A stretch of DNA of 64,000 nucleotides, taken from positions 62,001 to 126,000 of the forward strand of contig NZ_JAPMLT010000008.1 of the NCBI RefSeq assembly GCF_026410385.1. The letters run 5' to 3'. Below are positions 1-64,000 of this stretch, piece after piece. Position numbers and translations under genes: made by a program. Numbering within the stretch: position 1 is the first letter of the stretch; each line of letters starts with the position of its first letter. The notes below the pieces were generated by a model. That model was not told where the DNA came from and made no database searches. It was given only the letters and a program-made list of their open reading frames with translations. This DNA comes from Tumebacillus lacus. GTDB taxonomy: Bacteria > Bacillota > Bacilli > Tumebacillales > Tumebacillaceae.

Positions 1-456
1 GCCGATGACGACCAGCTCCTTGTCGCGGAAGAACGCGCCGTCGCAGGTTGCGCAGTACGACACACCGCGGCCGCGCAGCTCGTCCTCGCCCGGCACGCCC
101 AAGAGGCGCGGTTGGGCACCGGTGGTCAGGATGATCGTCTTGGTCAGGTACTCGCCGCGCGAAGTGATGACCTTCTTGATCTTTTTCTCCGCGTCTTCGA
201 TCTTTTCGACCTCGGCGGTGATATACTCCGTGCCAAACTCTTGCGCTTGCTCCAGCATGATCATCGACAGGTCCGGCCCGCCGATCGACTTCACGCCCGG
301 GAAGTTCTCGATCAAGTGTGTCGTCGACGCTTGGCCGCCCGGCATGCCGCGCTCGATCATCGCCACTTTCAGGTTTGCACGGCTCGCGTACAGGCCTGCG
401 GTCATACCCGCCGGGCCGCCGCCGATTATAATCACATCATAAAGATTCTCGCTCAT
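1..456 (-). CDS. trxB: Thioredoxin reductase, N-terminal 152 codons (3' end beyond window)
   Basis: NADPH-dependent flavoenzyme that reduces thioredoxin in the cytoplasm. The visible part opens with an FAD-binding GGGPAG loop at about residues 12-17 and reaches the redox-active CATC motif at about residues 137-140, the arrangement of bacterial low-molecular-weight thioredoxin reductases. The ATG at 456 follows a clear GGAGG ribosome site (ATTTGAGGAGG, 6-8 bases upstream). The gene runs off the left edge in frame, so about half of a usual 310-320-residue protein is missing here only because of the window. In B. subtilis trxB is next to the TPR gene yvcD and the his operon, which fits the neighbours seen here. 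Confidence 0.95.
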   Translation of the reverse strand, partial: MSENLYDVIIIGGGPAGMTAGLYASRANLKVAMIERGMPGGQASTTHLIENFPGVKSIGGPDLSMIMLEQAQEFGTEYITAEVEKIEDAEKKIKKVITSRGEYLTKTIILTTGAQPRLLGVPGEDELRGRGVSYCATCDGAFFRDKELVVIG

Positions 457-516
457 GATGGTACCCTCCTCAAATAAAAAACGCCAAATGGTCGGCAACA
501 GTCTCATGTAGTATAC

Positions 517-551
517 GAAAAAGGGCGAGTCGGTCATCCGCCCTCGCCCTC
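517..551 (-). terminator. Rho-independent terminator of the TPR gene
   Basis: Read on the minus strand, an 8-bp stem AGGGCGAG/CTCGCCCT is followed by TTTTTC. It lies 65 bases past the stop of the TPR gene, so trxB is transcribed separately. Confidence 0.75.
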
Positions 552-615
552 TAGTATATGAAACCAGATTCTCATTTGACTGTAAGAGATACCACAATTG
601 CTGACTCTGCCGCCT

Positions 616-2337
616 TTATTCCGGCGTTTCCGGGGTTTCGTTTTTAGTCGTCAGCGAGCGATACATCCGCGAGACGCTGTTCGGCGACACCTCATACCGC
701 TTGGCGATTTCCGCCTGCGAGATCTTCTCCCCGAGCTGTTTGCGCACCGCGTACTCCAGAGCGGCCGCCCACGGAGCCGTGCGCTGGATGCGGGGCGACG
801 CATGGAACGTCCGTTGCAGAAAGGCGACCCAGATCTCCCGCGCCACACCGTCCGCTTTCGCCCCGCAGGACTCCTGCAGGCTCGCCTCCGCCAGCGTGAG
901 CACCTCTTGCCACTCCGGCTTCAACGTCAGCAGATCGTCGCTCGGCTGTTCGACGCGCAACAGGATCTCCTCGCCCTCCAGATGCGCCTCAAACGGACCG
1001 TCCGCACCCATGTGCCGCAGCACGTACAGGGCCAATTTTTTCAACTGGTCGATCTCGTCGGCGTTTTTCAAAAACTCGCGCAGAGCCGCCTCGACCTCTT
1101 TGTCGGCGATCAGCGCGAACGTCTGAATCACCTGCATTTTGGTCTCCAGATCTCCGTGCCGCAACGCCCAGAACAGCGACGAGCGGACCAGCGGGTCGTT
1201 GCGCCACGCGCCGAGCTTGCCGTTTTGCAGTTGCTCTTTCATCGCTTTGAACTGCTCGTTGAACGGGATGTGGTACTGGTAGGAGACCGACTGCATCGTC
1301 CCTTTGCCCGCCTCCAGCGCCTTGTTGACCTTTTTCAAAAAGAACGCCGGGATCTCCGACTCCGGGTCGAGCTCCTCGACTTCCAGCCAGATCTTGCGCG
1401 CCTTCTCCAAAAATCCGAGGTTGGCCGCCGCCGCTGCCACACAATGGAGCAGCATCGGATCGGAGCGGTCACTCCAGCGCAGCAGTTGGCGAAACAGACG
1501 GTACGCTGTGGCGTGCTCGCCCAAAATGCCCATCGTCGTCGCCAGTTTGTAGGTGTGATCGAAGTAGAGCGGGTACAGTTTGCGCAGCCCTTCGAGGATC
1601 TGCTGGAGATTTTCCTTATCGCCCAAGTGCTGATAGAAGACTGCCAGATTGCACAGCGCATGCACGTTGGAGTTGTCCCGCGACAACACATCCTGGGCGA
1701 TCTCGATCGCTTTGTCGAGTTCGCCGAGATAGTAGTACGCCAGCGACAGATTGTTGCGCGGCGCGGTCGAGTCCGGCTGCTGTTCAATCGCGCGCTCCAG
1801 ATACTCGGACGCCTCGATGAACCGGCCTTCTTCTAATAAACGTCGCGCCTGATCCTGTTCCCGCTGCTCCTCTTCCTGCCGCTTTTTGCGCTCTTCCAGC
1901 ACCTTGCCGCCGCCAAACTCCTGCACGAGGATCTGGAGCATCTCCTCGGCATCCTCGGCAAACTCCCCCTCCGGCTCATGCTCCAGATAGCGGGCGGCGT
2001 AGTCCTCCGACAGATCGTACTGCCCGAGGTTGGCGTAGTTGTTCGCCATGTAAAACCAGCACTCGACCATATCGGGTGCGATGTCTTTGAGGATCTTTTC
2101 TAAAATGCGGTTCGACTCCTCGAAGTCGCCCAGTTCGGAGAGTACGCCCGCGAGGTTGCAGTGGTGAACCGGATTGTCCGGCTCGTACTCGACCGCTTTC
2201 CGAAAGTTTTTCAAGGCGTTTTTCAAGTCGTGACGGTCGAGGTAATGCACCGCCCGTTCAAAGAAAAACGCGCCATCCACCTGAAAGGGGATCACGTTGC
2301 TGACCCGTCGCTCAGGCTCCCGTTTCGGTTTGTCCAC
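616..2337 (-). CDS. TPR-repeat protein with C-terminal helix-turn-helix, YvcD-like
   Basis: A 573-residue soluble protein of tetratricopeptide repeats: clear units at about residues 23-130 (HYLDRHDLKNALKNFRKAVE, then LGDFEESNRILEKIL) and 165-300 (GRFIEASEYLERAIEQQPDS, LGELDKAIEIAQDVL). A Glu/Arg-rich charged stretch sits at about 150-165. The last 60 residues contain a helix-turn-helix-like segment (ISQAEIAKRYEVSPNSVSRM) of the kind found in TFIIB/sigma-type DNA-binding folds. The start is GTG at 2337, 7 bases after GGAGGTGA. Position beside trxB and the his region matches B. subtilis yvcD, a TPR gene of unknown role. Function is not known; a scaffold with DNA- or RNA-binding ability is only inference. 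Confidence 0.85.
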   Translation of the reverse strand: MDKPKREPERRVSNVIPFQVDGAFFFERAVHYLDRHDLKNALKNFRKAVEYEPDNPVHHCNLAGVLSELGDFEESNRILEKILKDIAPDMVECWFYMANNYANLGQYDLSEDYAARYLEHEPEGEFAEDAEEMLQILVQEFGGGKVLEERKKRQEEEQREQDQARRLLEEGRFIEASEYLERAIEQQPDSTAPRNNLSLAYYYLGELDKAIEIAQDVLSRDNSNVHALCNLAVFYQHLGDKENLQQILEGLRKLYPLYFDHTYKLATTMGILGEHATAYRLFRQLLRWSDRSDPMLLHCVAAAAANLGFLEKARKIWLEVEELDPESEIPAFFLKKVNKALEAGKGTMQSVSYQYHIPFNEQFKAMKEQLQNGKLGAWRNDPLVRSSLFWALRHGDLETKMQVIQTFALIADKEVEAALREFLKNADEIDQLKKLALYVLRHMGADGPFEAHLEGEEILLRVEQPSDDLLTLKPEWQEVLTLAEASLQESCGAKADGVAREIWVAFLQRTFHASPRIQRTAPWAAALEYAVRKQLGEKISQAEIAKRYEVSPNSVSRMYRSLTTKNETPETPE

Positions 2338-2378
2338 GCGAGGTCACCTCCATTCCGTTTCGTTGATTATGTTTCCTT

Positions 2379-2387
2379 AGTATAACA
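2379..2387 (-). promoter_or_regulatory. Extended -10 promoter for the TPR gene
   Basis: Minus strand reads TGT then TATACT, 42 bases upstream of the GTG start. No convincing -35 hexamer is visible. Confidence 0.45.
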
Positions 2388-2396
2388 CAATTTCTC

Positions 2397-3356
2397 TCAG
2401 CGGTTCGATTCTGAGAACAGTTTGGAGATCGAGCGGTTGTGATGGATGCGGTCGATCGCCTCGGCGATCAGCGGCGCGACAGACAGGACGCGCAGCTTTT
2501 GCATCACCGGCGCTTCCACCGGCAGCGTGTCGGTGACGATCACCTCGCGAATCGCCGGGTGTTGCAGGCGTTGCAATGCCGGGTCGGAAAACACCGCATG
2601 CGTCGCGCAGAGGATCACGTGCGGCAGGGCCCCGTGCTCGACCAGCCCCTCGGCGACTTTGACGATGGTGCCCCCGGTGTCGATCATATCTTCAATGATG
2701 ATCGGGATCTTGCCCCGCACATCGCCGATCACGTGGGTGATCTCCGCTTCATTGTGCTTCGGACGGCGTTTGTTCATCAGCGCGACCGGCAGATCGAGGT
2801 ACGTCGCCAGCCGCTCCGCCGTCTTGGCCCGGCCTGCGTCCGGCGAGACGACGATATGGTCGGTGAGGTCCTTATTGCGCAGGTGATCGGCGATCAGATC
2901 GAGCGCCGTCATGTGATCGACCGGGATGTCAAAAAAGCCTTGAATCGCCGGCGCATGCAGATCCATCGTGATCACCCGGTCTGCGCCGACGGTCGTCAGC
3001 ACATCGGCGACCATTTTGGCGGTGATCGGTTCGCGGGAACGGTCTTGCTTTTCCTGCCTCGCATAGCCGTAGTAGGGGATGATCACATTAATCATGCCTG
3101 CCGACGAGCGCTTCAGCGCGTCGATCATCACCATCAGTTCAACAAAATGCTCGTTGACCGGGTGGGAGAACGACTGCAGCACGTACACGTCGGCTCCCCG
3201 CACGCTCTCACCGATCCCGACATAGATCTCCCCGCTGGAGAATCGGGACAGCTCAGCCGCGCCCACTTCTGTGCCGAGCAATCGGCAGATCTCGGTGGCC
3301 AACATCGGATTGGAGGAGCCGGAAAAGATCTTCACATCTTCACTTGGACGTTTCAT
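2397..3356 (-). CDS. prs: Ribose-phosphate pyrophosphokinase (PRPP synthetase)
   Basis: Makes PRPP from ribose-5-phosphate and ATP for nucleotide, histidine and tryptophan synthesis. The ATP/Mg region DRSREPITAK, the flexible-loop KRRPKHNEAE and the PRPP-binding EDMIDTGGTI are all present. The frame is open for 27 codons further upstream, but the start at 3356 (MKRPSEDVKIFSG) gives 319 residues, the usual class I length, and follows AAGGGTG at 10 bases. The loop usually written as GGVxRAR in Bacillus Prs is GRAKTAER here, so this may be a paralogue of the housekeeping enzyme, which in bacilli normally follows glmU. It lies 60 bases upstream of the TPR gene with no terminator between them. Confidence 0.93.
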   Translation of the reverse strand: MKRPSEDVKIFSGSSNPMLATEICRLLGTEVGAAELSRFSSGEIYVGIGESVRGADVYVLQSFSHPVNEHFVELMVMIDALKRSSAGMINVIIPYYGYARQEKQDRSREPITAKMVADVLTTVGADRVITMDLHAPAIQGFFDIPVDHMTALDLIADHLRNKDLTDHIVVSPDAGRAKTAERLATYLDLPVALMNKRRPKHNEAEITHVIGDVRGKIPIIIEDMIDTGGTIVKVAEGLVEHGALPHVILCATHAVFSDPALQRLQHPAIREVIVTDTLPVEAPVMQKLRVLSVAPLIAEAIDRIHHNRSISKLFSESNR

Positions 3357-3397
3357 GTACAGGACCACACCCTTCGAACGTGATAGAACACACATTT

Positions 3398-3409
3398 CAT
3401 ACATGTATG
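3398..3409. promoter_or_regulatory. Perfect 12-bp palindrome in the prs leader
   Basis: CATACATGTATG lies about 45 bases upstream of the prs start. It is a possible operator or chance symmetry; no regulator is suggested by the sequence. Confidence 0.25.
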
Positions 3410-3522
3410 TGACGCGCCTTACATCCTGAGCAGCCAATGTTGACTTAGTATAAATTTAGAATTAGTTCAGGTTCACCACACACGAACCCAACTGAACACC
3501 CATACTAAGGAGGAATTTCCCC

Positions 3523-3960
3523 ATGGCAGAAGTAGCAAACCTGGTCGGTTCCAAAACCGCTGACAACCTGAAAGCAGCATTTGCTGGCGAATCCCAAGCA
3601 AACCGTCGTTACCTGTTCTTCGCAGAAAAAGCGGACACCGAAGGCGAAGTAGAAGTAGCAGACCTGTTCCGCACCATCGCAAACGGCGAAACCAAGCACG
3701 CATTCGGTCACTTCGACGCACTGCGCAACGGCAACGTAGGCGACCCGGTCACCGGCCTGCCGGTTGGCAACGCGAAAGAAATGCTCGCGTCCGCAATCGC
3801 GGGTGAAACCTACGAGTACACCGAAATGTACCCGGGCTTCGCAGCAGTCGCTCGCGAAGAAGGCTTCGCTGAAATCGGCGAGTGGATGGAAGTCATGGCA
3901 AAAGCAGAGCGCGTCCATGCTCAACGCTTCCAAAAACTGCTGGACTCCCTGAACGCGTAA
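3523..3960 (+). CDS. Rubrerythrin-family diiron protein without rubredoxin domain
   Basis: A 145-residue ferritin-like four-helix protein, probably reducing peroxide in the cytoplasm. The full set of diiron ligands can be placed: E23, E56-x-x-H59, E95-x-x-E98 and E129-x-x-H132. The C-terminal rubredoxin-type Fe(Cys)4 domain of classical rubrerythrin is absent, so it must get electrons from a separate donor. The ATG follows AAGGAGGAATTT. Codon choice is unlike the neighbours (many GCA, GTA, GAA and CGT codons rather than GCC/GTC), as expected for a strongly expressed gene. It is followed, after a hairpin, by a DUF3501 gene, an association known from other bacteria. Confidence 0.93.
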
Positions 3961-3987
3961 TCCCATTATCCTGTCGCAACACATCGG

Positions 3988-4016
3988 CCGCCCTGTACAT
4001 ACTACGTTCAGGGCGG
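3988..4016 (+). other. Intercistronic hairpin between rubrerythrin and DUF3501
   Basis: An 8-bp perfect stem CCGCCCTG/CAGGGCGG with a 13-base loop and no T run. It could attenuate read-through or stabilise the 3' end of the abundant rubrerythrin message. Confidence 0.5.
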
Positions 4017-4059
4017 TCACTTCATCCTCAACAAAAACATATCCGGAGGTGGATTTTTC

Positions 4060-4659
4060 ATGACAACCGCGACGATCTCCCGCACCGACATCGTAGCTCT
4101 CTCCACGTATCGCCAAGGCCGCGACGAATACATCAAGAAAATGATCGACTACAAGCGTCCGCGCCGGATCAAGCTGTCCGACGGCATCACGCTTCTGTTT
4201 GAAAACCGCAACACGGTGCTGTTCCAGATTCAAGAGTTGATCAACAGCGAAGACCTCGAAGACCCGAAAGAAGTACAGGAATACATCGACATCTATTCCC
4301 CGATGATCCCGGCGCCGCAGGAACTGTCCGGCACGCTGTTCATCGAAGTGGACGACCAAGACCGCCTGCAAAAGATGCTCACCGCGCTCAAAGGCATCGA
4401 GCATCATCTGTACCTGATCGTCGGCGACGAAAAACTGCAAGCGGTGTTCGAAGAAGAACACGACGACCGCGAGTTCACCACCTCTGTTCACTACCTCAAG
4501 TTCCCGCTCACGGACACGGCTGCCGCTTACCTGACCAACGGTTCCTTTGAGCATGAGCAAGTGCGCGTGCTGCTCGACCACCCGGCTCTCGTCTCCGAAG
4601 TGCCGCTGTCGGCCGACACGGTCGCGGCTCTGGCCAAAGACCTGGAAACTCACAAGTAA
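4060..4659 (+). CDS. DUF3501 family protein
   Basis: A 199-residue soluble protein whose N-terminal half fits the DUF3501 pattern: DIVALSTYRQGRDEY, the basic KRPRRIKLSDG, then LLFENRNTVLFQIQELI and the acidic PMIPAPQELSGTLFIEVDD. Biochemical function is unknown. In proteobacteria, DUF3501 genes are typically beside a rubrerythrin and an Fe-S oxidoreductase; here the rubrerythrin is directly upstream and the Fe-S partner is missing. The start at 4060 has the ribosome site CCGGAGGTGG at 8-10 bases. Family assignment is from recalled motif pattern, not a profile search. Confidence 0.8.
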   Translation: MTTATISRTDIVALSTYRQGRDEYIKKMIDYKRPRRIKLSDGITLLFENRNTVLFQIQELINSEDLEDPKEVQEYIDIYSPMIPAPQELSGTLFIEVDDQDRLQKMLTALKGIEHHLYLIVGDEKLQAVFEEEHDDREFTTSVHYLKFPLTDTAAAYLTNGSFEHEQVRVLLDHPALVSEVPLSADTVAALAKDLETHK

Positions 4660-4691
4660 ATCGTCCCGCCGTCTCAAGCGGTGTTGATCCG

Positions 4692-4727
4692 TCCACTCCC
4701 TCTCCTTGGCAGTGGGCGTTTTCTTTT
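4692..4727 (+). terminator. Weak terminator after DUF3501
   Basis: Short stem CCACT/AGTGG followed by GCGTTTTCTTTT. The stem is only about 5 bp. Confidence 0.4.
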
Positions 4728-4793
4728 GCCGTCAATTGCCTGACATGTCCTTCCCCTGAACTGCCCACACTACTTTTCAGGAGGTGACTGTTG

Positions 4794-5711
4794 ATGACAA
4801 TTGCAGGGTTTCTCATCACGGCGTTGATTGTGTTTGCCGCATTTGCTGTTTGGTACTACGTGGTTCAGCGCAACAAACCGGGTGCCGGTGAAAACCGCAC
4901 GCGCATGGCGAACTTCATGACCGAGATCGGGGACATCGAAGACGCCTCGCCGAGAAAACGTCAGCCTCAGCAAGGCAACAACGGGTACACCGCCAGCTCT
5001 TTTGAGTACATGGGTGAGAATCGTGCGGTAAGCGACAACGACAGTCAACAACCTGTCAAGACGGCCCAATCCTCCGCGCAAGTCTTCCAAACGGAAGTCG
5101 GCACGATGGGGGAGACGGGCCAAGCACAAGGTCAGTCTGCGCAAGCCCAAAGCCGCGTCAACGGCGTGAAGACGGCCAAGCAATCGGCCCAAGTCTTCCA
5201 GTCGGAGATCGGCACCATCGGGGGGGCCGGCCAAGGTCAGGCGCAAGGCGCGCAAAGTCAAGCGTTCCAGTCCGGTGCCGTCAAGACCGCCGAGTCCTCC
5301 GCGCAGATCTTCCAGTCGGAGATCGGCTCCATCGGCGCGGCCGGTCAAGGTCAGCAGGAACAAGGCTACGCGGGTTACTTTGGCCAAGACCAGCAAGCCA
5401 GCCGCTCCAAACAGAGCCCGATCCAGCGCTTCCAACAAGGCGGACAGCAGTTCAACACCGAGGTCGGCACCGTCGGCTTCAACGAACCGGCCGCGCACCG
5501 AGCCGCTCGCATGGAACTGGTGCAAGGCGGTCATCAAGCCGCCAAACAGCAAAACCACCAAAAGTACACGGTGGAAGCCGGTGAGATCGGGGAACTCGGG
5601 CAACGCCTCGACGCCTCCGTCGAACCGCAATTTCAGCCGCCGGGTGCGACGCTACCGTCCCCGGACAGCACGCAACTGAACCAGCAAGCGCAACAAGACC
5701 AGCAAGGCTAG
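4794..5711 (+). CDS. Membrane-anchored Gln-rich repeat protein with TEIG motifs
   Basis: Not a recognised family. One N-terminal membrane helix (about residues 3-23) is followed by about 280 hydrophilic residues rich in Gln, Gly, Ala and Ser. The tail contains six copies of a short motif: FMTEIGDI, VFQTEVGTMG, VFQSEIGTIG, IFQSEIGSIG, QFNTEVGTVG and YTVEAGEIG. Three of these sit in near-identical 19-residue units (VKTA..SAQ then the motif), 37-38 residues apart at about 88, 125 and 163. Composition and motif recall gamma-type small acid-soluble spore proteins (FGTEFASE repeats), but those lack a membrane helix. GGAGGTGA lies 6 bases before the ATG at 4794; an in-frame TTG at 4791 is less well spaced. 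Role unknown. Confidence 0.8.
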   Translation: MTIAGFLITALIVFAAFAVWYYVVQRNKPGAGENRTRMANFMTEIGDIEDASPRKRQPQQGNNGYTASSFEYMGENRAVSDNDSQQPVKTAQSSAQVFQTEVGTMGETGQAQGQSAQAQSRVNGVKTAKQSAQVFQSEIGTIGGAGQGQAQGAQSQAFQSGAVKTAESSAQIFQSEIGSIGAAGQGQQEQGYAGYFGQDQQASRSKQSPIQRFQQGGQQFNTEVGTVGFNEPAAHRAARMELVQGGHQAAKQQNHQKYTVEAGEIGELGQRLDASVEPQFQPPGATLPSPDSTQLNQQAQQDQQG

Positions 5712-5725
5712 ACCCGCACCGCAAA

Positions 5726-5754
5726 AACACCCTCGCTGTCTCAGCGAGGGTGTT
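5726..5754. terminator. Bidirectional terminator, 13-bp perfect stem
   Basis: AACACCCTCGCTG, loop TCT, CAGCGAGGGTGTT. It serves the converging repeat-protein gene (+) and membrane-protein gene (-), whose stop lies within the stem at 5753. Confidence 0.85.
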
Positions 5755-7174
5755 ATTTCCAAAACGGGTGTGCCCGTCCCACTCGGTCTTCCTTGGCAAA
5801 CGCCAGACCCGCGATCACCGGAGCGATCAGCAACGCACCGTACAGATACCGCACATCCTGCGCCGGCAGCGTCACCAACAGCCCCGCCGCGTTGGCCAGG
5901 ATCGGCACCGTCACGAGCAACGCCTCCCTGCCCAGCCGGATCGCCGCCACGACGGCCAGAGCGCACAGCGCATACAGATACAACGCCGGACGCCACATCC
6001 ACCACACCCGCGCCGGTTCCTCCGTCCATGCCACCAGCTGGCGGACGGCATTTTCGCGTTCTGGAGAGAGCGGATGCGCCAGTCGCAGGCCCATTTTGTT
6101 CGCATCGATATCCCGCTGTGTCGTGTACGTGTACCCGTCCGCCGGTTGCGGCACCGACCAGACGAGCGAGGTCAGCCCCGTCCCGTCCACAAACGCTACA
6201 TGCGGATGTTCCGCGACGAACCGCACCCAGAGCCGGACGAACTCCCCGCTCTTTTCATTGAGGATCTGCTTTTGAAAATCAGGATGGTGCACCAGCGTAT
6301 CCACCGTATACGGTCGATACGAACGCTCCCACTCTTCCATCGGCAACAAGCTCGCCAACAACTCCCGATCCTCCGGCTGCACCGCCACACCGGCCCGCAC
6401 CATCGCCCCGATCTGATGCACCGGCAGCGACAACGCCTGCCACCGCTCTCCCGGCTGCACCTGCAACGATTCGTAGACCGGCCCTTTCACCGTCACAACG
6501 GTCAGCACGCACACCGCCCCGATGATCAACGCCCTCCTCCACTGCTCCCGGTACACGATCCCGATGGCCAACAGCGTCGCCGTCGCGGGCAAGATACCGT
6601 TATGACGCAACAAGATCACAAACATCAACGAGATGCCGAGCACCGCCTGATGACGCCGTTCCGAGAGCCAGGCTCCGTCGCTTTGAAAGACTTTCAGGCA
6701 CAGCACCGTCAGCCACAAGAGCGAGATCGAATACGGCACGTCCTTCCACAGATTCAGCACCATCATCCCGTTTGTCGGCAGCAGGCACACAAACACCGTC
6801 AGCGAGACCCGCACCCACACCGGCACACCGAGCCGCTCCAACTGCGCCATCGCCGCTCCGAAAACCAGCGACAGAGCAAAGATCTGCGCCAACGCAATCG
6901 CCGCCGGCGACTCCCACAACCGGGTGAGCACCCAGTTCAACAGCGTATGAAAGACCGGATGCGAGTCGGAGAGCTCCATCGTCTGCAACTGCTGCCACTG
7001 CACCAGCGAATCCATGCTCATCAGCCCTGGAAAAAACACCAACAGATACGCCGCCCACACTGCCACACACGGCAACGCATACAAAAACGCCGACGGCCCC
7101 CGCCGCCCCTCCTCACTCTCAAACGCATAATCCCGCCATGAATACTCATAACTTCGCCTCGTACTCCGAGCCAT
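5753..7174 (-). CDS. Polytopic membrane protein, GT-C-like (DUF6020-like)
   Basis: A 473-residue protein with about ten hydrophobic segments and a soluble loop near the C-terminus. The early part has FPGLMSMDSLVQW, an Asp-containing SDSHPVFHTLL and NLWKDVPYS, a pattern I associate with bacterial membrane glycosyltransferase-like (GT-C/DUF6020) proteins where the Asp after the first helix is catalytic. Substrate cannot be inferred. The frame is open 26 codons further upstream, but ATG at 7174 (MARSTRRSYEYS) follows TTTGGAGGG at 8 bases and is chosen. It is not in an obvious operon. Confidence 0.6.
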   Translation of the reverse strand: MARSTRRSYEYSWRDYAFESEEGRRGPSAFLYALPCVAVWAAYLLVFFPGLMSMDSLVQWQQLQTMELSDSHPVFHTLLNWVLTRLWESPAAIALAQIFALSLVFGAAMAQLERLGVPVWVRVSLTVFVCLLPTNGMMVLNLWKDVPYSISLLWLTVLCLKVFQSDGAWLSERRHQAVLGISLMFVILLRHNGILPATATLLAIGIVYREQWRRALIIGAVCVLTVVTVKGPVYESLQVQPGERWQALSLPVHQIGAMVRAGVAVQPEDRELLASLLPMEEWERSYRPYTVDTLVHHPDFQKQILNEKSGEFVRLWVRFVAEHPHVAFVDGTGLTSLVWSVPQPADGYTYTTQRDIDANKMGLRLAHPLSPERENAVRQLVAWTEEPARVWWMWRPALYLYALCALAVVAAIRLGREALLVTVPILANAAGLLVTLPAQDVRYLYGALLIAPVIAGLAFAKEDRVGRAHPFWK

Positions 7175-7273
7175 CTCACAAACCCTCCAAAGGAAAGGAA
7201 TCATCGGAAAATAACAATCTTCCCAGTGTTCCCTTTCAAGAGGTGGCGGCATACTCTCAGCTTGTTTCGACGT

Positions 7274-7303
7274 AAAAAAGACCGCCTTCGCAGGCAGCCT
7301 TTT
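7274..7303 (-). terminator. Terminator after histidinol-phosphatase
   Basis: Minus strand GGCTGCCT, loop GCGA, AGGCGGTC with two wobble pairs, then TTTTTT. Confidence 0.65.
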
Positions 7304-7333
7304 CCCTCCCTTTATCTCCTCTGTCTCTTCTCT

Positions 7334-8140
7334 CTAGATCCCGATCGCGTACCGCTCACGCCCGGTAAATCCGTATACCTCCCGATATCCCACCTCGCGC
7401 AGCAGGGCCACGACTGTGTCCAGCCCAAGACCGACGTGCTCCGGTTTGTGCGCGTCCGAGCCGATGGTCAGCGGCACCCGGTGGCTGTGCATCATCTCCA
7501 GCATGCGCTTCGACGGGAACTGTTCGGCGCACGGGTACCGCAGGCCGGACGCGTTGACCTCCACGCACACGCCCGCGTCGCGCACCGCGACGACCGTCTC
7601 CTCCAGCAAATGCTCCCACGACCGCTCCGGTTTGTACCCAAACCGCTTGATCACGTCGATGTGCCCGATCGTGTCAAACAGACCGCTCGCCGCCGCAGCC
7701 CGGATCTGTTCAAAATACTCTTCATAGGTCGTTAACACATCCCGCGTCTCCCACCCGGCCAGCTGACGGCTGTCGGTGTGATCCCAGTCGCCGAGAAAAT
7801 GCACCGAGCCGATCACATAATCGAACGGATACTGCGCGAGCAATGCCCGCACCTGCTCGCCGTAGCCTGCCACCCAGTCCGCTTCGAGGCCGACTTTGAC
7901 CTCGATCTCCCCGCGGTATTTTTCCTTCAACGCCAGCGCTTCCTGCACATACAACGGCAACTCCTCCAGCGGCATCGCCACCTCCGGGAGCAGATCCTCC
8001 GGGCGGATGTGCAGCACCGGCTGGTGGTCGCTCAGTCCGATCTCCTTCAGTCCGCGCTCTCTAGCAGCTCGGACATACTCTTCCAAACGCCCGACCGCGT
8101 GTCCGCAGCGTTCATGGTGCGTATGATAGTCGACGAGCAT
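7334..8140 (-). CDS. hisK: Histidinol-phosphatase, PHP family
   Basis: Dephosphorylates histidinol phosphate, the penultimate product of histidine synthesis. PHP-domain metal ligands are visible: DYHTHHERCGHA at the N-terminus, a GLSDH motif near residue 40, EADW near 90, GSVHF near 115, GHIDVIKRFGY near 165 and GSDAHKPEHVG near 232. About 268 residues is the normal length for the HisK/HisJ type. Of two in-frame ATGs the second (8140) is 9 bases from AAAGGAGG and is preferred over 8146, which is only 3 bases away. It is a single gene about 13 kb from the his operon. Confidence 0.9.
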   Translation of the reverse strand: MLVDYHTHHERCGHAVGRLEEYVRAARERGLKEIGLSDHQPVLHIRPEDLLPEVAMPLEELPLYVQEALALKEKYRGEIEVKVGLEADWVAGYGEQVRALLAQYPFDYVIGSVHFLGDWDHTDSRQLAGWETRDVLTTYEEYFEQIRAAAASGLFDTIGHIDVIKRFGYKPERSWEHLLEETVVAVRDAGVCVEVNASGLRYPCAEQFPSKRMLEMMHSHRVPLTIGSDAHKPEHVGLGLDTVVALLREVGYREVYGFTGRERYAIGI

Positions 8141-8175
8141 CCTCATCGGCCTCCTTTATCACGTTATCTGACTAA

Positions 8176-8184
8176 AGTATAGCA
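8176..8184 (-). promoter_or_regulatory. Extended -10 promoter for hisK
   Basis: Minus strand TGC followed by TATACT, 36 bases before the chosen start; no clear -35. Confidence 0.5.
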
Positions 8185-8296
8185 TATCTTTTCGTAGGAC
8201 GGGCATAAAAAGTCGATGCCGCCCATAGGATGCTTACTAACACCAGCCTCCTGTCAACCTGTCTGAAAGTCATTCCGAGAAAAGAGGTGGATGTCC

Positions 8297-8590
8297 ATGC
8301 CGCGTCATATCGCAAATGAAAGCTATGAGGAGTCCCGTTCGCGTTTCGTCACGCTGGTCACCGACCACAGCCAGTACGATCTGGTGATCAATTATTCTTC
8401 CCATTTCTTTGGCAAGGCGTTGATCCTGCTTTTGCAGAACAACCGTTTCGGCATTTTCGACCTGCACGAGGTGCGGGATGTAGAGACGCTCGGCAGCAAA
8501 CTGGGCATTTACCAGCAAGAAGATGCCGCGATCATCAGCGACTACTTGGAAGACGTCATGCCGACCGTCTACACCCGATCCGAATTGTAA
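8297..8590 (+). CDS. DUF3055/SAV0927-family small protein
   Basis: A 97-residue acidic soluble protein. The order of motifs (RFVTLV, YDLVINYSSHFFGKALILLLQ, FGIFDLHEV, then a C-terminal DYLEDVMP) matches what I recall of the DUF3055/SAV0927 family of Bacillales, whose function is unknown. AGAGGTGG touches the first ATG at 8291, so the second ATG at 8297, six bases away, is the likelier start. Followed by a strong terminator, so monocistronic. Confidence 0.7.
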   Translation: MPRHIANESYEESRSRFVTLVTDHSQYDLVINYSSHFFGKALILLLQNNRFGIFDLHEVRDVETLGSKLGIYQQEDAAIISDYLEDVMPTVYTRSEL

Positions 8591-8624
8591 CCCCGTTGTG
8601 TGAAAACGATTTCATACTCACGTC

Positions 8625-8653
8625 AGACCGCTGTCAAATACAGCGGTCTTTTT
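8625..8653 (+). terminator. Terminator after DUF3055 gene
   Basis: AGACCGCTGT, loop CAAAT, ACAGCGGTCT, then TTTT: 10-bp perfect stem. Confidence 0.85.
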
Positions 8654-8743
8654 AATTTAGTCATGTTTGAACATCTTCTCAAAATGCTTTATTTTGTGCT
8701 AAAATATAAGTTATATGGAAATAGAAGGGAGATAAATCAAAAG

Positions 8744-11700
8744 ATGAATTCCACTCGTTACTCATGGATTTTATGCTTTACGATGGTGTTCACGACGCTG
8801 TTTGGCAGCTATGCCCCAGCCTCGCAAGCGGCCGCCGCGACGCTGACTCAGACGTTGACCGACTGGGTCCTCGACGAAGCGAACGGCTACCTCTACGCCA
8901 TCTCCAAAGACACTGGAAAACTGCTCTTCATCCGTACTTCCGATCTGACGGTCGAGAGGGAGATCGTCGTCGGCACCGCGCCGACCGACATCGACCTGCA
9001 GGCCGGCAAACTTTATATCCCGCTGTCCGGCGCGACCGTCGCCTCCGCTGCTGTCGTCGACGTCGCCACCCAATCGTTGGAAAAAACGCTGACCCTCTCT
9101 GCCAAGCCGTTCAAGACGGCGCTCGACGGGGACAAACTGTTCTACGTCGACTCCGGGTCGTGGGCCTATCTCTACGTCCACAACCTGAGCACCGGCACCA
9201 ATACCAAGATCGGCACGAGCTCTTACTCCTCGCCGGAGCTCGCGGTCGACCCGGCCGCTCACCTGCTCTACCTGACCGAGTCGGGCACATCCGGTGCGGA
9301 CGGCTATGCGTTCCGCACGACCGACCACGCGCAGGTCAGCAAGACCACGTATGACAACGGCTACGGCTTCTCCAACCCGCAACGCAAACTCACCTTGGAC
9401 AACGGGGCGCTGTTTTTCGCTGGCCGCCAACTAAGCAACACCGACCTGAGCGTGATTCGCGGCGACTACACCGAGCACGTCCTCGCCGCCAACGGCTCGT
9501 ACGTGATCTCGCAGAACGCCGTCTATGACCGACACGCGTTTGTCAAAGTCGGGACGCTGCCGACCACCGCGTCGCTCGCCGCTGTGGACAGCACGGGACA
9601 GGCGTATCTGTTCAACGCCTCGACCCGCTCCCTGCAGACGGTTCAGCTCGCCTACGGACTGCCGACCTCCAACTACCAGCATCTCGGGAGCAAGATCGTC
9701 CTCGACAAAAAGCTCAACGACTGGGCGCATGACGAAGCGAACGGCTACCTCTACGCGATCTCCCGCGAGACGAACCGCCTGCTGTTCATCCGCCTCTCCG
9801 ACTTTACCGTCGAAAAGGAACTGTTCGTCGGCTCCCAGCCGATGGACGTGGAACTCGCGGGGGGCAAACTGTATGTCGCCCTCTCCGGCGCGACCGCTGC
9901 GGCTGTTGTCGACCTCGCGACGAAGACGGTGGAAAAGACGGTCACGTTGAAAAACACGCCGTCCGACCTCGCCGTCGCCGGCAACAAAGTCTACTATGCC
10001 GAGTTAAAAAACGGCAGCGGCTCCGTCGGCATCCAAGAGCACGACATGGCGGCCGGCACCTATAAAACGGTCGGCACCGACACGTTCTACAACCCGTCCT
10101 TGATCGCCGACTCGGCGACCTCCCGCCTGTACGTCGGCGACAGCGGCACTTCGTCGTCCCGCCTCGCCGCCTACCGCACCGCCGACAACGTCAAGCTCGG
10201 GCAGACTTCTTATAAAGAAGGTTCCAATTTCTCCAACGCAGCCCGCAGCGTGATCGCAGACGGCACCCGCCTCTTCTACGGCGGCGTACAGCTCGACGCC
10301 GGCAACCTGAGCCGCGTGTCCGGCACGTACACGCTTCCGTATGACGCGTTCACGCTCGTCAAAGGCTCGCTCGTCTATACCAAGTCGTCCGTCTATGACC
10401 GCGACACGTTTGTGAAAATCGCCTCGTTCCCGGTCACAGCCCAATTGACCGCCGTCGATGCGTCGTACACCTACCTGTACGAAGAGAGCACCAAATCGAT
10501 CCACCGCGTCCAGCTCCAGCCGACGCTGACCGCGCCGGTGTATCAAGCGCAAACCGACCAGATCGTCCTCGACCGCAAGCTCAGCGACTGGGTCTATGAT
10601 GCATCCCGCGGCTATCTCTACGGCATTTCCACGGAGACCAACCGCCTGCTGTTTATCCGCCTGTCCGACTTCACTGTGGAAAAAGACCTCCACATCGGGT
10701 CGCAACCGAGCGACATCGAGATGACCGGCGGCAAACTGTACATCCCGCTGTCCGGCGCAACCTCCATCGCCGTCGTCGACTTGACGACGCAAGCGTTGGA
10801 AAAAACGCTGACCACCACGACCAATCCGTTCCGCGCGGTCGTCGACGGCAACAAATTGATCTTCATCACCGACGCGTCGTGGGCGTATCTCTACGAATAC
10901 GATCTGACCACCAACGCGGTGAAAAAGCTCACGACTCCCGGCTCCTACTCCGACCCGGACCTCACGCTCGACCCGGTCACGCACACGCTCTATCTCGGCG
11001 AGTCGAACACGTCGGGCGGCGATGTAACCGCGATCCGCACGACCGATTATGCAAAATTGAACCAATCCACCTACAACGACGGCTCCGGGTTCTCCAATCC
11101 GTCCCGCAAAGTGATCGTCGAAGGCGGCCATGTGTTTTACGCAGGCTCGCAGTTCGACGCGGGCAAGCTCTCCGTCATCAACGGCAGCTACAACGAGCAA
11201 CTGATCGCGGTAACAGGCCATGGAGTCTTCTCCAAGACGGCCGTCTATGACCGCAACACGTTTGTCAAACGGGCCACTCTCCCGGTGACCGCCACGCTCG
11301 CCGTCACCGACACCGCGAACAATACCTACCTGTTCGACGAAACGGCCAAATCGATCCGAAAAGTCCAGCTCACCGACAAACTCCCGGCCGGCACCTACAC
11401 GCCTGCAAACAACCGTCTCAACCTGCCGTTCAAACTGATCGACTGGGTCTATGACGAGCAAAACGACACGATCTACGCGATCTCCCAAGACGGCAACCGC
11501 CTCCTGTACCTGAACGCCGGCACGCTGGAAGTGACGCGGGAAGTGTTCGTCGGCTCGGCTCCGTCCGACATCGATCTCGTCGACGGCAAGCTCTACATCG
11601 CACTGAGCGGCGCGACCAAAGCGGTCGTGTACGACGCGGCCACCGCTGCGCTCGTCACCGCCCACGCGCTCGATCACAACCCGTACCGCCTCGAAGTCAC

Positions 11701-12826
11701 GGCGGACAAGCTGTTCAGCGCAGGCTACGACCAAGGAGAAAACCTGCGCACGTACAACCTGTTGACCGGCGCGATCTCCAAACTGTCCACGTCCTACTAC
11801 CAGCCGGAACTGCTGGTCGACCGCACCACCGGCAAACTCTACGTCGGCGAATCCGGTCTGTCCGGCTCCGACCTGCTCGCGCTGCGCACGACCGATCTGA
11901 CCGAGGCGGACCGCTCGAACTACGACGGCGGCTACGGCTTCTCGTACCCGGCTCGCTTCCTGCAACAGGACGGCAACGATCTTTATTTTGCTAAACACCG
12001 CCTGTCCTCGTCCGCCCTGAACACCGTGCTCACCACCTACCCGGAGCAGATCATCGGCGCGAAAGGCAGCCGCGTCTTCTCCGCCACCGGGATCTACGAC
12101 CGCGACTCGGCCCTGAAAACGTACGACCTGCCATACTCGGCGAACCTCGTGGCGGTACGCCCGAACGGCAGTTTCCTGACCTACAGCCAGTCGAGCAACG
12201 CGATCTTCCTCGATGTCGCGCCGCAGTTGATCGGCACCACGCCGACCGACGGCGAGAAGGGTTTCCCGGTCGACAAATCGGTGACCATCCAGTTCACCGA
12301 AGCGGTGCAAGCAGGCCCGGCATTTGACCAGATCTCCTTTGCCGACGCTTCCGGTCAAGAAGTCAAGATCAACGCCGACTTTACCGGCCACACATTGACG
12401 CTGACCCCGGACATGCCGCTGGCGTTCGACGCGGTCTACACCGTGACGATCCCGGCAGGCGCCGTGATGGACGGACCGGGCCAATCATCGCTCGGCAGCA
12501 CGACGTTCTCCTTCACCACCGCACCGGTGCAACCCAAGGATGAACTCCCTGCCGTCACCACCGCGCAAACGGTCGACGGCGTCACCGTCTTTACGTTCAG
12601 CGAAGCGGTGACGGCGGGCAAAGCGTATGACGTCATCGAACTGACCGACGCAAACGGCAACCGCGTCGCGATCTCCATTGAGTTGACGGGCACCACCCTG
12701 ACAGTGACCCCGAAAGCCCCGCTGGTTGTCGGCGCACCGTACACCGTCTTCCTCCCGGCTGCGTCCGTTCAAGACGCGACGGGCAACGCGATGGCGGCTG
12801 CATACACGCACGGCTTCACGTATTAG
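8744..12826 (+). CDS. Secreted 1360-residue protein: four propeller-like repeats and two Big_5-type domains
   Basis: Signal peptide (SWILCFTMVFTTLFGS, cleavage near ASQA-AAA) and then four very similar blocks of about 285 residues. Each begins like GYLYAISxETNRLLFIRLSD, then FTVEKxLxVGSxPxDIEL, xGGKLYIPLSGAT, and ends with a VYDRxTFVK segment. The internal pattern resembles YVTN/NHL-type beta-propeller blades. Two C-terminal Ig-like modules (from about residue 1160: TPTDGEKGFPVDKSVTIQFT, and the second from about 1260) look like Big_5/SbsA domains. There is no LPXTG, SLH or transmembrane anchor, so it is released or held by the Ig modules. The frame is open from 8600, but ATG 8744 directly precedes the signal peptide and follows GAAGGGAG. 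Ligand unknown. Confidence 0.8.
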   Translation: MNSTRYSWILCFTMVFTTLFGSYAPASQAAAATLTQTLTDWVLDEANGYLYAISKDTGKLLFIRTSDLTVEREIVVGTAPTDIDLQAGKLYIPLSGATVASAAVVDVATQSLEKTLTLSAKPFKTALDGDKLFYVDSGSWAYLYVHNLSTGTNTKIGTSSYSSPELAVDPAAHLLYLTESGTSGADGYAFRTTDHAQVSKTTYDNGYGFSNPQRKLTLDNGALFFAGRQLSNTDLSVIRGDYTEHVLAANGSYVISQNAVYDRHAFVKVGTLPTTASLAAVDSTGQAYLFNASTRSLQTVQLAYGLPTSNYQHLGSKIVLDKKLNDWAHDEANGYLYAISRETNRLLFIRLSDFTVEKELFVGSQPMDVELAGGKLYVALSGATAAAVVDLATKTVEKTVTLKNTPSDLAVAGNKVYYAELKNGSGSVGIQEHDMAAGTYKTVGTDTFYNPSLIADSATSRLYVGDSGTSSSRLAAYRTADNVKLGQTSYKEGSNFSNAARSVIADGTRLFYGGVQLDAGNLSRVSGTYTLPYDAFTLVKGSLVYTKSSVYDRDTFVKIASFPVTAQLTAVDASYTYLYEESTKSIHRVQLQPTLTAPVYQAQTDQIVLDRKLSDWVYDASRGYLYGISTETNRLLFIRLSDFTVEKDLHIGSQPSDIEMTGGKLYIPLSGATSIAVVDLTTQALEKTLTTTTNPFRAVVDGNKLIFITDASWAYLYEYDLTTNAVKKLTTPGSYSDPDLTLDPVTHTLYLGESNTSGGDVTAIRTTDYAKLNQSTYNDGSGFSNPSRKVIVEGGHVFYAGSQFDAGKLSVINGSYNEQLIAVTGHGVFSKTAVYDRNTFVKRATLPVTATLAVTDTANNTYLFDETAKSIRKVQLTDKLPAGTYTPANNRLNLPFKLIDWVYDEQNDTIYAISQDGNRLLYLNAGTLEVTREVFVGSAPSDIDLVDGKLYIALSGATKAVVYDAATAALVTAHALDHNPYRLEVTADKLFSAGYDQGENLRTYNLLTGAISKLSTSYYQPELLVDRTTGKLYVGESGLSGSDLLALRTTDLTEADRSNYDGGYGFSYPARFLQQDGNDLYFAKHRLSSSALNTVLTTYPEQIIGAKGSRVFSATGIYDRDSALKTYDLPYSANLVAVRPNGSFLTYSQSSNAIFLDVAPQLIGTTPTDGEKGFPVDKSVTIQFTEAVQAGPAFDQISFADASGQEVKINADFTGHTLTLTPDMPLAFDAVYTVTIPAGAVMDGPGQSSLGSTTFSFTTAPVQPKDELPAVTTAQTVDGVTVFTFSEAVTAGKAYDVIELTDANGNRVAISIELTGTTLTVTPKAPLVVGAPYTVFLPAASVQDATGNAMAAAYTHGFTY
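8860..12130 (+). repeat. Four tandem coding repeats of about 855 bp
   Basis: Equivalent positions (the TGGGT/TGGGC codon pair before GACGAAGC-like sequence) fall at about 8864, 9721, 10589 and 11443. Units two and three are the most alike; unit four is the most divergent. Confidence 0.8.
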
Positions 12827-12851
12827 TTGAAGGAATGGATCGCACAAAGAA

Positions 12852-12890
12852 CGCCTGTACCTCTTCGCGAGTGTACAGGCGCTTTTTTTT
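12852..12890 (+). terminator. Terminator after the repeat protein gene
   Basis: CGCCTGTAC/GTACAGGCG stem, 12-base loop, then CTTTTTTTT. Confidence 0.85.
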
Positions 12891-12957
12891 CGATTCCGTC
12901 ATTATAAGACTGAAAATTCTGCATCCACTCTCTCTTTCCCTTCCTTTCCCAGTTCCA

Positions 12958-12966
12958 TGCTATGAT
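12958..12966 (+). promoter_or_regulatory. Extended -10 promoter for the MFS gene
   Basis: TGC followed by TATGAT, 32 bases before the ATG, in an otherwise pyrimidine-rich leader. No -35 match. Confidence 0.5.
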
Positions 12967-12998
12967 GTAGAAAAGAAAGTAATGAGGAGGCTCTTCCC

Positions 12999-14348
12999 AT
13001 GTCCGACAGCTCAGCGACTGCAACGCCCGGCAACGGGATTGCAGCCACGACCGTCCGTGAGCATCTGGTCATGCCGCTCTGGGCGTTGACCGTCTTTCTC
13101 GTCGTCATGAACACGACGATGTTCAACGTCGCCCTGCCCTCGGTGTCGGGCGAGTTTCATCTGACGGCCAGCGCATCGTCGTGGATCGTCACCGGCTACT
13201 CCATCGTCTTTGCCATCGCGACGATCACCTTTTCGCGCCTGACCGACTTCGTGCCGATCCGGCGGCTGCTCTTGATCGGCGTGTCGCTGTTTTTCTTCGC
13301 CTCGATGGTCGGCGTGTTCGCGCACAATTTCTACCTGCTGATGGCAGCCCGGCTCCTGCAAGCGGCCGGAGCCGCCTGTGCGCCCGGCGTCTCGGCCGTC
13401 TTCGCCGCCCGCTACATCCCGATCGAACGTCGCGGCAAATCGATGTCGATGATCTCCTCCGCCGCGTCGCTTGGCTTTGGCCTTGGCCCGGTGATCGGCG
13501 GCGCGGTCACGGAGACGCTCGGGTGGAATTTCCTGTTTGCGGTGTCAGCCTGCGTGTTGCTGCTCCTGCCCTTCTTTCTCAAATGGCTCCCCCGCGAACA
13601 AGCGCAACCGCTGCGCTTTGACATCGTCGGCGGCCTCCTGCTCGGTGCCGGAGTGACAGGTGCGCTGCTGTTTCTGACCACGTTCCACTGGGGGTGGCTG
13701 GTCGGTTCCGTGCTGTCGCTCGCCCTGTGCTGGCTGCGGATCAACCGCTTTGATCCGCCGTTCGTCCAGCCTCGCTTGCTGAAAAACGGTCCGTACCTGC
13801 GCATCATCTTCATGTGCTTCGCGGCGTTTTTCACCCACTTTGCCTCTCTGTTCGTGATGCCGATCCTGCTGGCCAAACTGTTCGACAAAAACGCCGCCGA
13901 GATCGGCCTGATGATCTTCCCCGGCGCGATGCTCTCCGCCGTCGCCGCCCGCTACATCGGCCGGATGATCGACCGCTTTGGCAACGCGCCGCTGATGCGG
14001 GTCGGACACCTGCTGCTCTTGCTCTCGACGGTGCTGCTGGCGACCACGTCGTCCTTGTCGCCGTACATGGTGCTCGTCTCGTATCTGTTCATGAGCGTCG
14101 GCTTCTCCACCACCACGTCGGCACTCACCAACGAGATCTCCCGCCGCCTGCCCAAAGACGACATCGGCACCGGCATGGGAATGGCTCAGCTGATCCAGTT
14201 CTTCGGCGGCGCGTTCGGCGTCTCCGTCTGCGGTCTCCTGCTCGCGACAGGGCTGGAGTACCGAATGGCGTTCTGGCTGTTGACCGGGCTGCTCACCGCT
14301 TCGTTTGTGATGTTTTTGCGCTATCGGAAGTACAGCCGGAGTTTGTAA
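12999..14348 (+). CDS. MFS transporter, DHA2/TetA(L)-like drug:proton antiporter
   Basis: A 449-residue membrane protein with about 12-14 helices. The first helix segment carries NTTMFNVALPSVSGEF, followed by ASSWIVTGYSIVFAIATITF and the loop RLTDFVPIRRLLLIG (MFS motif A region). ARLLQAAGAACAPGVSAVFAARYIPIERRGKSM and GPVIGG correspond to motifs B and C typical of drug antiporters of the TetL/QacA kind. Probably exports a toxic or secondary compound; substrate cannot be predicted. ATG 12999 follows ATGAGGAGG at 9 bases. It is a lone gene between two terminators. Confidence 0.85.
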   Translation: MSDSSATATPGNGIAATTVREHLVMPLWALTVFLVVMNTTMFNVALPSVSGEFHLTASASSWIVTGYSIVFAIATITFSRLTDFVPIRRLLLIGVSLFFFASMVGVFAHNFYLLMAARLLQAAGAACAPGVSAVFAARYIPIERRGKSMSMISSAASLGFGLGPVIGGAVTETLGWNFLFAVSACVLLLLPFFLKWLPREQAQPLRFDIVGGLLLGAGVTGALLFLTTFHWGWLVGSVLSLALCWLRINRFDPPFVQPRLLKNGPYLRIIFMCFAAFFTHFASLFVMPILLAKLFDKNAAEIGLMIFPGAMLSAVAARYIGRMIDRFGNAPLMRVGHLLLLLSTVLLATTSSLSPYMVLVSYLFMSVGFSTTTSALTNEISRRLPKDDIGTGMGMAQLIQFFGGAFGVSVCGLLLATGLEYRMAFWLLTGLLTASFVMFLRYRKYSRSL

Positions 14349-14365
14349 GTCTGTCAGATACGCAG

Positions 14366-14405
14366 AAAAAGCACCTGCCCCGCGAGGGACAGGTGCTTTT
14401 TTGAC
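14366..14405. terminator. Bidirectional terminator between MFS and lipoprotein genes
   Basis: AAAAGCACCTG-CCC / GGG-CAGGTGCTTTTTT stem with T runs on both strands. Confidence 0.85.
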
Positions 14406-14407
14406 GT

Positions 14408-15925
14408 TTATCTCATCTTCACGTACACATACTTCCCGTCCGGCGACGAACCGACCGCCTGCGCGCTTGGGTGCAAGTTTTTGGCGAGCGTGCGAAATTG
14501 ACCGGTGTCAGCGTCAAATACGTTCAACGACATCGTCTGGTGGTCGATCTGCGTGATCAGATGCGTGCCATGCACCCACTGCCCTTGGAGATAGTACAGT
14601 CGCACGCCGTCCGCGACCTTTTGATCGCCTTTGTACAGGCCGCTGCTGGCGAACAGGCGGTACAGGCGGTCATCCGACATCGTGTAGCCGCTCCACGTCG
14701 TCTTTTCCACCGGCGGATTCCACGCGGTCACGGTGCCGCTCTGCCAGTTGTAGCGGTGGCGGAACTCCAGGTAGCTCGCTTCCTCCAGCCGCATCATCGC
14801 GAGCGTCACCTGTTGACCGTCATCGGTGAAGACCACCGGCGTCTTGGTCCCGTCCAACAGTTTGATCGGGTAGCCGCCCGTCAGCACGCCTTTCAATCGC
14901 TGCGTGATCTCGCCTTTGTCGAGGTCATAGATCGCGAGGTCGTAGTCGCCTTCCTGCTTCTCGTCCCCGAGCGCGAGCAAGAGCTTTTTCCCGTCGCGGG
15001 AGAAATTCGCCCCGTGCACGTAGCCCTCCACCTTCACGCGGACGGTGCCTTCCGTGCTGATCTTGTCGTTCGGCTGGTAGAAGAACCCGCGACGGTCGGC
15101 CACGAAGTCGCCAGGTCCCATGTAGTCGATGTACAGTTTGCCCTCATACGGGGTCATCTTGCCCGTCTCCGGCTCATAGACCGTGTAGAAATCACCGTAG
15201 TCTGCGTCGCACTGGCACCATTGAATGGGGCGGTAGAGCAGGTAGTTGCGCCCTTGTGCGTCGAGCGGTCTCATCTTGGTATACGGCACGTTGAAGCGGG
15301 AGATCTGCTCTTTCGCCCCCGTGCCGTCCGTCCGGTAGCGGTACAGTTGGTCGGGCTGCGTCACGACCGCCCGGAACAACTGCCGGTCGTCGAGCGCTTT
15401 GCCGCTTTGGGTCAGCGCGCCGGTGAGCTGGATGCGGTAGACGTTGGTGAAGTCCGCTCCCTCAGAAGGCAGCAGTTTTTTCGGCGCGGCCGTGAGTTTG
15501 AGCACGGTGTCGGACTTCCAGGCAAAGGTCAACTCGACCTCCATCCGATCTTTGCCGTCCTGCGCCGTGCCGCCGTTTTTTGCTTCTCTTTGCAAGGCGG
15601 CCGCGTCATCGAGATGCTTCGAGATCGCCTGCTCCACGCTGTCCCGCTGCATCGGCTCGCGGAACGTCAGCGTGTAGGTCTGCACATCCGGCGGCACCGG
15701 CGTCGTCGTCGGCGAGACGAGACGCGGCTCGGAGTCGAGGCGGATCTCCGCATCCTCCGTGAGAACCGGCTGCGTCGGCGCACCTGTTTCCACGGGCGAC
15801 GCGGACGTCGGCGGCGCGGGTGTCGGCGGCGCGGGTGTGGCGGTCGGTGCCTCCGTGCATCCTGCGAGCAAGAGAGTCAGTGCCAGAGCCAAACCAATTT
15901 TTTTGACAGGAGATTGCTGACCCAT
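14408..15925 (-). CDS. Lipoprotein with Pro/Thr-rich linker and propeller-like C-terminal region
   Basis: A 505-residue lipoprotein: basic N-terminus, hydrophobic stretch and lipobox LLLAGC at about residue 18-23, then a Thr/Pro/Ala-rich linker (about 24-60). Residues 75-200 contain YTLTFREPMQRDSVEQAISK and LTFAWKSDTVLKLT, reminiscent of a Big_5-like Ig domain. The rest alternates short strands with Gly-Lys turns (FSRDGKKLLLALGD, SPDGKYVYVKM), typical of beta-propellers. Function unknown; an extracytoplasmic sensor or binding protein is inference. ATG 15925 follows GGTGGAGGT; the frame runs 14 codons further upstream without a good ribosome site. Confidence 0.75.
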   Translation of the reverse strand: MGQQSPVKKIGLALALTLLLAGCTEAPTATPAPPTPAPPTSASPVETGAPTQPVLTEDAEIRLDSEPRLVSPTTTPVPPDVQTYTLTFREPMQRDSVEQAISKHLDDAAALQREAKNGGTAQDGKDRMEVELTFAWKSDTVLKLTAAPKKLLPSEGADFTNVYRIQLTGALTQSGKALDDRQLFRAVVTQPDQLYRYRTDGTGAKEQISRFNVPYTKMRPLDAQGRNYLLYRPIQWCQCDADYGDFYTVYEPETGKMTPYEGKLYIDYMGPGDFVADRRGFFYQPNDKISTEGTVRVKVEGYVHGANFSRDGKKLLLALGDEKQEGDYDLAIYDLDKGEITQRLKGVLTGGYPIKLLDGTKTPVVFTDDGQQVTLAMMRLEEASYLEFRHRYNWQSGTVTAWNPPVEKTTWSGYTMSDDRLYRLFASSGLYKGDQKVADGVRLYYLQGQWVHGTHLITQIDHQTMSLNVFDADTGQFRTLAKNLHPSAQAVGSSPDGKYVYVKMR

Positions 15926-16006
15926 ACGTACCTCCACCTTTCTTCTGACCGAATTCCATCGATTCATCTAGATAGACGACGACAATTTCCAAATGGTTAC
16001 AGAAAA

Positions 16007-16031
16007 GACACCTTTTTTTAAAAAAGGTGTC
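16007..16031 (-). terminator. Terminator after the RsbR-like gene
   Basis: GACACC plus a T/A run pairs with itself (GACACCTTTTTT/AAAAAAGGTGTC); minus strand continues TTTTCTG. Confidence 0.6.
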
Positions 16032-16044
16032 TCTGCAGGTCTCG

Positions 16045-16944
16045 CTATTCTTGATCATTCAGAAACAGACTGCGCGTCAACCGTTCACCCTTGGCATCGG
16101 CCCGTTTGAGATCCTCGATGCGGCGCAACGCCTGACGCAGGTTGTTCATCGTCTCCACTTGCGCCGAGACCTGGATGCCAAGTTGCACCATCGTCTGCGC
16201 CACATCCGGCTGGATGCCGCTCAGGATCGACGTCGTACCCATCAGGCGCAACGCTTTGACGATCTCAAACAACCGCTGTGCCACCATCGTGTCGATCACC
16301 ATCACGCCGGAGACATCGATGACCAGATAGCGTGCTTGCTGCTCCATCACGCGCTGCAGCGTCGTTTCGAGGATCACCTTCGCCCGGTGCGTGTCGATGG
16401 TGCCGAGCAACGGCAACACGCAGACATCCTCGGTGATCGGCATCACCGGCACCGCCAGTTCGCCGATCAGCGTGCGCTGCGCTTCGATGATCTGCTCTTT
16501 GTAGGCGAAAAAATGGGAGCAATACCGCTCCTGCAACAGATTTAACGTGTCGGCGAAATGCTCCAAGACACGGAAAAATTCATCAGGGCTCTCGTCGATC
16601 CCCTGCGCTTTGTAATAGCGGAACAGATAGCGCCACAGCACTTGGCGATACGCGGTAAACCGCTCCAGACTGTGGCTGATGTCGATGCCTTGCCGAGCGC
16701 GCGTCGACCCCATGTGCTTCGTCCAGGTCTCCACCTCTTCGCGGATGTCGCCGTTCAAGCTCCGCACCAACATCCCCATCAGGTGAGCGCCGCTGTGTTC
16801 CGTCCAGTTGTCCGCCTCCTGATCGATGATCGCTTGATACAGATAGGGGCTCGAAGGATCACTCGGCCGCCGGTTTACCCAGTCATGCGCGATCTCCTCG
16901 CGATGCTTTGTCAAAAAATCAATCAAACCGTGATTCCACACCAT
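16045..16944 (-). CDS. RsbR-like STAS-domain protein
   Basis: A 299-residue protein with a non-haem globin-like helical N-terminal half (about 1-155) and a C-terminal STAS domain (about 163-275). The STAS part has PLLGTIDTHRAK and VIDVSGVMVIDTMVAQ; T185 and T219 are spaced 34 apart like the phosphorylated T171 and T205 of B. subtilis RsbR. RsbR proteins form the stressosome with RsbS and RsbT, but neither partner is nearby, so this is a stand-alone paralogue of the YkoB/YojH/YqhA/YtvA kind. ATG 16944 is preceded by GAGAGGGATTGGG. The last 20 residues are charged. Confidence 0.85.
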   Translation of the reverse strand: MVWNHGLIDFLTKHREEIAHDWVNRRPSDPSSPYLYQAIIDQEADNWTEHSGAHLMGMLVRSLNGDIREEVETWTKHMGSTRARQGIDISHSLERFTAYRQVLWRYLFRYYKAQGIDESPDEFFRVLEHFADTLNLLQERYCSHFFAYKEQIIEAQRTLIGELAVPVMPITEDVCVLPLLGTIDTHRAKVILETTLQRVMEQQARYLVIDVSGVMVIDTMVAQRLFEIVKALRLMGTTSILSGIQPDVAQTMVQLGIQVSAQVETMNNLRQALRRIEDLKRADAKGERLTRSLFLNDQE

Positions 16945-17121
16945 GTCCCAATCCCTCTCGTCATCTCATCGGATTCTCGATCTATATCGACCATATCGTA
17001 ACACAAAAGAATATGCGAGAACCGACCCATCTAGCTCTTCTCTTCCAGAATCGCGCGACTTTGCATCATCTGCGCAAATGGACGCACAGACGGAGGTCGT
17101 AGCCAAACCGGGGTGGTTTTG

Positions 17122-17130
17122 TGTTATGAT
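17122..17130 (+). promoter_or_regulatory. Extended -10 promoter for the LigB/DUF3105 pair
   Basis: TGT followed by TATGAT, 88 bases before the dioxygenase start; the leader ends in a GAGGAGG ribosome site. The 273-base gap from 16945 holds otherwise only the divergent leader. Confidence 0.45.
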
Positions 17131-17217
17131 AGAGCTAAGTTCGCTCAATAAGAAACAAAGTTCTCTATATAAAAACGACGAATTGGAAATCTTATCATCG
17201 AGGAGGTTCTCATTCAC

Positions 17218-17994
17218 ATGCTGCCATCCCTGTTTATCGCGCACGGCGCGCCCACGCTGGCGATCGAATCGAACGACTACACCACGTTTCTGGCCGAGCT
17301 TGCCGATCACTATCCGAAACCGAAGGCCATCGTGATTTTTTCCGCTCATTTTGAAACGCCGGTGCAAGCGGTCGGCCGCGTCGAGGCGTACGAGACGATC
17401 CACGATTTTTACGGCTTCCCGGAGGAGATGTACCGCCTCCGCTACCCGGCCAAAGGCGATCTCGCACTGGCCGACCGCGTGAAGGCTCTGCTCGATGACC
17501 AGCAGATCCCGACGCAACTCAACGAGCAGCGCGGCCTCGACCACGGCGCCTGGGTGATCCTGCGCCTGCTGTACCCGGCAGCCGACGTCCCGGTGATCTC
17601 GATGTCGGTCAACCCGTTCCTCACGCCGGAGGAACAATACCGCATCGGCAAGGCCTTGTCCGCACTGCGCCGTGAAGACATCCTGATCATCGGCAGCGGC
17701 GGCACCGTTCACAACCTGCGCCAGATCAACTGGAACGCGTCACAGCCGGATGCATGGGCGGTCGCCTTTGACGACTGGCTGATCGACCGTCTGCAAAAAT
17801 GGGACACCGCCGAGCTGTTCGACTACGAGACGAAAGCGCCCCACGCCCGCCAAGCGGTGCCACGAAACGAGCACTTTGTCCCGCTGTTCTACGCGATGGG
17901 AGCGGCCGATGACTCGCCGTCTGCGCAGTTGCTTTATCGCAGTTACCAATTCGGTTCGCTCAGCCTCACTTGCTGGCAATTCGGAAAGGAGTAA
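17218..17994 (+). CDS. LigB-family extradiol ring-cleavage dioxygenase (YgiD/DODA-like)
   Basis: A 258-residue zinc-dependent class III extradiol dioxygenase homologue. Putative metal/active-site residues are H9 (IAHGAP), H44 and E46 (SAHFET), D108-H109 (LDHGAW), H165 (GGTVHNLR) and H219 (NEHF), the set found in E. coli YgiD and plant DOPA 4,5-dioxygenases. It would open a catechol such as DOPA; the true bacterial substrate is uncertain. ATG 17218 has GAGGAGG at 10 bases. The DUF3105 gene follows 6 bases after the stop, so the two form an operon. Confidence 0.9.
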   Translation: MLPSLFIAHGAPTLAIESNDYTTFLAELADHYPKPKAIVIFSAHFETPVQAVGRVEAYETIHDFYGFPEEMYRLRYPAKGDLALADRVKALLDDQQIPTQLNEQRGLDHGAWVILRLLYPAADVPVISMSVNPFLTPEEQYRIGKALSALRREDILIIGSGGTVHNLRQINWNASQPDAWAVAFDDWLIDRLQKWDTAELFDYETKAPHARQAVPRNEHFVPLFYAMGAADDSPSAQLLYRSYQFGSLSLTCWQFGKE

Positions 17995-18000
17995 GATTCT

Positions 18001-18561
18001 TTGGCCAAGAAAAACAGCAACCCTGCCAAAAAAGCCCGCGCCGATCAGCGCCGTGAAGAAGCAAAAAAGAAAAAGACGATCCGCACCTGGCTCTGGGTCG
18101 GCGGCGTCCTCCTCGTGCTGGCGGCGGTGATCACGTTCGTCATCCAACAAAATCCGTTGCCGGGCGAGGCCGTCGAGATCATGAAGGACCAGTCGCACAT
18201 CGACGAGCCGACCTCGCCGCACGAACCGTACAACTCCGACCCGCCCACGTCCGGCCCGCACACCGAGTACATCGCCAACTGGGGCGTGCACAAAGAAGCC
18301 GTGCCGTTTGAGACGCTGGTGCACAATCTGGAGGACGGCGGCGTCGTAATCTACCACAGCCAGTCGGCCGACGACGCCGTCGCCCGACTGGAGAAACTGG
18401 TCGGCGGCTACCAAGAGCGCGTCGTCCTCGCGCCCTACCCGGAGATGAAAAACGCCATCACCCTGACAGCCTGGGGACGGATCGACCGGCTGGAGGCGTT
18501 GGACGAGACGCGGGTGGTCGATTTCATCGAGGCGTTTATCGGCATCGACCATCACAAATAA
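18001..18561 (+). CDS. DUF3105 membrane-anchored protein
   Basis: A 186-residue protein with a Lys/Arg-rich N-terminus (KKKKTIR), one membrane helix at about 28-47 and an outside domain. The DUF3105 signatures are clear: HEPYNSDPPTSGPHTEY, NWGVHKEAVPFETLVHNLEDGGVVIYH. Function is unknown. The start codon is TTG, placed by AAAGGAG nine bases upstream; no in-frame ATG occurs earlier. Its stop abuts a block that is a duplicate of the end of the DUF4259 gene. Confidence 0.85.
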   Translation: MAKKNSNPAKKARADQRREEAKKKKTIRTWLWVGGVLLVLAAVITFVIQQNPLPGEAVEIMKDQSHIDEPTSPHEPYNSDPPTSGPHTEYIANWGVHKEAVPFETLVHNLEDGGVVIYHSQSADDAVARLEKLVGGYQERVVLAPYPEMKNAITLTAWGRIDRLEALDETRVVDFIEAFIGIDHHK

Positions 18562-18655
18562 AAAAGCGGCCCGCTCAGGACCGCTTCGGTTTGAACAGCC
18601 GCTTGATCCACCGGGACCAAGCGGTTTTGTTTTGCCTCGTGCACTGCCTTGCGCT
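18561..18655. repeat. Left copy of a duplicated DUF4259 3' end
   Basis: 18561-18633 is identical to 19669-19741 (73 bp). After an internal deletion of about 32 bp relative to the right copy, 18634-18655 matches 19774-19795 at 20 of 22 positions. The fragment ends exactly at the stop codon of the Rpn-type gene. It also supplies the terminator-like GCGG..CCGC hairpin for the DUF3105 operon. Confidence 0.9.
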
Positions 18656-19556
18656 ACAAACTTTCCAAGTCACGAATCACAAGCGATTTATCTTTCCGCA
18701 GTCCTTGACGCAACTCGCGAATCTTTTCAAGGGATTGCCTTCTGATCTGCTGTTCGTAAGGCGACAGATCCAAGCCATGAAAATCAAACAGCCATTCACG
18801 CAATGTTTCAATCGCTTCCTCTTTTCGGCCATCCAGTTGTGCATCATCGATGAGATCTTGCATGCGTTGCTGTTGATCTTTTCTGCCGATCTCCTGAGAA
18901 ATGATTCGTAGTCGCAGCGTTTCGTCTGCACTCAGAGTCACGAGCTTGCCATATGCATTTCGGATCGGTTCACTCATGTGCCTCACATCCTCCACGCTCA
19001 ATTTGTCTGCATACTTTATGAAATATATCCATTGGTAGAGCAGATTTTTCTCTTGAAGCACCTCTTCCTTAGCGTATCCGAACTTTGGCAATTCAATGAA
19101 ATGCATTTCGAAGTGATCAGTCAAAAGAAGTCCAGTCTTGCTCTCCTGAATCTGAAAGGCACTGTGGAATTTCAAGTCTGGGAAGAAACGAAAGTCCAAG
19201 AAGTTGATGCAAATTGCTCTTTTCAAGCGGGTGTACGACTCCCCTTCTGCCAGTTGTGAGCCGTAAATTCTCGCCCAGTAGTATAAAGAACGATTCGAGA
19301 AATAGGTTTGCTTCGCGACCTGAATCTCGATATTGATATACTCATTTTCAGCAGTGAGCACTTTGATGTCAAGGATTGGGCTCTTATCCGACACATCTTG
19401 GATTTTGATCACAGGATCGACGATGCTCAAGTTTGTGATTCCCGTTTGAAGAATGGATTCCAGAAGCGATTGTAAAAAAGATCGGCTGCTGTCTTGACCG
19501 AACAAAGCTTTGAAGACCAGATCATTTGTTGGTTTCATTACGAGATCAGCTGTCAT
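18654..19556 (-). CDS. Rpn-family recombination-promoting nuclease / PD-(D/E)XK transposase-like protein
   Basis: A 300-residue member of the Rpn/YhgA-like family, which are PD-(D/E)XK nucleases related to transposases. N-terminal PTNDLVFKALFG is the family's usual opening; the catalytic set is D63 (SPILDIKV) and E77-I-Q79 (YINIEIQ). A coiled, charged C-terminus (GRKEEAIETLREWLFD) is also typical. Base composition is clearly lower in GC than every neighbour, indicating transfer. The start at 19556 follows AAGGTGGAA. The gene lies precisely between two copies of the DUF4259 3' end, so it arrived with, or caused, a local duplication. Confidence 0.9.
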   Translation of the reverse strand: MTADLVMKPTNDLVFKALFGQDSSRSFLQSLLESILQTGITNLSIVDPVIKIQDVSDKSPILDIKVLTAENEYINIEIQVAKQTYFSNRSLYYWARIYGSQLAEGESYTRLKRAICINFLDFRFFPDLKFHSAFQIQESKTGLLLTDHFEMHFIELPKFGYAKEEVLQEKNLLYQWIYFIKYADKLSVEDVRHMSEPIRNAYGKLVTLSADETLRLRIISQEIGRKDQQQRMQDLIDDAQLDGRKEEAIETLREWLFDFHGLDLSPYEQQIRRQSLEKIRELRQGLRKDKSLVIRDLESL

Positions 19557-19668
19557 GGAGATTCCACCTTTTTATTCAGTTGTAGAACCATATACTAGCA
19601 CTTATAAGATAGCCCCACAAGAAGTAGCTCATCAGTTTACGTGTCAGCTTTTCAAAGGTAGATAAAAT

Positions 19669-19795
19669 AAAAAGCGGCCCGCTCAGGACCGCTTCGGTTT
19701 GAACAGCCGCTTGATCCACCGGGACCAAGCGGTTTTGTTTTTGTTTTGATGGGCGAGCAACTGCTGCCTCAACGCCTCGTGCACCTCCTTGCGCT
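19669..19795. repeat. Right (parental) copy of the duplicated DUF4259 3' end
   Basis: Direct-orientation partner of 18561-18655. It lies inside the intact DUF4259 gene and is therefore the likely original. Confidence 0.9.
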
Positions 19796-20102
19796 CCGCC
19801 AACGTCTCGCCCCCGTCGCGCACATCCGCCCAGAGCTCGAGGCCTTCGCCGTTCGCGATGATCTCGAGCGCACGGGCTTTTATCTCCGGCTGCAACTCGT
19901 GCTGTTCCATCTGCAGAGCGGCGAGGATCAGGCAGATGTCCGCCCGCTGATCTTCCTCGTCGTCGTACATCTCCTCATACTCTTCCAGGATACGCGCTGT
20001 CGCTTCCGGCACGGAGTATCCGTCCTCCAACAGCTCTTCGAAGTCTGCACGCATGTCCAACGCTGTATCATCGTCGAATAGATCGGTTCCCCAGGCACCC
20101 AA
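19683..20102 (-). CDS. DUF4259 family protein
   Basis: A 139-residue soluble protein beginning GAWGTDLFDDDTALDM, the hallmark of DUF4259, with an acidic middle (EEYEEMYDDEED) and a basic tail (RWIKRLFKPKRS). Function unknown. The start is TTG at 20102, nine bases after AAAGGAG. The stop lies within the sequence duplicated at 18561, so the Rpn insertion left this copy intact. Confidence 0.85.
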   Translation of the reverse strand: MGAWGTDLFDDDTALDMRADFEELLEDGYSVPEATARILEEYEEMYDDEEDQRADICLILAALQMEQHELQPEIKARALEIIANGEGLELWADVRDGGETLAERKEVHEALRQQLLAHQNKNKTAWSRWIKRLFKPKRS

Positions 20103-20121
20103 AAGTGAAATCTCCTTTTAC

Positions 20122-20196
20122 GTGTATATTCTCAGATTCTCCTTCGGTTCGCTGACTGTGATCCTGACAATCCTGCATATACTGCTAAAGAAATAG
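20122..20196 (+). pseudogene. Remnant of a holin-like small toxin gene (Hol-Tox/type I TA-like)
   Basis: A 24-codon frame from GTG 20122 ends FSFGSLTVILTILHILLKK then TAG. A phenylalanine-glycine followed by a single hydrophobic helix and terminal KK is the pattern of the putative holin-like toxins encoded by Bacillales type I toxin-antitoxin loci. There is no ribosome site or ATG; the 5' end overlaps the DUF4259 leader, so it looks truncated. The stop codon sits in the stem of the first of three hairpins, as in intact loci of this kind. Assignment rests on recalled pattern only. Confidence 0.45.
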
Positions 20197-20315
20197 ACCT
20201 CCCTTAAGCTTCCAACGGCTTGGAGGTCTATTCTTTTCAGGTGAGCCGACACCCTTAGAGGGGTATCAGTTGTGTAAAAGACCGTAGGTGTTCCCGCACC
20301 TGCGGTCATTTTTTA
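20192..20315 (+). ncRNA. Three-hairpin RNA 3' region ending in a terminator
   Basis: Hairpin 1: AATAGACCTCC/GGAGGTCTATT (20192-20232) with an inner AAGC/GCTT. Hairpin 2: GACACCC/GGGGTATC (about 20249-20268). Hairpin 3: GACCGTAGGTG/CACCTGCGGTC (20280-20307) followed by ATTTTTT. Together with the toxin-like frame this resembles the 3' part of a toxin mRNA that pairs with an antisense RNA. Fills most of the 330-base gap before the GNAT gene. Confidence 0.5.
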
Positions 20316-20431
20316 GTTTACTCGATGCTTGTAGGTTTATTCTTACACATACAGTTGGAGAATCTCAACTTTTCCTGTTCCATCTCTTCGCAATTTCCTG
20401 TAAAATCCTTGTAATTGATGGGAGCGAAAGG

Positions 20432-21457
20432 ATGAGATGGATGAGAATTCTCCCTTTGCAGGCAGAACATCTCGAGGAGGCGGCTCAACTTTTGGCAGCG
20501 CGCCATCGCGCCGAACGCACAGTGCGTCCGGAACTGCCCGCACAGTTTGAAGAGCCGGAGCACGCGAAGAAAGCCGTTCAGCATCTGGTTGACTCGCCGC
20601 AAGCGGTCGGGCTGGCGGCTGTACGGGACGGAAAATTGGCCGGGTACTTGCTCGGCACTTTGAAGACCAACGACAGTCGGGAACGCCACCTTTGGGTGGA
20701 CTACGCGGGACTCGCACTCGCAGCGGGCGAGTCGGCGGAGGTGTACCGCGACCTGTACGCTGCGCTGGCTGAGATCATCGTGCCGCAAGGATATTTCAAG
20801 CACTATGTGCTCGTGCCAAGCGGCGACGCAGCGGTGGTGGACGCATGGTTCCGGCTGGGATTCGGACACGAGCAGGTGCACGCGGTCATGACGCTGTCTG
20901 ACAGCGATTCCCCCGTCACAAGCCCTGCAACCGACGCCCCCGCTGTGCCCGACCTGACGATCCGCCATGCAGAAAAATCGGACGAGGCCGCCATCCGCGA
21001 CCTCGCGCCGACGATCCTGCAGCACCAAGTCCGCACCCCGGTCTTCTCCGCGACTCTCCCCGGCGAGACGTCGCAACTCCAAGACGGCTATGCCGGACTG
21101 CTCGACGAAGCGGACGTGACATTCTGGCTCGCGTTCCAAAACGACAAGCCAGTCGGCTACCAAGTGTTCTGGCCCGAGGAGCCGTCCGACCACAACTTGC
21201 TCACCCCCGCTCGTTGCATCTCCCTTGGCGTCGGCGGCACCGTTCCGTCCGCACGGGGTCTTGGCATCGGGCAGACGGTGGTGCGGCACGGACTGCACCA
21301 CGCCCGCGAGCAGGGCTGGCAGGTCTGCTCCTCCGACTGGCGCATGACCAACCTGCTCTCCTCCCGCTTCTGGCCCAAGCAAGGCTTCCAGCCGGTCGCC
21401 TGCCGTCTGTTCCGCCAGATCGATCCGCGCATCGTCTGGGCAGACGGTCGGGGCTGA
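20432..21457 (+). CDS. Tandem GNAT-domain acetyltransferase
   Basis: A 341-residue protein of two GNAT folds. The N-terminal copy (about 1-155) keeps the fold (HLWVDYAGLAL, DAWFRLGFGHEQ) but lacks a clear acetyl-CoA loop. The C-terminal copy (about 175-341) starts LTIRHAEKSDEAAIRDL and has SARGLGIGQTVVRHGL, the R/Q-x-x-G-x-G/A pyrophosphate-binding motif, so it is likely the active half. Acceptor unknown. The start at 20432 is set by GGGAG seven bases upstream; a second ATG nine bases later is possible. Convergent with the his operon across a shared hairpin. Confidence 0.85.
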   Translation: MRWMRILPLQAEHLEEAAQLLAARHRAERTVRPELPAQFEEPEHAKKAVQHLVDSPQAVGLAAVRDGKLAGYLLGTLKTNDSRERHLWVDYAGLALAAGESAEVYRDLYAALAEIIVPQGYFKHYVLVPSGDAAVVDAWFRLGFGHEQVHAVMTLSDSDSPVTSPATDAPAVPDLTIRHAEKSDEAAIRDLAPTILQHQVRTPVFSATLPGETSQLQDGYAGLLDEADVTFWLAFQNDKPVGYQVFWPEEPSDHNLLTPARCISLGVGGTVPSARGLGIGQTVVRHGLHHAREQGWQVCSSDWRMTNLLSSRFWPKQGFQPVACRLFRQIDPRIVWADGRG

Positions 21458-21502
21458 TCGCCAGTTGAGAAGAACGCAGTTCATGCCAGACACAGCACAT
21501 AA

Positions 21503-21540
21503 AAGAAGCGACCCCTCTTTCTCTTCGAGGGGCCGCTTCT
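21503..21540 (-). terminator. Terminator of the his operon
   Basis: Minus strand AGAAGCG-CCCCTC / GAGGGG-CGCTTCT stem then TTTTATG. Also placed to stop GNAT transcripts. Confidence 0.8.
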
Positions 21541-21541
21541 G

Positions 21542-22216
21542 TTATTTGTTTTTGATATCTTTCTTCGCGTGGCGCGCTTCCAGCAGAGCCAGCACGTTGT
21601 CAAACGAGAGCTTCTGCTCTTGCAACAGCACCAGCAGATGATAGATCACATCGCCCGCTTCGGCGGTCAGTTCTTCCTTGTCGCCTTTCATGGCGGCGAT
21701 CACGACTTCGGTGGCTTCTTCGCCGATCTTTTTCAGGATCTTTTCCAGACCCTTTTCAAACAGGTACGTGGTGTACGCGCCTTCCGGTCGCTTTGCGTCA
21801 CGCTCGGCGATGGTCTGCAACAGCTCGTCGAGGATCGCATAGCGGTGGCCCGCCTGCTGTTTTGCCGCTCGTTCACTTGACGCATAGCCCGGTGCTTCTT
21901 CAAAGAAACAGCTGTACGAGCCCGTGTGGCACGCCGGTCCCGTCTGCTCCACCTCGGCCAGCAGCGTGTCGCGGTCGCAGTCGTACCCAAACCGCACGAC
22001 GCGCTGCGTGTGACCGGACGTCGCGCCTTTGTTCCATAGCTGCTCTCGGGAGCGCGACCAGAACCAGGTCTGCCCGGTCTCCACCGTCAGGATGATCGAC
22101 TCGCGGTTCATGTAGGCGAGCATCAGCACGTCACGGCTCTGCACGTCCTGCACGATGCAAGGGATCAGGCCGGTAGCCGGGTCGTATTTCAGATTCTCGA
22201 TCCACTCGTAGCTCAT
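21542..22216 (-). CDS. hisIE: Bifunctional phosphoribosyl-AMP cyclohydrolase / phosphoribosyl-ATP pyrophosphatase
   Basis: Catalyses steps 2 and 3 of histidine synthesis. HisI domain (1-about 115) has [11 protein letters not shown] and [13 protein letters not shown] with the zinc cysteines; HisE domain (about 125-224) has [27 protein letters not shown] and [11 protein letters not shown]. 224 residues is normal for the fused protein. Last gene of the operon; its ATG overlaps the hisF stop by 4 bases (ATGA). Confidence 0.97.
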
Positions 22217-22974
22217 CGGATCGCCACCCCGCGTTCTTTCAAATATTTTTTCACTTCGGTCACGGTCGTCTCTTTGAAGTGGAAGATCGAAGCAGCCAGC
22301 CCCGCATCCGCTTTGCCTTCGGTAAAGACGTCGTAGAAGTGCGACATCTCCCCGGCACCACCCGACGCGATCACCGGGATCTTCACCGCTTCGCCGACGC
22401 GGCGGGTCAACTCGACGTCAAAGCCGCTCTTTTGCCCGTCTTGGTCGAACGAGGTCAACAGGATCTCGCCCGCACCGAGGCGTTCGACTTCCTTCGCCCA
22501 CTCGATGACGCGCAGCTCGGTCGGCTTTTTTCCGGCGTGGATCACGACGATCCAGTCTTGCAGCCCGTCGTCCCATTTGCCGTCGATGGAGACGACGACG
22601 CATTGAGTGCCGAACCGCTTCGCCGCATCGGTGATCAGCTGCGGCGTTTTCACAGCTGCCGTGTTGATCGCCACTTTGTCTGCGCCCGCTTTCAAGATCT
22701 CGCGGAAATGATCGACCTGCGACACGCCGCCGCCGACGGTGAACGGGATGAACACTTGGTCGGCGGTGCGGCGTACGATGTCGAGCAGGGTGCCGCGATT
22801 TTCATCGGTGGCGGTGATGTCGAGCAGGACCAGTTCGTCGGCCCCTTGCTCTTCGTAGATCTTCGCCAGCTCGACCGGGTCGCCCGCATCCCGCTCGTTG
22901 GTCAGGAAGGAGACGTTTTTGACGACGCGGCCGTTTTTGATGTCAAAGCAGGGGATGATGCGCTTGGTCAACAT
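22213..22974 (-). CDS. hisF: Imidazole glycerol phosphate synthase, cyclase subunit
   Basis: TIM-barrel subunit that uses ammonia from HisH to form IGP and AICAR. Starts [19 protein letters not shown] with the catalytic Asp at residue 11; [10 protein letters not shown] carries the second catalytic Asp near 130; GGGV and ASGGAG are phosphate-binding loops. 253 residues, standard. Its start shares one base with the hisA stop (TGATG). Confidence 0.97.
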
Positions 22975-23729
22975 CAGGCCCGACCTCCCGTCACCGTCTG
23001 ACCCACGTCCCGGATCGCCGTCGCGAGGTCGATGTTGCCGTTGTAGATCGCTTTGCCGATGATCGAGCCGATCACGCCTTGGCCACGATACTTCGCCAGC
23101 TCCAGCAGGTCGCCCGTCTCCTTGATGCCGCCCGACGCGATCACGCCAAGGCCGGTCTTTTCCGCCATCTCGACGGTCGCCGCCACGTTCGGTCCGGTGA
23201 GAGTGCCGTCGCGGGAGATGTCGGTGAAGATGACGGTCGTCGCACCCGCCGCCTTCAGCTCGCAGCCCAGTTCCACGGCGGTGATCGACGACGTCTCCAG
23301 CCAGCCGTTGACGGCGACGAAACCGTCTTTGGCATCGATGCCGATGGCGATCTTCTCCCCGTATTCCTTCAGTGCTTCCCGTACAAATTCCGGCTGGTTC
23401 ACCGCCGCTGTGCCGAGAATCGCCCGCGACACGCCGAGGGCAAACAGGGCTTCCAGCGTATCGCCGTTGCGGATGCCGCCGCCCACTTGCACGGGCAGGC
23501 CGGACGCTTGGACGATCGCTTCGATCACCGGACGGTTGTGCGGCGAGCCTTCTTTCGCGCCGTTGAGGTCGACGACGTGGAGATATCTCGCCCCCGCCTC
23601 CTTAAATCGACGGGCGACAGCAGCCGGGTCGGCGTCATAGACGGTCTTTTGCTCATAGTCGCCTTTATACAGACGGACGGCCTGCCCGTCGAGCAGGTCG
23701 ATCGCCGGGTACAACAAAAATTCGCTCAT
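22974..23729 (-). CDS. hisA: ProFAR isomerase (HisA)
   Basis: Isomerises ProFAR to PRFAR. TIM barrel of 251 residues starting MSEFLLYPAIDLLDGQAVRL (catalytic Asp near 10), with VQVGGGIR, IFTDISRDGTLTGPN (second catalytic Asp region) and VIASGGI. The frame is open 68 codons further upstream into hisH, but the ATG at 23729 overlaps the hisH stop by 4 bases and gives the family length. Confidence 0.97.
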   Translation of the reverse strand: MSEFLLYPAIDLLDGQAVRLYKGDYEQKTVYDADPAAVARRFKEAGARYLHVVDLNGAKEGSPHNRPVIEAIVQASGLPVQVGGGIRNGDTLEALFALGVSRAILGTAAVNQPEFVREALKEYGEKIAIGIDAKDGFVAVNGWLETSSITAVELGCELKAAGATTVIFTDISRDGTLTGPNVAATVEMAEKTGLGVIASGGIKETGDLLELAKYRGQGVIGSIIGKAIYNGNIDLATAIRDVGQTVTGGRA

Positions 23730-24355
23730 GCGTTGACTCCCTCTTTCGCCGCGGTGACGATGTTCACGAAATTGCCCAGCAATTGCAGGCCGACACGGCT
23801 GGATTTTTCCGGGTGGAACTGAATGCCGCACACGTTGCCAAGACCTACGATGCCCGGCACGTCGCCGTAGTAGTCGGTGGTGGCGAGCACGACAGCAGGA
23901 TCTGTCGGTTCGACGACCAGAGAATGCACCCAATAGACATAGTCGCCGTCCGCCACGCCGTTCAGCATCGGGTGCTCACGGCGCAAAGTCAGGTCGTTCC
24001 AGCCGATGTGCGGGATCTTGAAATCGCCTTGGAACATCCGCACATGGCCTTTCAGCAGGTTGAGCCCTTCAAACAGGGCGTGTTCGTCGGAGGTGGTGAA
24101 CAAGAGCTGCATGCCAAGGCAGATGCCGAGAAACGGCGTGCCCGCCGCCACCACGTCGCGGATCACCGGGATCAGCCCTGCCTCTCGCAGGTTTTCCATC
24201 GCGTCGCCAAATGCGCCCACGCCAGGCAGGATCACGCCGTCCGCCATGCGGACGACGTTCGGGTCGGACGTGACGGTGACTTCCGCCCCGAGCGTCTCCA
24301 GCGCTTTTTCCACCGAGCGCAGGTTGCCCATGCCGTAGTCGATGATCGCGAACAT
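23726..24355 (-). CDS. hisH: Imidazole glycerol phosphate synthase, glutaminase subunit
   Basis: Class I glutamine amidotransferase of 209 residues feeding ammonia to HisF. MFAIIDYGMGNLRSVEKAL opens the family; LGICLGMQLL holds the catalytic Cys near residue 79; GIQFHPEKSS gives the catalytic His and Glu near 187-189. One base separates its start from the hisB stop. Confidence 0.97.
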   Translation of the reverse strand: MFAIIDYGMGNLRSVEKALETLGAEVTVTSDPNVVRMADGVILPGVGAFGDAMENLREAGLIPVIRDVVAAGTPFLGICLGMQLLFTTSDEHALFEGLNLLKGHVRMFQGDFKIPHIGWNDLTLRREHPMLNGVADGDYVYWVHSLVVEPTDPAVVLATTDYYGDVPGIVGLGNVCGIQFHPEKSSRVGLQLLGNFVNIVTAAKEGVNA

Positions 24356-24356
24356 C

Positions 24357-24956
24357 CTACAGCACTCCTTTCGTCGACAGCACGCCGCGCACGTTCGGAT
24401 CGCGGTAGACCGCTTCCGAGAGTGCACCGCCAAACGCTTTGAACAGCCCCTCGATCATGTGATGCGTGTTGGTGCCGTAGTGGCAGTTCAGATGCAGGGT
24501 GACGCCCGCATTGCCGACAAACGCTCGGAAAAATTCTTCCACCAGCTCGGTGTTGAACGTGCCCACGTACTCCTTGGGAAATTCGGCGTTGAAGACGAGG
24601 AAGGAACGGCCGGAGATGTCGAGGGTCGCTTGGCACAGTGCCTCGTCCATCGGCGTAAAACGGTTGCCGTAGCGCTTGATGCCCGCTTTGTCGCCGATGG
24701 CCTCCTTGAACGCTTTGCCAAGGCAGATGCCGATGTCCTCGACGGTGTGGTGATCGTCGATGTCGACGTCTCCCTGCGCGTTGATCGTCAGGTCAAATCC
24801 GCCGTGCTTGGCGAACAGATCGAGCATGTGACGCAGGAACGGCACCGGGATGTTCAGTTCGCGGGTGCCTGCCCCGTCCAGATTGAGCTTCAGTTCGATC
24901 TGCGTTTCGGTGGTGTCGCGTTTGATCTCGCTGACTCGTGCGAGTGCGTCGGTCAT
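24357..24956 (-). CDS. hisB: Imidazoleglycerol-phosphate dehydratase
   Basis: Monofunctional HisB of 199 residues, without the N-terminal histidinol-phosphatase domain of the E. coli fusion; that activity is supplied by the hisK gene at 7.3-8.1 kb. Mn-binding signatures FLRHMLDLFAKHG, DDHHTVEDIGICLG and NTHHMIEGLFKAFG are intact. Start overlaps the hisD stop by 4 bases. Confidence 0.97.
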   Translation of the reverse strand: MTDALARVSEIKRDTTETQIELKLNLDGAGTRELNIPVPFLRHMLDLFAKHGGFDLTINAQGDVDIDDHHTVEDIGICLGKAFKEAIGDKAGIKRYGNRFTPMDEALCQATLDISGRSFLVFNAEFPKEYVGTFNTELVEEFFRAFVGNAGVTLHLNCHYGTNTHHMIEGLFKAFGGALSEAVYRDPNVRGVLSTKGVL

Positions 24957-26239
24957 TGAATGCTTCCTCCCTCTTTTTGCAGGCGGATACGCACCGCGTT
25001 GGCATGCGCGTCCAGCCCCTCTGTCTCCGCCAGCGCGATGATCTTCTCCCCGTTGGCCAGCAGAGCTTGTTTGCCGTACTGGATCACCGACGATTTTTTT
25101 ACAAAATCATCGAGGGACAGCGGCGAAGAAAATCGTGCGGTGCCGTAGGTCGGCAATGTATGGTTCGGTCCGGCGAAGTAATCGCCCACCGGTTCGGTCG
25201 AATACGGGCCGAGGAAGATCGCCCCGGCATTTTCAATGCGCCCCAGCCACTCGGTCGGCTGAGCCACCATCAGTTCCAGATGCTCCGGCGCGATCCGGTT
25301 CGCCACCTCCACCGCTTCGTCGAGGTCTTTTGTGACGAGGATCGCCCCTTGTCCGCGTATCGCCGCCTCGGCGATCTCGCGGCGCGGCAGTTTCCCGATC
25401 TGCTCGACGAGTGCCGTCGCGACGCGCATGGCGAGGTCGTGACTCGGCGTGACGCAGATCGACTGCGCCATCGGGTCATGCTCCGCCTGAGAGAGCAGAT
25501 CGGCCGCCACATAGTCCGGGTCGGCCGTCTCGTCCGCGATGACGAGAATGTCGGAGGGTCCTGCGATCATGTCGATGGCGACAAGGCCATACACCGCCTG
25601 TTTTGCCAGCGCGACGTAGACGTTGCCAGGGCCGGTGATCTTGTCCACCGGGCGGATCGTCTCCGTCCCGTAGGCGAGCGCGCCGATCGCCTGCGCACCG
25701 CCGATTCGGTACGCTTCGGTGATGCCGAGTTCCTTCAGCGCGACGAGGATGCCCGGATGCACGCGGCCTTCTGCGTCCGGCGGCGTGGTGACGACGATCT
25801 CCGGCACACCGGCGACTTGCGCCGGGATCACGTTCATCAGCGCGGTCGACGGCAACGGCGCGAGACCGCCCGGCACATAGACCCCGACCCGTTTCAACGG
25901 GCGCACGATCTGGCCGAGCAGCGAGCCGTCCGCGCTCGGCAGCATCCACGACGTGCGCTTTTGCGCTTCATGGTAGACGCGGATGTTGACGATCGCCTCG
26001 CGCAACGCCTCCACAAAAGCGGGGGTCACCTGCGCGTAGGCCGACTCGTACATCTCGTCCGGGATGCGCAGGTCGTCCAGCTCCGCCCGGTCGAACCGCT
26101 TCGTCAAATCGCGAACGGCCGCATCGCCTTTTGCCCGCACCTCAGAGAGAATGCTCTGCACCGCCTCCCGCTGCTCCGTCAGATTTTCCGTCTGATCGCG
26201 GTCGAGTCTATACTCTGCCGCCGGAAGCACCTTGATCAT
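24953..26239 (-). CDS. hisD: Histidinol dehydrogenase
   Basis: Zinc- and NAD-dependent oxidation of histidinol to histidine, the last two steps. 428 residues with VPGGLAPLPSTALMN, IGGAQAIGALAYGTETI, KITGPGNVYVALAK, AGPSDILVIADETADP and the C-terminal NHTLPTYGTARFSSPLS. Start overlaps the hisG stop by 4 bases. Confidence 0.97.
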   Translation of the reverse strand: MIKVLPAAEYRLDRDQTENLTEQREAVQSILSEVRAKGDAAVRDLTKRFDRAELDDLRIPDEMYESAYAQVTPAFVEALREAIVNIRVYHEAQKRTSWMLPSADGSLLGQIVRPLKRVGVYVPGGLAPLPSTALMNVIPAQVAGVPEIVVTTPPDAEGRVHPGILVALKELGITEAYRIGGAQAIGALAYGTETIRPVDKITGPGNVYVALAKQAVYGLVAIDMIAGPSDILVIADETADPDYVAADLLSQAEHDPMAQSICVTPSHDLAMRVATALVEQIGKLPRREIAEAAIRGQGAILVTKDLDEAVEVANRIAPEHLELMVAQPTEWLGRIENAGAIFLGPYSTEPVGDYFAGPNHTLPTYGTARFSSPLSLDDFVKKSSVIQYGKQALLANGEKIIALAETEGLDAHANAVRIRLQKEGGSIQ

Positions 26240-26880
26240 ACCGTCTCCTCCTTCTTCACCACCGGGCGCAGCAGGCGGACAAACTCGTCAATCGCTTGGC
26301 TTTTCAACCGGAAGCTCATCCGGTTGGCCACCAATCGCGTCGAGATGTCCATGATGTCCTCTTGCACCACCAGTCCGTTCTCCTTCAGCGTGCGGCCCGT
26401 CTCCACCACGTCGACGATCCGCTCCGCCAGCCCGATCAGCGGAGCGAGCTCCACCGACCCGTTCAGAAAAATCACTTCCACCTGTTGCCCGCGACCCCGG
26501 AAATACTCGGTGGCGATGCGGGGATATTTGGACGCGACGCGGGGCATCGCATAGTGCGCCGGCTTCTCCGGCAGACCGGCGACCGACATTTTGCAGCGGC
26601 CGATGTTCAGGTCGAGCAGTTCATACAGATCGCGGCCCGCCTCGACGAGCACGTCTTTGCCGACCACGCCGAGGTCGGCGACGCCGTATTCCACATAGGT
26701 CGGCACGTCGACCGGCTTGGCGAGGATAAACTCGATCTCACCGCCCATGCTCGGCAGGATCAATTTGCGCGACGTTTCGATGTCCTGCGGCACGGGGAGG
26801 CCCGCTTCACGCAGCAGATCGAGCGTCTGGTCCATGATCCGCCCTTTTGACAGGGCGACGGTCAAACCTTGTATGGTCAT
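26236..26880 (-). CDS. hisG: ATP phosphoribosyltransferase, short form
   Basis: First committed step of histidine synthesis, condensing ATP and PRPP. 214 residues, lacking the C-terminal regulatory domain, so it needs HisZ, encoded directly upstream. TVALSKGRIMDQTLDLL, GVADLGVVGKDVL and the PRPP loop IVDVVETGRTLKENGL are visible. AAGGAG lies 9 bases before the ATG. Confidence 0.97.
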   Translation of the reverse strand: MTIQGLTVALSKGRIMDQTLDLLREAGLPVPQDIETSRKLILPSMGGEIEFILAKPVDVPTYVEYGVADLGVVGKDVLVEAGRDLYELLDLNIGRCKMSVAGLPEKPAHYAMPRVASKYPRIATEYFRGRGQQVEVIFLNGSVELAPLIGLAERIVDVVETGRTLKENGLVVQEDIMDISTRLVANRMSFRLKSQAIDEFVRLLRPVVKKEETV

Positions 26881-26901
26881 GAGGGAAAACTCCTTTTTCG
26901 A

Positions 26902-28143
26902 TTAGAGGCTGAACATGTGCGAAAAATCGGTGTACAGCGCGGAAACCAGTTTGTCGCGGGTGATCAGCTTGCCCGCTTGGAAGGCGATCACCAGCACGTC
27001 GTCCGGACGCTTCACCGCCACTTCCGCCGCCACGTCTTCCACGCGCTGCGCCGTGACGATAAACCGCTTCGAACGCAGGAACGCGGCAAACCCGATCACC
27101 GGGTAGCGGTCGCGCTCCTCATAGAGCAGCAGATAGCGCTCCGCCGCCTTTTGCGGCATGCTCTTTTCCAGCACGTCGAGCACGCGCTCGATGCCGATCA
27201 TAAATCCGGTCGCCGGTGTCTGCCGGCCAAACTTGCCGACCAGTTCGTCATAGCGCCCGCCCGAGCAGACCGGGAACCCGACATGAGGCGCGTATCCTTC
27301 AAAGATCGCGCCGGAGTAGTACTCGCGGCCGAGCAGAAGGCTCAGGTCGATCTGCAAAAACTCCTCGGTGTTGTGCAGTTGCAACACCTTCCAGATCGAA
27401 TCGAGGTTGTCGAGAGCGGCCAGCGCTTGTGCCGACGATGTCAACGCCCGCGCCCGCTTCAGCACATCGAGGCTCCCGCGCAGGCGCGGCACTTCCAGCA
27501 ACACCTCGCGCGCCTTTTCCTCCGCCACATCCGCGGTGACGATCCGCTCGTAGCCGACGATGTCCTTGGCGAGCAGCGCATCCGACAGCCGGGCGCGCAC
27601 CGCCTCGCTGTCCACATGTTCGGCAAACAGCCCCTGCAGATAGGCCACCTGTCCGATGGCCAGCCGGAACCCGGCCACCCCCGCCTCCTGCAACGCGGTG
27701 ATCGCCAGCGCGATCACTTCGGCGTCCGCATCGGGCGTCGCATCGCCGAGCAGTTCCACGCCCGACTGCGTAAACTCCGCATCGCGCCCGGCCGCCGGGT
27801 CCTGCTGGCGGAAGATCGGCGCGTTGTAGGAGAGTCGCAGCGGCAACGGCTGCTCTTTGAGCAACGACGACACCACGCGGGCGATCGGCGCCGTCATGTC
27901 CGGGCGCAGCACGACGGTGCGGCCGGACCGCTCGATAAATTTAAACAGGTTGTCTTCCTCATCCCGGAACGCCCCGTTCAGGAAGGTATCCGCATATTCG
28001 AACGTCGGAGTGACGATCTCTTCGTATCCCCAGCGTTGAAACACTTTGGCAACTCTCTTTTCCACTTCGCGCTTGCGAGCAGCAAGCGGCGGCAGCACGT
28101 CGCGCACACCGCGCGGCTTTTCAAACAAAATCGGTTTTTCCAT
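26902..28143 (-). CDS. hisZ: ATP phosphoribosyltransferase regulatory subunit
   Basis: HisRS-like paralogue of 413 residues that activates and gives histidine feedback to short HisG. Opens EKPRGVRDVLPP; contains VVLRPDMTAPIARVV (motif 2-like), LPLRLSYNAPIFRQQDP and CSGGRYDELVGKFG. First gene of the operon. The ribosome site GAAGAAGG abuts the ATG at 28143, so initiation is either weak or a few codons downstream. Its leader of about 50 bases has no room for a T-box. Confidence 0.95.
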   Translation of the reverse strand: MEKPILFEKPRGVRDVLPPLAARKREVEKRVAKVFQRWGYEEIVTPTFEYADTFLNGAFRDEEDNLFKFIERSGRTVVLRPDMTAPIARVVSSLLKEQPLPLRLSYNAPIFRQQDPAAGRDAEFTQSGVELLGDATPDADAEVIALAITALQEAGVAGFRLAIGQVAYLQGLFAEHVDSEAVRARLSDALLAKDIVGYERIVTADVAEEKAREVLLEVPRLRGSLDVLKRARALTSSAQALAALDNLDSIWKVLQLHNTEEFLQIDLSLLLGREYYSGAIFEGYAPHVGFPVCSGGRYDELVGKFGRQTPATGFMIGIERVLDVLEKSMPQKAAERYLLLYEERDRYPVIGFAAFLRSKRFIVTAQRVEDVAAEVAVKRPDDVLVIAFQAGKLITRDKLVSALYTDFSHMFSL

Positions 28144-28199
28144 CCTTCTTCACGTCCAATGCTTTAGTCTGCTAATATACTAAAGAGTTTGCTACGGTT

Positions 28200-28228
28200 A
28201 TCCTAACACGGGTGTTAGGATGTGTCAA
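28200..28228 (-). promoter_or_regulatory. his operon promoter with embedded palindromic operator
   Basis: Minus strand: -35 TTGACA (28223-28228), 17-base spacer, -10 TAGGAT (28200-28205). The region 28200-28221 is a perfect inverted repeat: ATCCTAACAC and its exact complement around a 2-base centre. It covers the spacer and the -10, so a bound repressor would block RNA polymerase. A HisR/YerC (TrpR-fold) regulator is a candidate from knowledge of Firmicutes his control; the regulator is not in the window. Confidence 0.75.
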
Positions 28229-28240
28229 TCCGCGCTTATG

Positions 28241-28279
28241 AAAACAGCCACGGCGCAAATCTCGCACCGTGGCTGTTTT
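28241..28279. terminator. Symmetric terminator upstream of the his promoter
   Basis: AAAACAGCCACGG/CCGTGGCTGTTTT, 13-bp stem with T runs on both strands; second barrier between yvoF and the his operon. Confidence 0.75.
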
Positions 28280-28386
28280 CTCGTTAGGAACACGAAGCCC
28301 GTCACATCTCGACGCCGCAGCTTTTCGCAAAGCCCCCCATCGGCGGAGAATGAAAGGTATTTAAGCAGGTATTTACAACGCCAGCA

Positions 28387-28433
28387 GAAAAAACTCCTGC
28401 TCCACTGTAGAAATATTTTTCTAGTGGAGGAGT
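28387..28433 (-). terminator. Terminator of the yvoD-ppaX-yvoF operon
   Basis: Minus strand ACTCCTCCACT...AGTGGAGCAGGAGT then TTTTTT; the stop codon of yvoF lies in the left arm. Confidence 0.75.
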
Positions 28434-28972
28434 ATCGTCTGATCGGCGGACGGTACGTCGAGTTGCTGTTCATCGCCCTCGGCACGGGATTCGGCCGTGC
28501 GGATGATCCGGATCGGATTGCCGCCGACGAACGCACCGGCGGGCACGTCGCGGTTGACCAGCGACCCGGCCGCGACCACCGCCCCGTCGCCGATGGTGAT
28601 GCCGGGGAGCAGCGTCGAGTTGGCCCCGATCATCACGTTGTCGCCGATGATCACGCGGCCGAGCCGGTACTCGTCTGTCAGGTATTCATGAGCGAGGATC
28701 GTCGTGTTGTAGCCGATGATCGTGTTGCGACCGACGGAGATGAGCTCCGGGAACATCACGTCCATCATCACCATCAACGCCACCGCCGTCTGATCCCCCA
28801 CCTGCATGCCGAGGAAGGTGCGGTACAGCCAGTTCTTCACGCCGAGAAACGGCGTGTAGCGGGAGAGCTGGATCACCGCAAAGTTTTTGGCCACTTTGAA
28901 AAAGCTGACCGTTTTATACAGTTGCCACAGAGCGTTTGCCCCTTTGACCGGGTAACGGACCGTATCGCGCAT
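28421..28972 (-). CDS. yvoF: Hexapeptide-repeat acyltransferase, YvoF-like
   Basis: A 183-residue left-handed beta-helix acetyltransferase. Hexapeptide repeats appear from about residue 75 (ISVGRNTIIGYNTTILAHEYL, VIIGDNVMIGANSTLLPGITIGDGAVVAAGS) and the protein ends the helix with VGGNPIRII. The N-terminal 70 residues are helical with a hydrophobic patch (VSFFKVAKNFAVIQLSRY). Acceptor unknown. Placement directly after ppaX matches B. subtilis yvoF; the gap to ppaX is 2 bases. Confidence 0.85.
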   Translation of the reverse strand: MRDTVRYPVKGANALWQLYKTVSFFKVAKNFAVIQLSRYTPFLGVKNWLYRTFLGMQVGDQTAVALMVMMDVMFPELISVGRNTIIGYNTTILAHEYLTDEYRLGRVIIGDNVMIGANSTLLPGITIGDGAVVAAGSLVNRDVPAGAFVGGNPIRIIRTAESRAEGDEQQLDVPSADQTILLH

Positions 28973-28974
28973 CG

Positions 28975-29619
28975 TTACTTCTCTCCTCTGATGATCGCTT
29001 CAAGCTCCAGCATGTCCTCGACGAGGAAGTCAGGCCGGTACTCGCGCAGCCCTTCTTCGCCGCGCAGGCTCCATTTCACGCCGATGGTGGCGACGCCGGC
29101 CGCCCTCCCGGCGAGGATGTCATACGGGCTGTCACCGATCATCACCGTCTCGGCCGGCACCGCACCGAGCCTTTCGACCGCTTTGAGCACCGGCTCCGGG
29201 TCGGGCTTGTGCTTGTCCGTGTCTTCGATGGTCAGAAACGCTTCGTGGCAGTCGGGCAGCCCGCACACTTTCCAACCGAGCTCCGCCGTGCGGCGGATCT
29301 TGCTGGTGACGACGGCGATCCGGTACCCGTCGCGGGCCAGCCGCTCGAGCACCTCTTTGGCATGCGGGAACGCGGTGACCAGGTCGTCATGTTGCTCCAT
29401 GTACAGCTGTCGGTAGCGGGCGATCACCTCGTCCATCCGCTCCGGCAAAAATCTCGCCACCTGCACCGACAGCGGCTCACCCATGTGCGGCAAGATGTCC
29501 GCTCTGGAAAATCGTCCGGGCGCAAACTCTTCCAACGCCTGCTCCACGGAGCGCAAGATCAGCTCGTTCGTGTCGAGCAGCGTCCCGTCCAAATCAAACA
29601 GCACATATCGAAAACGCAT
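28975..29619 (-). CDS. ppaX: Pyrophosphatase PpaX (HAD family)
   Basis: Hydrolyses the pyrophosphate released when HPr kinase/phosphorylase dephosphorylates P-Ser-HPr. HAD motif I is FDLDGTLLDTNELI (nucleophile Asp near 9), motif II VVTSK, motif III K followed by PDPEPVL, motif IV MIGDSPYDI. 214 residues matches B. subtilis PpaX. hprK is close by, separated by two genes. AGGAGGAGG precedes the ATG. Confidence 0.92.
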   Translation of the reverse strand: MRFRYVLFDLDGTLLDTNELILRSVEQALEEFAPGRFSRADILPHMGEPLSVQVARFLPERMDEVIARYRQLYMEQHDDLVTAFPHAKEVLERLARDGYRIAVVTSKIRRTAELGWKVCGLPDCHEAFLTIEDTDKHKPDPEPVLKAVERLGAVPAETVMIGDSPYDILAGRAAGVATIGVKWSLRGEEGLREYRPDFLVEDMLELEAIIRGEK

Positions 29620-29641
29620 CTGCTCCTCCTCCTCTGCACCT

Positions 29642-30586
29642 CTACGCCGATGTGTTCGCGGCGTTTTGCACGCCTCGGTTTGCCTTCCAAATCCGCGCCA
29701 GCACCGCCGTCACCACAATCGCGGCGACCAGTCGAATCGCGAGCAAATACCAGCCGTTGACTCCGAGCGGCAGGAACAGCAACGTGTCCTCCACCACCGC
29801 GTGGCAGAGCACGAGGAAGGTGATGATCAGGTACATCTCCCGCTTGCTCAGCGGATGCTCCCGCGTCGCTTCCAAGATCACGCCCGCGCCGTACGCAAGG
29901 CCAAACCAGATCCCGGCCAGCATCGGGATCGCCGCCTTTTCCGACATGCCGAGCCAGCGCAGGAACGGATGGGTCCCATGCGCCAGTTTGTCGAGCACAT
30001 GCAGTTCCTTCAAGATTTGAATCACAAACATCAGCGGAATCACGATCAACGCCAACTGCCACACCGCCGTAAACGCAGTCAGCAACACTTCACCCGCCGT
30101 ATCCAAAATCGGCGTCTGCCACAGATAGCTCGTCGCATGCTGATAGCTCCCGGCCGCCGATGTGATCTCATTTCCCAAGATCAGATGCAGCGAAGCGCCG
30201 GACAGCAGCGCCGTGCCGATGCGGACGCCTACCACAATCGCGCCGGACAGCCCCATCCGTCTCGCCACCGCCGTCTCCACGAACAGATTGTGCGCAAACG
30301 ACATCATCACCGCCAGGATGAAGATCTGCGGCCCCGCCAACTGCAACGAGAAGATCGCGCCGATCCCCGCGTACAGGTTCAGCACCCAGCCGAGCGCCAG
30401 CACGACCGCCGCTTCGCCCGGCAGTCCGACAAAGCTCATCACGGGTGCAAACAACCAGACGATCCACTCGATCACCGGCGTGTGTTTGAGCAGCGTGACG
30501 ATCACCGTGATCGGCACGACGATCTTGCCCAGCGTCCACGTGGTTTTCAAACCGGAGAGCAAGCCGCGCCCCATCATCTCTTTCAT
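29642..30586 (-). CDS. yvoD: Nucleoside-recognition (Gate) domain membrane protein, YvoD-like
   Basis: A 314-residue inner-membrane protein with about eight helices and two Gate/nucleoside-recognition domains (about 35-150 and 185-300). Motifs GLPGEAAVVLALGWVLNLYAG and GIWFGLAYGAGVILE carry the conserved Gly/Ala turns. Related proteins take part in spore metal or solute transport, but a substrate cannot be named. ATG 30586 is nine bases after GGAG. First gene of the yvoD-ppaX-yvoF operon. Confidence 0.85.
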   Translation of the reverse strand: MKEMMGRGLLSGLKTTWTLGKIVVPITVIVTLLKHTPVIEWIVWLFAPVMSFVGLPGEAAVVLALGWVLNLYAGIGAIFSLQLAGPQIFILAVMMSFAHNLFVETAVARRMGLSGAIVVGVRIGTALLSGASLHLILGNEITSAAGSYQHATSYLWQTPILDTAGEVLLTAFTAVWQLALIVIPLMFVIQILKELHVLDKLAHGTHPFLRWLGMSEKAAIPMLAGIWFGLAYGAGVILEATREHPLSKREMYLIITFLVLCHAVVEDTLLFLPLGVNGWYLLAIRLVAAIVVTAVLARIWKANRGVQNAANTSA

Positions 30587-30626
30587 CGTGTGTGACTCCT
30601 CTCCCACTTCCAAGATGCTGACTCAA

Positions 30627-30635
30627 ATTATAGCA
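30627..30635 (-). promoter_or_regulatory. Extended -10 promoter for yvoD-ppaX-yvoF
   Basis: Minus strand TGC followed by a perfect TATAAT. The expected -35 position falls inside the preceding terminator stem. Confidence 0.65.
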
Positions 30636-30637
30636 TA

Positions 30638-30667
30638 AAGAGGCCCGCACCAAGCACGGACCTCTGC
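30638..30667 (-). terminator. Terminator after the LysM/G5/M23 gene
   Basis: Minus strand AGAGGTCCG...CGGGCCTCT (one G-U pair) then TTTA; overlaps the next promoter. Confidence 0.6.
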
Positions 30668-30687
30668 AAAATCAAATATAGGGTGGA

Positions 30688-32160
30688 TCACATATACGGA
30701 GCCGGATTGACCTTCGTTCCGTTGATGCGCGCTTCATAGTGCAGATGCGCGCCCGTCGACCAGCCGGTCGAGCCGACGCCGCCGATGTACTGGCCTTTTT
30801 GCACCGTCTGCCCTGCGGAGACGCTCATCGAATTGAGATGCGCGTACAGGGTGGTGATGCCGTTGCCGTGCGAGATGATGATGCAGTTGCCGTAGCCGTC
30901 GCCCGCATCGCCCGCCTGGATGACAGTACCGCTGTTCGACGCGTAGACCGGCGTGCCGGTCCCCGCTGCGATGTCAATCGCAAAGTGCGGACGTCCGCCG
31001 CGGTTTTCGCCGTAGTGAGACGACACATAGCCGCCGCCGATCGGCCACGCCCAGTCACCGCCGCCTGCTGCCGCCACCGGACCGTTGTAGTACGCCGCTC
31101 CTGCGGAGATCTTGGTCCCTTTGGCGACCACTTCCTTCTTCGGCTCGGTGATCACCGTCTCAGCCAGCACTTCTTCCTTCATGACCGCGCCGTTTTTGGT
31201 GCGCACGCGGACCGTCTGCTTTTTCTTGCCTTCTGCGCCCTGTTCCAGCACTTTCTCCTGGCCTTTGGGGAGCGAATCGTCTTCCTTGTATTCGATCTCG
31301 TAGTTGGTCATGATCTCGCGTTCTTCGTCGTAGGTCGCGAACACGTTGATCAACGGTTCATAGGCGGTCAGGTTGAGCGACTGCCCCTCCTTGATCTCGT
31401 CAACGTTGTGCACGTCCGGATTGGCCTGTTGCAACTCTTCGACGGTGACCTTGTTTTTCTCGGCGATGGTCCACAGCGAATCGCCGCGCGAGACAACGTA
31501 GGTCTTTTTCTCGTTTTTGCCCTGCACGATCAGCGAGTAGGCCGCGTCCGGTGCGAGGATTTTCGATTTGTCTTCTTTGATCGCAACAAAATCGACCTGT
31601 TCGGCAAATGCGACTTTTACATTGGAATCGCTTTTGACAAATTGTCCTTTCAGTTTGCCGACGATCTTTTCGGCGGTCTCTGCGTCTTTGACGTAGGCGA
31701 CGTCCACGCCGTCCACGCGAATCGCCATCATGTCGACGATCGTCTTCGTCGTGTCTTCAATCGCCTGCGCCACGTAGGACTCCTGCGTCGAAACGACCGC
31801 CTGATGCACTTCTTGAAACTCAATGTTTGCTTTGACCTTGTCGCCAAATGCGGTGATCGTCTCTTCGATCAGCGCCTTGTCGCGCACGAGGCCGTGGTAT
31901 TGGCCGTCTATGTATACGCGGTAGACGGTCTCCGTGCCGGCGACCTTGCCGTGGGCGGTCGTGATCCCCACGGTGGCGAGCATCAGAACCGCCAGTGTTG
32001 CCATGGTGTTGCGGATATTAAAAGTCGCGCGAATCTCATCTTTCGCGGCGTCCCAAAATGTCGAATTCTTCATACGGCTGTAATAGGCTTTCATTCTTGC
32101 TTGGCTGCCAGCCACTGCCTGAATCTGTTGTTCAGACGTCTTCTCTGTCAGCTTACCCAT
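30688..32160 (-). CDS. Membrane-anchored LysM-G5-M23 cell wall peptidase
   Basis: A 490-residue cell-wall endopeptidase. One membrane helix (about 51-68), a long outside region (75-215), a LysM peptidoglycan-binding domain (about 219-265, YVVSRGDSLWTIAEKNKVTV), a G5 domain (about 270-348) and a C-terminal M23 domain (about 385-487). Zinc ligands H392 and D396 (PHFAIDIAAG), then H441, H472 and H474 (AHLHYEA) are present, so it should be active. ATG 32160 follows GGGAGGCG; 42 upstream codons in frame lack support. B. subtilis has lgt at this position, so the gene is a lineage-specific replacement. Confidence 0.9.
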   Translation of the reverse strand: MGKLTEKTSEQQIQAVAGSQARMKAYYSRMKNSTFWDAAKDEIRATFNIRNTMATLAVLMLATVGITTAHGKVAGTETVYRVYIDGQYHGLVRDKALIEETITAFGDKVKANIEFQEVHQAVVSTQESYVAQAIEDTTKTIVDMMAIRVDGVDVAYVKDAETAEKIVGKLKGQFVKSDSNVKVAFAEQVDFVAIKEDKSKILAPDAAYSLIVQGKNEKKTYVVSRGDSLWTIAEKNKVTVEELQQANPDVHNVDEIKEGQSLNLTAYEPLINVFATYDEEREIMTNYEIEYKEDDSLPKGQEKVLEQGAEGKKKQTVRVRTKNGAVMKEEVLAETVITEPKKEVVAKGTKISAGAAYYNGPVAAAGGGDWAWPIGGGYVSSHYGENRGGRPHFAIDIAAGTGTPVYASNSGTVIQAGDAGDGYGNCIIISHGNGITTLYAHLNSMSVSAGQTVQKGQYIGGVGSTGWSTGAHLHYEARINGTKVNPAPYM

Positions 32161-32284
32161 GCTTTCGCCTCCCGTTTGCACTGTGATCCCCAAAGTGTTG
32201 TTTATTTTTTTAGACTTTTCTCTGTCCGACACTTTAGATTCGACACATTCCGCCACGTTCCTCCCGCAGACACAAAAAAGCCAC

Positions 32285-32320
32285 AAAAAAAGAGGAAAAC
32301 GGTCAATTGCCGTTTCCCTC
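32285..32320 (-). terminator. Terminator overlapping the end of hprK
   Basis: Minus strand GAGGGAAACGG/CCGTTTTCCTC then TTTTTTT; the hprK stop is inside the hairpin. Confidence 0.85.
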
Positions 32321-33241
32321 TTCCATCGAGCGAGTCATGCGTTCGGACAGATCCCGGGCCGCGTTGTAGCCCATGCGCTTCAAACGCTGGTTCATCGCCG
32401 CCACCTCTAAAATAACGGCGAGGTTGCGGCCCGGACGGACCGGCAGGAGGATGCAGGGCACGTCGACGTCGAGGATCTGGATCATCTCTTCGTCGAGGCC
32501 GAGACGGTCGTACGCCGTCTGATCCTCCCACATCTGGAGTTTGATCACCAGTTCGATGTCCTTGTGCGTGCGGATCGCGCCTGCGCCGAACAACGTCATC
32601 ACGTTGAGCACGCCAAGGCCCCGGATCTCGATCAGGTGGCGCAGCAGTTCCGGTGACGTGCCTTCGAGGATCGTTTCGCCGATCTGGCGGATCTCGACGG
32701 CGTCGTCGGCAACCAGTCGATGTCCCCGCTTGACCAATTCCAGCGCCGTCTCGCTTTTGCCGATGCCGCTGGTACCGGTGATCAGGATGCCGATGCCGTA
32801 GACGTCGACCAGCACGCCGTGCATCACCGTCTCTTTGGCCAACTCCCGGTCCAGATAGGACAGGAGCCGTCCGGTCATCACCGATGTCGACTCCGGCGAG
32901 CGCAGGATCGGCAGTCGGTGACGACTCGCCGCCGCCAACAGCTGCTCCGGGATCTCCAAGTTGCGCGAAACGATGATGCAAGGCGTCTCCTCGTAGGTGC
33001 AGATCTTCTCGGCCCGCAGATCCTTGACCTGATCGGACAGCGATTCAAAAAAAGAGACCTCCGTCTTGCCGAGCACCTGCACCCGCTCAAACGGGTGATA
33101 CGTCGTATACCCGGCGAGCGCGAGACCCGGTCGCGACAGGTCGCCGACGGTGATCGGACGCTCGGTGTCCGCTCCGGGATTGACCAATTGCAGGTGGAAC
33201 TCTTGGATCAACTGCGAGGTGGAGATCGACTTGGTCACCAT
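32303..33241 (-). CDS. hprK: HPr kinase/phosphorylase
   Basis: Bifunctional sensor enzyme that phosphorylates HPr on Ser46 and removes it by phosphorolysis, the centre of carbon catabolite control in Firmicutes. Walker A GTSGIGKS at 156-163, catalytic H141 in MHGVLVDVYG, VADDAVEI, and the signature IEIRGLGVLNVMTLFGAGAI. 312 residues, standard. Seven bases separate it from the upstream epimerase gene, so both are co-transcribed. Confidence 0.97.
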   Translation of the reverse strand: MVTKSISTSQLIQEFHLQLVNPGADTERPITVGDLSRPGLALAGYTTYHPFERVQVLGKTEVSFFESLSDQVKDLRAEKICTYEETPCIIVSRNLEIPEQLLAAASRHRLPILRSPESTSVMTGRLLSYLDRELAKETVMHGVLVDVYGIGILITGTSGIGKSETALELVKRGHRLVADDAVEIRQIGETILEGTSPELLRHLIEIRGLGVLNVMTLFGAGAIRTHKDIELVIKLQMWEDQTAYDRLGLDEEMIQILDVDVPCILLPVRPGRNLAVILEVAAMNQRLKRMGYNAARDLSERMTRSMEEGNGN

Positions 33242-33248
33242 GTCAGAC

Positions 33249-34184
33249 TCACTCCTTGTCCGGCGAGTAGACGGTGCGGCCCCAGGCCACCGTCTTTTGC
33301 AAACCGTCTTCCAGCGACGTCTGCGGGCGCCACTGCGGCAACAGTTCGCCGATGCGGCGGTTCGACAGCGAGCTCAGATAGATATCGCCGATGCGAGCCG
33401 GGCCGCGCACCGCGTCTTGCGGGTAGCCGACCGCCCGTTTCATCGTGTCAAACAGCTCGTTGACCGACACCTGCGTCTCCGTCGAGACGTTGACCGTGCC
33501 GATCACGTCCGACTCCAGCGCGATCACGACCGCCTTCGCCACATCCTCGATATAGATGTAGTCGCGGGTCGCGCCGCCGTCGCCTTCGATGGTGACCGGC
33601 AGACCTTTGATCATGTTCTCCATAAAGATCGAGACCACGCCGCCTTCGCCGGTCCGGCCTTGGCGCGGGCCGTAGATGTTGGCATAGCGCAAGATCATGT
33701 AGTTGACACCGAACAGTTCGCCGTACATGCGTATGTATTCTTCATCCACTTTTTTGCTCAACCCGTAGAAAGACATCGGGCGCTTTGGATGTTCTTCGTC
33801 GACAGGCAAGTAGTCCGGCTGCCCGTAGATCGCGGCAGAACCGGCAAACAGGAACCGCTTGATCTTCAAATGACGGGCCGCTTCCAGCAGTTTGATCGTG
33901 CCGATGATGTTCACATGAGCATCATGATCGGGATGTGTGATCGAATCGGTCACCTTGATCTGTGCCGCTTGGTGGCAGATCGCCTCGATCCCTTCCTCTT
34001 TGATCAGATCGAAGAGCTTCGGGTCATTGATGTCCATGTTGAAAAAGACGGCCGCCTGAGGGACGTTGTGCTTCGAACCGGTGGCGAGATTGTCGACGAT
34101 GACGACCTCATGCCCGGCTGCGAGCAGCGCATCTGCAATGTGCGAGCCGGCAAACCCAGCCCCGCCCGTAACGAGTACTTTCAT
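33249..34184 (-). CDS. NAD-dependent epimerase/dehydratase, GalE-like
   Basis: Extended short-chain dehydrogenase of 311 residues. NAD loop TGGAGFAGSH (6-15), catalytic S116 (FAGSAAIYG) and Y140-x-x-x-K144 (SFYGLSKK), and substrate-side RYANIYGPRQ. Probably interconverts a UDP-sugar such as UDP-glucose/galactose or N-acetyl forms. Member of the GalE/UDP-glucose 4-epimerase branch rather than dTDP-glucose dehydratase, judging by length and RYANVYG-type motif. Translationally close to hprK; not found here in B. subtilis. Confidence 0.88.
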   Translation of the reverse strand: MKVLVTGGAGFAGSHIADALLAAGHEVVIVDNLATGSKHNVPQAAVFFNMDINDPKLFDLIKEEGIEAICHQAAQIKVTDSITHPDHDAHVNIIGTIKLLEAARHLKIKRFLFAGSAAIYGQPDYLPVDEEHPKRPMSFYGLSKKVDEEYIRMYGELFGVNYMILRYANIYGPRQGRTGEGGVVSIFMENMIKGLPVTIEGDGGATRDYIYIEDVAKAVVIALESDVIGTVNVSTETQVSVNELFDTMKRAVGYPQDAVRGPARIGDIYLSSLSNRRIGELLPQWRPQTSLEDGLQKTVAWGRTVYSPDKE

Positions 34185-34220
34185 AACTGCTTCCTCCTCA
34201 AGATGCCTATAGATACCCGT

Positions 34221-34229
34221 ATCATACCA
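34221..34229 (-). promoter_or_regulatory. Extended -10 promoter for the epimerase-hprK unit
   Basis: Minus strand TGG followed by TATGAT, 37 bases before the ATG; directly abuts the preceding terminator. Confidence 0.5.
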
Positions 34230-34263
34230 AAAAATGCGCCGGGTAGCGACACCGGCGCATTTT
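34229..34263 (-). terminator. Terminator after the YvlD-like gene
   Basis: AAAATGCGCCGG/CCGGCGCATTTT perfect 12-bp stem then TT on the minus strand. Confidence 0.8.
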
Positions 34264-34270
34264 CATGGCG

Positions 34271-34612
34271 TTACTCGTCGCCAAACAGCGCGCCCAGCAC
34301 GCCGCTGACGAGCGCCAGCACAATCGCCCCCCAAAAGGCCGTCCAAAACCCTTCCACATGAAACCCGCCGACCAGCGAACTCGTCAGCATCAACAGGACC
34401 GCGTTGATCACCAGCGCAAAAAGCCCGAGCGTCAAGACGGTGACCGGCAGCGTAAACAGTTTCACCACCGGCTTGATGAACGCGTTGATCAAGCCGAGCA
34501 CCAGCGCGGCCAGAAACGCCGCCCCCACCGTGTCAAACCAGATCCGGTCGAACAGCCACGCCACGATCAGCAGGGCGCCTGCTGACACCAGCCATCGCAT
34601 GAGCAAACCCAT
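34271..34612 (-). CDS. Phage-holin-family (PF04020) membrane protein, YvlD-like
   Basis: A 113-residue protein with four membrane helices. LINAFIKPVVKLFTLPVTVLTLGLFALVINAVLL is the characteristic PF04020/YvlD core. Despite the family name it is a chromosomal membrane protein; B. subtilis yvlD sits upstream of hprK and belongs to a cell-envelope stress operon. GAGGAGGG precedes the ATG. Function is unclear. Confidence 0.85.
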   Translation of the reverse strand: MGLLMRWLVSAGALLIVAWLFDRIWFDTVGAAFLAALVLGLINAFIKPVVKLFTLPVTVLTLGLFALVINAVLLMLTSSLVGGFHVEGFWTAFWGAIVLALVSGVLGALFGDE

Positions 34613-34664
34613 GAGACATCCCTCCTCTTGAGTCAGACATACGTTTCACCTGCCGAAAAGTTTC

Positions 34665-35876
34665 CTACCGCATCCGCCCCACCGCAAATAAAGGCGCGTC
34701 CGGGTGCTGTCCGCAAAGGATCAGCTCTTTGATGATCTCACCGGCGATGATCGCGTAGACCGTGCCGTTGCCGCCGTAACCGAGGGCGTAGTAGCAGTTT
34801 TCGTGGAACGGATGCTCGCCGATAAACGGCAGCCCGTCCTTCGTCCCGCCAAACGCCGCCGTCCACCGATGCGAGATCTTCAGATCGGCAAACGCCGGAA
34901 ACAGTGTTTTCAACTCGATCAGCAACTGCTCCGCCTTTTGCGGCAACAGGTTGTCCCGCTTGGGCCCTTCAAACGCCGACTCATCGAGCCCGCCGACCAC
35001 GATCCGGTCATCGAACGTCGTCCGCATGTAGAGATACGGCCGCGCCGTCTCCCAGATCAGACACCGGGAGGCATAGGAGGAAAAATCACGGACCGGCTCT
35101 GTGGCGATCGCATAGGAGCTCTCCACCACCGCGCCCGGTGTGCGCTGATTTTCCTGCGCCTCATAGCCGGTGGCGATCACCGCTTTTTTCGCCCGCACGA
35201 TCTGCCCTTCGCTCGTGCGCAGGCAGACTCGGCCGTTCTCGTGAAAAATCGAACAAACCTCCGTCTCCTCGTACACGCGCAGGTTTTTCCGCGCGGCGTG
35301 CCGCACCAGCGCATGGGCAAATCGAAACGGATTCAGTTCCGCATCGCCGGTCGCATGCAACGCCGCCGCTTTGCGAAACGGAAACTGCTCCGCCACCTGC
35401 TCCTCCGTCCAATAGGCAACGGGAAATCCATACCGGGTCTGCAGCGCATACTCGGCCTCCAGCTTTTTCACGTCTTTCTCCGACGACGCATAGTACAGAC
35501 TGTCCCGCCGTTTGAATTCAATCGGGTCTGCCAGCGTGTGCGACATGTGATCGAGCACGTCCACCGCCCGCTGGCACAGCTTGTAATAGCGCACCGCCAC
35601 GTCCAGCCCCAGCGAGTCGGCCAACTGGTGCATCGGCGCGTCATTCGAATATTGAATCAGCCCTGTGTTGGCACTCGTCGATCCATATCCCACGCGGCGA
35701 CGCTCCAGCATCACCGTATCCACCCCGTGCTCCGAGAGCTGGTAGGCGCAGTTTGCGCCGCCTTCCCCGCCGCCGACCACCACCACGTCGCAGGTCAAGT
35801 CCTCCTGCAGACGGGGATAGGCAGGCGCATCGGGAAACGTCTCCACCCACAGCAGGCCGCCCTCTTTCAGATCCAT
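34665..35876 (-). CDS. FAD-dependent oxidoreductase (DAO family)
   Basis: A 403-residue cytoplasmic flavoprotein. FAD-binding VVVGGGEGGANCAYQLSEHG near residues 32-50, GYGSTSANTGLIQ following it, and the C-terminal LPFIGEHPFHENCYYALGYGGNGTVYA typical of the DAO/GlpO/SoxA fold. Probably oxidises an amine or amino acid with oxygen; the substrate is not evident and it has no metabolic neighbours here. GGAGGCGATCGGAG precedes the ATG. 52 bases upstream of the YvlD-like gene, possibly one transcript. Confidence 0.85.
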   Translation of the reverse strand: MDLKEGGLLWVETFPDAPAYPRLQEDLTCDVVVVGGGEGGANCAYQLSEHGVDTVMLERRRVGYGSTSANTGLIQYSNDAPMHQLADSLGLDVAVRYYKLCQRAVDVLDHMSHTLADPIEFKRRDSLYYASSEKDVKKLEAEYALQTRYGFPVAYWTEEQVAEQFPFRKAAALHATGDAELNPFRFAHALVRHAARKNLRVYEETEVCSIFHENGRVCLRTSEGQIVRAKKAVIATGYEAQENQRTPGAVVESSYAIATEPVRDFSSYASRCLIWETARPYLYMRTTFDDRIVVGGLDESAFEGPKRDNLLPQKAEQLLIELKTLFPAFADLKISHRWTAAFGGTKDGLPFIGEHPFHENCYYALGYGGNGTVYAIIAGEIIKELILCGQHPDAPLFAVGRMR

Positions 35877-35920
35877 CTCCGATCGCCTCCTCGTTCCTTG
35901 CGAGTTGGAACTAGTATGCC

Positions 35921-35978
35921 AAAAAAAGGGGTGAAAGATGCCGCCGATCCGTCACCGAATCTCGCATACTTTCACCCG
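35921..35978 (-). terminator. Long-armed terminator after the 215-residue unknown gene
   Basis: Minus strand GGGTGAAAG...CTTTCACCC with further ATGC/GCAT pairing, long loop, then TTTTTTT. Confidence 0.7.
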
Positions 35979-36002
35979 TTGATTCATATAAAAGAGAGTA
36001 GC

Positions 36003-36650
36003 CTAATGTTCCGTGCGCGGCAGTCGCGTCGCTCTGCTGTCGCCCGCCTGTTCAAGAATGCGGTGATAGCGCTCGGTCAACTCCTGCACCGTCGCGGCAT
36101 CATACGAGCCGTGATCGTCGGCGCTCTCAATCGACTTCAGCAAAAAATTGACCAGGCGCAGCATCGACTCGGCATCGTCTTCCAGATGGATCACCTCGTC
36201 GTCGTTGCGCACAAGTTTGACGTGGATGTGCTTGGTGCCGGTCTCCATCGTCATGATCGCATGACCGAACTTGTGCCAGCCGAGCGGATGATTGTGCCGG
36301 CGGCGGATCGCCTTGAGCACCGGACCGTAGCGGGAGACGAGATAGCGGATGAAGTTCAGCACCGCCGCATCAAAGCCGGCTTTGCGCAGGTCTTCCATCT
36401 CGTCATGCGTCTCCAGATAGCGCAGGCACCCCATCACCGCCTGCGCGATCACCGGGCCTGTCAGCACCGTCAGGCCTTGCTCGATCTCCAGCGCTTCCGT
36501 CGGCGTGCGCGAGATCTGCTCGCGTATCACGTCCTCGATCTGGCGCTGCAAATCCGGTTCCGTCGCCATGCGGCGGCCAAGGGCCACACAACCGTCATAT
36601 ACATAGCGGACAAAATCGTCCGGCAGGTGATCGAACGTCCAATTTTCCAT
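36003..36650 (-). CDS. Hypothetical cytoplasmic protein, 215 residues
   Basis: Not recognised. No signal peptide or membrane helix. The N-terminal half is helical (DHLPDDFVRYVYDGCVALGRR, DLQRQIEDVIREQISR), followed by a short beta-looking segment (HAIMTMETGTKHIHVKLVRNDDEVIHLEDD) and a helical C-terminus. AAGGGGAATCGT precedes the ATG. It is followed by its own terminator, so it is monocistronic. The codon pattern is normal for the window, supporting a real gene. Confidence 0.7.
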   Translation of the reverse strand: MENWTFDHLPDDFVRYVYDGCVALGRRMATEPDLQRQIEDVIREQISRTPTEALEIEQGLTVLTGPVIAQAVMGCLRYLETHDEMEDLRKAGFDAAVLNFIRYLVSRYGPVLKAIRRRHNHPLGWHKFGHAIMTMETGTKHIHVKLVRNDDEVIHLEDDAESMLRLVNFLLKSIESADDHGSYDAATVQELTERYHRILEQAGDSRATRLPRTEH

Positions 36651-36800
36651 ACGATTCCCCTTATCCGTTCATTTCCCTGCTCACGACTTCACCGCGACAG
36701 GGAGATACGCACATCCTACTAAAGCATCTGCCGAAACGCAACCCCTTCTTACATTGTAAATGAAAATATTCCCCATATATTTGAGAAGAAGGTGTCAATT

Positions 36801-37340
36801 ATGGACAAGCTCACCACCCTGTTCGCCCTGCTTGGCGGCTCCTTGCTCGCCGCCGCGCCGCTCTGGTGGCTGGCCCGCCGCGGGCGCAATCTGGACAAAC
36901 TGCGCCAAAGGCGGGCCTTTTACGACGACCTGTACCGCTTCACCGTGACCGTCTGCGCCTCGTTTGGCCTGTACCTGCTCGCCGTGCACACGCTCCCGGC
37001 TCCCGATCTCCCGGACGGCCTGTTGCTCTTTCTGACCACCGCCCTGCCCGCCTGCCTGCTCGCCCTGCTCAGCGGCCGTTGGTACGTCGGCTATGCGGCC
37101 GTGCTGCTCGTGCAGGCATTTGCGCTGCACCGCCTCGACGGGCAGGGTCAGATCGCCTTTCACGAGCACTGGCTGCAGGCGTGGTGGCTCTGCGGCGGGC
37201 TGGATCTGGCAGGACTCCTTCTCTATGGCATGATGCGCCGCACAGCCCATTCTATGCAAAACGGCGACGTTCAGAATCCGGCCCGGTCTCTCGCCGCCCG
37301 CTCTCGACGGGACAGCGAAAAGCAGGTCACCCCCGTGTGA
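36801..37340 (+). CDS. Hypothetical membrane protein, 179 residues
   Basis: Not recognised. About four to five membrane helices: residues 5-22, 45-63, 72-88, 92-108 and 128-148, with a basic first loop (RRGRNLDKLRQRR) and a hydrophilic tail. GAAGAAGG is 8 bases before the ATG at 36801; an in-frame GTG nine bases earlier overlaps the ribosome site. The final codons (AAG CAG GTC ACC CCC GTG TGA) form the left arm and loop of the terminator. Confidence 0.65.
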   Translation: MDKLTTLFALLGGSLLAAAPLWWLARRGRNLDKLRQRRAFYDDLYRFTVTVCASFGLYLLAVHTLPAPDLPDGLLLFLTTALPACLLALLSGRWYVGYAAVLLVQAFALHRLDGQGQIAFHEHWLQAWWLCGGLDLAGLLLYGMMRRTAHSMQNGDVQNPARSLAARSRRDSEKQVTPV

Positions 37341-37351
37341 CCTGCTTTTTT
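37318..37351. terminator. Bidirectional terminator between membrane protein and uvrA
   Basis: AAAGCAGGTCA, loop, TGACCTGCTTTTTT; 11-bp stem that includes the stop codon of the plus-strand gene. Confidence 0.85.
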
Positions 37352-37365
37352 GCGTCCGGGTCTGT

Positions 37366-40218
37366 CTAGGCCAGCACAGCGGCGCGTTGCTTGTCCCGCT
37401 CCAGGATCGGACCGAGGAATTTGCCGGTCCAAGACTCCGGGATCGCGGCGATCTGCTCCGGCGTGCCGGTGCCGACGATGGTGCCGCCTTTGTCGCCGCC
37501 CTCGGGTCCGAGGTCGATCAGGTGGTCGGCCGTCTTGATCACGTCGAGGTTGTGCTCGATGACGACGACCGTCTCCCCGGCGTCGACGAGGCGTTGCAAG
37601 ACGACGAGCAGCCGGTCGATATCGGCCGAGTGCAGGCCGGTCGTCGGCTCGTCGAGGATGTACATCGTGCGCCCGGTGCTGCGGCGGTGCAGTTCGGAGG
37701 CGAGCTTGACGCGCTGCGCTTCGCCGCCGGACAGCGTCGTCGCCGGTTGGCCGAGGCGGACGTAGCCGAGACCCACGTCATGGAGCGTCTGCATTTTGCG
37801 GGAGATGCGCGGCACATTTTTGAAAAATTCCACCGCATCCTCGACCGTCATGTCCAGCACGTCGGCGATGCTCTTGTTTTTAAATTTCACTTCCAGCGTC
37901 TCGCGGTTGTACCGCTTGCCTTTGCAGACCTCGCACGGCACATAGACGTCGGGCAGGAAGTGCATCTCGATCTTGATGATCCCGTCGCCTTTGCACGCTT
38001 CGCAACGACCGCCTTTGACGTTGAAGGAGAAGCGGCCTTTTTTATAGCCGCGCATCTTCGCTTCGTTCGTCGTGGCAAACACGTCGCGGATGTCGTCAAA
38101 CACGCCGGTGTACGTCGCCGGGTTGGAGCGCGGGGTGCGGCCGATCGGCGATTGGTCGATGTCGATGATCTTGTCGAGGTGTTCGAGACCTTCGATCTTT
38201 TTGTGCTGGCCCGGCTTGGTCTTCGCCCCGTTGAGGTGGGCGGCCAACGCTTTTTTGAGGATCTCGTTGACCAGCGTCGATTTGCCGGAGCCGGACACGC
38301 CCGTGACGCAGGTAAACACGCCGAGCGGGAACTTGGCCGAGACGTTTTTCAAATTGTTTTCCTTCGCGCCGGTCACTTTGACCCATTTGTCGGACGGCTT
38401 GCGGCGTTCGGCCGGGATCGGGATGAACTTGCGTCCGGAGAGGTACGCGCCGGTCATCGAGTTCGGATCGTCCATCACCTCTTGCGGCGTGCCTTGCGAC
38501 ACGATGGTGCCGCCGTGGATGCCGGCACCGGGTCCGATGTCGATCAGATAGTCGGCGGCGATCATCGTGTCCTCGTCATGCTCGACGACGAGTAGCGTGT
38601 TGCCGAGGTCACGCATGTGCAGCAAGGTGTTGATCAGCCGCTCGTTGTCGCGCTGGTGCAGACCGATGGACGGCTCGTCGAGAATGTACAGGACGCCCAT
38701 CAACGACGACCCGATCTGCGTCGCCAACCGGATGCGTTGCGCCTCGCCGCCGGACAGCGTGCCGGCAGAGCGGGACAGGTTCAAATAGTCGAGCCCGACG
38801 TCTGCGAGAAATCCGAGACGGGCTTTGATCTCTTTGAGAATCAGACGGGCGATGGTCAGCTCTTTTTCGCTGAGCGACAAGCCGTCAAAGTATTGGAGCG
38901 CGTCGTTTACCGACAGACCGGTGACGTGCGCGATGTTTTCGTCGCCGACGGTGACAGCCAGCGATTCCGGGCGCAGACGCTTGCCTGCGCAGGCCGGGCA
39001 AGGCTTGGCACTCATGTAGTCCTCGATGAACTCGCGGATATAGTCGGACACCGTCTCTTTGTAGCGGCGTTCGAGGTTGGTCACGACACCTTCGTAGTCG
39101 ACCTCGCCCGTCTTTTTCTGGCCGAAGTCGTTTTCGTACGTAAATTTGATCTTTTCCCCTTTGGAGCCGTACAAGAGCACCTTCAGCTGCTCGGGCGGCA
39201 GGTCGCCGACCGGCACGTCCATCGGGACGTTGAAATGTTTCGCCGCCGCTTCCAGCAGTTGCGGGTAATAGTTGGACGTGCGGCCCTGCCACGGCTCAAC
39301 CGCATCTTCGAGCAACGATTTGGTGCGGTCGGGGATGACGAGGTCCGGGTCGATCTCCATGTTGGTGCCAAGGCCCGCGCAGACGTCGCACGCGCCAAAC
39401 GGCGAGTTGAACGAAAACATGCGCGGCGACAGTTCCTCGACGGAGAATCCGCACTCCGGGCAGGACAGATTGGACGAGAACAGCATCTCTTCGCCGTCGA
39501 CGATGCCGACGATCACCGTGCCGTCCGCCAGTTTCAACGCCGTCTCCAGCGAATCGGCGAGGCGAGGGGCGACGTCTTCCTTGACGACGATGCGGTCGAC
39601 GACGACCTCGATGGTGTGCTTTTTATTTTTCTCCAATTTGATCTCATCGGTGACTTCCATCATTTCCCCGTCCACGCGCACGCGGACGAAGCCCTGTTTG
39701 GCAACGTCTTCGAAGATCTTTGTATGCTCGCCTTTGCGCCCTTTGATCAGCGGGGCGAAGATCTGGATGCGCGTGCGTTCCGGCAACTCCAAGATGCGGT
39801 CGACCATCTGCTCGACCGTCTGCGACGTGATCTCGATGCTCGGGTGATTGGGGCAGTGCGGCCGCCCGATGCGGGCGAACAGCAGGCGCAGGTAGTCATA
39901 GATCTCCGTGACCGTGCCGACCGTGGAGCGCGGGTTGCGCGAGGTCGTCTTTTGGTCGATGGAGATCGCCGGGGAGAGCCCGTCGATGGAGTCGACGTCC
40001 GGCTTGTCCATCTGCCCGAGAAACTGGCGGGCATAGGCGGACAGCGACTCGACATAGCGGCGCTGACCTTCGGCGTAGATCGTATCAAACGCGAGCGACG
40101 ATTTGCCCGAACCGGACAGACCGGTCAGCACGACCAGCTTGTCGCGGGGGATCGTCACATCGATATTTTTCAGGTTATGGGCGCGTGCGCCTTTGACCAC
40201 GATATGTTCTTGTGCCAT
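37366..40218 (-). CDS. uvrA: Excinuclease ABC subunit A
   Basis: ATPase that finds bulky DNA lesions with UvrB in nucleotide excision repair. 950 residues with two ABC modules: Walker [10 protein letters not shown] near residue 33 and GVSGSGKST in the second half; signatures [12 protein letters not shown] and [12 protein letters not shown]; zinc modules CPECGF...CDVC and CEACKGDG...CEVCKGKR. The frame is open 10 codons upstream but ATG 40218 ([10 protein letters not shown]) follows AAGGAG at 7 bases. uvrB is upstream but, unlike in B. subtilis, separated by about 1.6 kb including a plus-strand gene. Confidence 0.97.
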
Positions 40219-40241
40219 CTCATTCTCCTTCTTTCCAAATG

Positions 40242-40255
40242 CGAACAAATATTCT
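40242..40255 (-). promoter_or_regulatory. Candidate LexA/DinR (SOS) box upstream of uvrA
   Basis: CGAACAAATATTCT matches the Bacillus consensus CGAACRNRYGTTYC at 12 of 14 positions, 24-37 bases before the uvrA start. Confidence 0.5.
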
Positions 40256-40329
40256 ATAGCCTATTTTGTACCAACCGCTTCAAAAAAGCAACTTGAAGAC
40301 AAGATTTGAATTTGGCTTAACAAATAGGC

Positions 40330-40367
40330 AAAAAAAAGGAGCAGCCTTCTACCGGGAAGGGCTGCTC
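40330..40367 (-). terminator. Strong terminator of a putative small RNA
   Basis: Minus strand GAGCAGCC...GGCTGCTC then C and TTTTTTTT. No gene ends here on this strand, so it terminates a non-coding or leader RNA. Confidence 0.8.
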
Positions 40368-40456
40368 AATGAGGGATATGACAAATCATTCGTGCATTGG
40401 CCGGCTTCCCGAAAGAGGCCGGAACTGATTCCGTAGGGAGCGGAATCCAGTATGTA
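40330..40456 (-). ncRNA. Putative structured small RNA or attenuated leader upstream of uvrA
   Basis: Minus-strand -10-like TACAAT lies near 40466-40471. Downstream are a hairpin GATTCCG/CGGAATC (about 40427-40447), a hairpin CCGGC/GCCGG with inner CTTTC/GGGAAG (about 40398-40422), and then the terminator. Length would be about 125 bases. No matching family recognised. Confidence 0.4.
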
Positions 40457-40482
40457 TGGCTTGCTTTTATTGTACGAGACTG

Positions 40483-40535
40483 AGCGGTCATTATGACAGT
40501 TACCCGCGTCATTATTTAACATGACGGCGGTCATG
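40483..40535. promoter_or_regulatory. Cluster of inverted GTCAT half-sites
   Basis: GTCATTATGAC (11-bp palindrome), then GTCAT and ATGAC eight bases apart, then another GTCAT, within 50 bases. Lies between the putative small RNA promoter and the C39-type gene and could be an operator for either. Confidence 0.35.
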
Positions 40536-40590
40536 GAGTGGGGGCATCCTAGCGAATGTGGAGGAAGTACTAGAAAGGAGCGACGTCCCC

Positions 40591-41400
40591 ATGCGCAAAC
40601 TGTCGTCTGTCGTTCCGGCGCTCATTCTCTCCTTCTCTGTCTCCTTGTCCGCACAAACAGGTACCGCTCACGCCTCCTCTGTGGCTCCGCTGTTGCCGAC
40701 CTCTTTTCTGGAGGACAAGCAGCAGTCGGCTGTCGTCGTCCCGTCCCATACGGTGCTCAAAGTCCCGCAACGCTATCTCGCCCGGCAGGTTGAAAGAAGC
40801 GACAACCGCGTCTTGATCCACACACCGGCGATCCGGCAACACCCCGAGCTGCGCGACGGCTGCGAAGTCACGTCGCTGGCGATGCTTCTGCAGGCGGTCG
40901 GGCAGCCCGGCGATAAAATGAAACTGGCCCACGAAGTCCGCAAAGACCCCACCCCCGTCCGCCGCGACGCACGCGGCCGCATCGTTTTCTGGGGCGACCC
41001 GAAGGTCGGATTTGTCGGCGCGGTGGACGGCAAGCCGATCGGATTTGGCGTGTACCATGCGCCGATTGCCGACTTGCTGAACCAATACCTGCCCGGGCAA
41101 GCGCACGACATGACCGGGCAATCGTTTCAACAAGTCCTCGCCCGCGTCGCCGAGGGAAAACCGGTCGTCGTCTGGACCACCGTCCCGCTGCGGGCACCCG
41201 ATTACTGGGACACCTGGGACTCCCCCACCGGCCGAGTCCGCACCACCTGGAACGAACACGCCGTCCTCCTCGTCGGCTACGGCCCTGACTGCGTCTACAT
41301 CAACGACCCCTTCGACGGCACAAAAGCAAAGCGGGTCGAACGCGCGAGGTTTGAACAGAGTTGGATCGCGATGGGGATGCAGGCGGTGACGGTGAGGTAA
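40591..41400 (+). CDS. Secreted C39-like cysteine peptidase domain protein
   Basis: A 269-residue exported protein: signal peptide (SSVVPALILSFSVSLSAQTG, cleavage near AHA-SS), then a Peptidase_C39_2 domain (about 73-265). Catalytic C91 is in RDGCEVTSLAMLLQ, H223 in WNEHAVLLVGY and the acidic/Asn partner at 238-239 (YINDPF). C39_2 proteins of this kind are predicted extracellular cysteine peptidases or bacteriocin-processing relatives; the substrate is unknown. ATG 40591 follows AAAGGAGCG. It splits the ancestral uvrB-uvrA pair and is transcribed against both. Confidence 0.85.
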   Translation: MRKLSSVVPALILSFSVSLSAQTGTAHASSVAPLLPTSFLEDKQQSAVVVPSHTVLKVPQRYLARQVERSDNRVLIHTPAIRQHPELRDGCEVTSLAMLLQAVGQPGDKMKLAHEVRKDPTPVRRDARGRIVFWGDPKVGFVGAVDGKPIGFGVYHAPIADLLNQYLPGQAHDMTGQSFQQVLARVAEGKPVVVWTTVPLRAPDYWDTWDSPTGRVRTTWNEHAVLLVGYGPDCVYINDPFDGTKAKRVERARFEQSWIAMGMQAVTVR

Positions 41401-41469
41401 GGAGCAAGACCCCACGTCGTCTTGACTTCGAGGGGTCAAAATTCCAGGCCGAACTTGGACGTGTTTCGT

Positions 41470-41784
41470 CGAATCACGATGTGCATCTGGTGCTATCAAA
41501 AATCGAACAATTGGCAGCATCCACTTCTGACAGATTTCACCGACAAACAGGGCATCCAGCCCATTCATGTCTCCATTTTTACGTGATCGGAATCGAAGAC
41601 ATCATCTTCGACCGCGCCCGTGCTGCTGTCTACTGGAATTCATAGCGGGACGAAGAGTGAGTGCAATTATTGATGGGGGCTCTATTTGATAAGATCGACC
41701 TTGAATATTTGGAACAGACTGCAAAGAAGGAAGCCGAGGAAAATGTGCTTGCCCTGCTTGTACAAATGAAAATCGAAGCAAAAA
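41470..41784 (+). pseudogene. Decayed nucleotidyltransferase (DUF6036/AbiEii-like), two nonsense codons
   Basis: One frame reads HFYVIGIEDIIFDRARAAVYWNS, stop TAG at 41643, RDEE, stop TGA at 41658, then LLMGALFDKIDLEYLEQTAKKEAEEN. The pattern IEDIIxDRxxAxxxWxS..D.EW....LxxxxDxIDxxYL is that of nucleotidyltransferases used as toxins or AbiEii-like proteins, with CAG and TGG expected where the stops now are. The N-terminal half is not recognisable and there is no start. This 420-base interval between the C39-type gene and uvrB holds nothing else but a shared terminator. Confidence 0.6.
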
Positions 41785-41811
41785 ATAGAGACCCTGATGG
41801 GTCTCTTTTCT
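41781..41811. terminator. Bidirectional terminator after uvrB
   Basis: AGAGACCC, loop TGAT, GGGTCTCT with TTTTCTT on plus and ATTTTTT on minus. Confidence 0.8.
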
Positions 41812-41820
41812 TAAGATCAC

Positions 41821-43827
41821 CTACGACGCCTTCAACTCCAAAATAATGTCCCGCAGCTCCGCCGCTCGTTCAAACTGCAGCGACTTCGCGGCGTCCTTCA
41901 TCTCTTTCTCCAACTTGGCAATCAGCTCTTCGCGATCTTTCTTCGACATCTTGTCGACGCCCTTCTGGATCTTCTTCTCGGCTTTCGGGTCGGCCGCTTT
42001 GACCGCTTCGATGACGTCGCGGACTTTTTTGTTGATCGTTTGCGGGGTGATGCCGTGCTCCTCGTTGTAGGCGATCTGGATGGCGCGGCGGCGTTCCGTC
42101 TCTTTGATGGCAACGTCCATCGAGCGGGTGATCTTGTCGGCGTACATGATGACTTCGCCGCCCGCGTTCCGTGCGGCGCGTCCGATCGTCTGGATCAGCG
42201 AGCGCTCGGCACGGAGGAAGCCTTCTTTGTCCGCGTCGAGGATCGCCACCAGCGAGACTTCCGGCAGGTCGAGACCTTCGCGCAGCAGGTTGATCCCGAC
42301 CAGCACGTCAAACACGCCTAGGCGCAGGTCGCGCAGGATCATCATCCGCTCAATCGTCTTGATGTCGGAGTGCAGATACCGCACTTTGATCCCGAGTTCC
42401 TTCAAATAGTCGGTGAGATCCTCCGACATTTTTTTCGTCAGCGTGGTCACCAGCACGCGCTCGTCTTTGGCGATGCGCTTGTTGATCTCGCCGACGAGGT
42501 CGTCGATCTGGCCTTTGATCGGGCGCACGTGAATCACCGGGTCGAGCAGGCCGGTCGGGCGAATGATCTGCTCAACGACCTGAGTGCTGTGCTCCATCTC
42601 GTAGTTGCCCGGCGTGGCGGAGACGTAGACGGCTTGGTTGACTTTCTGCTCGAACTCCTCAAATTTCATCGGGCGGTTGTCTTTCGCCGACGGCAGGCGG
42701 AATCCGTGGTCGACCAGCATGTTTTTGCGCGCTTGGTCGCCGTTGAACATCGCACCGATCTGCGGCACGGTGACGTGCGACTCGTCGATGATCAGCAGGA
42801 AGTCGTCCGGGAAGAAGGAGAACAGCGTGCTCGGCGCGCTCCCCGCCTCCCGCCCTTCCAGATGGCGGGAGTAGTTCTCGATGCCGGAGCAAAAGCCGAT
42901 CTCCGCCATCATCTCGAGGTCATAGTTGGTCCGCTGCTCCAGCCGCTGCGCTTCCAGCAGTTTGCCTTCTTCGCGCAGTTCTGTGAGCCGCGCTTCCAAC
43001 TCTTCGCGGATGCTCGCCATCGCCACCTGCAGTTTGTCGGTCGTGGTGACAAAGTGAGACGCCGGGTAGATGCCGATGTGCTGACGTGTGCCGAGGATCT
43101 CGCCGGTCAGCGTGTCGACCTCGGTGATCCGGTCGATCTCATCGCCAAAGAACTCCACCCGCACGGCCGACTCCGACCGCTGTACCGGGAAGATCTCGAC
43201 GACGTCGCCGCGCACGCGGAACGTGCCGCGGGTGAAGTTGATGTCGTTGCGCTCGTACTGCATGTCGATCAGGCGGCGCAGCACTTCATCGCGCCCCTTT
43301 TCCATGCCCACGCGCAGAGACAGGACAAATTTGTAATACTCAATCGGCGAGCCGAGGCCGTAGATCGAGGAGACGGACGCGACGACGATCACGTCTTTGC
43401 GCTCAACCAGCGCCGACGTGGCGGAGTGGCGCAGTTTGTCGATCTCGTCGTTGATCTTCGCGTCTTTTTCAATAAAGGTATCGGAAGCCGGGATGTACGC
43501 TTCCGGCTGGTAGTAGTCGTAGTAGGAGACGAAATACTCGACGGCGTTCTCCGGGAAAAATTCTTTGAATTCCGCGGTCAACTGTGCCGCCAACGTTTTG
43601 TTGTGGGCGATGATCAGGGTCGGTTTGTTGACCTGTTGGATCAGGTTGGCCATCGTAAACGTCTTGCCGGTGCCGGTCGCGCCGAGCAAAGTCTGGTGCT
43701 TGTCGCCGCGCAGGATGCCCTCCGCGAGCTTTTCAATCGCTTTCGGTTGGTCGCCCTGCGGCGTATATTCAGAAACCAATTTGAACGGTTTGTCGATCAG
43801 TTGCAGATCCAATTCCATACGATCCAT
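41821..43827 (-). CDS. uvrB: Excinuclease ABC subunit B
   Basis: Damage-verifying helicase-like subunit. 668 residues: Walker A GATGTGKT near 50, beta-hairpin region [25 protein letters not shown]-like DESHV near 345, motif [11 protein letters not shown] and a C-terminal UvrC-binding UVR domain (about 632-665, [22 protein letters not shown]). ATG 43827 is 7 bases after GGAGGTGG. A minus-strand TATAAT at 43850-43855 could be its -10. Confidence 0.97.
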
Positions 43828-43849
43828 TCAGAATCCACCTCCACCCTTC

Positions 43850-43855
43850 ATTATA
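43850..43855 (-). promoter_or_regulatory. Possible -10 element of uvrB
   Basis: Perfect TATAAT on the minus strand, only 22 bases from the start codon; no clear -35. Confidence 0.35.
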
Positions 43856-44015
43856 CACCACAGCCCGCCTTTCCACCTAAAAAGTGAAACTTTTTTCCAG
43901 TTATTCGCATCTCACAAAGAATAATGCCATTTATCATGTAAGAATAATACCTGCCCTATTCGAACACAACCTTATCATCTGCCAAACAAGCTTTATGAAG
44001 CATCCCCGATTTCAA

Positions 44016-44044
44016 TTGAAAAACCCTTACAAATCGCGGATAAT
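44016..44044 (+). promoter_or_regulatory. Sigma-A promoter of the FAAL-PKS-NRPS operon
   Basis: TTGAAA (44016-44021), 17-base spacer, GATAAT (44039-44044). Each hexamer has one mismatch. Transcription would start near 44051, leaving a 29-base leader with the GAGGAGG site. The intergenic region from 43860 is markedly AT-rich. Confidence 0.7.
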
Positions 44045-44079
44045 TGGTTACATCAACTGGGAGCTTGAGGAGGAAAATC

Positions 44080-45855
44080 ATGTCCCCGCAAACGATCACC
44101 ACTTTGGAACTGCATGCCACAGGCTTCGACACGCTGGTCGACCTGTTACAAACGCGCGCCCTCCGGCATCCGGAGCGGATCGCCTATACATTTTTGCAAG
44201 ACGGTGAAGGACGGGAGGTCCCGCTCACCTACGCGACGCTCGACCGCCAAGCCCGCGCCATCGCCGCGCATCTGCAAACGCGGGCCCGGCACGGCGACCG
44301 CATTCTGCTCGTCTATCCGCAGGGGCTGGAGTATATCGCCGCCTTCTTTGGCTGCCTCTACGCCGGCATGATCGCCGTGCCGGTCTTTCCGCCGACGATG
44401 AGCCGCAACGTCCAGCGGCTGGAAGCGGTGATGGCCGACTCCGAAGCGGCGGTCGCTTTGACCACGTCCCAACTGTTGCTGAAGATGGAAGCCCAATTTG
44501 CCGAGCAGGAGGAATTTGCCCGGTTTGACTGGCTGCCGAGCGACCTGATCTGCGAGACGGAAGCGGACGGATGGGTGGAGCCGGTGTTGACGGGCGATCA
44601 CCCCGCCTTTTTCCAATACACGTCCGGCTCGACCGGCAGACCCAAGGGCGTGATCGTCACGCACGCCAACCTGCTTCACAACGAAAAGGTGATCGCACAG
44701 GCGCTCGGCAACACGGAGGCGTCTGTCAACGTGAGCTGGCTGCCCCTGTACCACGACCTCGGCTTGATCGGCTGCGTGTTGCAGACGGTGTATGTCGGCG
44801 GGACGTGCGTTTTGCTGTCGCCTGTCGATTTTCTCCAGCGGCCGTTCCGCTGGTTGCAAGCGGTGTCGAAATACAAAGCGACGTTCAGCGGCGGGCCGAA
44901 TTTTGCCTATGATCTCTGCGTGAAAAAGATCACGGCACAGCAAAAAGCCACGCTCGATCTCAGCCACTGGGCGCATGCGTTCTCCGGCGCGGAACCGGTG
45001 CGCAGCGGGACGTTGCAGCGGTTTGCGGAATCGTTTGCTTCGTGCGGATTTGCAAAGGAAGCGTTTTACCCCTGCTACGGCCTCGCCGAAGCGACGCTGA
45101 TGGTGACGGGCAACGACGCGGCGGACGGGCCGGTCGTGCTGGCGGTGGACGGAGCCGCGCTGGAAGAAGGCCGCGTCGAGCCGGTGCAGACAGACACGCC
45201 GAACTCGCGGGAATTGGTCGGCTGCGGGCGCGTGAGAGACGAGTTGACGGTCCGCATCGTCGACCCGGCGTCGCACGCGATCTGCACGGACGGGCAGGTC
45301 GGCGAGATCTGGGTGGCCGGTCCGAGCGTGGCAAAAGGATATTGGAACCAACCGGAGCTGACGGAGGAGATGTTTGCTGCGCAGGTCTCTCTGGCGGACA
45401 GGCAGGAGAACGGAGCGTTTTTGCGCACCGGCGATCTCGGATTTGTACACGGGGGGCAGTTGTTTATCACCGGTCGCCTGAAAGATTTGATCTTGATTCG
45501 CGGGCGCAATTATTATCCGCAAGATCTGGAACTGACGACCGAGCAATGCCACGAAGCGGTCACCGTGGCCGCCGCGTTTTCGACGGAGACGGGCGGCGAG
45601 GAACGGGTGGTGATCCTCGCCGAGTTGGACCGCCGCTTCCGGCCGCGTCCAGGACTTGAGGAGCGGCAAGCCCCTCTTTATAAGGAAGTGATCGGTGCGA
45701 TACGCCGCTCTGTCGCCGAGGAGCACCAACTGCAAGCATCGGCGATCCTGCTGGTCAAAGCGAACAGCCTGCCAAAGACGACGAGCGGCAAGATTCAGCG
45801 ACACGCCTGCCGTCACGACTACCTGCACAACACGTTGGAAATCTGGGGAGAGTGA
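44080..45855 (+). CDS. Fatty acyl-AMP ligase (FAAL)
   Basis: Activates a fatty acid as acyl-AMP and passes it to an acyl carrier protein, here most likely the ACP at the start of the next protein. 591 residues with FAAL/ANL motifs QYTSGSTGRPKGV (P-loop, near 180), SWLPLYHDLGLIG (near 220), the SGGPNFAYDLC and GLAEATL elements, FLRTGDLGF and the late SLPKTTSGKIQRHAC with the A10 lysine. QYTSGST and WLPLYHDLGLIG are typical of FAALs rather than CoA ligases. GAGGAGG precedes ATG 44080. Four bases separate its stop from the PKS-NRPS start, so the two are translationally linked. Chain length accepted cannot be read from the sequence. Confidence 0.93.
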   Translation: MSPQTITTLELHATGFDTLVDLLQTRALRHPERIAYTFLQDGEGREVPLTYATLDRQARAIAAHLQTRARHGDRILLVYPQGLEYIAAFFGCLYAGMIAVPVFPPTMSRNVQRLEAVMADSEAAVALTTSQLLLKMEAQFAEQEEFARFDWLPSDLICETEADGWVEPVLTGDHPAFFQYTSGSTGRPKGVIVTHANLLHNEKVIAQALGNTEASVNVSWLPLYHDLGLIGCVLQTVYVGGTCVLLSPVDFLQRPFRWLQAVSKYKATFSGGPNFAYDLCVKKITAQQKATLDLSHWAHAFSGAEPVRSGTLQRFAESFASCGFAKEAFYPCYGLAEATLMVTGNDAADGPVVLAVDGAALEEGRVEPVQTDTPNSRELVGCGRVRDELTVRIVDPASHAICTDGQVGEIWVAGPSVAKGYWNQPELTEEMFAAQVSLADRQENGAFLRTGDLGFVHGGQLFITGRLKDLILIRGRNYYPQDLELTTEQCHEAVTVAAAFSTETGGEERVVILAELDRRFRPRPGLEERQAPLYKEVIGAIRRSVAEEHQLQASAILLVKANSLPKTTSGKIQRHACRHDYLHNTLEIWGE

Positions 45856-45859
45856 CATC

Positions 45860-48800
45860 ATGGATCACACGCACACTCGCGATTCGCTGCAAGCTTGGAT
45901 GCTGAACGAACTGTCGGAACGCCTCGGCCTCCCGGTCGAGGAGCTCGACACCCGCGAGCCTTTTCTCAACTTCGGACTCGATTCGGCGGAGGCTGTGATG
46001 CTCTCCGGCGATCTCGGGGAGTATCTCGGAGTTGAGCTTTCCCCGACCGCCCTGTGGGACCACCCCTGCGTCGACGATCTGATCGACCATCTGCTGTCGC
46101 TGCCGGAACTGAAACCCCGGCAAGAGACAGCGACCGACCATTTTGAAAAGTTGTACCACCAGCTCTATCACCAAGCCCCGGTCCCCTATCGCGAAACGCG
46201 CGAAGAACCGATCGCCATCGTCGGCATCGGTTGCCGTTTTCCCGGCGCGACGGGGCCGGAGCCGTTTTGGGAACTGTTGAAAAACGGCGTGGACGCGATC
46301 TCGGAAGTGCCTGCGGAGCGGTTCGACGCATCGGCGTTCTTCGATGCCGATCCGGGCGCACCGGGAAAGATGAACACGCGCTGGGGCGGATTTTTGCAAG
46401 GGGTCGATCTGTTTGACAACGGATTTTTCGGCATCTCGCCCCGCGAAGCATCCCGGATGGACCCGCAGCAACGCCTCCTGTTGGAAGTGGCATGGGAGGC
46501 GCTCGAAGACGGCGGATTGCCTCCTTCGCAGCTCTCCGGCTCGAAGACGGGTGTGTTTGTCGGCATATCAAATAACGAATATTCGCGCATTCAGTTTTCG
46601 GACAAATCGCTGATCGACGCGTACGCAGGCACCGGCAACGCGGTCTCCATCGCGGCCAACCGCCTCTCCTACCTGCTCGACCTGCGCGGGCCGAGCCTGT
46701 CGATCGACACGGCTTGCTCGTCGTCGCTGGTGGCGGTGCATCTGGCCTGCCAGAGCTTGCGAAACGGCGAGAGCGAGATGGCGTTGGCGGGCGGGGTCAA
46801 TCTGATCTTGACGCCCGATGTGACGATCAATTTTTCCAAGGCGGGCGTAATGGCAAAAGACGGCCGGTGCAAAACGTTCGATGCGGCGGCTGACGGCTAT
46901 GTCCGCAGTGAAGGCGTCGGCCTCGTCGTGCTGAAGACGCTGTCTCAGGCACAGGAGGACGGCGACCGCATCTACGCGGTGATCCGGGGCAGCGCGGTCA
47001 ATCAGGACGGCCGCAGCAACGGGCTGATGGCGCCGAACGGACAGGCGCAGGAAGCGGTGCTGCGCGAGGCGTTTTTAAATGCGGGCGTTTCGCCCGGCAA
47101 AGCGCATTACGTGGAAGCGCACGGCACCGGCACCGAACTTGGCGATCCGATTGAGGTGATGGCGCTGGGCCGCGTCATGTCGGAGGACCGGTCGCCGGAA
47201 CGGTATTGCCGCGTCGGCTCGGTCAAAAGCAATTTCGGACACACCGAAGCGGCAGCCGGCGTCGCCGGGCTGATCAAAGTCGCGCTGGCGTTGAAACACA
47301 AACAGTTGCCGCCGACCCTGCATTTTCAGGAGCCCAATCCGCTGATCCCGTTTGCCACGCTGCCCGTGACGGTGCAGACGGAGCTGTCGGAGTGGCCGAC
47401 CTTGCCGGAGGAAAAAGCGCTGGCCGGGGTCAGCTCGTTTGGATTTGGCGGGACGAACGCGCATGTGGTGTTGGAGGAGCATGTGGAGCCGACCCCTGCC
47501 GCGGAGACCAACAGCCGGGAGCAGGCGGAAGTGCTGGTGCTGTCCGCGCCTTCCAAGCAGGCGTTGGACGAGCTGGCCGGGTCGTATCGCGATTTCGTGC
47601 GCAGCGGCGTCGTGGAGGGCGGTGCTCCCGCTCTGCGCGATCTGTGCCACACGGCGAACGCGCGACGGGATCATCACGATCATCGCCTGGCACTGGTGGC
47701 GCGGTCGCATGAGGAGATCGCGCAGGCATTGGAAGATTATCTGCACGAGGAGCCGCGCCTCGGACTGTCGCACGGCTCGGCCAACAGCAGAAGGCGGCGG
47801 CCGCTCGTCTTTGTCTTTCCGGGACAGGGAGGGCAGTGGCTCGGGATGGGAAAACAGTTGTACGCGACGGAGCCTGTGTTTCGCGATGCCATCGACCGCT
47901 GTGACGAGCTGCTGCACGGGCTCGCAGGCTGGTCGATTCTCGATGAGCTGTACGAGGACCCGGAGTTTTCCCGCCTCGGCGAGACGGAGGTCGCACAGCC
48001 GGTGCTGTTTGCCGTGCAGGTCGCGCTGGCCGAACTGTGGCGCGCCTGGGGCCTGTACCCGGACGCGATCGTCGGCCACTCGATGGGCGAAGCGGCGGCG
48101 GCGCATCTCGCCGGCGCGTTGACGCTGGATGAGGCGATCTACGCGATCTGGCAGCGCGGTCGCGTGATGAGCAAAGCGGACGGGCAAGGAAAGATGGCCG
48201 CTGTGGAGCTGCCGGAGCAGGAAGTGGCGGCCAGACTGACGGCATACGGAGACAGGCTGTCCATCGCGGCGGTCAACGGGCCGACGTCGGTGGTGGTGTC
48301 GGGCGATGCGGACGCGGTGGAGGAGTTTGTCGCGGCGATGGCGCGAGACGGGGTCTTTTGCCGCGCGCTGCAGGTCGATCTCGCCTCGCACAGCCCGCAG
48401 ATGGAACGGCTGCGCACCCCGCTGGTGGAGACGCTGGTCGATCTGACACCCCGCTCAGCGTGGGTACCGCTCTACTCGACGGTGACGGGCGGATTGGTTG
48501 ACGGCACGGAGCTGACCGCCGCTTATTGGGGGCGCAATCTGCGGGAGCCGGTGCGCTTCCACGACGCGTTGACGCAGTTGCTCTCGGACGGCTATGCGAC
48601 ATTTCTCGAAGTCTCGCCGCACAACGTGCTGACCGCCGCGATCCGCACCGCGCTGCAAACGCACGGCCACACCGGGACCGCGCTCCCGACGTTGCGACGC
48701 GGGAAAGACGAGCGGGCGACGATGCTCGGCACCCTCGGCGAACTGCATGTGCTGGGTCTGCCGATCGACTGGATGAAAGTCTACCCGGACGGCCGCGTCC

Positions 48801-51800
48801 TCTCCCTCCCCGCCTACCCGTGGCAGCGGGTGCGCTGTTGGATGGACGGCTGCGTGTCCCCCGAACGCCCCGCTGTCCCGCTGTGGGACCTCGTGCTGGC
48901 GAAAGGGGCGGAGCAGTCGGAGCAGGCCCCTCTCGATCTGGGACTGCCGGAGTATGCGAGCAAACGGGCGTGGTTGGATCGTCTGACCAACGCGTACGTG
49001 ATCGCGACGCTTCGGAAATTGGAGGTATTTGCTCAAGCGGGTGAGGAGCTTGCCGTCGAGGAGATCCTCGCGACGAAAGGACTGCTCCCGTTGCACGGCA
49101 AGCTGTTGCATCGCTGGATGGCACGGCTGACGGCGCTTGGGCTGGTGCGGGAACAGGAAGGGCGGTTCACCTCCGTCGCACCGCTGCCCGACCCGCAGGT
49201 GGAGCTCGTGCTCGGCGAAGGTCGCGAGCATCCGGTCTTTCTCGACTATCTGCGCCGCAACGGCGAGCGGCTCGTCGACGTGTTGCGCGGCGAGACGACG
49301 GCGTTGGAGCTGTTTTTCCCCGGCGGTTCGTTTGAGACCACCGAATACATCTACCAGCACTCGGCGGAGGCGCGTTATTTCAATCGGATCGCAGCGACTG
49401 TGGCGGCCGGTGTCGCCGCTTCCGCTCCGCATCGCCGGTTGCGCGTGTTGGAGATCGGCGCCGGTACGGGCGGGACGACCGCTTCGGTATTGCCCGCCTT
49501 GCCGGGGGAGCGGACCGATTATACGTTCACCGATCTGTCCGACCTGTTCCTCTACCGGGCGCGGCAAAAGTTTGCCGGGTATCCGGGACTGCACACGCGC
49601 TTGCTCGATATCGAAAAAGACCCGGTCGAGCAAGGCTTTTCGCAAGGCTCGTTCGACCTGATCGTCGCGGCGAACGTCCTGCACGCCACTCGCGACCTGC
49701 GCGAGACGTTGCGCCATGTGCGCGGACTGCTCGCACCGGGCGGGGTGGCGATGCTGTGGGAAGTGACCGATCATCAGCCGTGGTTTGACATCACGTTCGG
49801 ACTGATCGACGGCTGGGGACGGCATGAGGACGACCTGCGCGACGGGCATCCCCTGCTGCATCGCGCCGCCTGGCAGGCCGCTTTGCTGGAGCACGGCTTC
49901 GAAACGACGGCGGCGTTTCCGGCGGAGGGATCGCTCGCGAACGCGTTGGGACAGCACATCGTGGTGGCGCGGGCGGCAGGAGACATGACAGCATCGGTCG
50001 CTGCGCCGGAGGAGGAGCGAGACGCGGCGTTCATCGAGGAAAGCGACGCGGCGGCCACGACCTGGCACGCTCAGTTGCTCGCCACCGCACCCGATCAGCG
50101 TCAGGATCTCATCGTCGACTATCTGCAGCGGCGTTTGGCACGTCTGCTCGGCACCCCGGCTGCCCGACTGGACGCGGAACAACCGCTGAACACGCTCGGA
50201 CTCGATTCGCTGATGGCCGTCGAGATGCGCAACGCGATCATGCAGGACGCCGGGGTAAACATCCCGGTGGCCCGCTTCCTGCAAGAGGTATCGGCGCTGG
50301 ATGTGGCCGAGGAAGTGTTGGCACAGTGGAGCGAGTCGGCTGTGGAGGAGACGGCGTCGGCGAGGTCTGTGCTCCTGCCGGACTTGGAAAACCGCCACGC
50401 ACCGTTTCCGCTCAATGACATTCAACAAGCGTATTGGATCGGCCGCACCGGCGCTCTGGAACTGGGCAATGTCGCGACGCAGCTCTACCTGGAGTTTGAA
50501 GCGGACGCGCTGGATCTGCCGAGATTGGAACGCGCCTGGCAGACATTGATTCTCCGCCATGACATGTTGCGCGCCGTCGTGTTGCCAAGTGGAGAGCAGC
50601 AGATCCTCGAAGCGGTGCCGCCGTATGAGATCGCTTGCTCCGAAGCGACCGACGAGCAGTTGACCGCCGTGCGCGAGCGGATGAAGCACACGGTGCGCAG
50701 CGGCGATACATGGCCGCTGTTCGAGATCTGCGCACACACGGCGGCAGAGACAGGACGCACGCGCCTGCTGATCGCCATCGACTTTTTGATCGCGGACGCG
50801 GCGAGTCTGCTGCTGCTGTTCCGCGAGTGGAACGAACTGTACCGCGACCCGACGGCTGCGTCGCAGTGGACGCCGTTGACGCTCTCCTTCCGCGACTACG
50901 TGTTGGCGGAGGAGGCCGCACGAGATTCTGAGGCGTACCGGACCTCGCTCGCGTACTGGCAGGAGCGGGTGCCGACATTGCCGCCCGCACCGGAACTGCC
51001 GCTGACAAAGTCACCGAGCATTTTGGAACGCCCGCGGTTTGCCCGCCGCACGCTGACGATGGACGCCGCGTCTTGGAGCCGCTTGAAAGAGCGGGCCGCC
51101 GAGAGCGGGATCACCCCGTCGATGCTGCTGTGCGCCGCCTATGCGGAGGTGCTGAAGACGTGGAGCAAGAGCCCGCGTTTCACCTTAAATTTGACCTTGT
51201 TCAACCGCGAACCGATCCACCCGCAGACCGGGCAGATCGTCGGCGACTTCACCGCCCTGAACCTGCTGGAAGTGGACGCGTCGGAAGCGGTGCCTTTTGC
51301 CGAGCGCGCCCGCCGTCTGCAAGCGCAATTGCTCGCCGACCTCGAACACCGCCGTGTCAGCGGCGTCCGCGTCCTGCGCGAACGGGCTCGTGCGCAAGGA
51401 ACGACGCTGGGAGCTCCCATGCCGGTCGTCTTCACCTCGGTGCTGGAAGACTTCGCCCCGACGTTTGACTGGCTCGGCGAACTGGTCGAATCCCTCGCAC
51501 AGACGCCGCAGGTCTGGCTCGACCACCAAGTCTTGGAGCGAAACGGCGCGCTGTTCCTCATCTGGGACGCGGTCGAAGAGCTGTTCCCGAGCGGGGTGCT
51601 CGACGACATGCTGGCCGCGTACGGGCGGCTGTTGCAAGAGCTGGGAGCGGACGACACGGCTTGGCATCGCCACGGGCACGACCTGCTCCCGGCTTCGCAA
51701 CGGGAGCTTCCGGCTGTCACAGAGACGACCGAGCGACCGGTGCCCGCAGGTCTCCTGCACGAACCGTTTGTTCGTCACGCTCTTTCAACGCCCGCTCATC

Positions 51801-54800
51801 CGGCGGTGATCACCTCGGTGCGGACGTTGACGTACGGCGACCTGCACGCCCTCGCCAACCGCTGGGCTCGCCTCCTGCGCGAACAGGGCGTGCGGCCGAA
51901 CACCCTCGTCGCCGTCCTGATGGAAAAGGGCTGGGAGCAAGCGGTCGCCACGCTCGCCGTCTTGCTGGCGGGCGCCGCCTATCTGCCGCTCGACCCGCAG
52001 CAGCCGGAGGAACGCCTGCGCCAGTTGATCGAGATCGGCGAGGTGGAGGTCGTCTTGACCCAGCCGCAATTTTTGGAAAATGAGAATCTGTTCCGCAACG
52101 TCCGCACCTTCGCCGTCCACGACGAAGCGGTCGCGGGCTATGAGGACAGCCCGTTGGAATCCGTTCAATCGCCGGATGATCTCGCCTACGTCATCTTTAC
52201 GTCCGGATCGACCGGCGTTCCGAAAGGCGTCATGATCGACCACCGCGGCCCGCTCAATACTTGCCTCGACATCAACGAACGGTTTGGCGTCGGTCCGGAC
52301 GACCGCTTGCTCGCACTGTCCGCGCTGCACTTCGACCTGTCTGTCTACGATCTCTTCGGCCTGTTCGCAGCGGGCGGCACCGTCGTCATCCCGGAGCCGG
52401 ACGCGGTGCGTGACCCGGCTCGCTGGGCGCAGTGGATGCAGCGGAAGCGGGTCACCGTCTGGAACTCGGTGCCTGCGCTGTTGAACTTGCTCGTCGACTA
52501 TGCGGACGGACAGCCGGAGCGGCTCTCCTCCGCGCTGCGAGTCGTGATGATGAGCGGCGACTGGATTCCGGTCTCGTTGCCGGATCGGCTGCGTGCTCTG
52601 CTGCCGAACGTCTCGATCCACTCCCTCGGGGGCGCGACCGAAGCGTCGATTTGGTCGATCCACTACCCGATCCGCGACGTCGATCCGGCGTGGACGAGCA
52701 TCCCGTACGGTCAAGCGATGGCCCATCAGCCGTTTTACGTCTTCCATGACGATCTGCAACCCTGCCCGGTGTGGGTGCCGGGACAGCTCTATATCGGCGG
52801 TGTCGGCCTCGCCAAAGGGTACTGGCGGGATGAGGTCAAAACCGCTTCCAGTTTCCTGACCCATCCGGTGAGCGGCGAACGGCTCTACCGGACGGGCGAC
52901 CTCGGCCGCTGGTTGCCGGACGGCAACATCGAGTTCCTCGGCCGCGAAGATTTCCAAGTCAAAGTGCAGGGCTACCGCATCGAGCTCGGCGAGATCGAAC
53001 ACGCCCTGCTCCGCCGACCGGACATCCGCTCGGCCGTCGTCGCCGCCATCGGCTCCCATGCCGGGGAAAAGCGCCTCGTCGCCTACCTCGTCCCCGAGCC
53101 GGACGCACCGGCTCCGGATGCGGACGACCTGCGTCGCGGTCTGCAAGTCGCGTTGCCCGAGTACATGGTGCCGAGCGCCTTCGTGGTTCTGGACAGCCTC
53201 CCGCTCAGCCAAAACGGCAAAGTGGACCGCAAAGCCCTGCCCGCGCCCGACTTCACCCTCGAAGCGGCGCTCGGCTACGAAGCCCCGTCCACTGCCGCCG
53301 AACGGACACTCGCGGCGATCTGGAGCGAACTCCTCGACCTCGACAGGGAGCGGATCGGCATCCATGACAACCTGTTCACCCTGGGTGCCCACTCCGTCCA
53401 CATCATCCAGGCGGTCGTTCGCCTGCGCCGCGCCGGCTACACCGTCCACGCCCAGCAACTCTTCGAGCGGCAAACCATCGCCGCCACCGCCGAGCTGTTG
53501 GAAGGAATGGGGGAGGTCGTTCATCAGGCACAGTCGGCGCACATGCCCGACCAAGATTCGGCAACCGATCAAAACTCTCGAACGCCTCTCGCAACATCTG
53601 CGGCGTCTGCGGCGTCAAACCCGAGCACCGGCACCCTGCCACAAGGGCCGACCGCCCCGGCCCGCGCTCTGCTGACAGGGGCGACAGGCTATCTGGGCAT
53701 CTACCTGTTGCGCGAGTTGCTGCTGCATACCGACCTCACCGTCACCTGCCTCGTCCGCGCCGGCGACGAGGCGGCCGCTGCGGTGCGACTGCTCGAGCGG
53801 CTGACGTGGTACTTCCCGGACGCGGACTTCGCCGATCACCTCGGCGACCGCCTGCACGTTGTCGTCGGCGACATCGCTCTGCCGCGCTTCGGCCTCTCCG
53901 ATGCCGACTGGCATCTGCTCGCGGACGAGACCGACCTGATCTACCACGCCGCCGCCTTGGTCGACCACTACGGCGACCCGGCCCTGTTCCAAGCGGTCAA
54001 CGTCGACGGCACCCGTCACGCCCTCGATCTGCTGACCCTCGGCCGCCCGAAGAGGTTCCAGCACATCTCCACCATCGGCGTGCGCGGCATCGACGCCTCG
54101 ACCGGGCTCTTCACCGAGACCGACTTCGACCGCGGCCAAACGTTCGACACCCGCTACGCCGAATCGAAATGGCACGCCGAACGCCTCGTCCGCGACGCCC
54201 GCGCGTCCGGTGCACAGGCCAACATCTACCGCCTCGGCTTTGTCGCGGCAGACGCGACAGGAAAATACCAGCACAACATCGAAGACAATGCCCTGTACGG
54301 CTACTTGCGCACTACCCTGCGCCTAGGAATCGCACCGTACTTGCCGACGCTGAAACTCGACTTCCTGCCTGTCGACTTCATCGCCGCCGCCATCGTCCGA
54401 CTGTCGCTGACTCCGGCATCGACCGGCGAGACGTTCCACCTGCTCGCCCCCGAACCGATCACGCACTACGATCTGATGCGCCAGTTCCAAGCGCTCGGCT
54501 ACTCGATTTTGCTGCTCGACCCGGACGAGTTCCACACTACCGTCTTTGACAGCGCCGACGACCACACCTTGACCGAACTCGACGGTCTGGTCGGCTTCAC
54601 CGACCCGTCGCGCGCTCTGATCTTCGAAGTCGCCACCGACCGCACCGCCGAACGCATCACCGCGCTCGGCTTGACCTTCCCGCCCGTCACCTTCGACTGG
54701 GTGCGCAAAATGGTCAACCACGCGGTCGCCGTCGGCCACTTCCCGGCCCCGCCGTTCCACGGCCGAACGAGCCGGACACCCGCTTTGCTCGAACAGACAG

Positions 54801-54817
54801 GAGGTTTTCCGCTTTGA
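45860..54817 (+). CDS. Hybrid PKS-NRPS: ACP-KS-AT-cMT-ACP-Cy-A(Cys)-PCP-R
   Basis: A 2985-residue assembly line. Domains by residue: ACP1 about 8-80 (GLDS, Ser42); KS 115-540 (C286 in DTACSSS, H421, H461); AT 648-950 (S741 in GHSMGE; LASHS around H844); methyltransferase region about 1010-1385 (VLEIGAGTGG at 1196); ACP2 1415-1485 (Ser1450); Cy 1508-1945 (FPLNDIQQAYWIGR; D1641-x4-D1646-xx-S1649); A 1960-2470 (pocket D2159, L2160, Y2163, N2202, M2230, S2232, then L, I, W, K: cysteine code); PCP 2475-2550 (Ser2512 in LGAHS); terminal reductase 2600-2985 (GATGYLG; Y2766, K2770). No ketoreductase or dehydratase is seen. Reading: fatty acyl on ACP1 is extended once, C-methylated, kept as beta-ketone, joined to Cys, cyclised to thiazoline, and released by NAD(P)H as aldehyde or alcohol. 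All key residues are intact. The AT motif is ambiguous between malonyl and methylmalonyl. Confidence 0.95.
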   Translation: MDHTHTRDSLQAWMLNELSERLGLPVEELDTREPFLNFGLDSAEAVMLSGDLGEYLGVELSPTALWDHPCVDDLIDHLLSLPELKPRQETATDHFEKLYHQLYHQAPVPYRETREEPIAIVGIGCRFPGATGPEPFWELLKNGVDAISEVPAERFDASAFFDADPGAPGKMNTRWGGFLQGVDLFDNGFFGISPREASRMDPQQRLLLEVAWEALEDGGLPPSQLSGSKTGVFVGISNNEYSRIQFSDKSLIDAYAGTGNAVSIAANRLSYLLDLRGPSLSIDTACSSSLVAVHLACQSLRNGESEMALAGGVNLILTPDVTINFSKAGVMAKDGRCKTFDAAADGYVRSEGVGLVVLKTLSQAQEDGDRIYAVIRGSAVNQDGRSNGLMAPNGQAQEAVLREAFLNAGVSPGKAHYVEAHGTGTELGDPIEVMALGRVMSEDRSPERYCRVGSVKSNFGHTEAAAGVAGLIKVALALKHKQLPPTLHFQEPNPLIPFATLPVTVQTELSEWPTLPEEKALAGVSSFGFGGTNAHVVLEEHVEPTPAAETNSREQAEVLVLSAPSKQALDELAGSYRDFVRSGVVEGGAPALRDLCHTANARRDHHDHRLALVARSHEEIAQALEDYLHEEPRLGLSHGSANSRRRRPLVFVFPGQGGQWLGMGKQLYATEPVFRDAIDRCDELLHGLAGWSILDELYEDPEFSRLGETEVAQPVLFAVQVALAELWRAWGLYPDAIVGHSMGEAAAAHLAGALTLDEAIYAIWQRGRVMSKADGQGKMAAVELPEQEVAARLTAYGDRLSIAAVNGPTSVVVSGDADAVEEFVAAMARDGVFCRALQVDLASHSPQMERLRTPLVETLVDLTPRSAWVPLYSTVTGGLVDGTELTAAYWGRNLREPVRFHDALTQLLSDGYATFLEVSPHNVLTAAIRTALQTHGHTGTALPTLRRGKDERATMLGTLGELHVLGLPIDWMKVYPDGRVLSLPAYPWQRVRCWMDGCVSPERPAVPLWDLVLAKGAEQSEQAPLDLGLPEYASKRAWLDRLTNAYVIATLRKLEVFAQAGEELAVEEILATKGLLPLHGKLLHRWMARLTALGLVREQEGRFTSVAPLPDPQVELVLGEGREHPVFLDYLRRNGERLVDVLRGETTALELFFPGGSFETTEYIYQHSAEARYFNRIAATVAAGVAASAPHRRLRVLEIGAGTGGTTASVLPALPGERTDYTFTDLSDLFLYRARQKFAGYPGLHTRLLDIEKDPVEQGFSQGSFDLIVAANVLHATRDLRETLRHVRGLLAPGGVAMLWEVTDHQPWFDITFGLIDGWGRHEDDLRDGHPLLHRAAWQAALLEHGFETTAAFPAEGSLANALGQHIVVARAAGDMTASVAAPEEERDAAFIEESDAAATTWHAQLLATAPDQRQDLIVDYLQRRLARLLGTPAARLDAEQPLNTLGLDSLMAVEMRNAIMQDAGVNIPVARFLQEVSALDVAEEVLAQWSESAVEETASARSVLLPDLENRHAPFPLNDIQQAYWIGRTGALELGNVATQLYLEFEADALDLPRLERAWQTLILRHDMLRAVVLPSGEQQILEAVPPYEIACSEATDEQLTAVRERMKHTVRSGDTWPLFEICAHTAAETGRTRLLIAIDFLIADAASLLLLFREWNELYRDPTAASQWTPLTLSFRDYVLAEEAARDSEAYRTSLAYWQERVPTLPPAPELPLTKSPSILERPRFARRTLTMDAASWSRLKERAAESGITPSMLLCAAYAEVLKTWSKSPRFTLNLTLFNREPIHPQTGQIVGDFTALNLLEVDASEAVPFAERARRLQAQLLADLEHRRVSGVRVLRERARAQGTTLGAPMPVVFTSVLEDFAPTFDWLGELVESLAQTPQVWLDHQVLERNGALFLIWDAVEELFPSGVLDDMLAAYGRLLQELGADDTAWHRHGHDLLPASQRELPAVTETTERPVPAGLLHEPFVRHALSTPAHPAVITSVRTLTYGDLHALANRWARLLREQGVRPNTLVAVLMEKGWEQAVATLAVLLAGAAYLPLDPQQPEERLRQLIEIGEVEVVLTQPQFLENENLFRNVRTFAVHDEAVAGYEDSPLESVQSPDDLAYVIFTSGSTGVPKGVMIDHRGPLNTCLDINERFGVGPDDRLLALSALHFDLSVYDLFGLFAAGGTVVIPEPDAVRDPARWAQWMQRKRVTVWNSVPALLNLLVDYADGQPERLSSALRVVMMSGDWIPVSLPDRLRALLPNVSIHSLGGATEASIWSIHYPIRDVDPAWTSIPYGQAMAHQPFYVFHDDLQPCPVWVPGQLYIGGVGLAKGYWRDEVKTASSFLTHPVSGERLYRTGDLGRWLPDGNIEFLGREDFQVKVQGYRIELGEIEHALLRRPDIRSAVVAAIGSHAGEKRLVAYLVPEPDAPAPDADDLRRGLQVALPEYMVPSAFVVLDSLPLSQNGKVDRKALPAPDFTLEAALGYEAPSTAAERTLAAIWSELLDLDRERIGIHDNLFTLGAHSVHIIQAVVRLRRAGYTVHAQQLFERQTIAATAELLEGMGEVVHQAQSAHMPDQDSATDQNSRTPLATSAASAASNPSTGTLPQGPTAPARALLTGATGYLGIYLLRELLLHTDLTVTCLVRAGDEAAAAVRLLERLTWYFPDADFADHLGDRLHVVVGDIALPRFGLSDADWHLLADETDLIYHAAALVDHYGDPALFQAVNVDGTRHALDLLTLGRPKRFQHISTIGVRGIDASTGLFTETDFDRGQTFDTRYAESKWHAERLVRDARASGAQANIYRLGFVAADATGKYQHNIEDNALYGYLRTTLRLGIAPYLPTLKLDFLPVDFIAAAIVRLSLTPASTGETFHLLAPEPITHYDLMRQFQALGYSILLLDPDEFHTTVFDSADDHTLTELDGLVGFTDPSRALIFEVATDRTAERITALGLTFPPVTFDWVRKMVNHAVAVGHFPAPPFHGRTSRTPALLEQTGGFPL

Positions 54818-55575
54818 CCATACTCAATCGCCCCACCAAACCAAATCCGTGGCTGACCTGCTTCACGCCGCATCCGACCGCCACCCTGCGCCTCTTCTGC
54901 TTCCCGTACGCGGGAGGCGGCGCACCGGTGTTCCGCGAATGGTCCGCCCTGCTGCCAAACGCCGAGATCATCGCGCTCCAATACCCGGGCCGCGGCGCAC
55001 GCATGATGGAGCCGCCGATGCAATCCCTGCCGGAGCTCGCCGCCGGCATCTACGAAGCGATCCTGCCTCATCTCAACAAACCGTTCGCTTTCTTCGGCCA
55101 CTCCCTCGGCTCGCTGGTCGCCTTCGAAGTCGCCCGCCTGCTGCGCAAAAACGGCCACCCGTTGCCCCGCCATCTGTTCGTCTCGGCCCGCAAAGCGCCG
55201 CACGTGCCGCGTACCGCCGAAAAACAGATGCACAAACTGCCGGAACAGGAGTTCATCGAGGAACTCAAAACATACAACGGCACGCCCAAAGAAATCCTCG
55301 AAAACAAAGACTTGATGGAACTGGTGCTCCCGGTGCTTCGCGCCGACTTCCGCGTCAACGAAACGTACGAATACGGCGAAGAACCGGCTCTGCACATACC
55401 GCTTACCGCCCTCACCGGCATCGAAGACTCCCGGGCCACCGAAGCGGACATGACGAAATGGAGCCTCCACACTTCGGACGTCTTCACCCAGCAGACATTC
55501 CCGGGCGACCACTTCTATCTCAATCCCTTGCAAAAAGAACTCACCGCCTTCCTCGCCAAACAACTGAACCTCTGA
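54814..55575 (+). CDS. Type II thioesterase
   Basis: A 253-residue alpha/beta hydrolase of the GrsT/SrfAD kind that removes wrong or stalled groups from carrier proteins. LFCFPYAGGGAPVFREW near 28-44, nucleophile in FFGHSLGSLVAFEVA near 95, late Asp in GIEDSRA and His in PGDHFYL. The start is TTG, overlapping the PKS-NRPS stop (TTGA), with AGGAGG 9 bases upstream, so it is translationally coupled. Last gene of the cluster. Confidence 0.93.
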   Translation: MTILNRPTKPNPWLTCFTPHPTATLRLFCFPYAGGGAPVFREWSALLPNAEIIALQYPGRGARMMEPPMQSLPELAAGIYEAILPHLNKPFAFFGHSLGSLVAFEVARLLRKNGHPLPRHLFVSARKAPHVPRTAEKQMHKLPEQEFIEELKTYNGTPKEILENKDLMELVLPVLRADFRVNETYEYGEEPALHIPLTALTGIEDSRATEADMTKWSLHTSDVFTQQTFPGDHFYLNPLQKELTAFLAKQLNL

Positions 55576-55583
55576 GGAAATCA

Positions 55584-55621
55584 AAAAGGCGCGCTGTCCA
55601 CACGGACAACGCGCCTTTTTC
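55584..55621. terminator. Bidirectional terminator of the biosynthetic operon and motB
   Basis: AAAAAGGCGCG-TGTCC/GGACA-CGCGCCTTTTT, 15-bp interrupted stem, T runs on both strands. Confidence 0.85.
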
Positions 55622-55644
55622 TTTTCAACTTTTCCGTTTCCACT

Positions 55645-56409
55645 CTACTCCAGCGGCGAGATCGGCTCCACCGGATGCGCTCGCAACACGATCAGATTCA
55701 CCCGGCGGTTCGCCGCCCGGTTCGCCTCGCTGTCGTTGGGAGCGAGCGGCTTCGTATCGGCATACCCTTCCGCCGACAGTCGTCCGTGCGGCACACCGGC
55801 CGCCTCAAACGCGTGCAACACATTGATCGCCCGCTGCGACGACAGCTCCCAGTTCGAGCGAAACTGCGCATTGCTGATCCCGATCGGCACATCATCCGTG
55901 TGACCCTCGACCGCGACAGGATTGCTCACCAATCGCAAAAACGGTGCGAGCCCGTTCAGCAACCGCTCCGCTTCCGGCTTCACATCCGCCTGCCCGGAAG
56001 CAAACAGCGCCGCATCGTTCAACGTCAGCTGCACTCCCCGGCTCGTCTCGATCACATGGACTTGCCCGGCCAGCCCTTGCCCTTGCACGTAGTCCTCCAG
56101 CCGCTTTTGCAACTCGTCGAGCCGCTGCTGCTCCTCTTCCCGCTTTTGCTGCTCCGATTTGGAACCCGGGTTGCTGTTCGGCAACAGACTCGGCGACCCT
56201 TCGAGCTGAATGCGATCGTTCGTCTGCAACGCCGCACTCAGCGACAGAGACAACGTCTGAAATTTGGTCTGGTCCACTTTCGACACCGCATACATCACCA
56301 CGAAGAAGATCATCAGCAACGTGATCAGATCGGCGTACGTGATCAGCCAGCGATCATGCGTATTTCCGCCGCCGCTCTCCCGCGTCCGTCTGCTACGCCT
56401 GCGTGCCAT
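55645..56409 (-). CDS. motB: Flagellar stator protein MotB
   Basis: Stator subunit joining the ion channel to peptidoglycan. 254 residues: basic N-terminus, one membrane helix with the ion-binding Asp in YADLITLLMIFFVVMYA (near 26), a charged coiled linker (KREEEQQRLDELQKRLEDY) and an OmpA-like peptidoglycan-binding domain (VEGHTDDVPIG, NRAANRRVNLIV). The ATG at 56409 overlaps motA by 17 bases; an upstream GTG at 56418 is possible. Proton versus sodium use cannot be decided by eye. Confidence 0.92.
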   Translation of the reverse strand: MARRRSRRTRESGGGNTHDRWLITYADLITLLMIFFVVMYAVSKVDQTKFQTLSLSLSAALQTNDRIQLEGSPSLLPNSNPGSKSEQQKREEEQQRLDELQKRLEDYVQGQGLAGQVHVIETSRGVQLTLNDAALFASGQADVKPEAERLLNGLAPFLRLVSNPVAVEGHTDDVPIGISNAQFRSNWELSSQRAINVLHAFEAAGVPHGRLSAEGYADTKPLAPNDSEANRAANRRVNLIVLRAHPVEPISPLE

Positions 56410-57190
56410 CGGTATCACCCGCCCCCGCTGCAGCGGCCGAACGGCGCTCCGGCGCCAGGAACGCCCGCAGTTTGTGACGCAGGATGTTCGGATTCTCCCC
56501 CGCCTGGATCGAGAGCACGCCCTCGATCATCAGCTCGCGGACGATCACCTCATCCTTCGAACGCCGCTTGAGCTTTGCCGCGAGCGGCAGATACAGCACG
56601 TTTGCCGACGCGACCCCGTACAACGTCGCGATGAACGCCGTCGCGATCTGCGGCCCCAGCGTGTCCACGTTCGACAGTCCGCCGAGCACGTGCACCAGCC
56701 CCATCACCGTCCCGATGATCCCCATCGTCGGCGCATAGCCGCCGGCCGCCTCAAACGGTTGGGCCGCCTTTTCATGACGGTCTTCCAAAAAAGACAGCTC
56801 CGTCTCCAAGATGCTGCGCACCAAATCGCTGTCTACCCCGTCGACGACCAAGCGCAGCCCATTGCGCAAAAATTCGTCCTCGTTGGTCTCCACCCGGTCT
56901 TCCAGCGCCAGAACGCCTTCACGACGGGCGACCATCGACAGCTCGACCAGTTCGTCAATCGTCTCATTGGCGTCGAGCGTTTGCGGCTTGAACGCGATCT
57001 TCAACGCTTTCGGGATCTGCCGCAGTTGCTCACCCGGCGTCGACAGCACCACCGCGCCGAACGTCCCGCCAAATACGATCAGTGCGGCCGTCGGTGACAG
57101 CAAGGCCGCGAGATGACCGCCCTCCGCCGCGAAGCCCAGCAACAGCGCTCCGAGGCCCAACAAGAGACCTATTACGGTCGTTCTATCCAT
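56393..57190 (-). CDS. motA: Flagellar stator protein MotA
   Basis: A 265-residue four-helix stator protein. N-terminal helices (TVIGLLLGLGALLLGF, ALIVFGGTFGAVVL), the cytoplasmic loop with LALEDRVETNEDEFLRNGL, PTMGIIGTVMGLVHVL and the C-terminal SKDEVIVRELMIEGVLSIQAGENP, all family hallmarks. AGGAGG lies 8 bases before the ATG, at the end of a repeat that contains four AGGAG copies. No other flagellar genes are in the window. Confidence 0.93.
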   Translation of the reverse strand: MDRTTVIGLLLGLGALLLGFAAEGGHLAALLSPTAALIVFGGTFGAVVLSTPGEQLRQIPKALKIAFKPQTLDANETIDELVELSMVARREGVLALEDRVETNEDEFLRNGLRLVVDGVDSDLVRSILETELSFLEDRHEKAAQPFEAAGGYAPTMGIIGTVMGLVHVLGGLSNVDTLGPQIATAFIATLYGVASANVLYLPLAAKLKRRSKDEVIVRELMIEGVLSIQAGENPNILRHKLRAFLAPERRSAAAAGAGDTDGTQA

Positions 57191-57198
57191 CCTTGCAT

Positions 57199-57234
57199 CC
57201 TCCTAACTCCTGACTCCTAACTCCTGACTTCCTG
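57199..57234. repeat. 14-bp tandem repeat forming serial Shine-Dalgarno-like motifs
   Basis: Unit CTAACTCCTGACTC repeated about 2.5 times; on the minus strand it gives four AGGAG motifs directly before motA. Confidence 0.75.
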
Positions 57235-57240
57235 TCTCGA

Positions 57241-58527
57241 TCAATGATACGTCGAGGGTGCCTGCTTCCCTCCGCCGACCAATCGGCCCCACAGCCAGCG
57301 CCACGGGGAGATCGAATCGAGCCGCACATACTGGCGCGCCTGATCGTCCGGCACGAGAATGATGCCGAGTTGATGATGATCGCCCATATAGATCGGCGTC
57401 GAGGCAAAGCGCGGCTCTCCCTCCGGCGTCAACACTTCCAACTTGGCAAACGCCGGATTTTGATTGAGCGCAAAATGCAGGTCATACGGCGTGTTCACCG
57501 GCGTCCCGTTCACGCGGACGATCGTCTCGCCGGACGCAAGACCCATCTCCTGAGCCGGGCTCTGCGGCAAAACGCTGAGGATCTTCAGCCCTTGCAGCGG
57601 CCGCACATAGATCGGTTGCCCGCTCTGCTCTTCCCGGATCTCGATCAGGATCAGCACCTCATGCGCCACCGTGCAGAACATCGCCGCCACCCACAACAGC
57701 GGCGGCCAATACGCGCTGCCGACCGCCAGGCCGAGCAGCACGAGACTGTAGCCGGCCAGATAGCGGGATGTCGTCGCCGCCTTCTTTTTCGGCGTCTGCG
57801 TCAGGGCCACGCCGGAATACCCGAGGATCGACGGGAACGGCACCACCATCAGGCTGCCCAGCGCCCCGAGCGGGATCAGCGGCCACCACGACGGCGCGGT
57901 CACGCCGCTGCCCGTGCCGACCACGACAAACGCCGCCATCGGCACCACCCAAAACTTTTGCAGGATAAATCCGCCGATCAGTCGCCCGCGCTTGCCTTCC
58001 ACAAACACCGGCATCGGCTGCTCCGACCCGTTCAGGTACACGAGCAACGCCTCAACCAGATGCAACACCGCCACCAACGCCATCAACTGCGGGATGTGCA
58101 GCCCGCGCAGGTCGGTGTAAATCGTCGCCAGAATGCCTGGAGCCAACTGCCACTCCGGGAGCGCCTGCAACACCAGCGAGATCACGCTCAGCAGCCCTCC
58201 CGCATAGGCGAAACAAATAAATCGCGCATTGATCAGCGCCAAACAGAGCGCCACCACCCAGACATAGAGCAGATCGCTCGGATTGAGCACCGCGCCGACA
58301 GCCGTCAGCAACGCCGTCGCGAGCAGACCGCCCGCGACCCCGTAGCCCAGCGAGCGGAGAAACTGCTCATTTGGCGAATGGACGCGCACGCCGAACATCC
58401 GGCGCTCCATCCCGTTCTGTCTGACATACTGCATGTACACGAGCAAGAGAGCAACGTAAAAAAGAGGATGTGCCAATACTTGCATCAGGCCGCGAAGGAC
58501 TGCCAGCAAAAATGAGAATTCGGTCAT
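57241..58527 (-). CDS. minJ: MinJ-like polytopic PDZ-domain protein
   Basis: A 428-residue protein with six to eight membrane helices (about 10-300) and a C-terminal PDZ domain (about 310-390: LKILSVLPQSPAQEMGLASGETIVRVNG). B. subtilis MinJ (YvjD) has the same architecture, bridges DivIVA and MinD to keep division at mid-cell, and lies beside ctpB as here. Length and topology agree; sequence-level orthology was not tested. ATG 58527 follows GAGAGGGG. Confidence 0.8.
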   Translation of the reverse strand: MTEFSFLLAVLRGLMQVLAHPLFYVALLLVYMQYVRQNGMERRMFGVRVHSPNEQFLRSLGYGVAGGLLATALLTAVGAVLNPSDLLYVWVVALCLALINARFICFAYAGGLLSVISLVLQALPEWQLAPGILATIYTDLRGLHIPQLMALVAVLHLVEALLVYLNGSEQPMPVFVEGKRGRLIGGFILQKFWVVPMAAFVVVGTGSGVTAPSWWPLIPLGALGSLMVVPFPSILGYSGVALTQTPKKKAATTSRYLAGYSLVLLGLAVGSAYWPPLLWVAAMFCTVAHEVLILIEIREEQSGQPIYVRPLQGLKILSVLPQSPAQEMGLASGETIVRVNGTPVNTPYDLHFALNQNPAFAKLEVLTPEGEPRFASTPIYMGDHHQLGIILVPDDQARQYVRLDSISPWRWLWGRLVGGGKQAPSTYH

Positions 58528-58553
58528 GCGCACGATTCCCCTCTCTGAAATAC

Positions 58554-58590
58554 AAAAATACCCGCAAGAGTCGAGACTCCGCGGGTATTT
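58554..58590 (-). terminator. Terminator between ctpB and minJ
   Basis: Minus strand AAATACCCGC/GCGGGTATTT then TTG; 10-bp stem. Confidence 0.75.
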
Positions 58591-58619
58591 CATTCGACAT
58601 CGCAACGCGGCAATCCTGC

Positions 58620-60032
58620 CTATGGCAACATTTTCCTAAGTGTCGCCTGCGCCTTTTCCAACTGCGTGTCGTTCTTTTGAATCTTGTCTTGCAAGAGCTC
58701 CATCATCCGGCGCGTCGTCTTGCCTTCGACCACGCCGTTTGCCGGGATGCTCTCCATCTTTTGGAACGCGAGGACCGCTTCCTTGGTCTGCGCGTCAAAG
58801 TAGCCGTCTTCGCGGCCCGGCTGGTAGCCGAGCGCTGTCAGCATGCTCTGAACCGCTTTGATCTCGTTGGAGAACTGTTCCGGCTCGAGCTTTTTCTCCG
58901 GATCGATATACGGCAGATCCGCATACTTCGGCAGTTCGACCGCAATGTCCGGCTCGATGCCTTTTTTGTGAATCCAGTTGCCGTCCGGGGTCAACCATTT
59001 GGCGATGGTGAACTTGATGTTCGAGCCGTCGGTGAAGTCTTTCGCCGTCTGCACCGTGCCTTTGCCAAACGTCTTTTGCCCGATCAACTGATAGCCGCCC
59101 GACTCTTTGAGCGCCCCGGCGAGGATCTCCGCCGCGCTGGCACTGCCGCCGTCGATCAGCGCGACGATCGGCACGCCCGGTTTGCCGCCGGACGAGCGGT
59201 AGACCTTTTTCTCACCGTTGCGCGACTCGACCTGCAGGATCGGCTCACCCTCCGGCAGCAGCAGATTGCCGATCTCGGTGGTGACGTCGAGCAGACCGCC
59301 CGGATTTTGGCGCAGGTCGATGACCAGCCCTTTCATCCCTTGTCCCTTCAGATCGTCAAACGCTTTTTTAAATTCGTCATACGTCGACTCCGAGAACTTG
59401 GTGATCTGGATCTTGCCAAGGCCCCCCTCCATCATCTCCGCGTACACCGTCTCCACCGGGATCGTGTCGCGGGTGACGGTGACCGTCAACTCACCCGTGC
59501 CCGGACGGTCGATGACCAGTTGCGCCTTGGTGTCCTTTTTGCCGCGGATGTGCGTGACCGCCTCGCCGACCTTCATCCCTTCGAGACTTTTGCCGTCCAC
59601 GGAAAGGATCTTGTCGTTCGGCTTGAGACCGGCCTTCTCCGCCGGCGAGCCTTTGATCGGAGCGTCGATGACGATCTTGCCTTCCTCTTCGCGGATCGTC
59701 GCGCCGATGCCCTCGAACGAGGAGGAGATGTTTTCATGGAACGACGAAGCTTCCGTCTGATCCATATAGGTCGAATACGGATCGTCAAGCGACTTGACCA
59801 TGCCGTCGATCGCACCGTTGAGCAGTTGGTCGTTCTTGACGTCCTGGTAGTATTCCTGTTTCAGGGTCTTGTACGTGTCGAGCAGTTTGCTGAACTGCGG
59901 GTCGTTGACACCGTCTGACGTCGGCAGCGTCAGGCCTGTCCCGGTCAGCTGCAAAGCCCCGAAAGTCGCGGCGCTGCTCACAACAATCGTCAGGATCAAC
60001 CCGAGAATCAGGGTGCGTCCTCTGATATACAT
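58620..60032 (-). CDS. ctpB: Carboxy-terminal processing protease (S41), CtpB-like
   Basis: Exported serine protease of 470 residues: N-terminal membrane helix (7-27), PDZ (about 105-185), S41 catalytic core and a C-terminal peptidoglycan-binding domain (about 385-445). Catalytic residues fit B. subtilis CtpB spacing: S299 (GGSASAAE), K324 and Q328 (FGKGTVQ). In B. subtilis CtpB cleaves SpoIVFA/SpoIVFB during sporulation. Location next to minJ and ftsEX agrees. Confidence 0.92.
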   Translation of the reverse strand: MYIRGRTLILGLILTIVVSSAATFGALQLTGTGLTLPTSDGVNDPQFSKLLDTYKTLKQEYYQDVKNDQLLNGAIDGMVKSLDDPYSTYMDQTEASSFHENISSSFEGIGATIREEEGKIVIDAPIKGSPAEKAGLKPNDKILSVDGKSLEGMKVGEAVTHIRGKKDTKAQLVIDRPGTGELTVTVTRDTIPVETVYAEMMEGGLGKIQITKFSESTYDEFKKAFDDLKGQGMKGLVIDLRQNPGGLLDVTTEIGNLLLPEGEPILQVESRNGEKKVYRSSGGKPGVPIVALIDGGSASAAEILAGALKESGGYQLIGQKTFGKGTVQTAKDFTDGSNIKFTIAKWLTPDGNWIHKKGIEPDIAVELPKYADLPYIDPEKKLEPEQFSNEIKAVQSMLTALGYQPGREDGYFDAQTKEAVLAFQKMESIPANGVVEGKTTRRMMELLQDKIQKNDTQLEKAQATLRKMLP

Positions 60033-60111
60033 TTTCCTGTAGCACCACCTTTGTCCTGTCTGCTGTAGTATATGACGGCTCAGGAAAGACTATTAACCCC
60101 GATTAGGAAAA

Positions 60112-61320
60112 TTAGAGATAGTTGCGCGGCGAGACGACCTGTCCGTTCAGGTACACGCCAAAGTGCAAGTGCGGCCCGGTGGAACGGCCGGTGCTGCCCA
60201 CCTTGCCGATCGGCGCGCCTTTGACGACCTGCTGGCCTTCCGAGACGTTGATGCCGCCGTTGACAAGATGACCGTACAGCGACCACAGATTGCCGCCGTG
60301 GTCGATGATGATGCAGTTGCCAAACCCGTTGACCCAGCCCGCCGTGATCACCGTGCCGGCCTGTGCCGCCACGACCTGCGTGCCGGTCGCCGCCGCGATG
60401 TCCATGCCGTTGTGACCGGTGCGCACGCCGGTGAACGGGTCGATCCGGTCGCCAAACTCCGACGTGATGTTCATCGAAGCCGGCACCGGCCACGCCCAGT
60501 TGCCGGTCAACGGCTTGGACGGATTGGGCTGGTTTTGCTTGTATCGCTCCGCATCGATCTGCTTGCGGACGTTGAAGATCGCAGCGATCGCAGCTTCCTG
60601 CTGCGCCTCCATCTCCGCCTCGATGCGCTCTTGCTCCGCTTTGTTGCCTTCCAGCTTTTCGTTCAGCGCGACCTTTTGCTCTTTCATCGCGTCGAGCTGC
60701 CCTTTTTGCGACTCTTGCTCGCCTTTCATCGCCACCAGCGTCTGCTGCTGCGTCTCCAGGTCCTGCTTGAGCAACGCCACCTTTTCGCGGTCCTCTTTGT
60801 TTTTGCGCAGGATCACGTTGTCCTGCTCAAAGATCACCTGCAACGCCTCAAACCGGTCGAGAAAATCGGTAAACGACGTTGAGGAGAGCAACACTTCCAA
60901 GTATTGCACTTCCCCTTGTTCGTACATCATGCGCAACCGCTGCTTGAGCAGTTTGTCCCGCTCTTCGACGCGCTTTTGCGCCGCTTCGAGCTCTTGGCCA
61001 GCCTGATCAATCTCCTGGTTCTTTTGGAAAATGTTGCCCTGCAAGCGTTGGATCTCCAGCTCTTTCGCGCTGATCTCCGCCAACATCTTGTTGATCTCCA
61101 CGGCGTTGAGGTCGATCTGCTGCTGATACTGCTCCTTTTTCTGCCGAGCGATCTTTTCACGCTCGCGGGCTTGTTGCAACTCTTGCTCTTTTTGCTGTTG
61201 CTGTTGCTTGAGGCTTTCGATGTTGGCACCCGCCGTCGTCGGCACCGCCAGCGTCAGAACCAAAGCGGCGGCGAGGCCCATTTTCCAGGATTTTGATGAG
61301 CGAGACTTGCGATCTTGCAT
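60112..61320 (-). CDS. Coiled-coil M23 peptidoglycan hydrolase next to ftsEX
   Basis: A 402-residue exported protein: signal peptide (MGLAAALVLTLAVPTTAGA), a long Gln/Glu-rich coiled coil (about 34-255) and a C-terminal M23 domain (about 285-395) with HNGMDIA, the HLVNGG loop and PHLHFG. The architecture is that of EnvC/PcsB-type hydrolases, whose coiled coil is gripped by FtsX. Metal ligands are present, so unlike EnvC it should itself be active. ATG 61320 follows GAAGGGAG. It lies 47 bases downstream of ftsX and is probably the hydrolase that FtsEX controls here, in place of CwlO. Confidence 0.9.
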   Translation of the reverse strand: MQDRKSRSSKSWKMGLAAALVLTLAVPTTAGANIESLKQQQQQKEQELQQAREREKIARQKKEQYQQQIDLNAVEINKMLAEISAKELEIQRLQGNIFQKNQEIDQAGQELEAAQKRVEERDKLLKQRLRMMYEQGEVQYLEVLLSSTSFTDFLDRFEALQVIFEQDNVILRKNKEDREKVALLKQDLETQQQTLVAMKGEQESQKGQLDAMKEQKVALNEKLEGNKAEQERIEAEMEAQQEAAIAAIFNVRKQIDAERYKQNQPNPSKPLTGNWAWPVPASMNITSEFGDRIDPFTGVRTGHNGMDIAAATGTQVVAAQAGTVITAGWVNGFGNCIIIDHGGNLWSLYGHLVNGGINVSEGQQVVKGAPIGKVGSTGRSTGPHLHFGVYLNGQVVSPRNYL

Positions 61321-61367
61321 GAAGTACACTCCCTTCTTCTCCCCTAGCACTGTCAATCAAACATACG

Positions 61368-62252
61368 TTACACGCGCAGGAATCGCGAGATCGACATCAT
61401 CGAACCGATCATCCCGATCAATGCGCCAATGCCTACCAAGATCAACGCCACCGAATAGACCAACGGGTCAAACGGAGCGAACGTAAACAGCATCACACCT
61501 GCGACCTTGCGCACCAGATAGTCGTAGCCGATGCCCAGCAACAAGATCGGCAGGATCGAGCCGAACAGCCCGATCAACAATCCTTCAAACAAGAACGGCC
61601 AGCGGATAAACCAGTTGGTCGCCCCGACCAGCTTCATGATCTCGATCTCACGGCGGCGAGCAAAGATCGTCACCTTGATCGTGTTCGAGATCAGGAACAG
61701 CGCGAGGAAGCTCAGCCCGACGACAAACACCGCGCCGGAGTTGCGGACAAACTTCGTCACCGAGAACAATTTTTCCACGGTGTCTTTCGCATAGTTGACC
61801 TTTTCCACCAGCGGGAGTGCGGACAGCTTTTCCGCGACGTAGCCGGTGTCGGTCGGATTTTTCGCCTTGACGATAAACTTGTCGGGCAGCGGGTTTTCCG
61901 ATTCGAGGCCATTGAGCAGCTCTTGGTTGTCCTTGAGCTTTTCCTTCAACTGTTGCAGCCCGTCCTCTTTGGAGACAAACGTCACTTCACCGACGGCGGG
62001 CAAACTCTTGATCTGCCGCTCCAACTCCAGCACCTGCGCGCGCTCGGTGCCGTCCTTGACGAGGACGTTCATCTCGACTTGGTCCTCGATCTGCTGCGAG
62101 AACAGTTGAACGTTGTACGCGAGAATGAGGAACACGCCCAGGAGCAGCAGCGTGATCGTGACGGACGAGATCGAAGCGAACGTCATCCAGCCGTTGCGGG
62201 ACAGATTGCGAAACCCTTCGCGGCCGTGGCGGGCAAACGTGCTAATTTTCAT
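61368..62252 (-). CDS. ftsX: Cell division/autolysin-control protein FtsX
   Basis: A 294-residue membrane protein with four helices: one near 23-45, a large outside loop (about 46-165) and three near 170-290. SVTITLLLLGVFLILAYN and the C-terminal RRREIEIMKLVGATNWFIRWPF are typical. With FtsE it turns ATP hydrolysis into activation of a wall hydrolase. Start 62252 overlaps ftsE by 11 bases. Confidence 0.95.
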   Translation of the reverse strand: MKISTFARHGREGFRNLSRNGWMTFASISSVTITLLLLGVFLILAYNVQLFSQQIEDQVEMNVLVKDGTERAQVLELERQIKSLPAVGEVTFVSKEDGLQQLKEKLKDNQELLNGLESENPLPDKFIVKAKNPTDTGYVAEKLSALPLVEKVNYAKDTVEKLFSVTKFVRNSGAVFVVGLSFLALFLISNTIKVTIFARRREIEIMKLVGATNWFIRWPFLFEGLLIGLFGSILPILLLGIGYDYLVRKVAGVMLFTFAPFDPLVYSVALILVGIGALIGMIGSMMSISRFLRV

Positions 62253-62928
62253 AGCCGTACACCCCCCGTCTCTCATCGCGGGCGATTCTGCCGCCCTCGA
62301 CGGCGAGCACGCGTTTTTTCATCGTGTTGACGATCTCTTTGTTGTGGGTCGCCATCACGATGGTCGTGCCGCGCCGGTTGATCTCCTCAAACAGGTTCAT
62401 GATGTCCCAGGAGGTCTCCGGGTCGAGGTTGCCCGTCGGTTCGTCGGCGATGATCACCGCCGGATTGTTGATCAGCGCCCGCGCGATCGATACGCGCTGC
62501 TGCTGACCGCCGGACAGTTCGTTCGGCAGCGCAGATGCCTTTTCGGAGAGGCCGACCAGTTCCAGCACCTCCGCGGTGCGCTGCTTGATCTTTTTCTTCG
62601 GCGCTTCGATGACTTCCAGCGCGAAGGCGATATTTTCTGACACGGTCAGCGTGGGCAGGAGCTTGAAGTCCTGAAAGACCACGCCGATCTGACGGCGGAG
62701 CAGCGGGATCTTGCGCTCTTTCAAACGTTCGATGTTAAAGCCGTTGACAAAGATGGACCCTTGGCTCGGGCGTTCTTCTCTATACATCAACTTGATAAAG
62801 GTGGACTTCCCGGCACCGCTGGGTCCGACCACGTAAACAAACTCACCTTTGTCGATGCGCACGCTGACACCTTGCAATGCAACGGCACCGTTCGGATAGG
62901 TCTTCCAAACGTCATGCATCTCGATCAT
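62242..62928 (-). CDS. ftsE: Cell division ATP-binding protein FtsE
   Basis: ABC ATPase of 228 residues: Walker A GPSGAGKST near 37, Q-loop VFQDFKLL, signature ELSGGQQQRVSIARAL, Walker B VIIADEPTGNLD and H-loop ATHNKE. The frame is open 42 codons upstream without a ribosome site; ATG 62928 (MIEMHDVWKTY) matches the family start. Confidence 0.96.
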   Translation of the reverse strand: MIEMHDVWKTYPNGAVALQGVSVRIDKGEFVYVVGPSGAGKSTFIKLMYREERPSQGSIFVNGFNIERLKERKIPLLRRQIGVVFQDFKLLPTLTVSENIAFALEVIEAPKKKIKQRTAEVLELVGLSEKASALPNELSGGQQQRVSIARALINNPAVIIADEPTGNLDPETSWDIMNLFEEINRRGTTIVMATHNKEIVNTMKKRVLAVEGGRIARDERRGVYGYEN

Positions 62929-63000
62929 CGTTTCACACCACTTTCTACTGTCTGATTTGTCGGCCTTGTGACCGAGTATGACGATGTCGAAACAAACGCC

Positions 63001-63029
63001 AAAAAAGGCGGCATTTTTAATGCCACCTT
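63001..63029 (-). terminator. Terminator upstream of ftsE
   Basis: Minus strand GGTGGCAT, loop, ATGCCGCC then TTTTTT; stops transcripts from the 63-64 kb gene. A second GC hairpin (GCCCC/GGGGC) lies at about 63117-63140. Confidence 0.75.
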
Positions 63030-63149
63030 CTCGTATTCGACGCGGGCTTGTCATTTCCTGTACTAAATTGCTGGAGAATGAGGTTTTTCGCGTCTGATTT
63101 GTCAGAAATGTGAAAGCCCCCGCGCGTGATTTCGCAGGGGCGGAAAGAC

Positions 63150-64000
63150 TTACAGCTCGCTCGCGGACTTCGCGTTTTTCGCTTCTTCCGGGATCGTGAT
63201 CGTCACCGGGCCATAGGACGCCTTGCCTGTGAGGTCCATCTTCATCGTGCCCATCTCCGGCATCTCCATCTCCATGTGCAGCGAGAGGTTGGTTTGCAGG
63301 TAGGACGCCTTGTCGATCTCGTAGTAGACTTTCATCGACTGCTTGCCGCCCTCCATCTGGATCGGGTTCATCGGCATGCCCGGTTGACCGGATTCACCAG
63401 CCGCTTTCAGCAGTTTGTCCAGCCCTTTTTGGTCGATCTTGAGCGTGAGGTTGTAGGAGTCCGCGTCTTCTGCCATCGTGAAGTACGGCAGCGCGACGTT
63501 CTGGGTCGCTTCCGTGTTGGTCGGCACGCCGCCGGTGCGGGTCATGTCGACGATCTCTTTCCAGTCTTCCTCCGGCAGCACCTCTTTGGTCCAGACGCCG
63601 GTCGGATCTTTCATGTACATCCGGCCGTCGCCCATGTACATCGTGAAGCTCTGTTTCTGCGTTTGGTTGAACACCTTGCCTTCGATGTCAGCGCCCATCG
63701 CCATCAGCAGAGGATTTTTGCTGTATTTCATCCACATCGGGCCTTCCATCTTCATATCGAAAGTCCCGGTCGGGATCGTGCCTTTCAGTTGCAGGTCGAG
63801 CGAGGTGTATTCTTGCTTGTTCGTTGCCTCGGTGGACTTGGTCAGCACGTCGAGGATCGTCGTGCGCTTGGCCAGCGTTTTGGCGGTCGGCAGGACGTTA
63901 ACCGTCGAGGTGGACGCGTCCCACGTCACTTCGTTGCCGAACGCCTCGGAGATGAAGCGCACCGGCACCATCGTGCGGTAGTTGACAAAGCGCGGCGCCG
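63150..64000 (-). CDS. Copper-amine-oxidase N-terminal-domain protein, C-terminal part (5' end beyond window)
   Basis: The frame enters from the right edge without a start. It begins in a copper-amine-oxidase-like N-terminal domain (PRFVNYRTMVPVRFISEAFG, then VTWDASTSTV), a stalk domain common in secreted Firmicutes proteins. The remaining 250 residues resemble a LppX/DUF6612-like beta-rich lipid-binding fold (GTFDMKMEGPMWMKYSK, MYMKDPTGVWTKEVL, MKVYYEIDKASYLQTN). Likely exported; the signal peptide would be outside the window. Ligand unknown. Confidence 0.8.
   Translation of the reverse strand, partial: APRFVNYRTMVPVRFISEAFGNEVTWDASTSTVNVLPTAKTLAKRTTILDVLTKSTEATNKQEYTSLDLQLKGTIPTGTFDMKMEGPMWMKYSKNPLLMAMGADIEGKVFNQTQKQSFTMYMGDGRMYMKDPTGVWTKEVLPEEDWKEIVDMTRTGGVPTNTEATQNVALPYFTMAEDADSYNLTLKIDQKGLDKLLKAAGESGQPGMPMNPIQMEGGKQSMKVYYEIDKASYLQTNLSLHMEMEMPEMGTMKMDLTGKASYGPVTITIPEEAKNAKSASEL

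Follow-up and report, generated by a model that had tools for sequence, protein, structure and literature searches.

An array of half-sites in 8-bp register as the predicted HisR operator of the his operon in Tumebacillus lacus

In Tumebacillus lacus, the operon for histidine biosynthesis begins with hisZ, and its promoter is overlain by a perfect palindrome, which a first-pass annotation took to be the site of a repressor. Is this palindrome the operator of the operon, or does the operator lie elsewhere? The window, i.e., the whole stretch of 64,000 nucleotides that was analysed (contig NZ_JAPMLT010000008.1, positions 62,001 to 126,000), supplies the positions used throughout. The features of the his locus are:

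28200–28228, minus strand: sigma-A type promoter TTGACA-17-TAGGAT with a TG extension, conserved in relatives
28200–28221, no strand: the reported 10-2-10 palindrome, with a right arm (read on the minus strand) that is the extended −10 and a left arm private to the species
28144–28193, minus strand: predicted hisZ leader, which contains the operator (transcription start placed 7 nt after the −10)
28162–28185, minus strand: CTTTAGTATATTAGCAGACTAAAG, predicted from its conservation and register to be the site of HisR for this operon
26902–28143, minus strand: hisZ, which opens the his operon (TIGR00443, 342.8 bits)
21542–26880, minus strand: remainder of the his operon, hisG, hisD, hisB, hisH, hisA, hisF and hisIE (names from reading the translations)

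The hisZ promoter and the conserved element in its leader

The −35 (28228–28223) and the −10 (28205–28200) on the minus strand form the TTGACA-17-TAGGAT promoter that had been described beneath the palindrome, and this is the sole promoter-like site detected in 27000–29500. The hisZ gene starts at 28143, giving a leader of about 50 nt, which had been said to lack a T-box. Our searches agree: a T-box or other RNA at the leader was rejected, as no Rfam match was found at gathering thresholds in 20000–40000. No terminator-like site was found in the hisZ leader on the minus strand. A scan of the genome contigs for HisZ gave one locus only. Upstream of hisZ (28421–29619) are the genes for heptaprenylglyceryl phosphate O-acetyltransferase and PpaX, and between the acetyltransferase gene and the his promoter there is a 17-bp near-perfect hairpin with a 7-nt loop (28240–28280), which is probably a terminator; similar GAAAACAG(C/T)CACGG hairpins are present directly before the promoter in three congeners (L014–L016).

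The sequence CTTTAGTATATTAGCAGACTAAAG comprises three TA-centred half-sites, 8 bp apart, in the form TTTA-N6-TA-N6-TAAA. It lies 14 nt downstream of the −10 and, counted from the inferred transcription start, spans roughly +9 to +32. HisZ searches yielded 13 relatives within the order, of which 12 were scored (the locus of the other, L042, is truncated, and its leader was read separately). In all 12, the −10 is followed at a distance of 10 to 17 bases by a counterpart of the element, and the 24-mer pattern is matched with at most one mismatch in 11 of them and with five mismatches in L036. The columns of the element are identical in six of six family relatives at 20 of its 24 positions, and TTTA-N6-TA-N6-TAAA is present upstream of hisZ in all 14 genomes of the order. 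Within the T. lacus genome itself, the 24-mer occurs once at up to three mismatches.

Across the class, the 24-mer is found at up to two mismatches in 87 of 398 genomes; a control with the reversed pattern gave three forward matches and one reverse match in the same 398. All 30 of the loci from other Bacilli that were opened adjoin histidine genes: 22 hisZ, three hisD, and five a permease that we take to be YuiF. This name derives from the resemblance among the five loci and from the published regulon (PMC9413887). Thus, the site at 28162–28185 is conserved upstream of genes for histidine biosynthesis and transport.

An 8-bp register across hisZ leaders and before hisJ

The spacing of the half-sites was examined in 76 hisZ leaders from 75 genera across the class (genus g60 was counted twice), using the pattern TT[TC]A-(N6-TA)k-AA. 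This sample leaves out every one of the 30 loci picked with the 24-mer, eight redundant loci of the order, ten loci that repeat a genus (judged by eye), and L131, which has no HisZ match. With a period of 8, k=2 is found in 42 leaders and k of 3 to 5 in 25; with periods of 4–7 and 9–14, k=2 is found in none or one and k of at least 3 in none, and dinucleotide shuffles of the 76 leaders give means of 0.2 (k=2) and 0.015 (k of at least 3). Distances between TA steps peak at lags of 8 (z=16.8) and 16 (z=9.4), and those of 5 and 13 are likewise high (z of 13.3 and 6.5), which we attribute to a further TA within the spacer.

At least three half-sites are present in 65 of the 76 leaders, the longest array per leader having three half-sites in 40, four in 18, five in seven, two in one, and none in ten. 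The genera are related to one another, so the counts cannot be treated as independent; that arrays differ in length speaks against common inheritance of one sequence. Four of the ten leaders without a strict array hold degenerate arrays by eye (L106, L110, L133 and L161), a short reading frame rich in histidine is seen by eye in L127, and L129 (genome G017) has a T-box (129.2 bits), with no HisR above the cut-off in its genome. From the other classes of the phylum, 40 loci were fetched and 38 gave usable hisZ leaders: k=1 is found in 15, k=2 in 12, k=3 in six and k=4 in three (a leader may count repeatedly), and other periods give at most 3, 2, 0 and 0, respectively. In one of these genomes (L200), overlapping runs extend over about seven steps before hisG.

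Within the window, TTYA-N6-TA-N6-TAAA matches at two places only, before hisZ and before hisJ, where shuffles expect 0.02; each match falls on both strands, the ends and centre of the pattern reading alike both ways. The second locus consists of:

8155–8176, minus strand: another array that keeps this register, TTTAGTCAGATAACGTGATAAA, immediately next to the ribosome-binding site of hisJ and 8 nt upstream of the gene
7334–8146, minus strand: hisJ-type PHP histidinol-phosphatase (NF005596, 330.6 bits, cut-off 202)

The product of hisJ acts in the same pathway as those of the his operon, yet the gene is outside the operon. The array before it came up unsought and gives the register its strongest single support. 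Among six syntenic stretches of relatives, hisJ was located in three and the other three are without it; in all three with hisJ, a three-step register with degenerate ends is seen upstream by eye, and one of the three passes the strict pattern. Common to three relatives is also a block like TTTATG(C/T)(C/A)CGTCC, which in the window is at 8193–8212 (minus strand), about 20–35 nt upstream of the hisJ array.

HisR as the predicted regulator, and the alternatives

The genome has one clear TrpR-family gene (PF01371, 119.6 bits), which scores 156.1 bits with TIGR02531 yecD_yerC (cut-off 42.2), and a HisR gene is present in all 14 genomes of the order. The main text of PMC9413887 names the YerC family HisR and reports histidine-dependent binding of the Ruminococcus gnavus protein to its site. 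Solved structures of relatives of the protein are 3kor, 3g1c and 3frw. Among the 77 genomes searched for HisR, one gave no match and one more gave a sub-threshold match only, a contrast of low power: HisR was not found in the draft genome G090, although its hisZ leader holds an array, and absence of HisR can be compared with absence of an array in one case only, that of G017 with its T-box. The leader from G090 (L136) has a run of direct 8-bp repeats, TTTAGCGTGATAAAGTGATAAAGCGATAAAGTGATAAA. Autoregulation of hisR is no more than a lead: upstream of hisR itself, no array and no clear site were found in T. lacus; a relaxed single-dimer pattern, run with no control, matches upstream of hisR in five of 13 loci of the order, all five in the family. 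The 14th locus of the order (L090) was not located for this comparison, and HisR loci left out as unparsed numbered four in one reading and one in another.

It is very probable, in our judgement, that histidine-dependent HisR represses both the his operon and hisJ from arrays in 8-bp register, which could seat tandem dimers, and that the palindrome is coincidental. HisR, a TrpR-family protein, would bind the array at 28162–28185 and not the palindrome; each pair of neighbouring half-sites would seat one dimer, such that three half-sites could hold two overlapping dimers in tandem over about +9 to +32. In this position, just downstream of the −10, HisR would stand in the way of RNA polymerase whenever histidine is abundant. 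Tandem dimers are proposed because the half-site centres of the TrpR consensus are also 8 bp apart and coincide with those of HisR (main text of PMC9413887), and because PMC8745587 reports synthetic operators occupied by TrpR dimers in tandem. The first-pass annotation, in which a YerC/HisR-like repressor was the best candidate, was right in part: this protein, whose gene is present, is probably the regulator, whereas its predicted site is 28162–28185 instead of the palindrome.

Each array might instead hold only one HisR dimer, placed on the best 14-bp core, the extra half-sites being low-affinity overlapping copies or reflecting constraints from other factors. The published motif is 20 bp long and a 30-bp R. 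gnavus probe with one such site was bound (main text of PMC9413887), so that in R. gnavus a single dimer is enough, and here the best single core of the operator, ATTA-N6-TAAA, fits the published core by itself (as ATTA-GCAGAC-TAAA) at seven of eight letters. We regard this as unlikely: across many families, the outer and inner TA steps keep strictly to the 8-bp register for three to five steps, while the sequence of the array interior is free to vary. To return to the tandem dimers, a broader form of that proposal is somewhat more likely than not, namely, that HisR operators are, instead of single palindromes, extendable arrays of half-sites in strict 8-bp register, on which dimers polymerise side by side, and that lineages tune repression by adding or losing half-sites 8 bp at a time. 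The number of half-sites varies among lineages, from 2 to 5 (the range in Bacilli) and occasionally more, up to about seven read upstream of hisG in a genome outside that class.

The palindrome itself is real. Direct reading of the sequence confirms a perfect 10-2-10 inverted repeat, ATCCTAACAC-GG-GTGTTAGGAT, at 28200–28221, which on the minus strand overlaps part of the promoter spacer and all of the −10. In the window there are 14 perfect inverted-repeat matches (arm of at least 10, loop of at most 10), falling at six places, and eight Markov surrogates of the window hold 0–4 each under the same limits (mean about 1.6). A calculation from the surrogates gives a chance of roughly 1 in 1000 that a perfect repeat falls on any one 29-bp promoter. 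Thus, the palindrome is unusual in its place and not in its existence: it is a rare coincidence for a given promoter, but not for a scan of 64 kb.

Its role as a repressor site is not upheld. The first-pass annotation had proposed a scan of relatives and had itself named lack of conservation as counting against its claim, and the palindrome is absent from all 12 relatives scored: with the promoters lined up, 1–5 of the ten positions pair in the same 10-2-10 frame, as against ten in the window. In an alignment of seven sequences from the family, the right arm is largely kept and the left arm is not; the conserved right arm is the TG-extended −10, GTTAGGAT or GGTAGGAT, whereas the columns of the left arm, one excepted, agree in none to two of the six family relatives. 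The TA steps of the palindrome are 12 bp apart, in contrast to 8 bp in HisR sites, and lie at −35 and −23 from the first step of the operator, i.e., out of the 8-bp register. Because it is unconserved and its TA spacing is not like that of HisR, the palindrome was rejected as a HisR site and is most likely a species-specific coincidence on a conserved extended −10. As a regulon motif it was rejected too, since no second copy at up to three mismatches was found in the whole genome, and thus none before other genes.

Could the palindrome nevertheless be a young, species-specific second operator, at which HisR or another dimeric repressor blocks the −10? Its rarity on any given promoter and its ideal placement speak for this, as does a 7-6-7 inverted repeat, in a different frame, at the −10 of the congener L014; moreover, the closest relatives compared have HisZ proteins only about 73% identical, leaving room for a very young operator. 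Set against the absence from the relatives, the single copy in the genome (i.e., no regulon), the 12-bp spacing of the TA steps, which does not suit HisR, and the extended −10 that already accounts for the right arm, we consider a second operator improbable. Control by RNA (T-box, histidine leader peptide or attenuator), with the repeats as RNA stems, has taken the place of HisR in other Bacilli, as the T-box of G017 and perhaps the short histidine-rich peptide of L127 illustrate, but it has very little chance of governing the operon here, where the leader (L012 included) has neither an Rfam match nor a terminator-like site on the minus strand and where the conserved feature is the spacing of TA steps and not pairing.

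Relation to known operators and significance

The operator here belongs to a type already described, in a variant form. With the HisR (YerC) regulon, as given in the main text of PMC9413887, it shares a TrpR-family repressor gene, a site within the leader of a his operon that starts with hisZ, TTTA and TAAA caps, and, in relatives, his genes and yuiF-like permeases as targets. It differs in that the published site is a single 20-bp palindrome, cacTTTAnnnnnnTAAAgtg, whereas three half-sites (TTTA-N6-TA-N6-TAAA) are found here, with the caps 14, not 6, bases apart and one TA step between them in register. The exact 20-bp consensus is not present at 28162–28185, and the published motif, taken literally, was rejected as a description of this site. 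No HisR arrays are described in the main text of PMC9413887 (searched for the words tandem and dimer), and a literature search for tandem HisR sites or newer work on YerC, with supplements outside its scope, found nothing on point beyond that paper.

The trp operators of Escherichia coli have a CTAG-like core instead of TTTA/TAAA and a different corepressor; the arrays described here, on which tandem binding is predicted, reach four to five or more half-sites. Natural trp operators bind different numbers of dimers. In other Firmicutes, the same genes are under T-box and attenuator control (main text of PMC9413887), whereas the leader in T. lacus is without such an RNA.

In sum, an operator call that was plausible but mistaken is corrected, and HisR sites gain a rule that can be tested: a pattern in 8-bp register singles out only two sites in 64 kb, each ahead of a histidine gene, and accounts for sites only partly fitted by the 20-bp motif. 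If dimers do stack on such arrays, HisR would provide a natural series of operators for one to four or more dimers, which may be useful for studying the evolution of cooperativity in a repressor with the TrpR fold.

Follow-up and report, generated by a model that had tools for sequence, protein, structure and literature searches.

A compact FAAL-PKS-NRPS-reductase operon of Tumebacillus lacus with a predicted lipid-thiazoline product

Between uvrB and motAB in Tumebacillus lacus lie three genes (44016-55621 of the window, which is the whole 64,000-nucleotide stretch analysed here) that encode a fatty acyl-AMP ligase (FAAL), an ACP-KS-AT-cMT-ACP-Cy-A-PCP-R protein and a type II thioesterase. 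Orphan clusters of this hybrid kind are common, and the question raised by this one is what it could make. We hypothesise that it is a self-contained operon for a small lipid thiazoline, and give the full pathway reading a probability of roughly 0.62. Gene content, domain order, motifs, the cysteine code and the presence of a phosphopantetheinyl transferase (PPTase) are read from the sequence, and from these we infer collinearity, a single round of extension and the oxidation level of the product; any biological role would likewise be an inference.

The genes and expression signals, with gene starts chosen by their ribosome-binding sites, are:

44016..44044, + strand, putative sigma-70 promoter, TTGAAA-17-GATAAT (consensus scan, 10/12; weak alone)
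44080..45855, + strand, FAAL, 591 aa, ATG start at 44080 and stop at 45855 (Pfam, NCBIfam, solved relatives)
45860..54817, + strand, hybrid PKS-NRPS, 2985 aa, ATG start (Pfam, NCBIfam, motifs)
54814..55575, + strand, type II thioesterase, 253 aa, TTG start (Pfam Thioesterase, E 8.5e-53)
55583..55621, + strand, intrinsic terminator (-25.4 kcal/mol, z -8.4, 0/200 shuffles as stable)

The FAAL gene is preceded by the ribosome-binding site GAGGAGGAAAATC and separated by a 4-nt gap from the PKS-NRPS gene, whose reading frame has no internal stop across 2985 aa and which in turn overlaps the thioesterase gene by 4 nt (TTGA). Such junctions are typical of translational coupling and, with the single terminator, they indicate that the three genes form one operon, spanning 11.6 kb. 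Three coupled genes and a terminator had been claimed in the initial annotation, and the frames, the 4-nt junctions and the terminator fold bear this out. The single promoter fares less well: the consensus match is present, but such sites scarcely exceed chance (4 found against 1.5 expected in the consensus scan). Position 44016, given as the start of the locus, falls at the putative -35 box, and the first gene begins only at 44080; the remaining gene positions hold. The terminator is near-symmetric and so would probably end motB transcripts from the opposite strand as well. The sequence from 43 to 57 kb is free of N.

The surroundings point to an insertion. In a congener (G002), motA, motB and uvrB lie side by side, with 55 bp between motB and uvrB, and by coordinates the uvrB-motA distance is ~0.9-1.8 kb in 10 of 13 relatives, the two genes being on different contigs in 2 and separated by another insert in 1 (G004). 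The empty site in relatives thus confirms that the operon was inserted between uvrB and motAB. The other insert, in a genome of a different family, is an unrelated segment of ~10 kb at the motB-uvrB junction (L051 1480-9446, G004:C1; kynureninase, cyclase, tryptophan dioxygenase and a methionine-type ABC transporter). At least two insertions have thus occurred in this gap, which appears to be a recurrent site for them. We considered and rejected foreign composition or recent transfer, of which there is no sign, since the GC3 of the operon (0.78-0.80) matches that of neighbouring core genes (0.80-0.83). The + strand also carries a C39-like peptidase gene (window 40558-41400), located between uvrA and uvrB.

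The operon is absent from all 13 order-mates in our order sample of 14 species-level genomes and is therefore dispensable, which could suggest that in this strain it is cryptic or does not function. We regard this as very unlikely, as the motifs are unbroken over 11.5 kb, GC3 is like that of core genes, and a strong terminator and a ribosome-binding site are present. Every catalytic residue that can be checked is intact, as first reported, with the KS, AT, cMT, Cy, A, carrier, R and thioesterase motifs all present. Judged from its sequence, the cluster is a genuine orphan and apparently functional, and it combines known modules in a new way.

Pfam finds three PP-binding domains, KS, AT, methyltransferase, Condensation, AMP-binding and NAD_binding_4 in the 2985-aa protein, and its domains, identified by motifs and solved homologues, are placed as follows:

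45896..46093, + strand, ACP1, residues 13-78, predicted acceptor of the fatty acyl group (Pfam PP-binding)
46205..47524, + strand, KS, residues 116-555, catalytic Cys-His-His intact (Pfam, motifs, KS tree)
47807..48757, + strand, AT, residues 650-966, ambiguous extender, with ETEVAQ, GHSMGE and LASH (Pfam, solved relatives, motifs)
48947..50059, + strand, C-methyltransferase (cMT), residues ~1030-1400, with an unbroken SAM motif and NVLHAT (nearest solved relative: CurJ cMT)
50102..50329, + strand, ACP2, residues ~1415-1490 (Pfam, motifs)
50372..51709, + strand, heterocyclisation domain Cy, residues ~1505-1950, DFLIADAAS (motif; BmdB relative)
51752..53239, + strand, A domain, residues 1965-2460, code DLYNMSLIWK (motifs, code reading)
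53297..53503, + strand, PCP, residues ~2480-2548, Ser in LGAHS (motif)
53651..54769, + strand, thioester reductase R, residues ~2598-2970, GATGYLG and YAESK intact (Pfam NAD_binding_4, TIGR01746, MxaA R)

Specifically, we propose that; 1) the FAAL would adenylate a free fatty acid and load it onto ACP1; 2) the KS would add one malonyl (or methylmalonyl) unit supplied by the AT; 3) the cMT would place a methyl on the alpha carbon, with the beta-ketone retained; 4) Cy would join the 2-methyl- or 2,2-dimethyl-3-oxoacyl group to L-cysteine activated by the A domain and close the thiazoline; 5) R, with NAD(P)H, would free a 2-(1-methyl- or 1,1-dimethyl-2-oxoalkyl)-thiazoline-4-carbaldehyde or 4-carbinol; 6) the type II thioesterase would remove mis-loaded cargo from the carriers; and, 7) the carriers would be activated by a chromosomal Sfp-type PPTase ~14.5 kb away. 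The product, if an aldehyde, would be electrophilic.

For the starter side, the ligase shows Pfam AMP-binding and DIP2-like C-domains, and FAAL models are its top NCBIfam matches, yet fall under the subfamily cut-offs. Its best solved relatives are FAALs (7R7E-G, 3KXW, FadD32 and FadD23), aligned over nearly the full length (E 3e-179 for 7R7F), and by these comparisons it is closer to FAALs than to CoA ligases. Its predicted role is thus to convert a fatty acid to acyl-AMP and load ACP1. The KS carries DTACSSS, EAHGTGT and KSNFGH and, in a tree of 45 rows, groups with the KSs of a Nostoc plasmid and of the congener G002 (support 98/90). Both of those operons begin with a FAAL gene, the order being FAAL-ACP, P450, KS in Nostoc and FAAL, an acyl-CoA-dehydrogenase-like protein with a terminal carrier region, KS in G002, which supports a KS that accepts a fatty acyl group. 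The G002 locus as a whole (L099 2376-17909, G002:C20) reads FAAL / acyl-CoA-dehydrogenase-like / KS-AT-DH-KR-ACP / NRPS.

The choice of extender is ambiguous. The top solved matches of the AT are erythromycin-type methylmalonyl ATs, and its VDLASHSPQM resembles the YASH motif of those ATs, whereas ETEVAQ and GHSMGE are malonyl-like. Methylmalonyl-CoA may be available, since the genome has two methylmalonyl-CoA-mutase-family genes. Because the AT motifs are mixed, the alpha carbon could carry either one or two methyls. The cMT (Pfam match at residues ~1190-1350) has the CurJ cMT as its closest solved relative (E 7e-66), with the SAM motif LEIGAGTGG and the NVLHAT histidine conserved, and all three carrier serines are intact. 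Pfam detects no KR, DH or ER in the 2985 aa, and there is no room for one between AT, cMT and ACP2; the beta-ketone would therefore stay.

A single extension is an assumption, since FAAL-fed type I PKSs can be iterative, as proposed for massiliachelin. In that system, three rounds of extension of hexanoate are proposed for a FAAL-ACP-KS-AT-KR line followed by cysteine, and the producer yields a pentylphenol-thiazole aldehyde and alcohol, isolated as side products (PMC10291242). By analogy, an iterative KS with the cMT could form a methylated alkyl-resorcyl group here, giving an aryl-thiazoline aldehyde or alcohol, similar to aerugine or pulicatin and a plausible metal chelator. We consider this unlikely, as the protein has neither KR, DH/TH or product-template domain nor space for them between AT, cMT and ACP2, its KS clusters with KSs from other modular architectures, and no Fur/Zur box was found upstream. 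The massiliachelin and micacocidin lines do share much with the operon, in that a FAAL loads a fatty acid, a type I PKS (with a FAAL then ACP-KS-AT start) extends it and a Cys module heterocyclises cysteine to a thiazoline (PMC10291242). However, they have a KR and a further Cys unit, three extensions to pentylsalicylate are proposed for them, and they lack a methyltransferase in the PKS module and R-domain release. We therefore rejected the operon as a member of this group: no KR, needed for salicyl formation in such lines, occurs in its 2985 aa, and it ends with its own R domain.

On the NRPS side, the condensation domain (Pfam match from residue 1517) belongs to the Cy type, as shown by DxxxxDxxS (here DFLIADAAS), with VVFTS and WLDHQ (Thr/Asp) present downstream. 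The A domain (Pfam AMP-binding match at residues 1972-2322, plus C-domain) has intact A3, A5, A8 and A10 motifs, and its code, read by position, is DLYNMSLIWK, the established code for cysteine; in related loci, the A domains linked to Cy mostly have DLYNLSLIWK or DLYNMSLIWK. The code thus predicts selection of cysteine. The closest solved structure to Cy-A-PCP is the bacillamide synthetase BmdB, a Cys-heterocyclising module. The R domain (NAD_binding_4 at residues 2605-2845) scores 228.5 bits against TIGR01746 (cut-off 213.35) and retains the Rossmann motif GATGYLG and the catalytic Tyr-Lys pair in YAESK. Its nearest solved relative is MxaA R, which reduces as far as the alcohol, and its matches also include AusA R, an aldehyde former. 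The thioesterase motif GHSLG is intact. Taken with the profiles, these motifs, the code and the solved relatives support the cysteine-derived thiazoline and the aldehyde or alcohol release of the initial annotation, just as Pfam and motifs confirm its three proteins and their domain order.

In PKS-NRPS hybrids, certain R-type domains lack redox activity and act as Dieckmann cyclases on a beta-ketoacyl-aminoacyl thioester. Incomplete cyclisation or another mode of release could accordingly give a linear N-(3-oxoacyl)cysteinal, its thiohemiacetal or a Dieckmann tetramic acid, an outcome that we think quite unlikely. The Tyr-Lys pair and nucleotide motif of R are intact and its score exceeds the reductase cut-off, while a Cy with DxxxxDxxS occupies the place of the C domain; a tetramic acid is disfavoured since a thiazoline nitrogen cannot form one.

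The lipid-thiazoline reading also needs activated carriers. The operon itself contains no PPTase, as had been noted, but the contig does: an Sfp-type PPTase lies ~14.5 kb downstream of the operon (G000:C25:132078-132815; L004 6078-6815), so the carriers can be activated. Next to the PPTase and argHGF are genes for an ABC transporter of the zinc type, including two binding proteins (L004 487-4379, 6078-6815; window-equivalent ~64.5-70.8 kb). Yersiniabactin-type compounds bind metals via thiazolines, and these transporter genes next to the PPTase, beyond the window (L004 487-4379), might hint that the product is a metallophore and the operon part of metal uptake. This is improbable in our view: the transporter is far outside the operon and on the opposite strand, no phenol or second chelating unit is predicted, and matches to Fur, Zur, PerR or MntR boxes upstream of the operon do not rise above chance (best 5 mismatches, reached by most shuffles). 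Metallophore, signal and protease inhibitor had all been offered as product classes, and none gained specific support, there being no metal-regulon box and no transporter in the operon. The absence of an exporter had been correctly recorded. It counts against the lipid-thiazoline pathway that the operon has no export or resistance gene, whereas the most similar cluster by architecture, described below, has an MMPL transporter.

How new is this architecture? No close homologue was found, the best per-domain identities being FAAL 52%, KS 65%, AT 51%, cMT 44%, Cy 55%, A 63%, R 37% and TE 49%. Scoring two candidates per genome, which may miss some, we found no homologue of the same architecture in a class sample of 399 genomes (Cy-A matches end before R) or a phylum sample of 398; among 390 cyanobacterial genomes, scored likewise, only Stenomitos aligned into R. 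Matches of ~3040 aa in other Bacilli were rejected as different NRPSs with methyltransferases embedded in their A domains. Since the best domain matches come from different organisms, the PKS-NRPS looks like a long-separate mosaic. An acidobacterial locus (L018), from a class sampled by two genomes only, carries a KS-AT-DH-KR-ACP-Cy-A-PCP line, adjoined by genes for TEII, a PPTase and a FAAL.

The nearest cluster by architecture is an uncharacterised one of the cyanobacterium Stenomitos frigidus ULC18 (L019), in which one protein carries FAAL-ACP-KS-AT-ACP and the following one Cy-A-PCP-R (identity to the operon: KS 60%, Cy 54%, A 52%, FAAL 51%, R 37%). It differs in lacking a cMT, in its fused FAAL and TubC_N docking domain, and in an extra redoxin and MMPL transporter. 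These last two directly follow Cy-A-PCP-R (L019 19755-25676), and are followed by a CAP12/Pycsar-TIR and a ThsA-macro-like defence gene. The Nostoc plasmid pNLP2 cluster (NZ_CP026694; the record names no product) shares FAAL-ACP, KS-AT-cMT-ACP and Cy-A(Cys)-PCP and has the highest KS (65%) and cMT (44%) identity, but is split over three separate proteins with TE in place of R, has the AT motif HAFH, and carries a P450, a vanadium haloperoxidase and an MFS transporter. Yersiniabactin HMWP1 has the order KS-AT-cMT ... ACP-Cy, the same as in the operon, a likeness judged by domain order; it differs in that it contains a KR, starts from an aryl-thiazoline and uses a TE for release. BmdB, the best solved relative of the NRPS half, shares Cy-A(Cys)-PCP but lacks FAAL and PKS, works with an oxidase partner that gives a thiazole, and has another release.

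Novelty was thus overstated at first, as near-architectures exist in cyanobacteria, and massiliachelin and micacocidin follow the same FAAL-PKS-Cy(Cys) logic (PMC10291242). That the cluster has no recognised product does hold within the searchable literature, where lipid or alkyl thiazoline aldehydes gave no match. The FAAL-product table of a review lists mycosubtilin, bacillomycin D, iturin A and (as printed) mycobactin for Firmicutes, and no Firmicutes product of this type (PMC11837247). It is possible, though at somewhat less than even odds, that beta-keto, alpha-methyl or gem-dimethyl lipid thiazolines with a terminal aldehyde or carbinol form a new product class, with the same scheme (a single fatty acid, ketide and cysteine, released by reduction) recurring in phyla as distant as those of Bacilli and cyanobacteria.

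If our hypothesis is correct, the operon would be among the smallest complete lipid-initiated PKS-NRPS lines, with three genes, one extension, one amino acid and reductive release. It would also be a handy system for the action of a CurJ-like cMT in a KR-less module and for an R domain stopping at aldehyde versus alcohol. Every part is of a well-known kind and no known principle is overturned, but a small operon with so clear a prediction lends itself well to testing: the product is simple enough for direct synthesis and testing, and an operon of 11.6 kb is of a size suited to expression in another host.

A FAAL-Cy-A-PCP-KS-AT-PCP-Cy-A-PCP line with a separate A-PCP-R protein is shared by two members of the Bacilli from different families (L054 and L057; G293 and G155); from its predicted domains it is another reductively released lipid line, with two cysteines.
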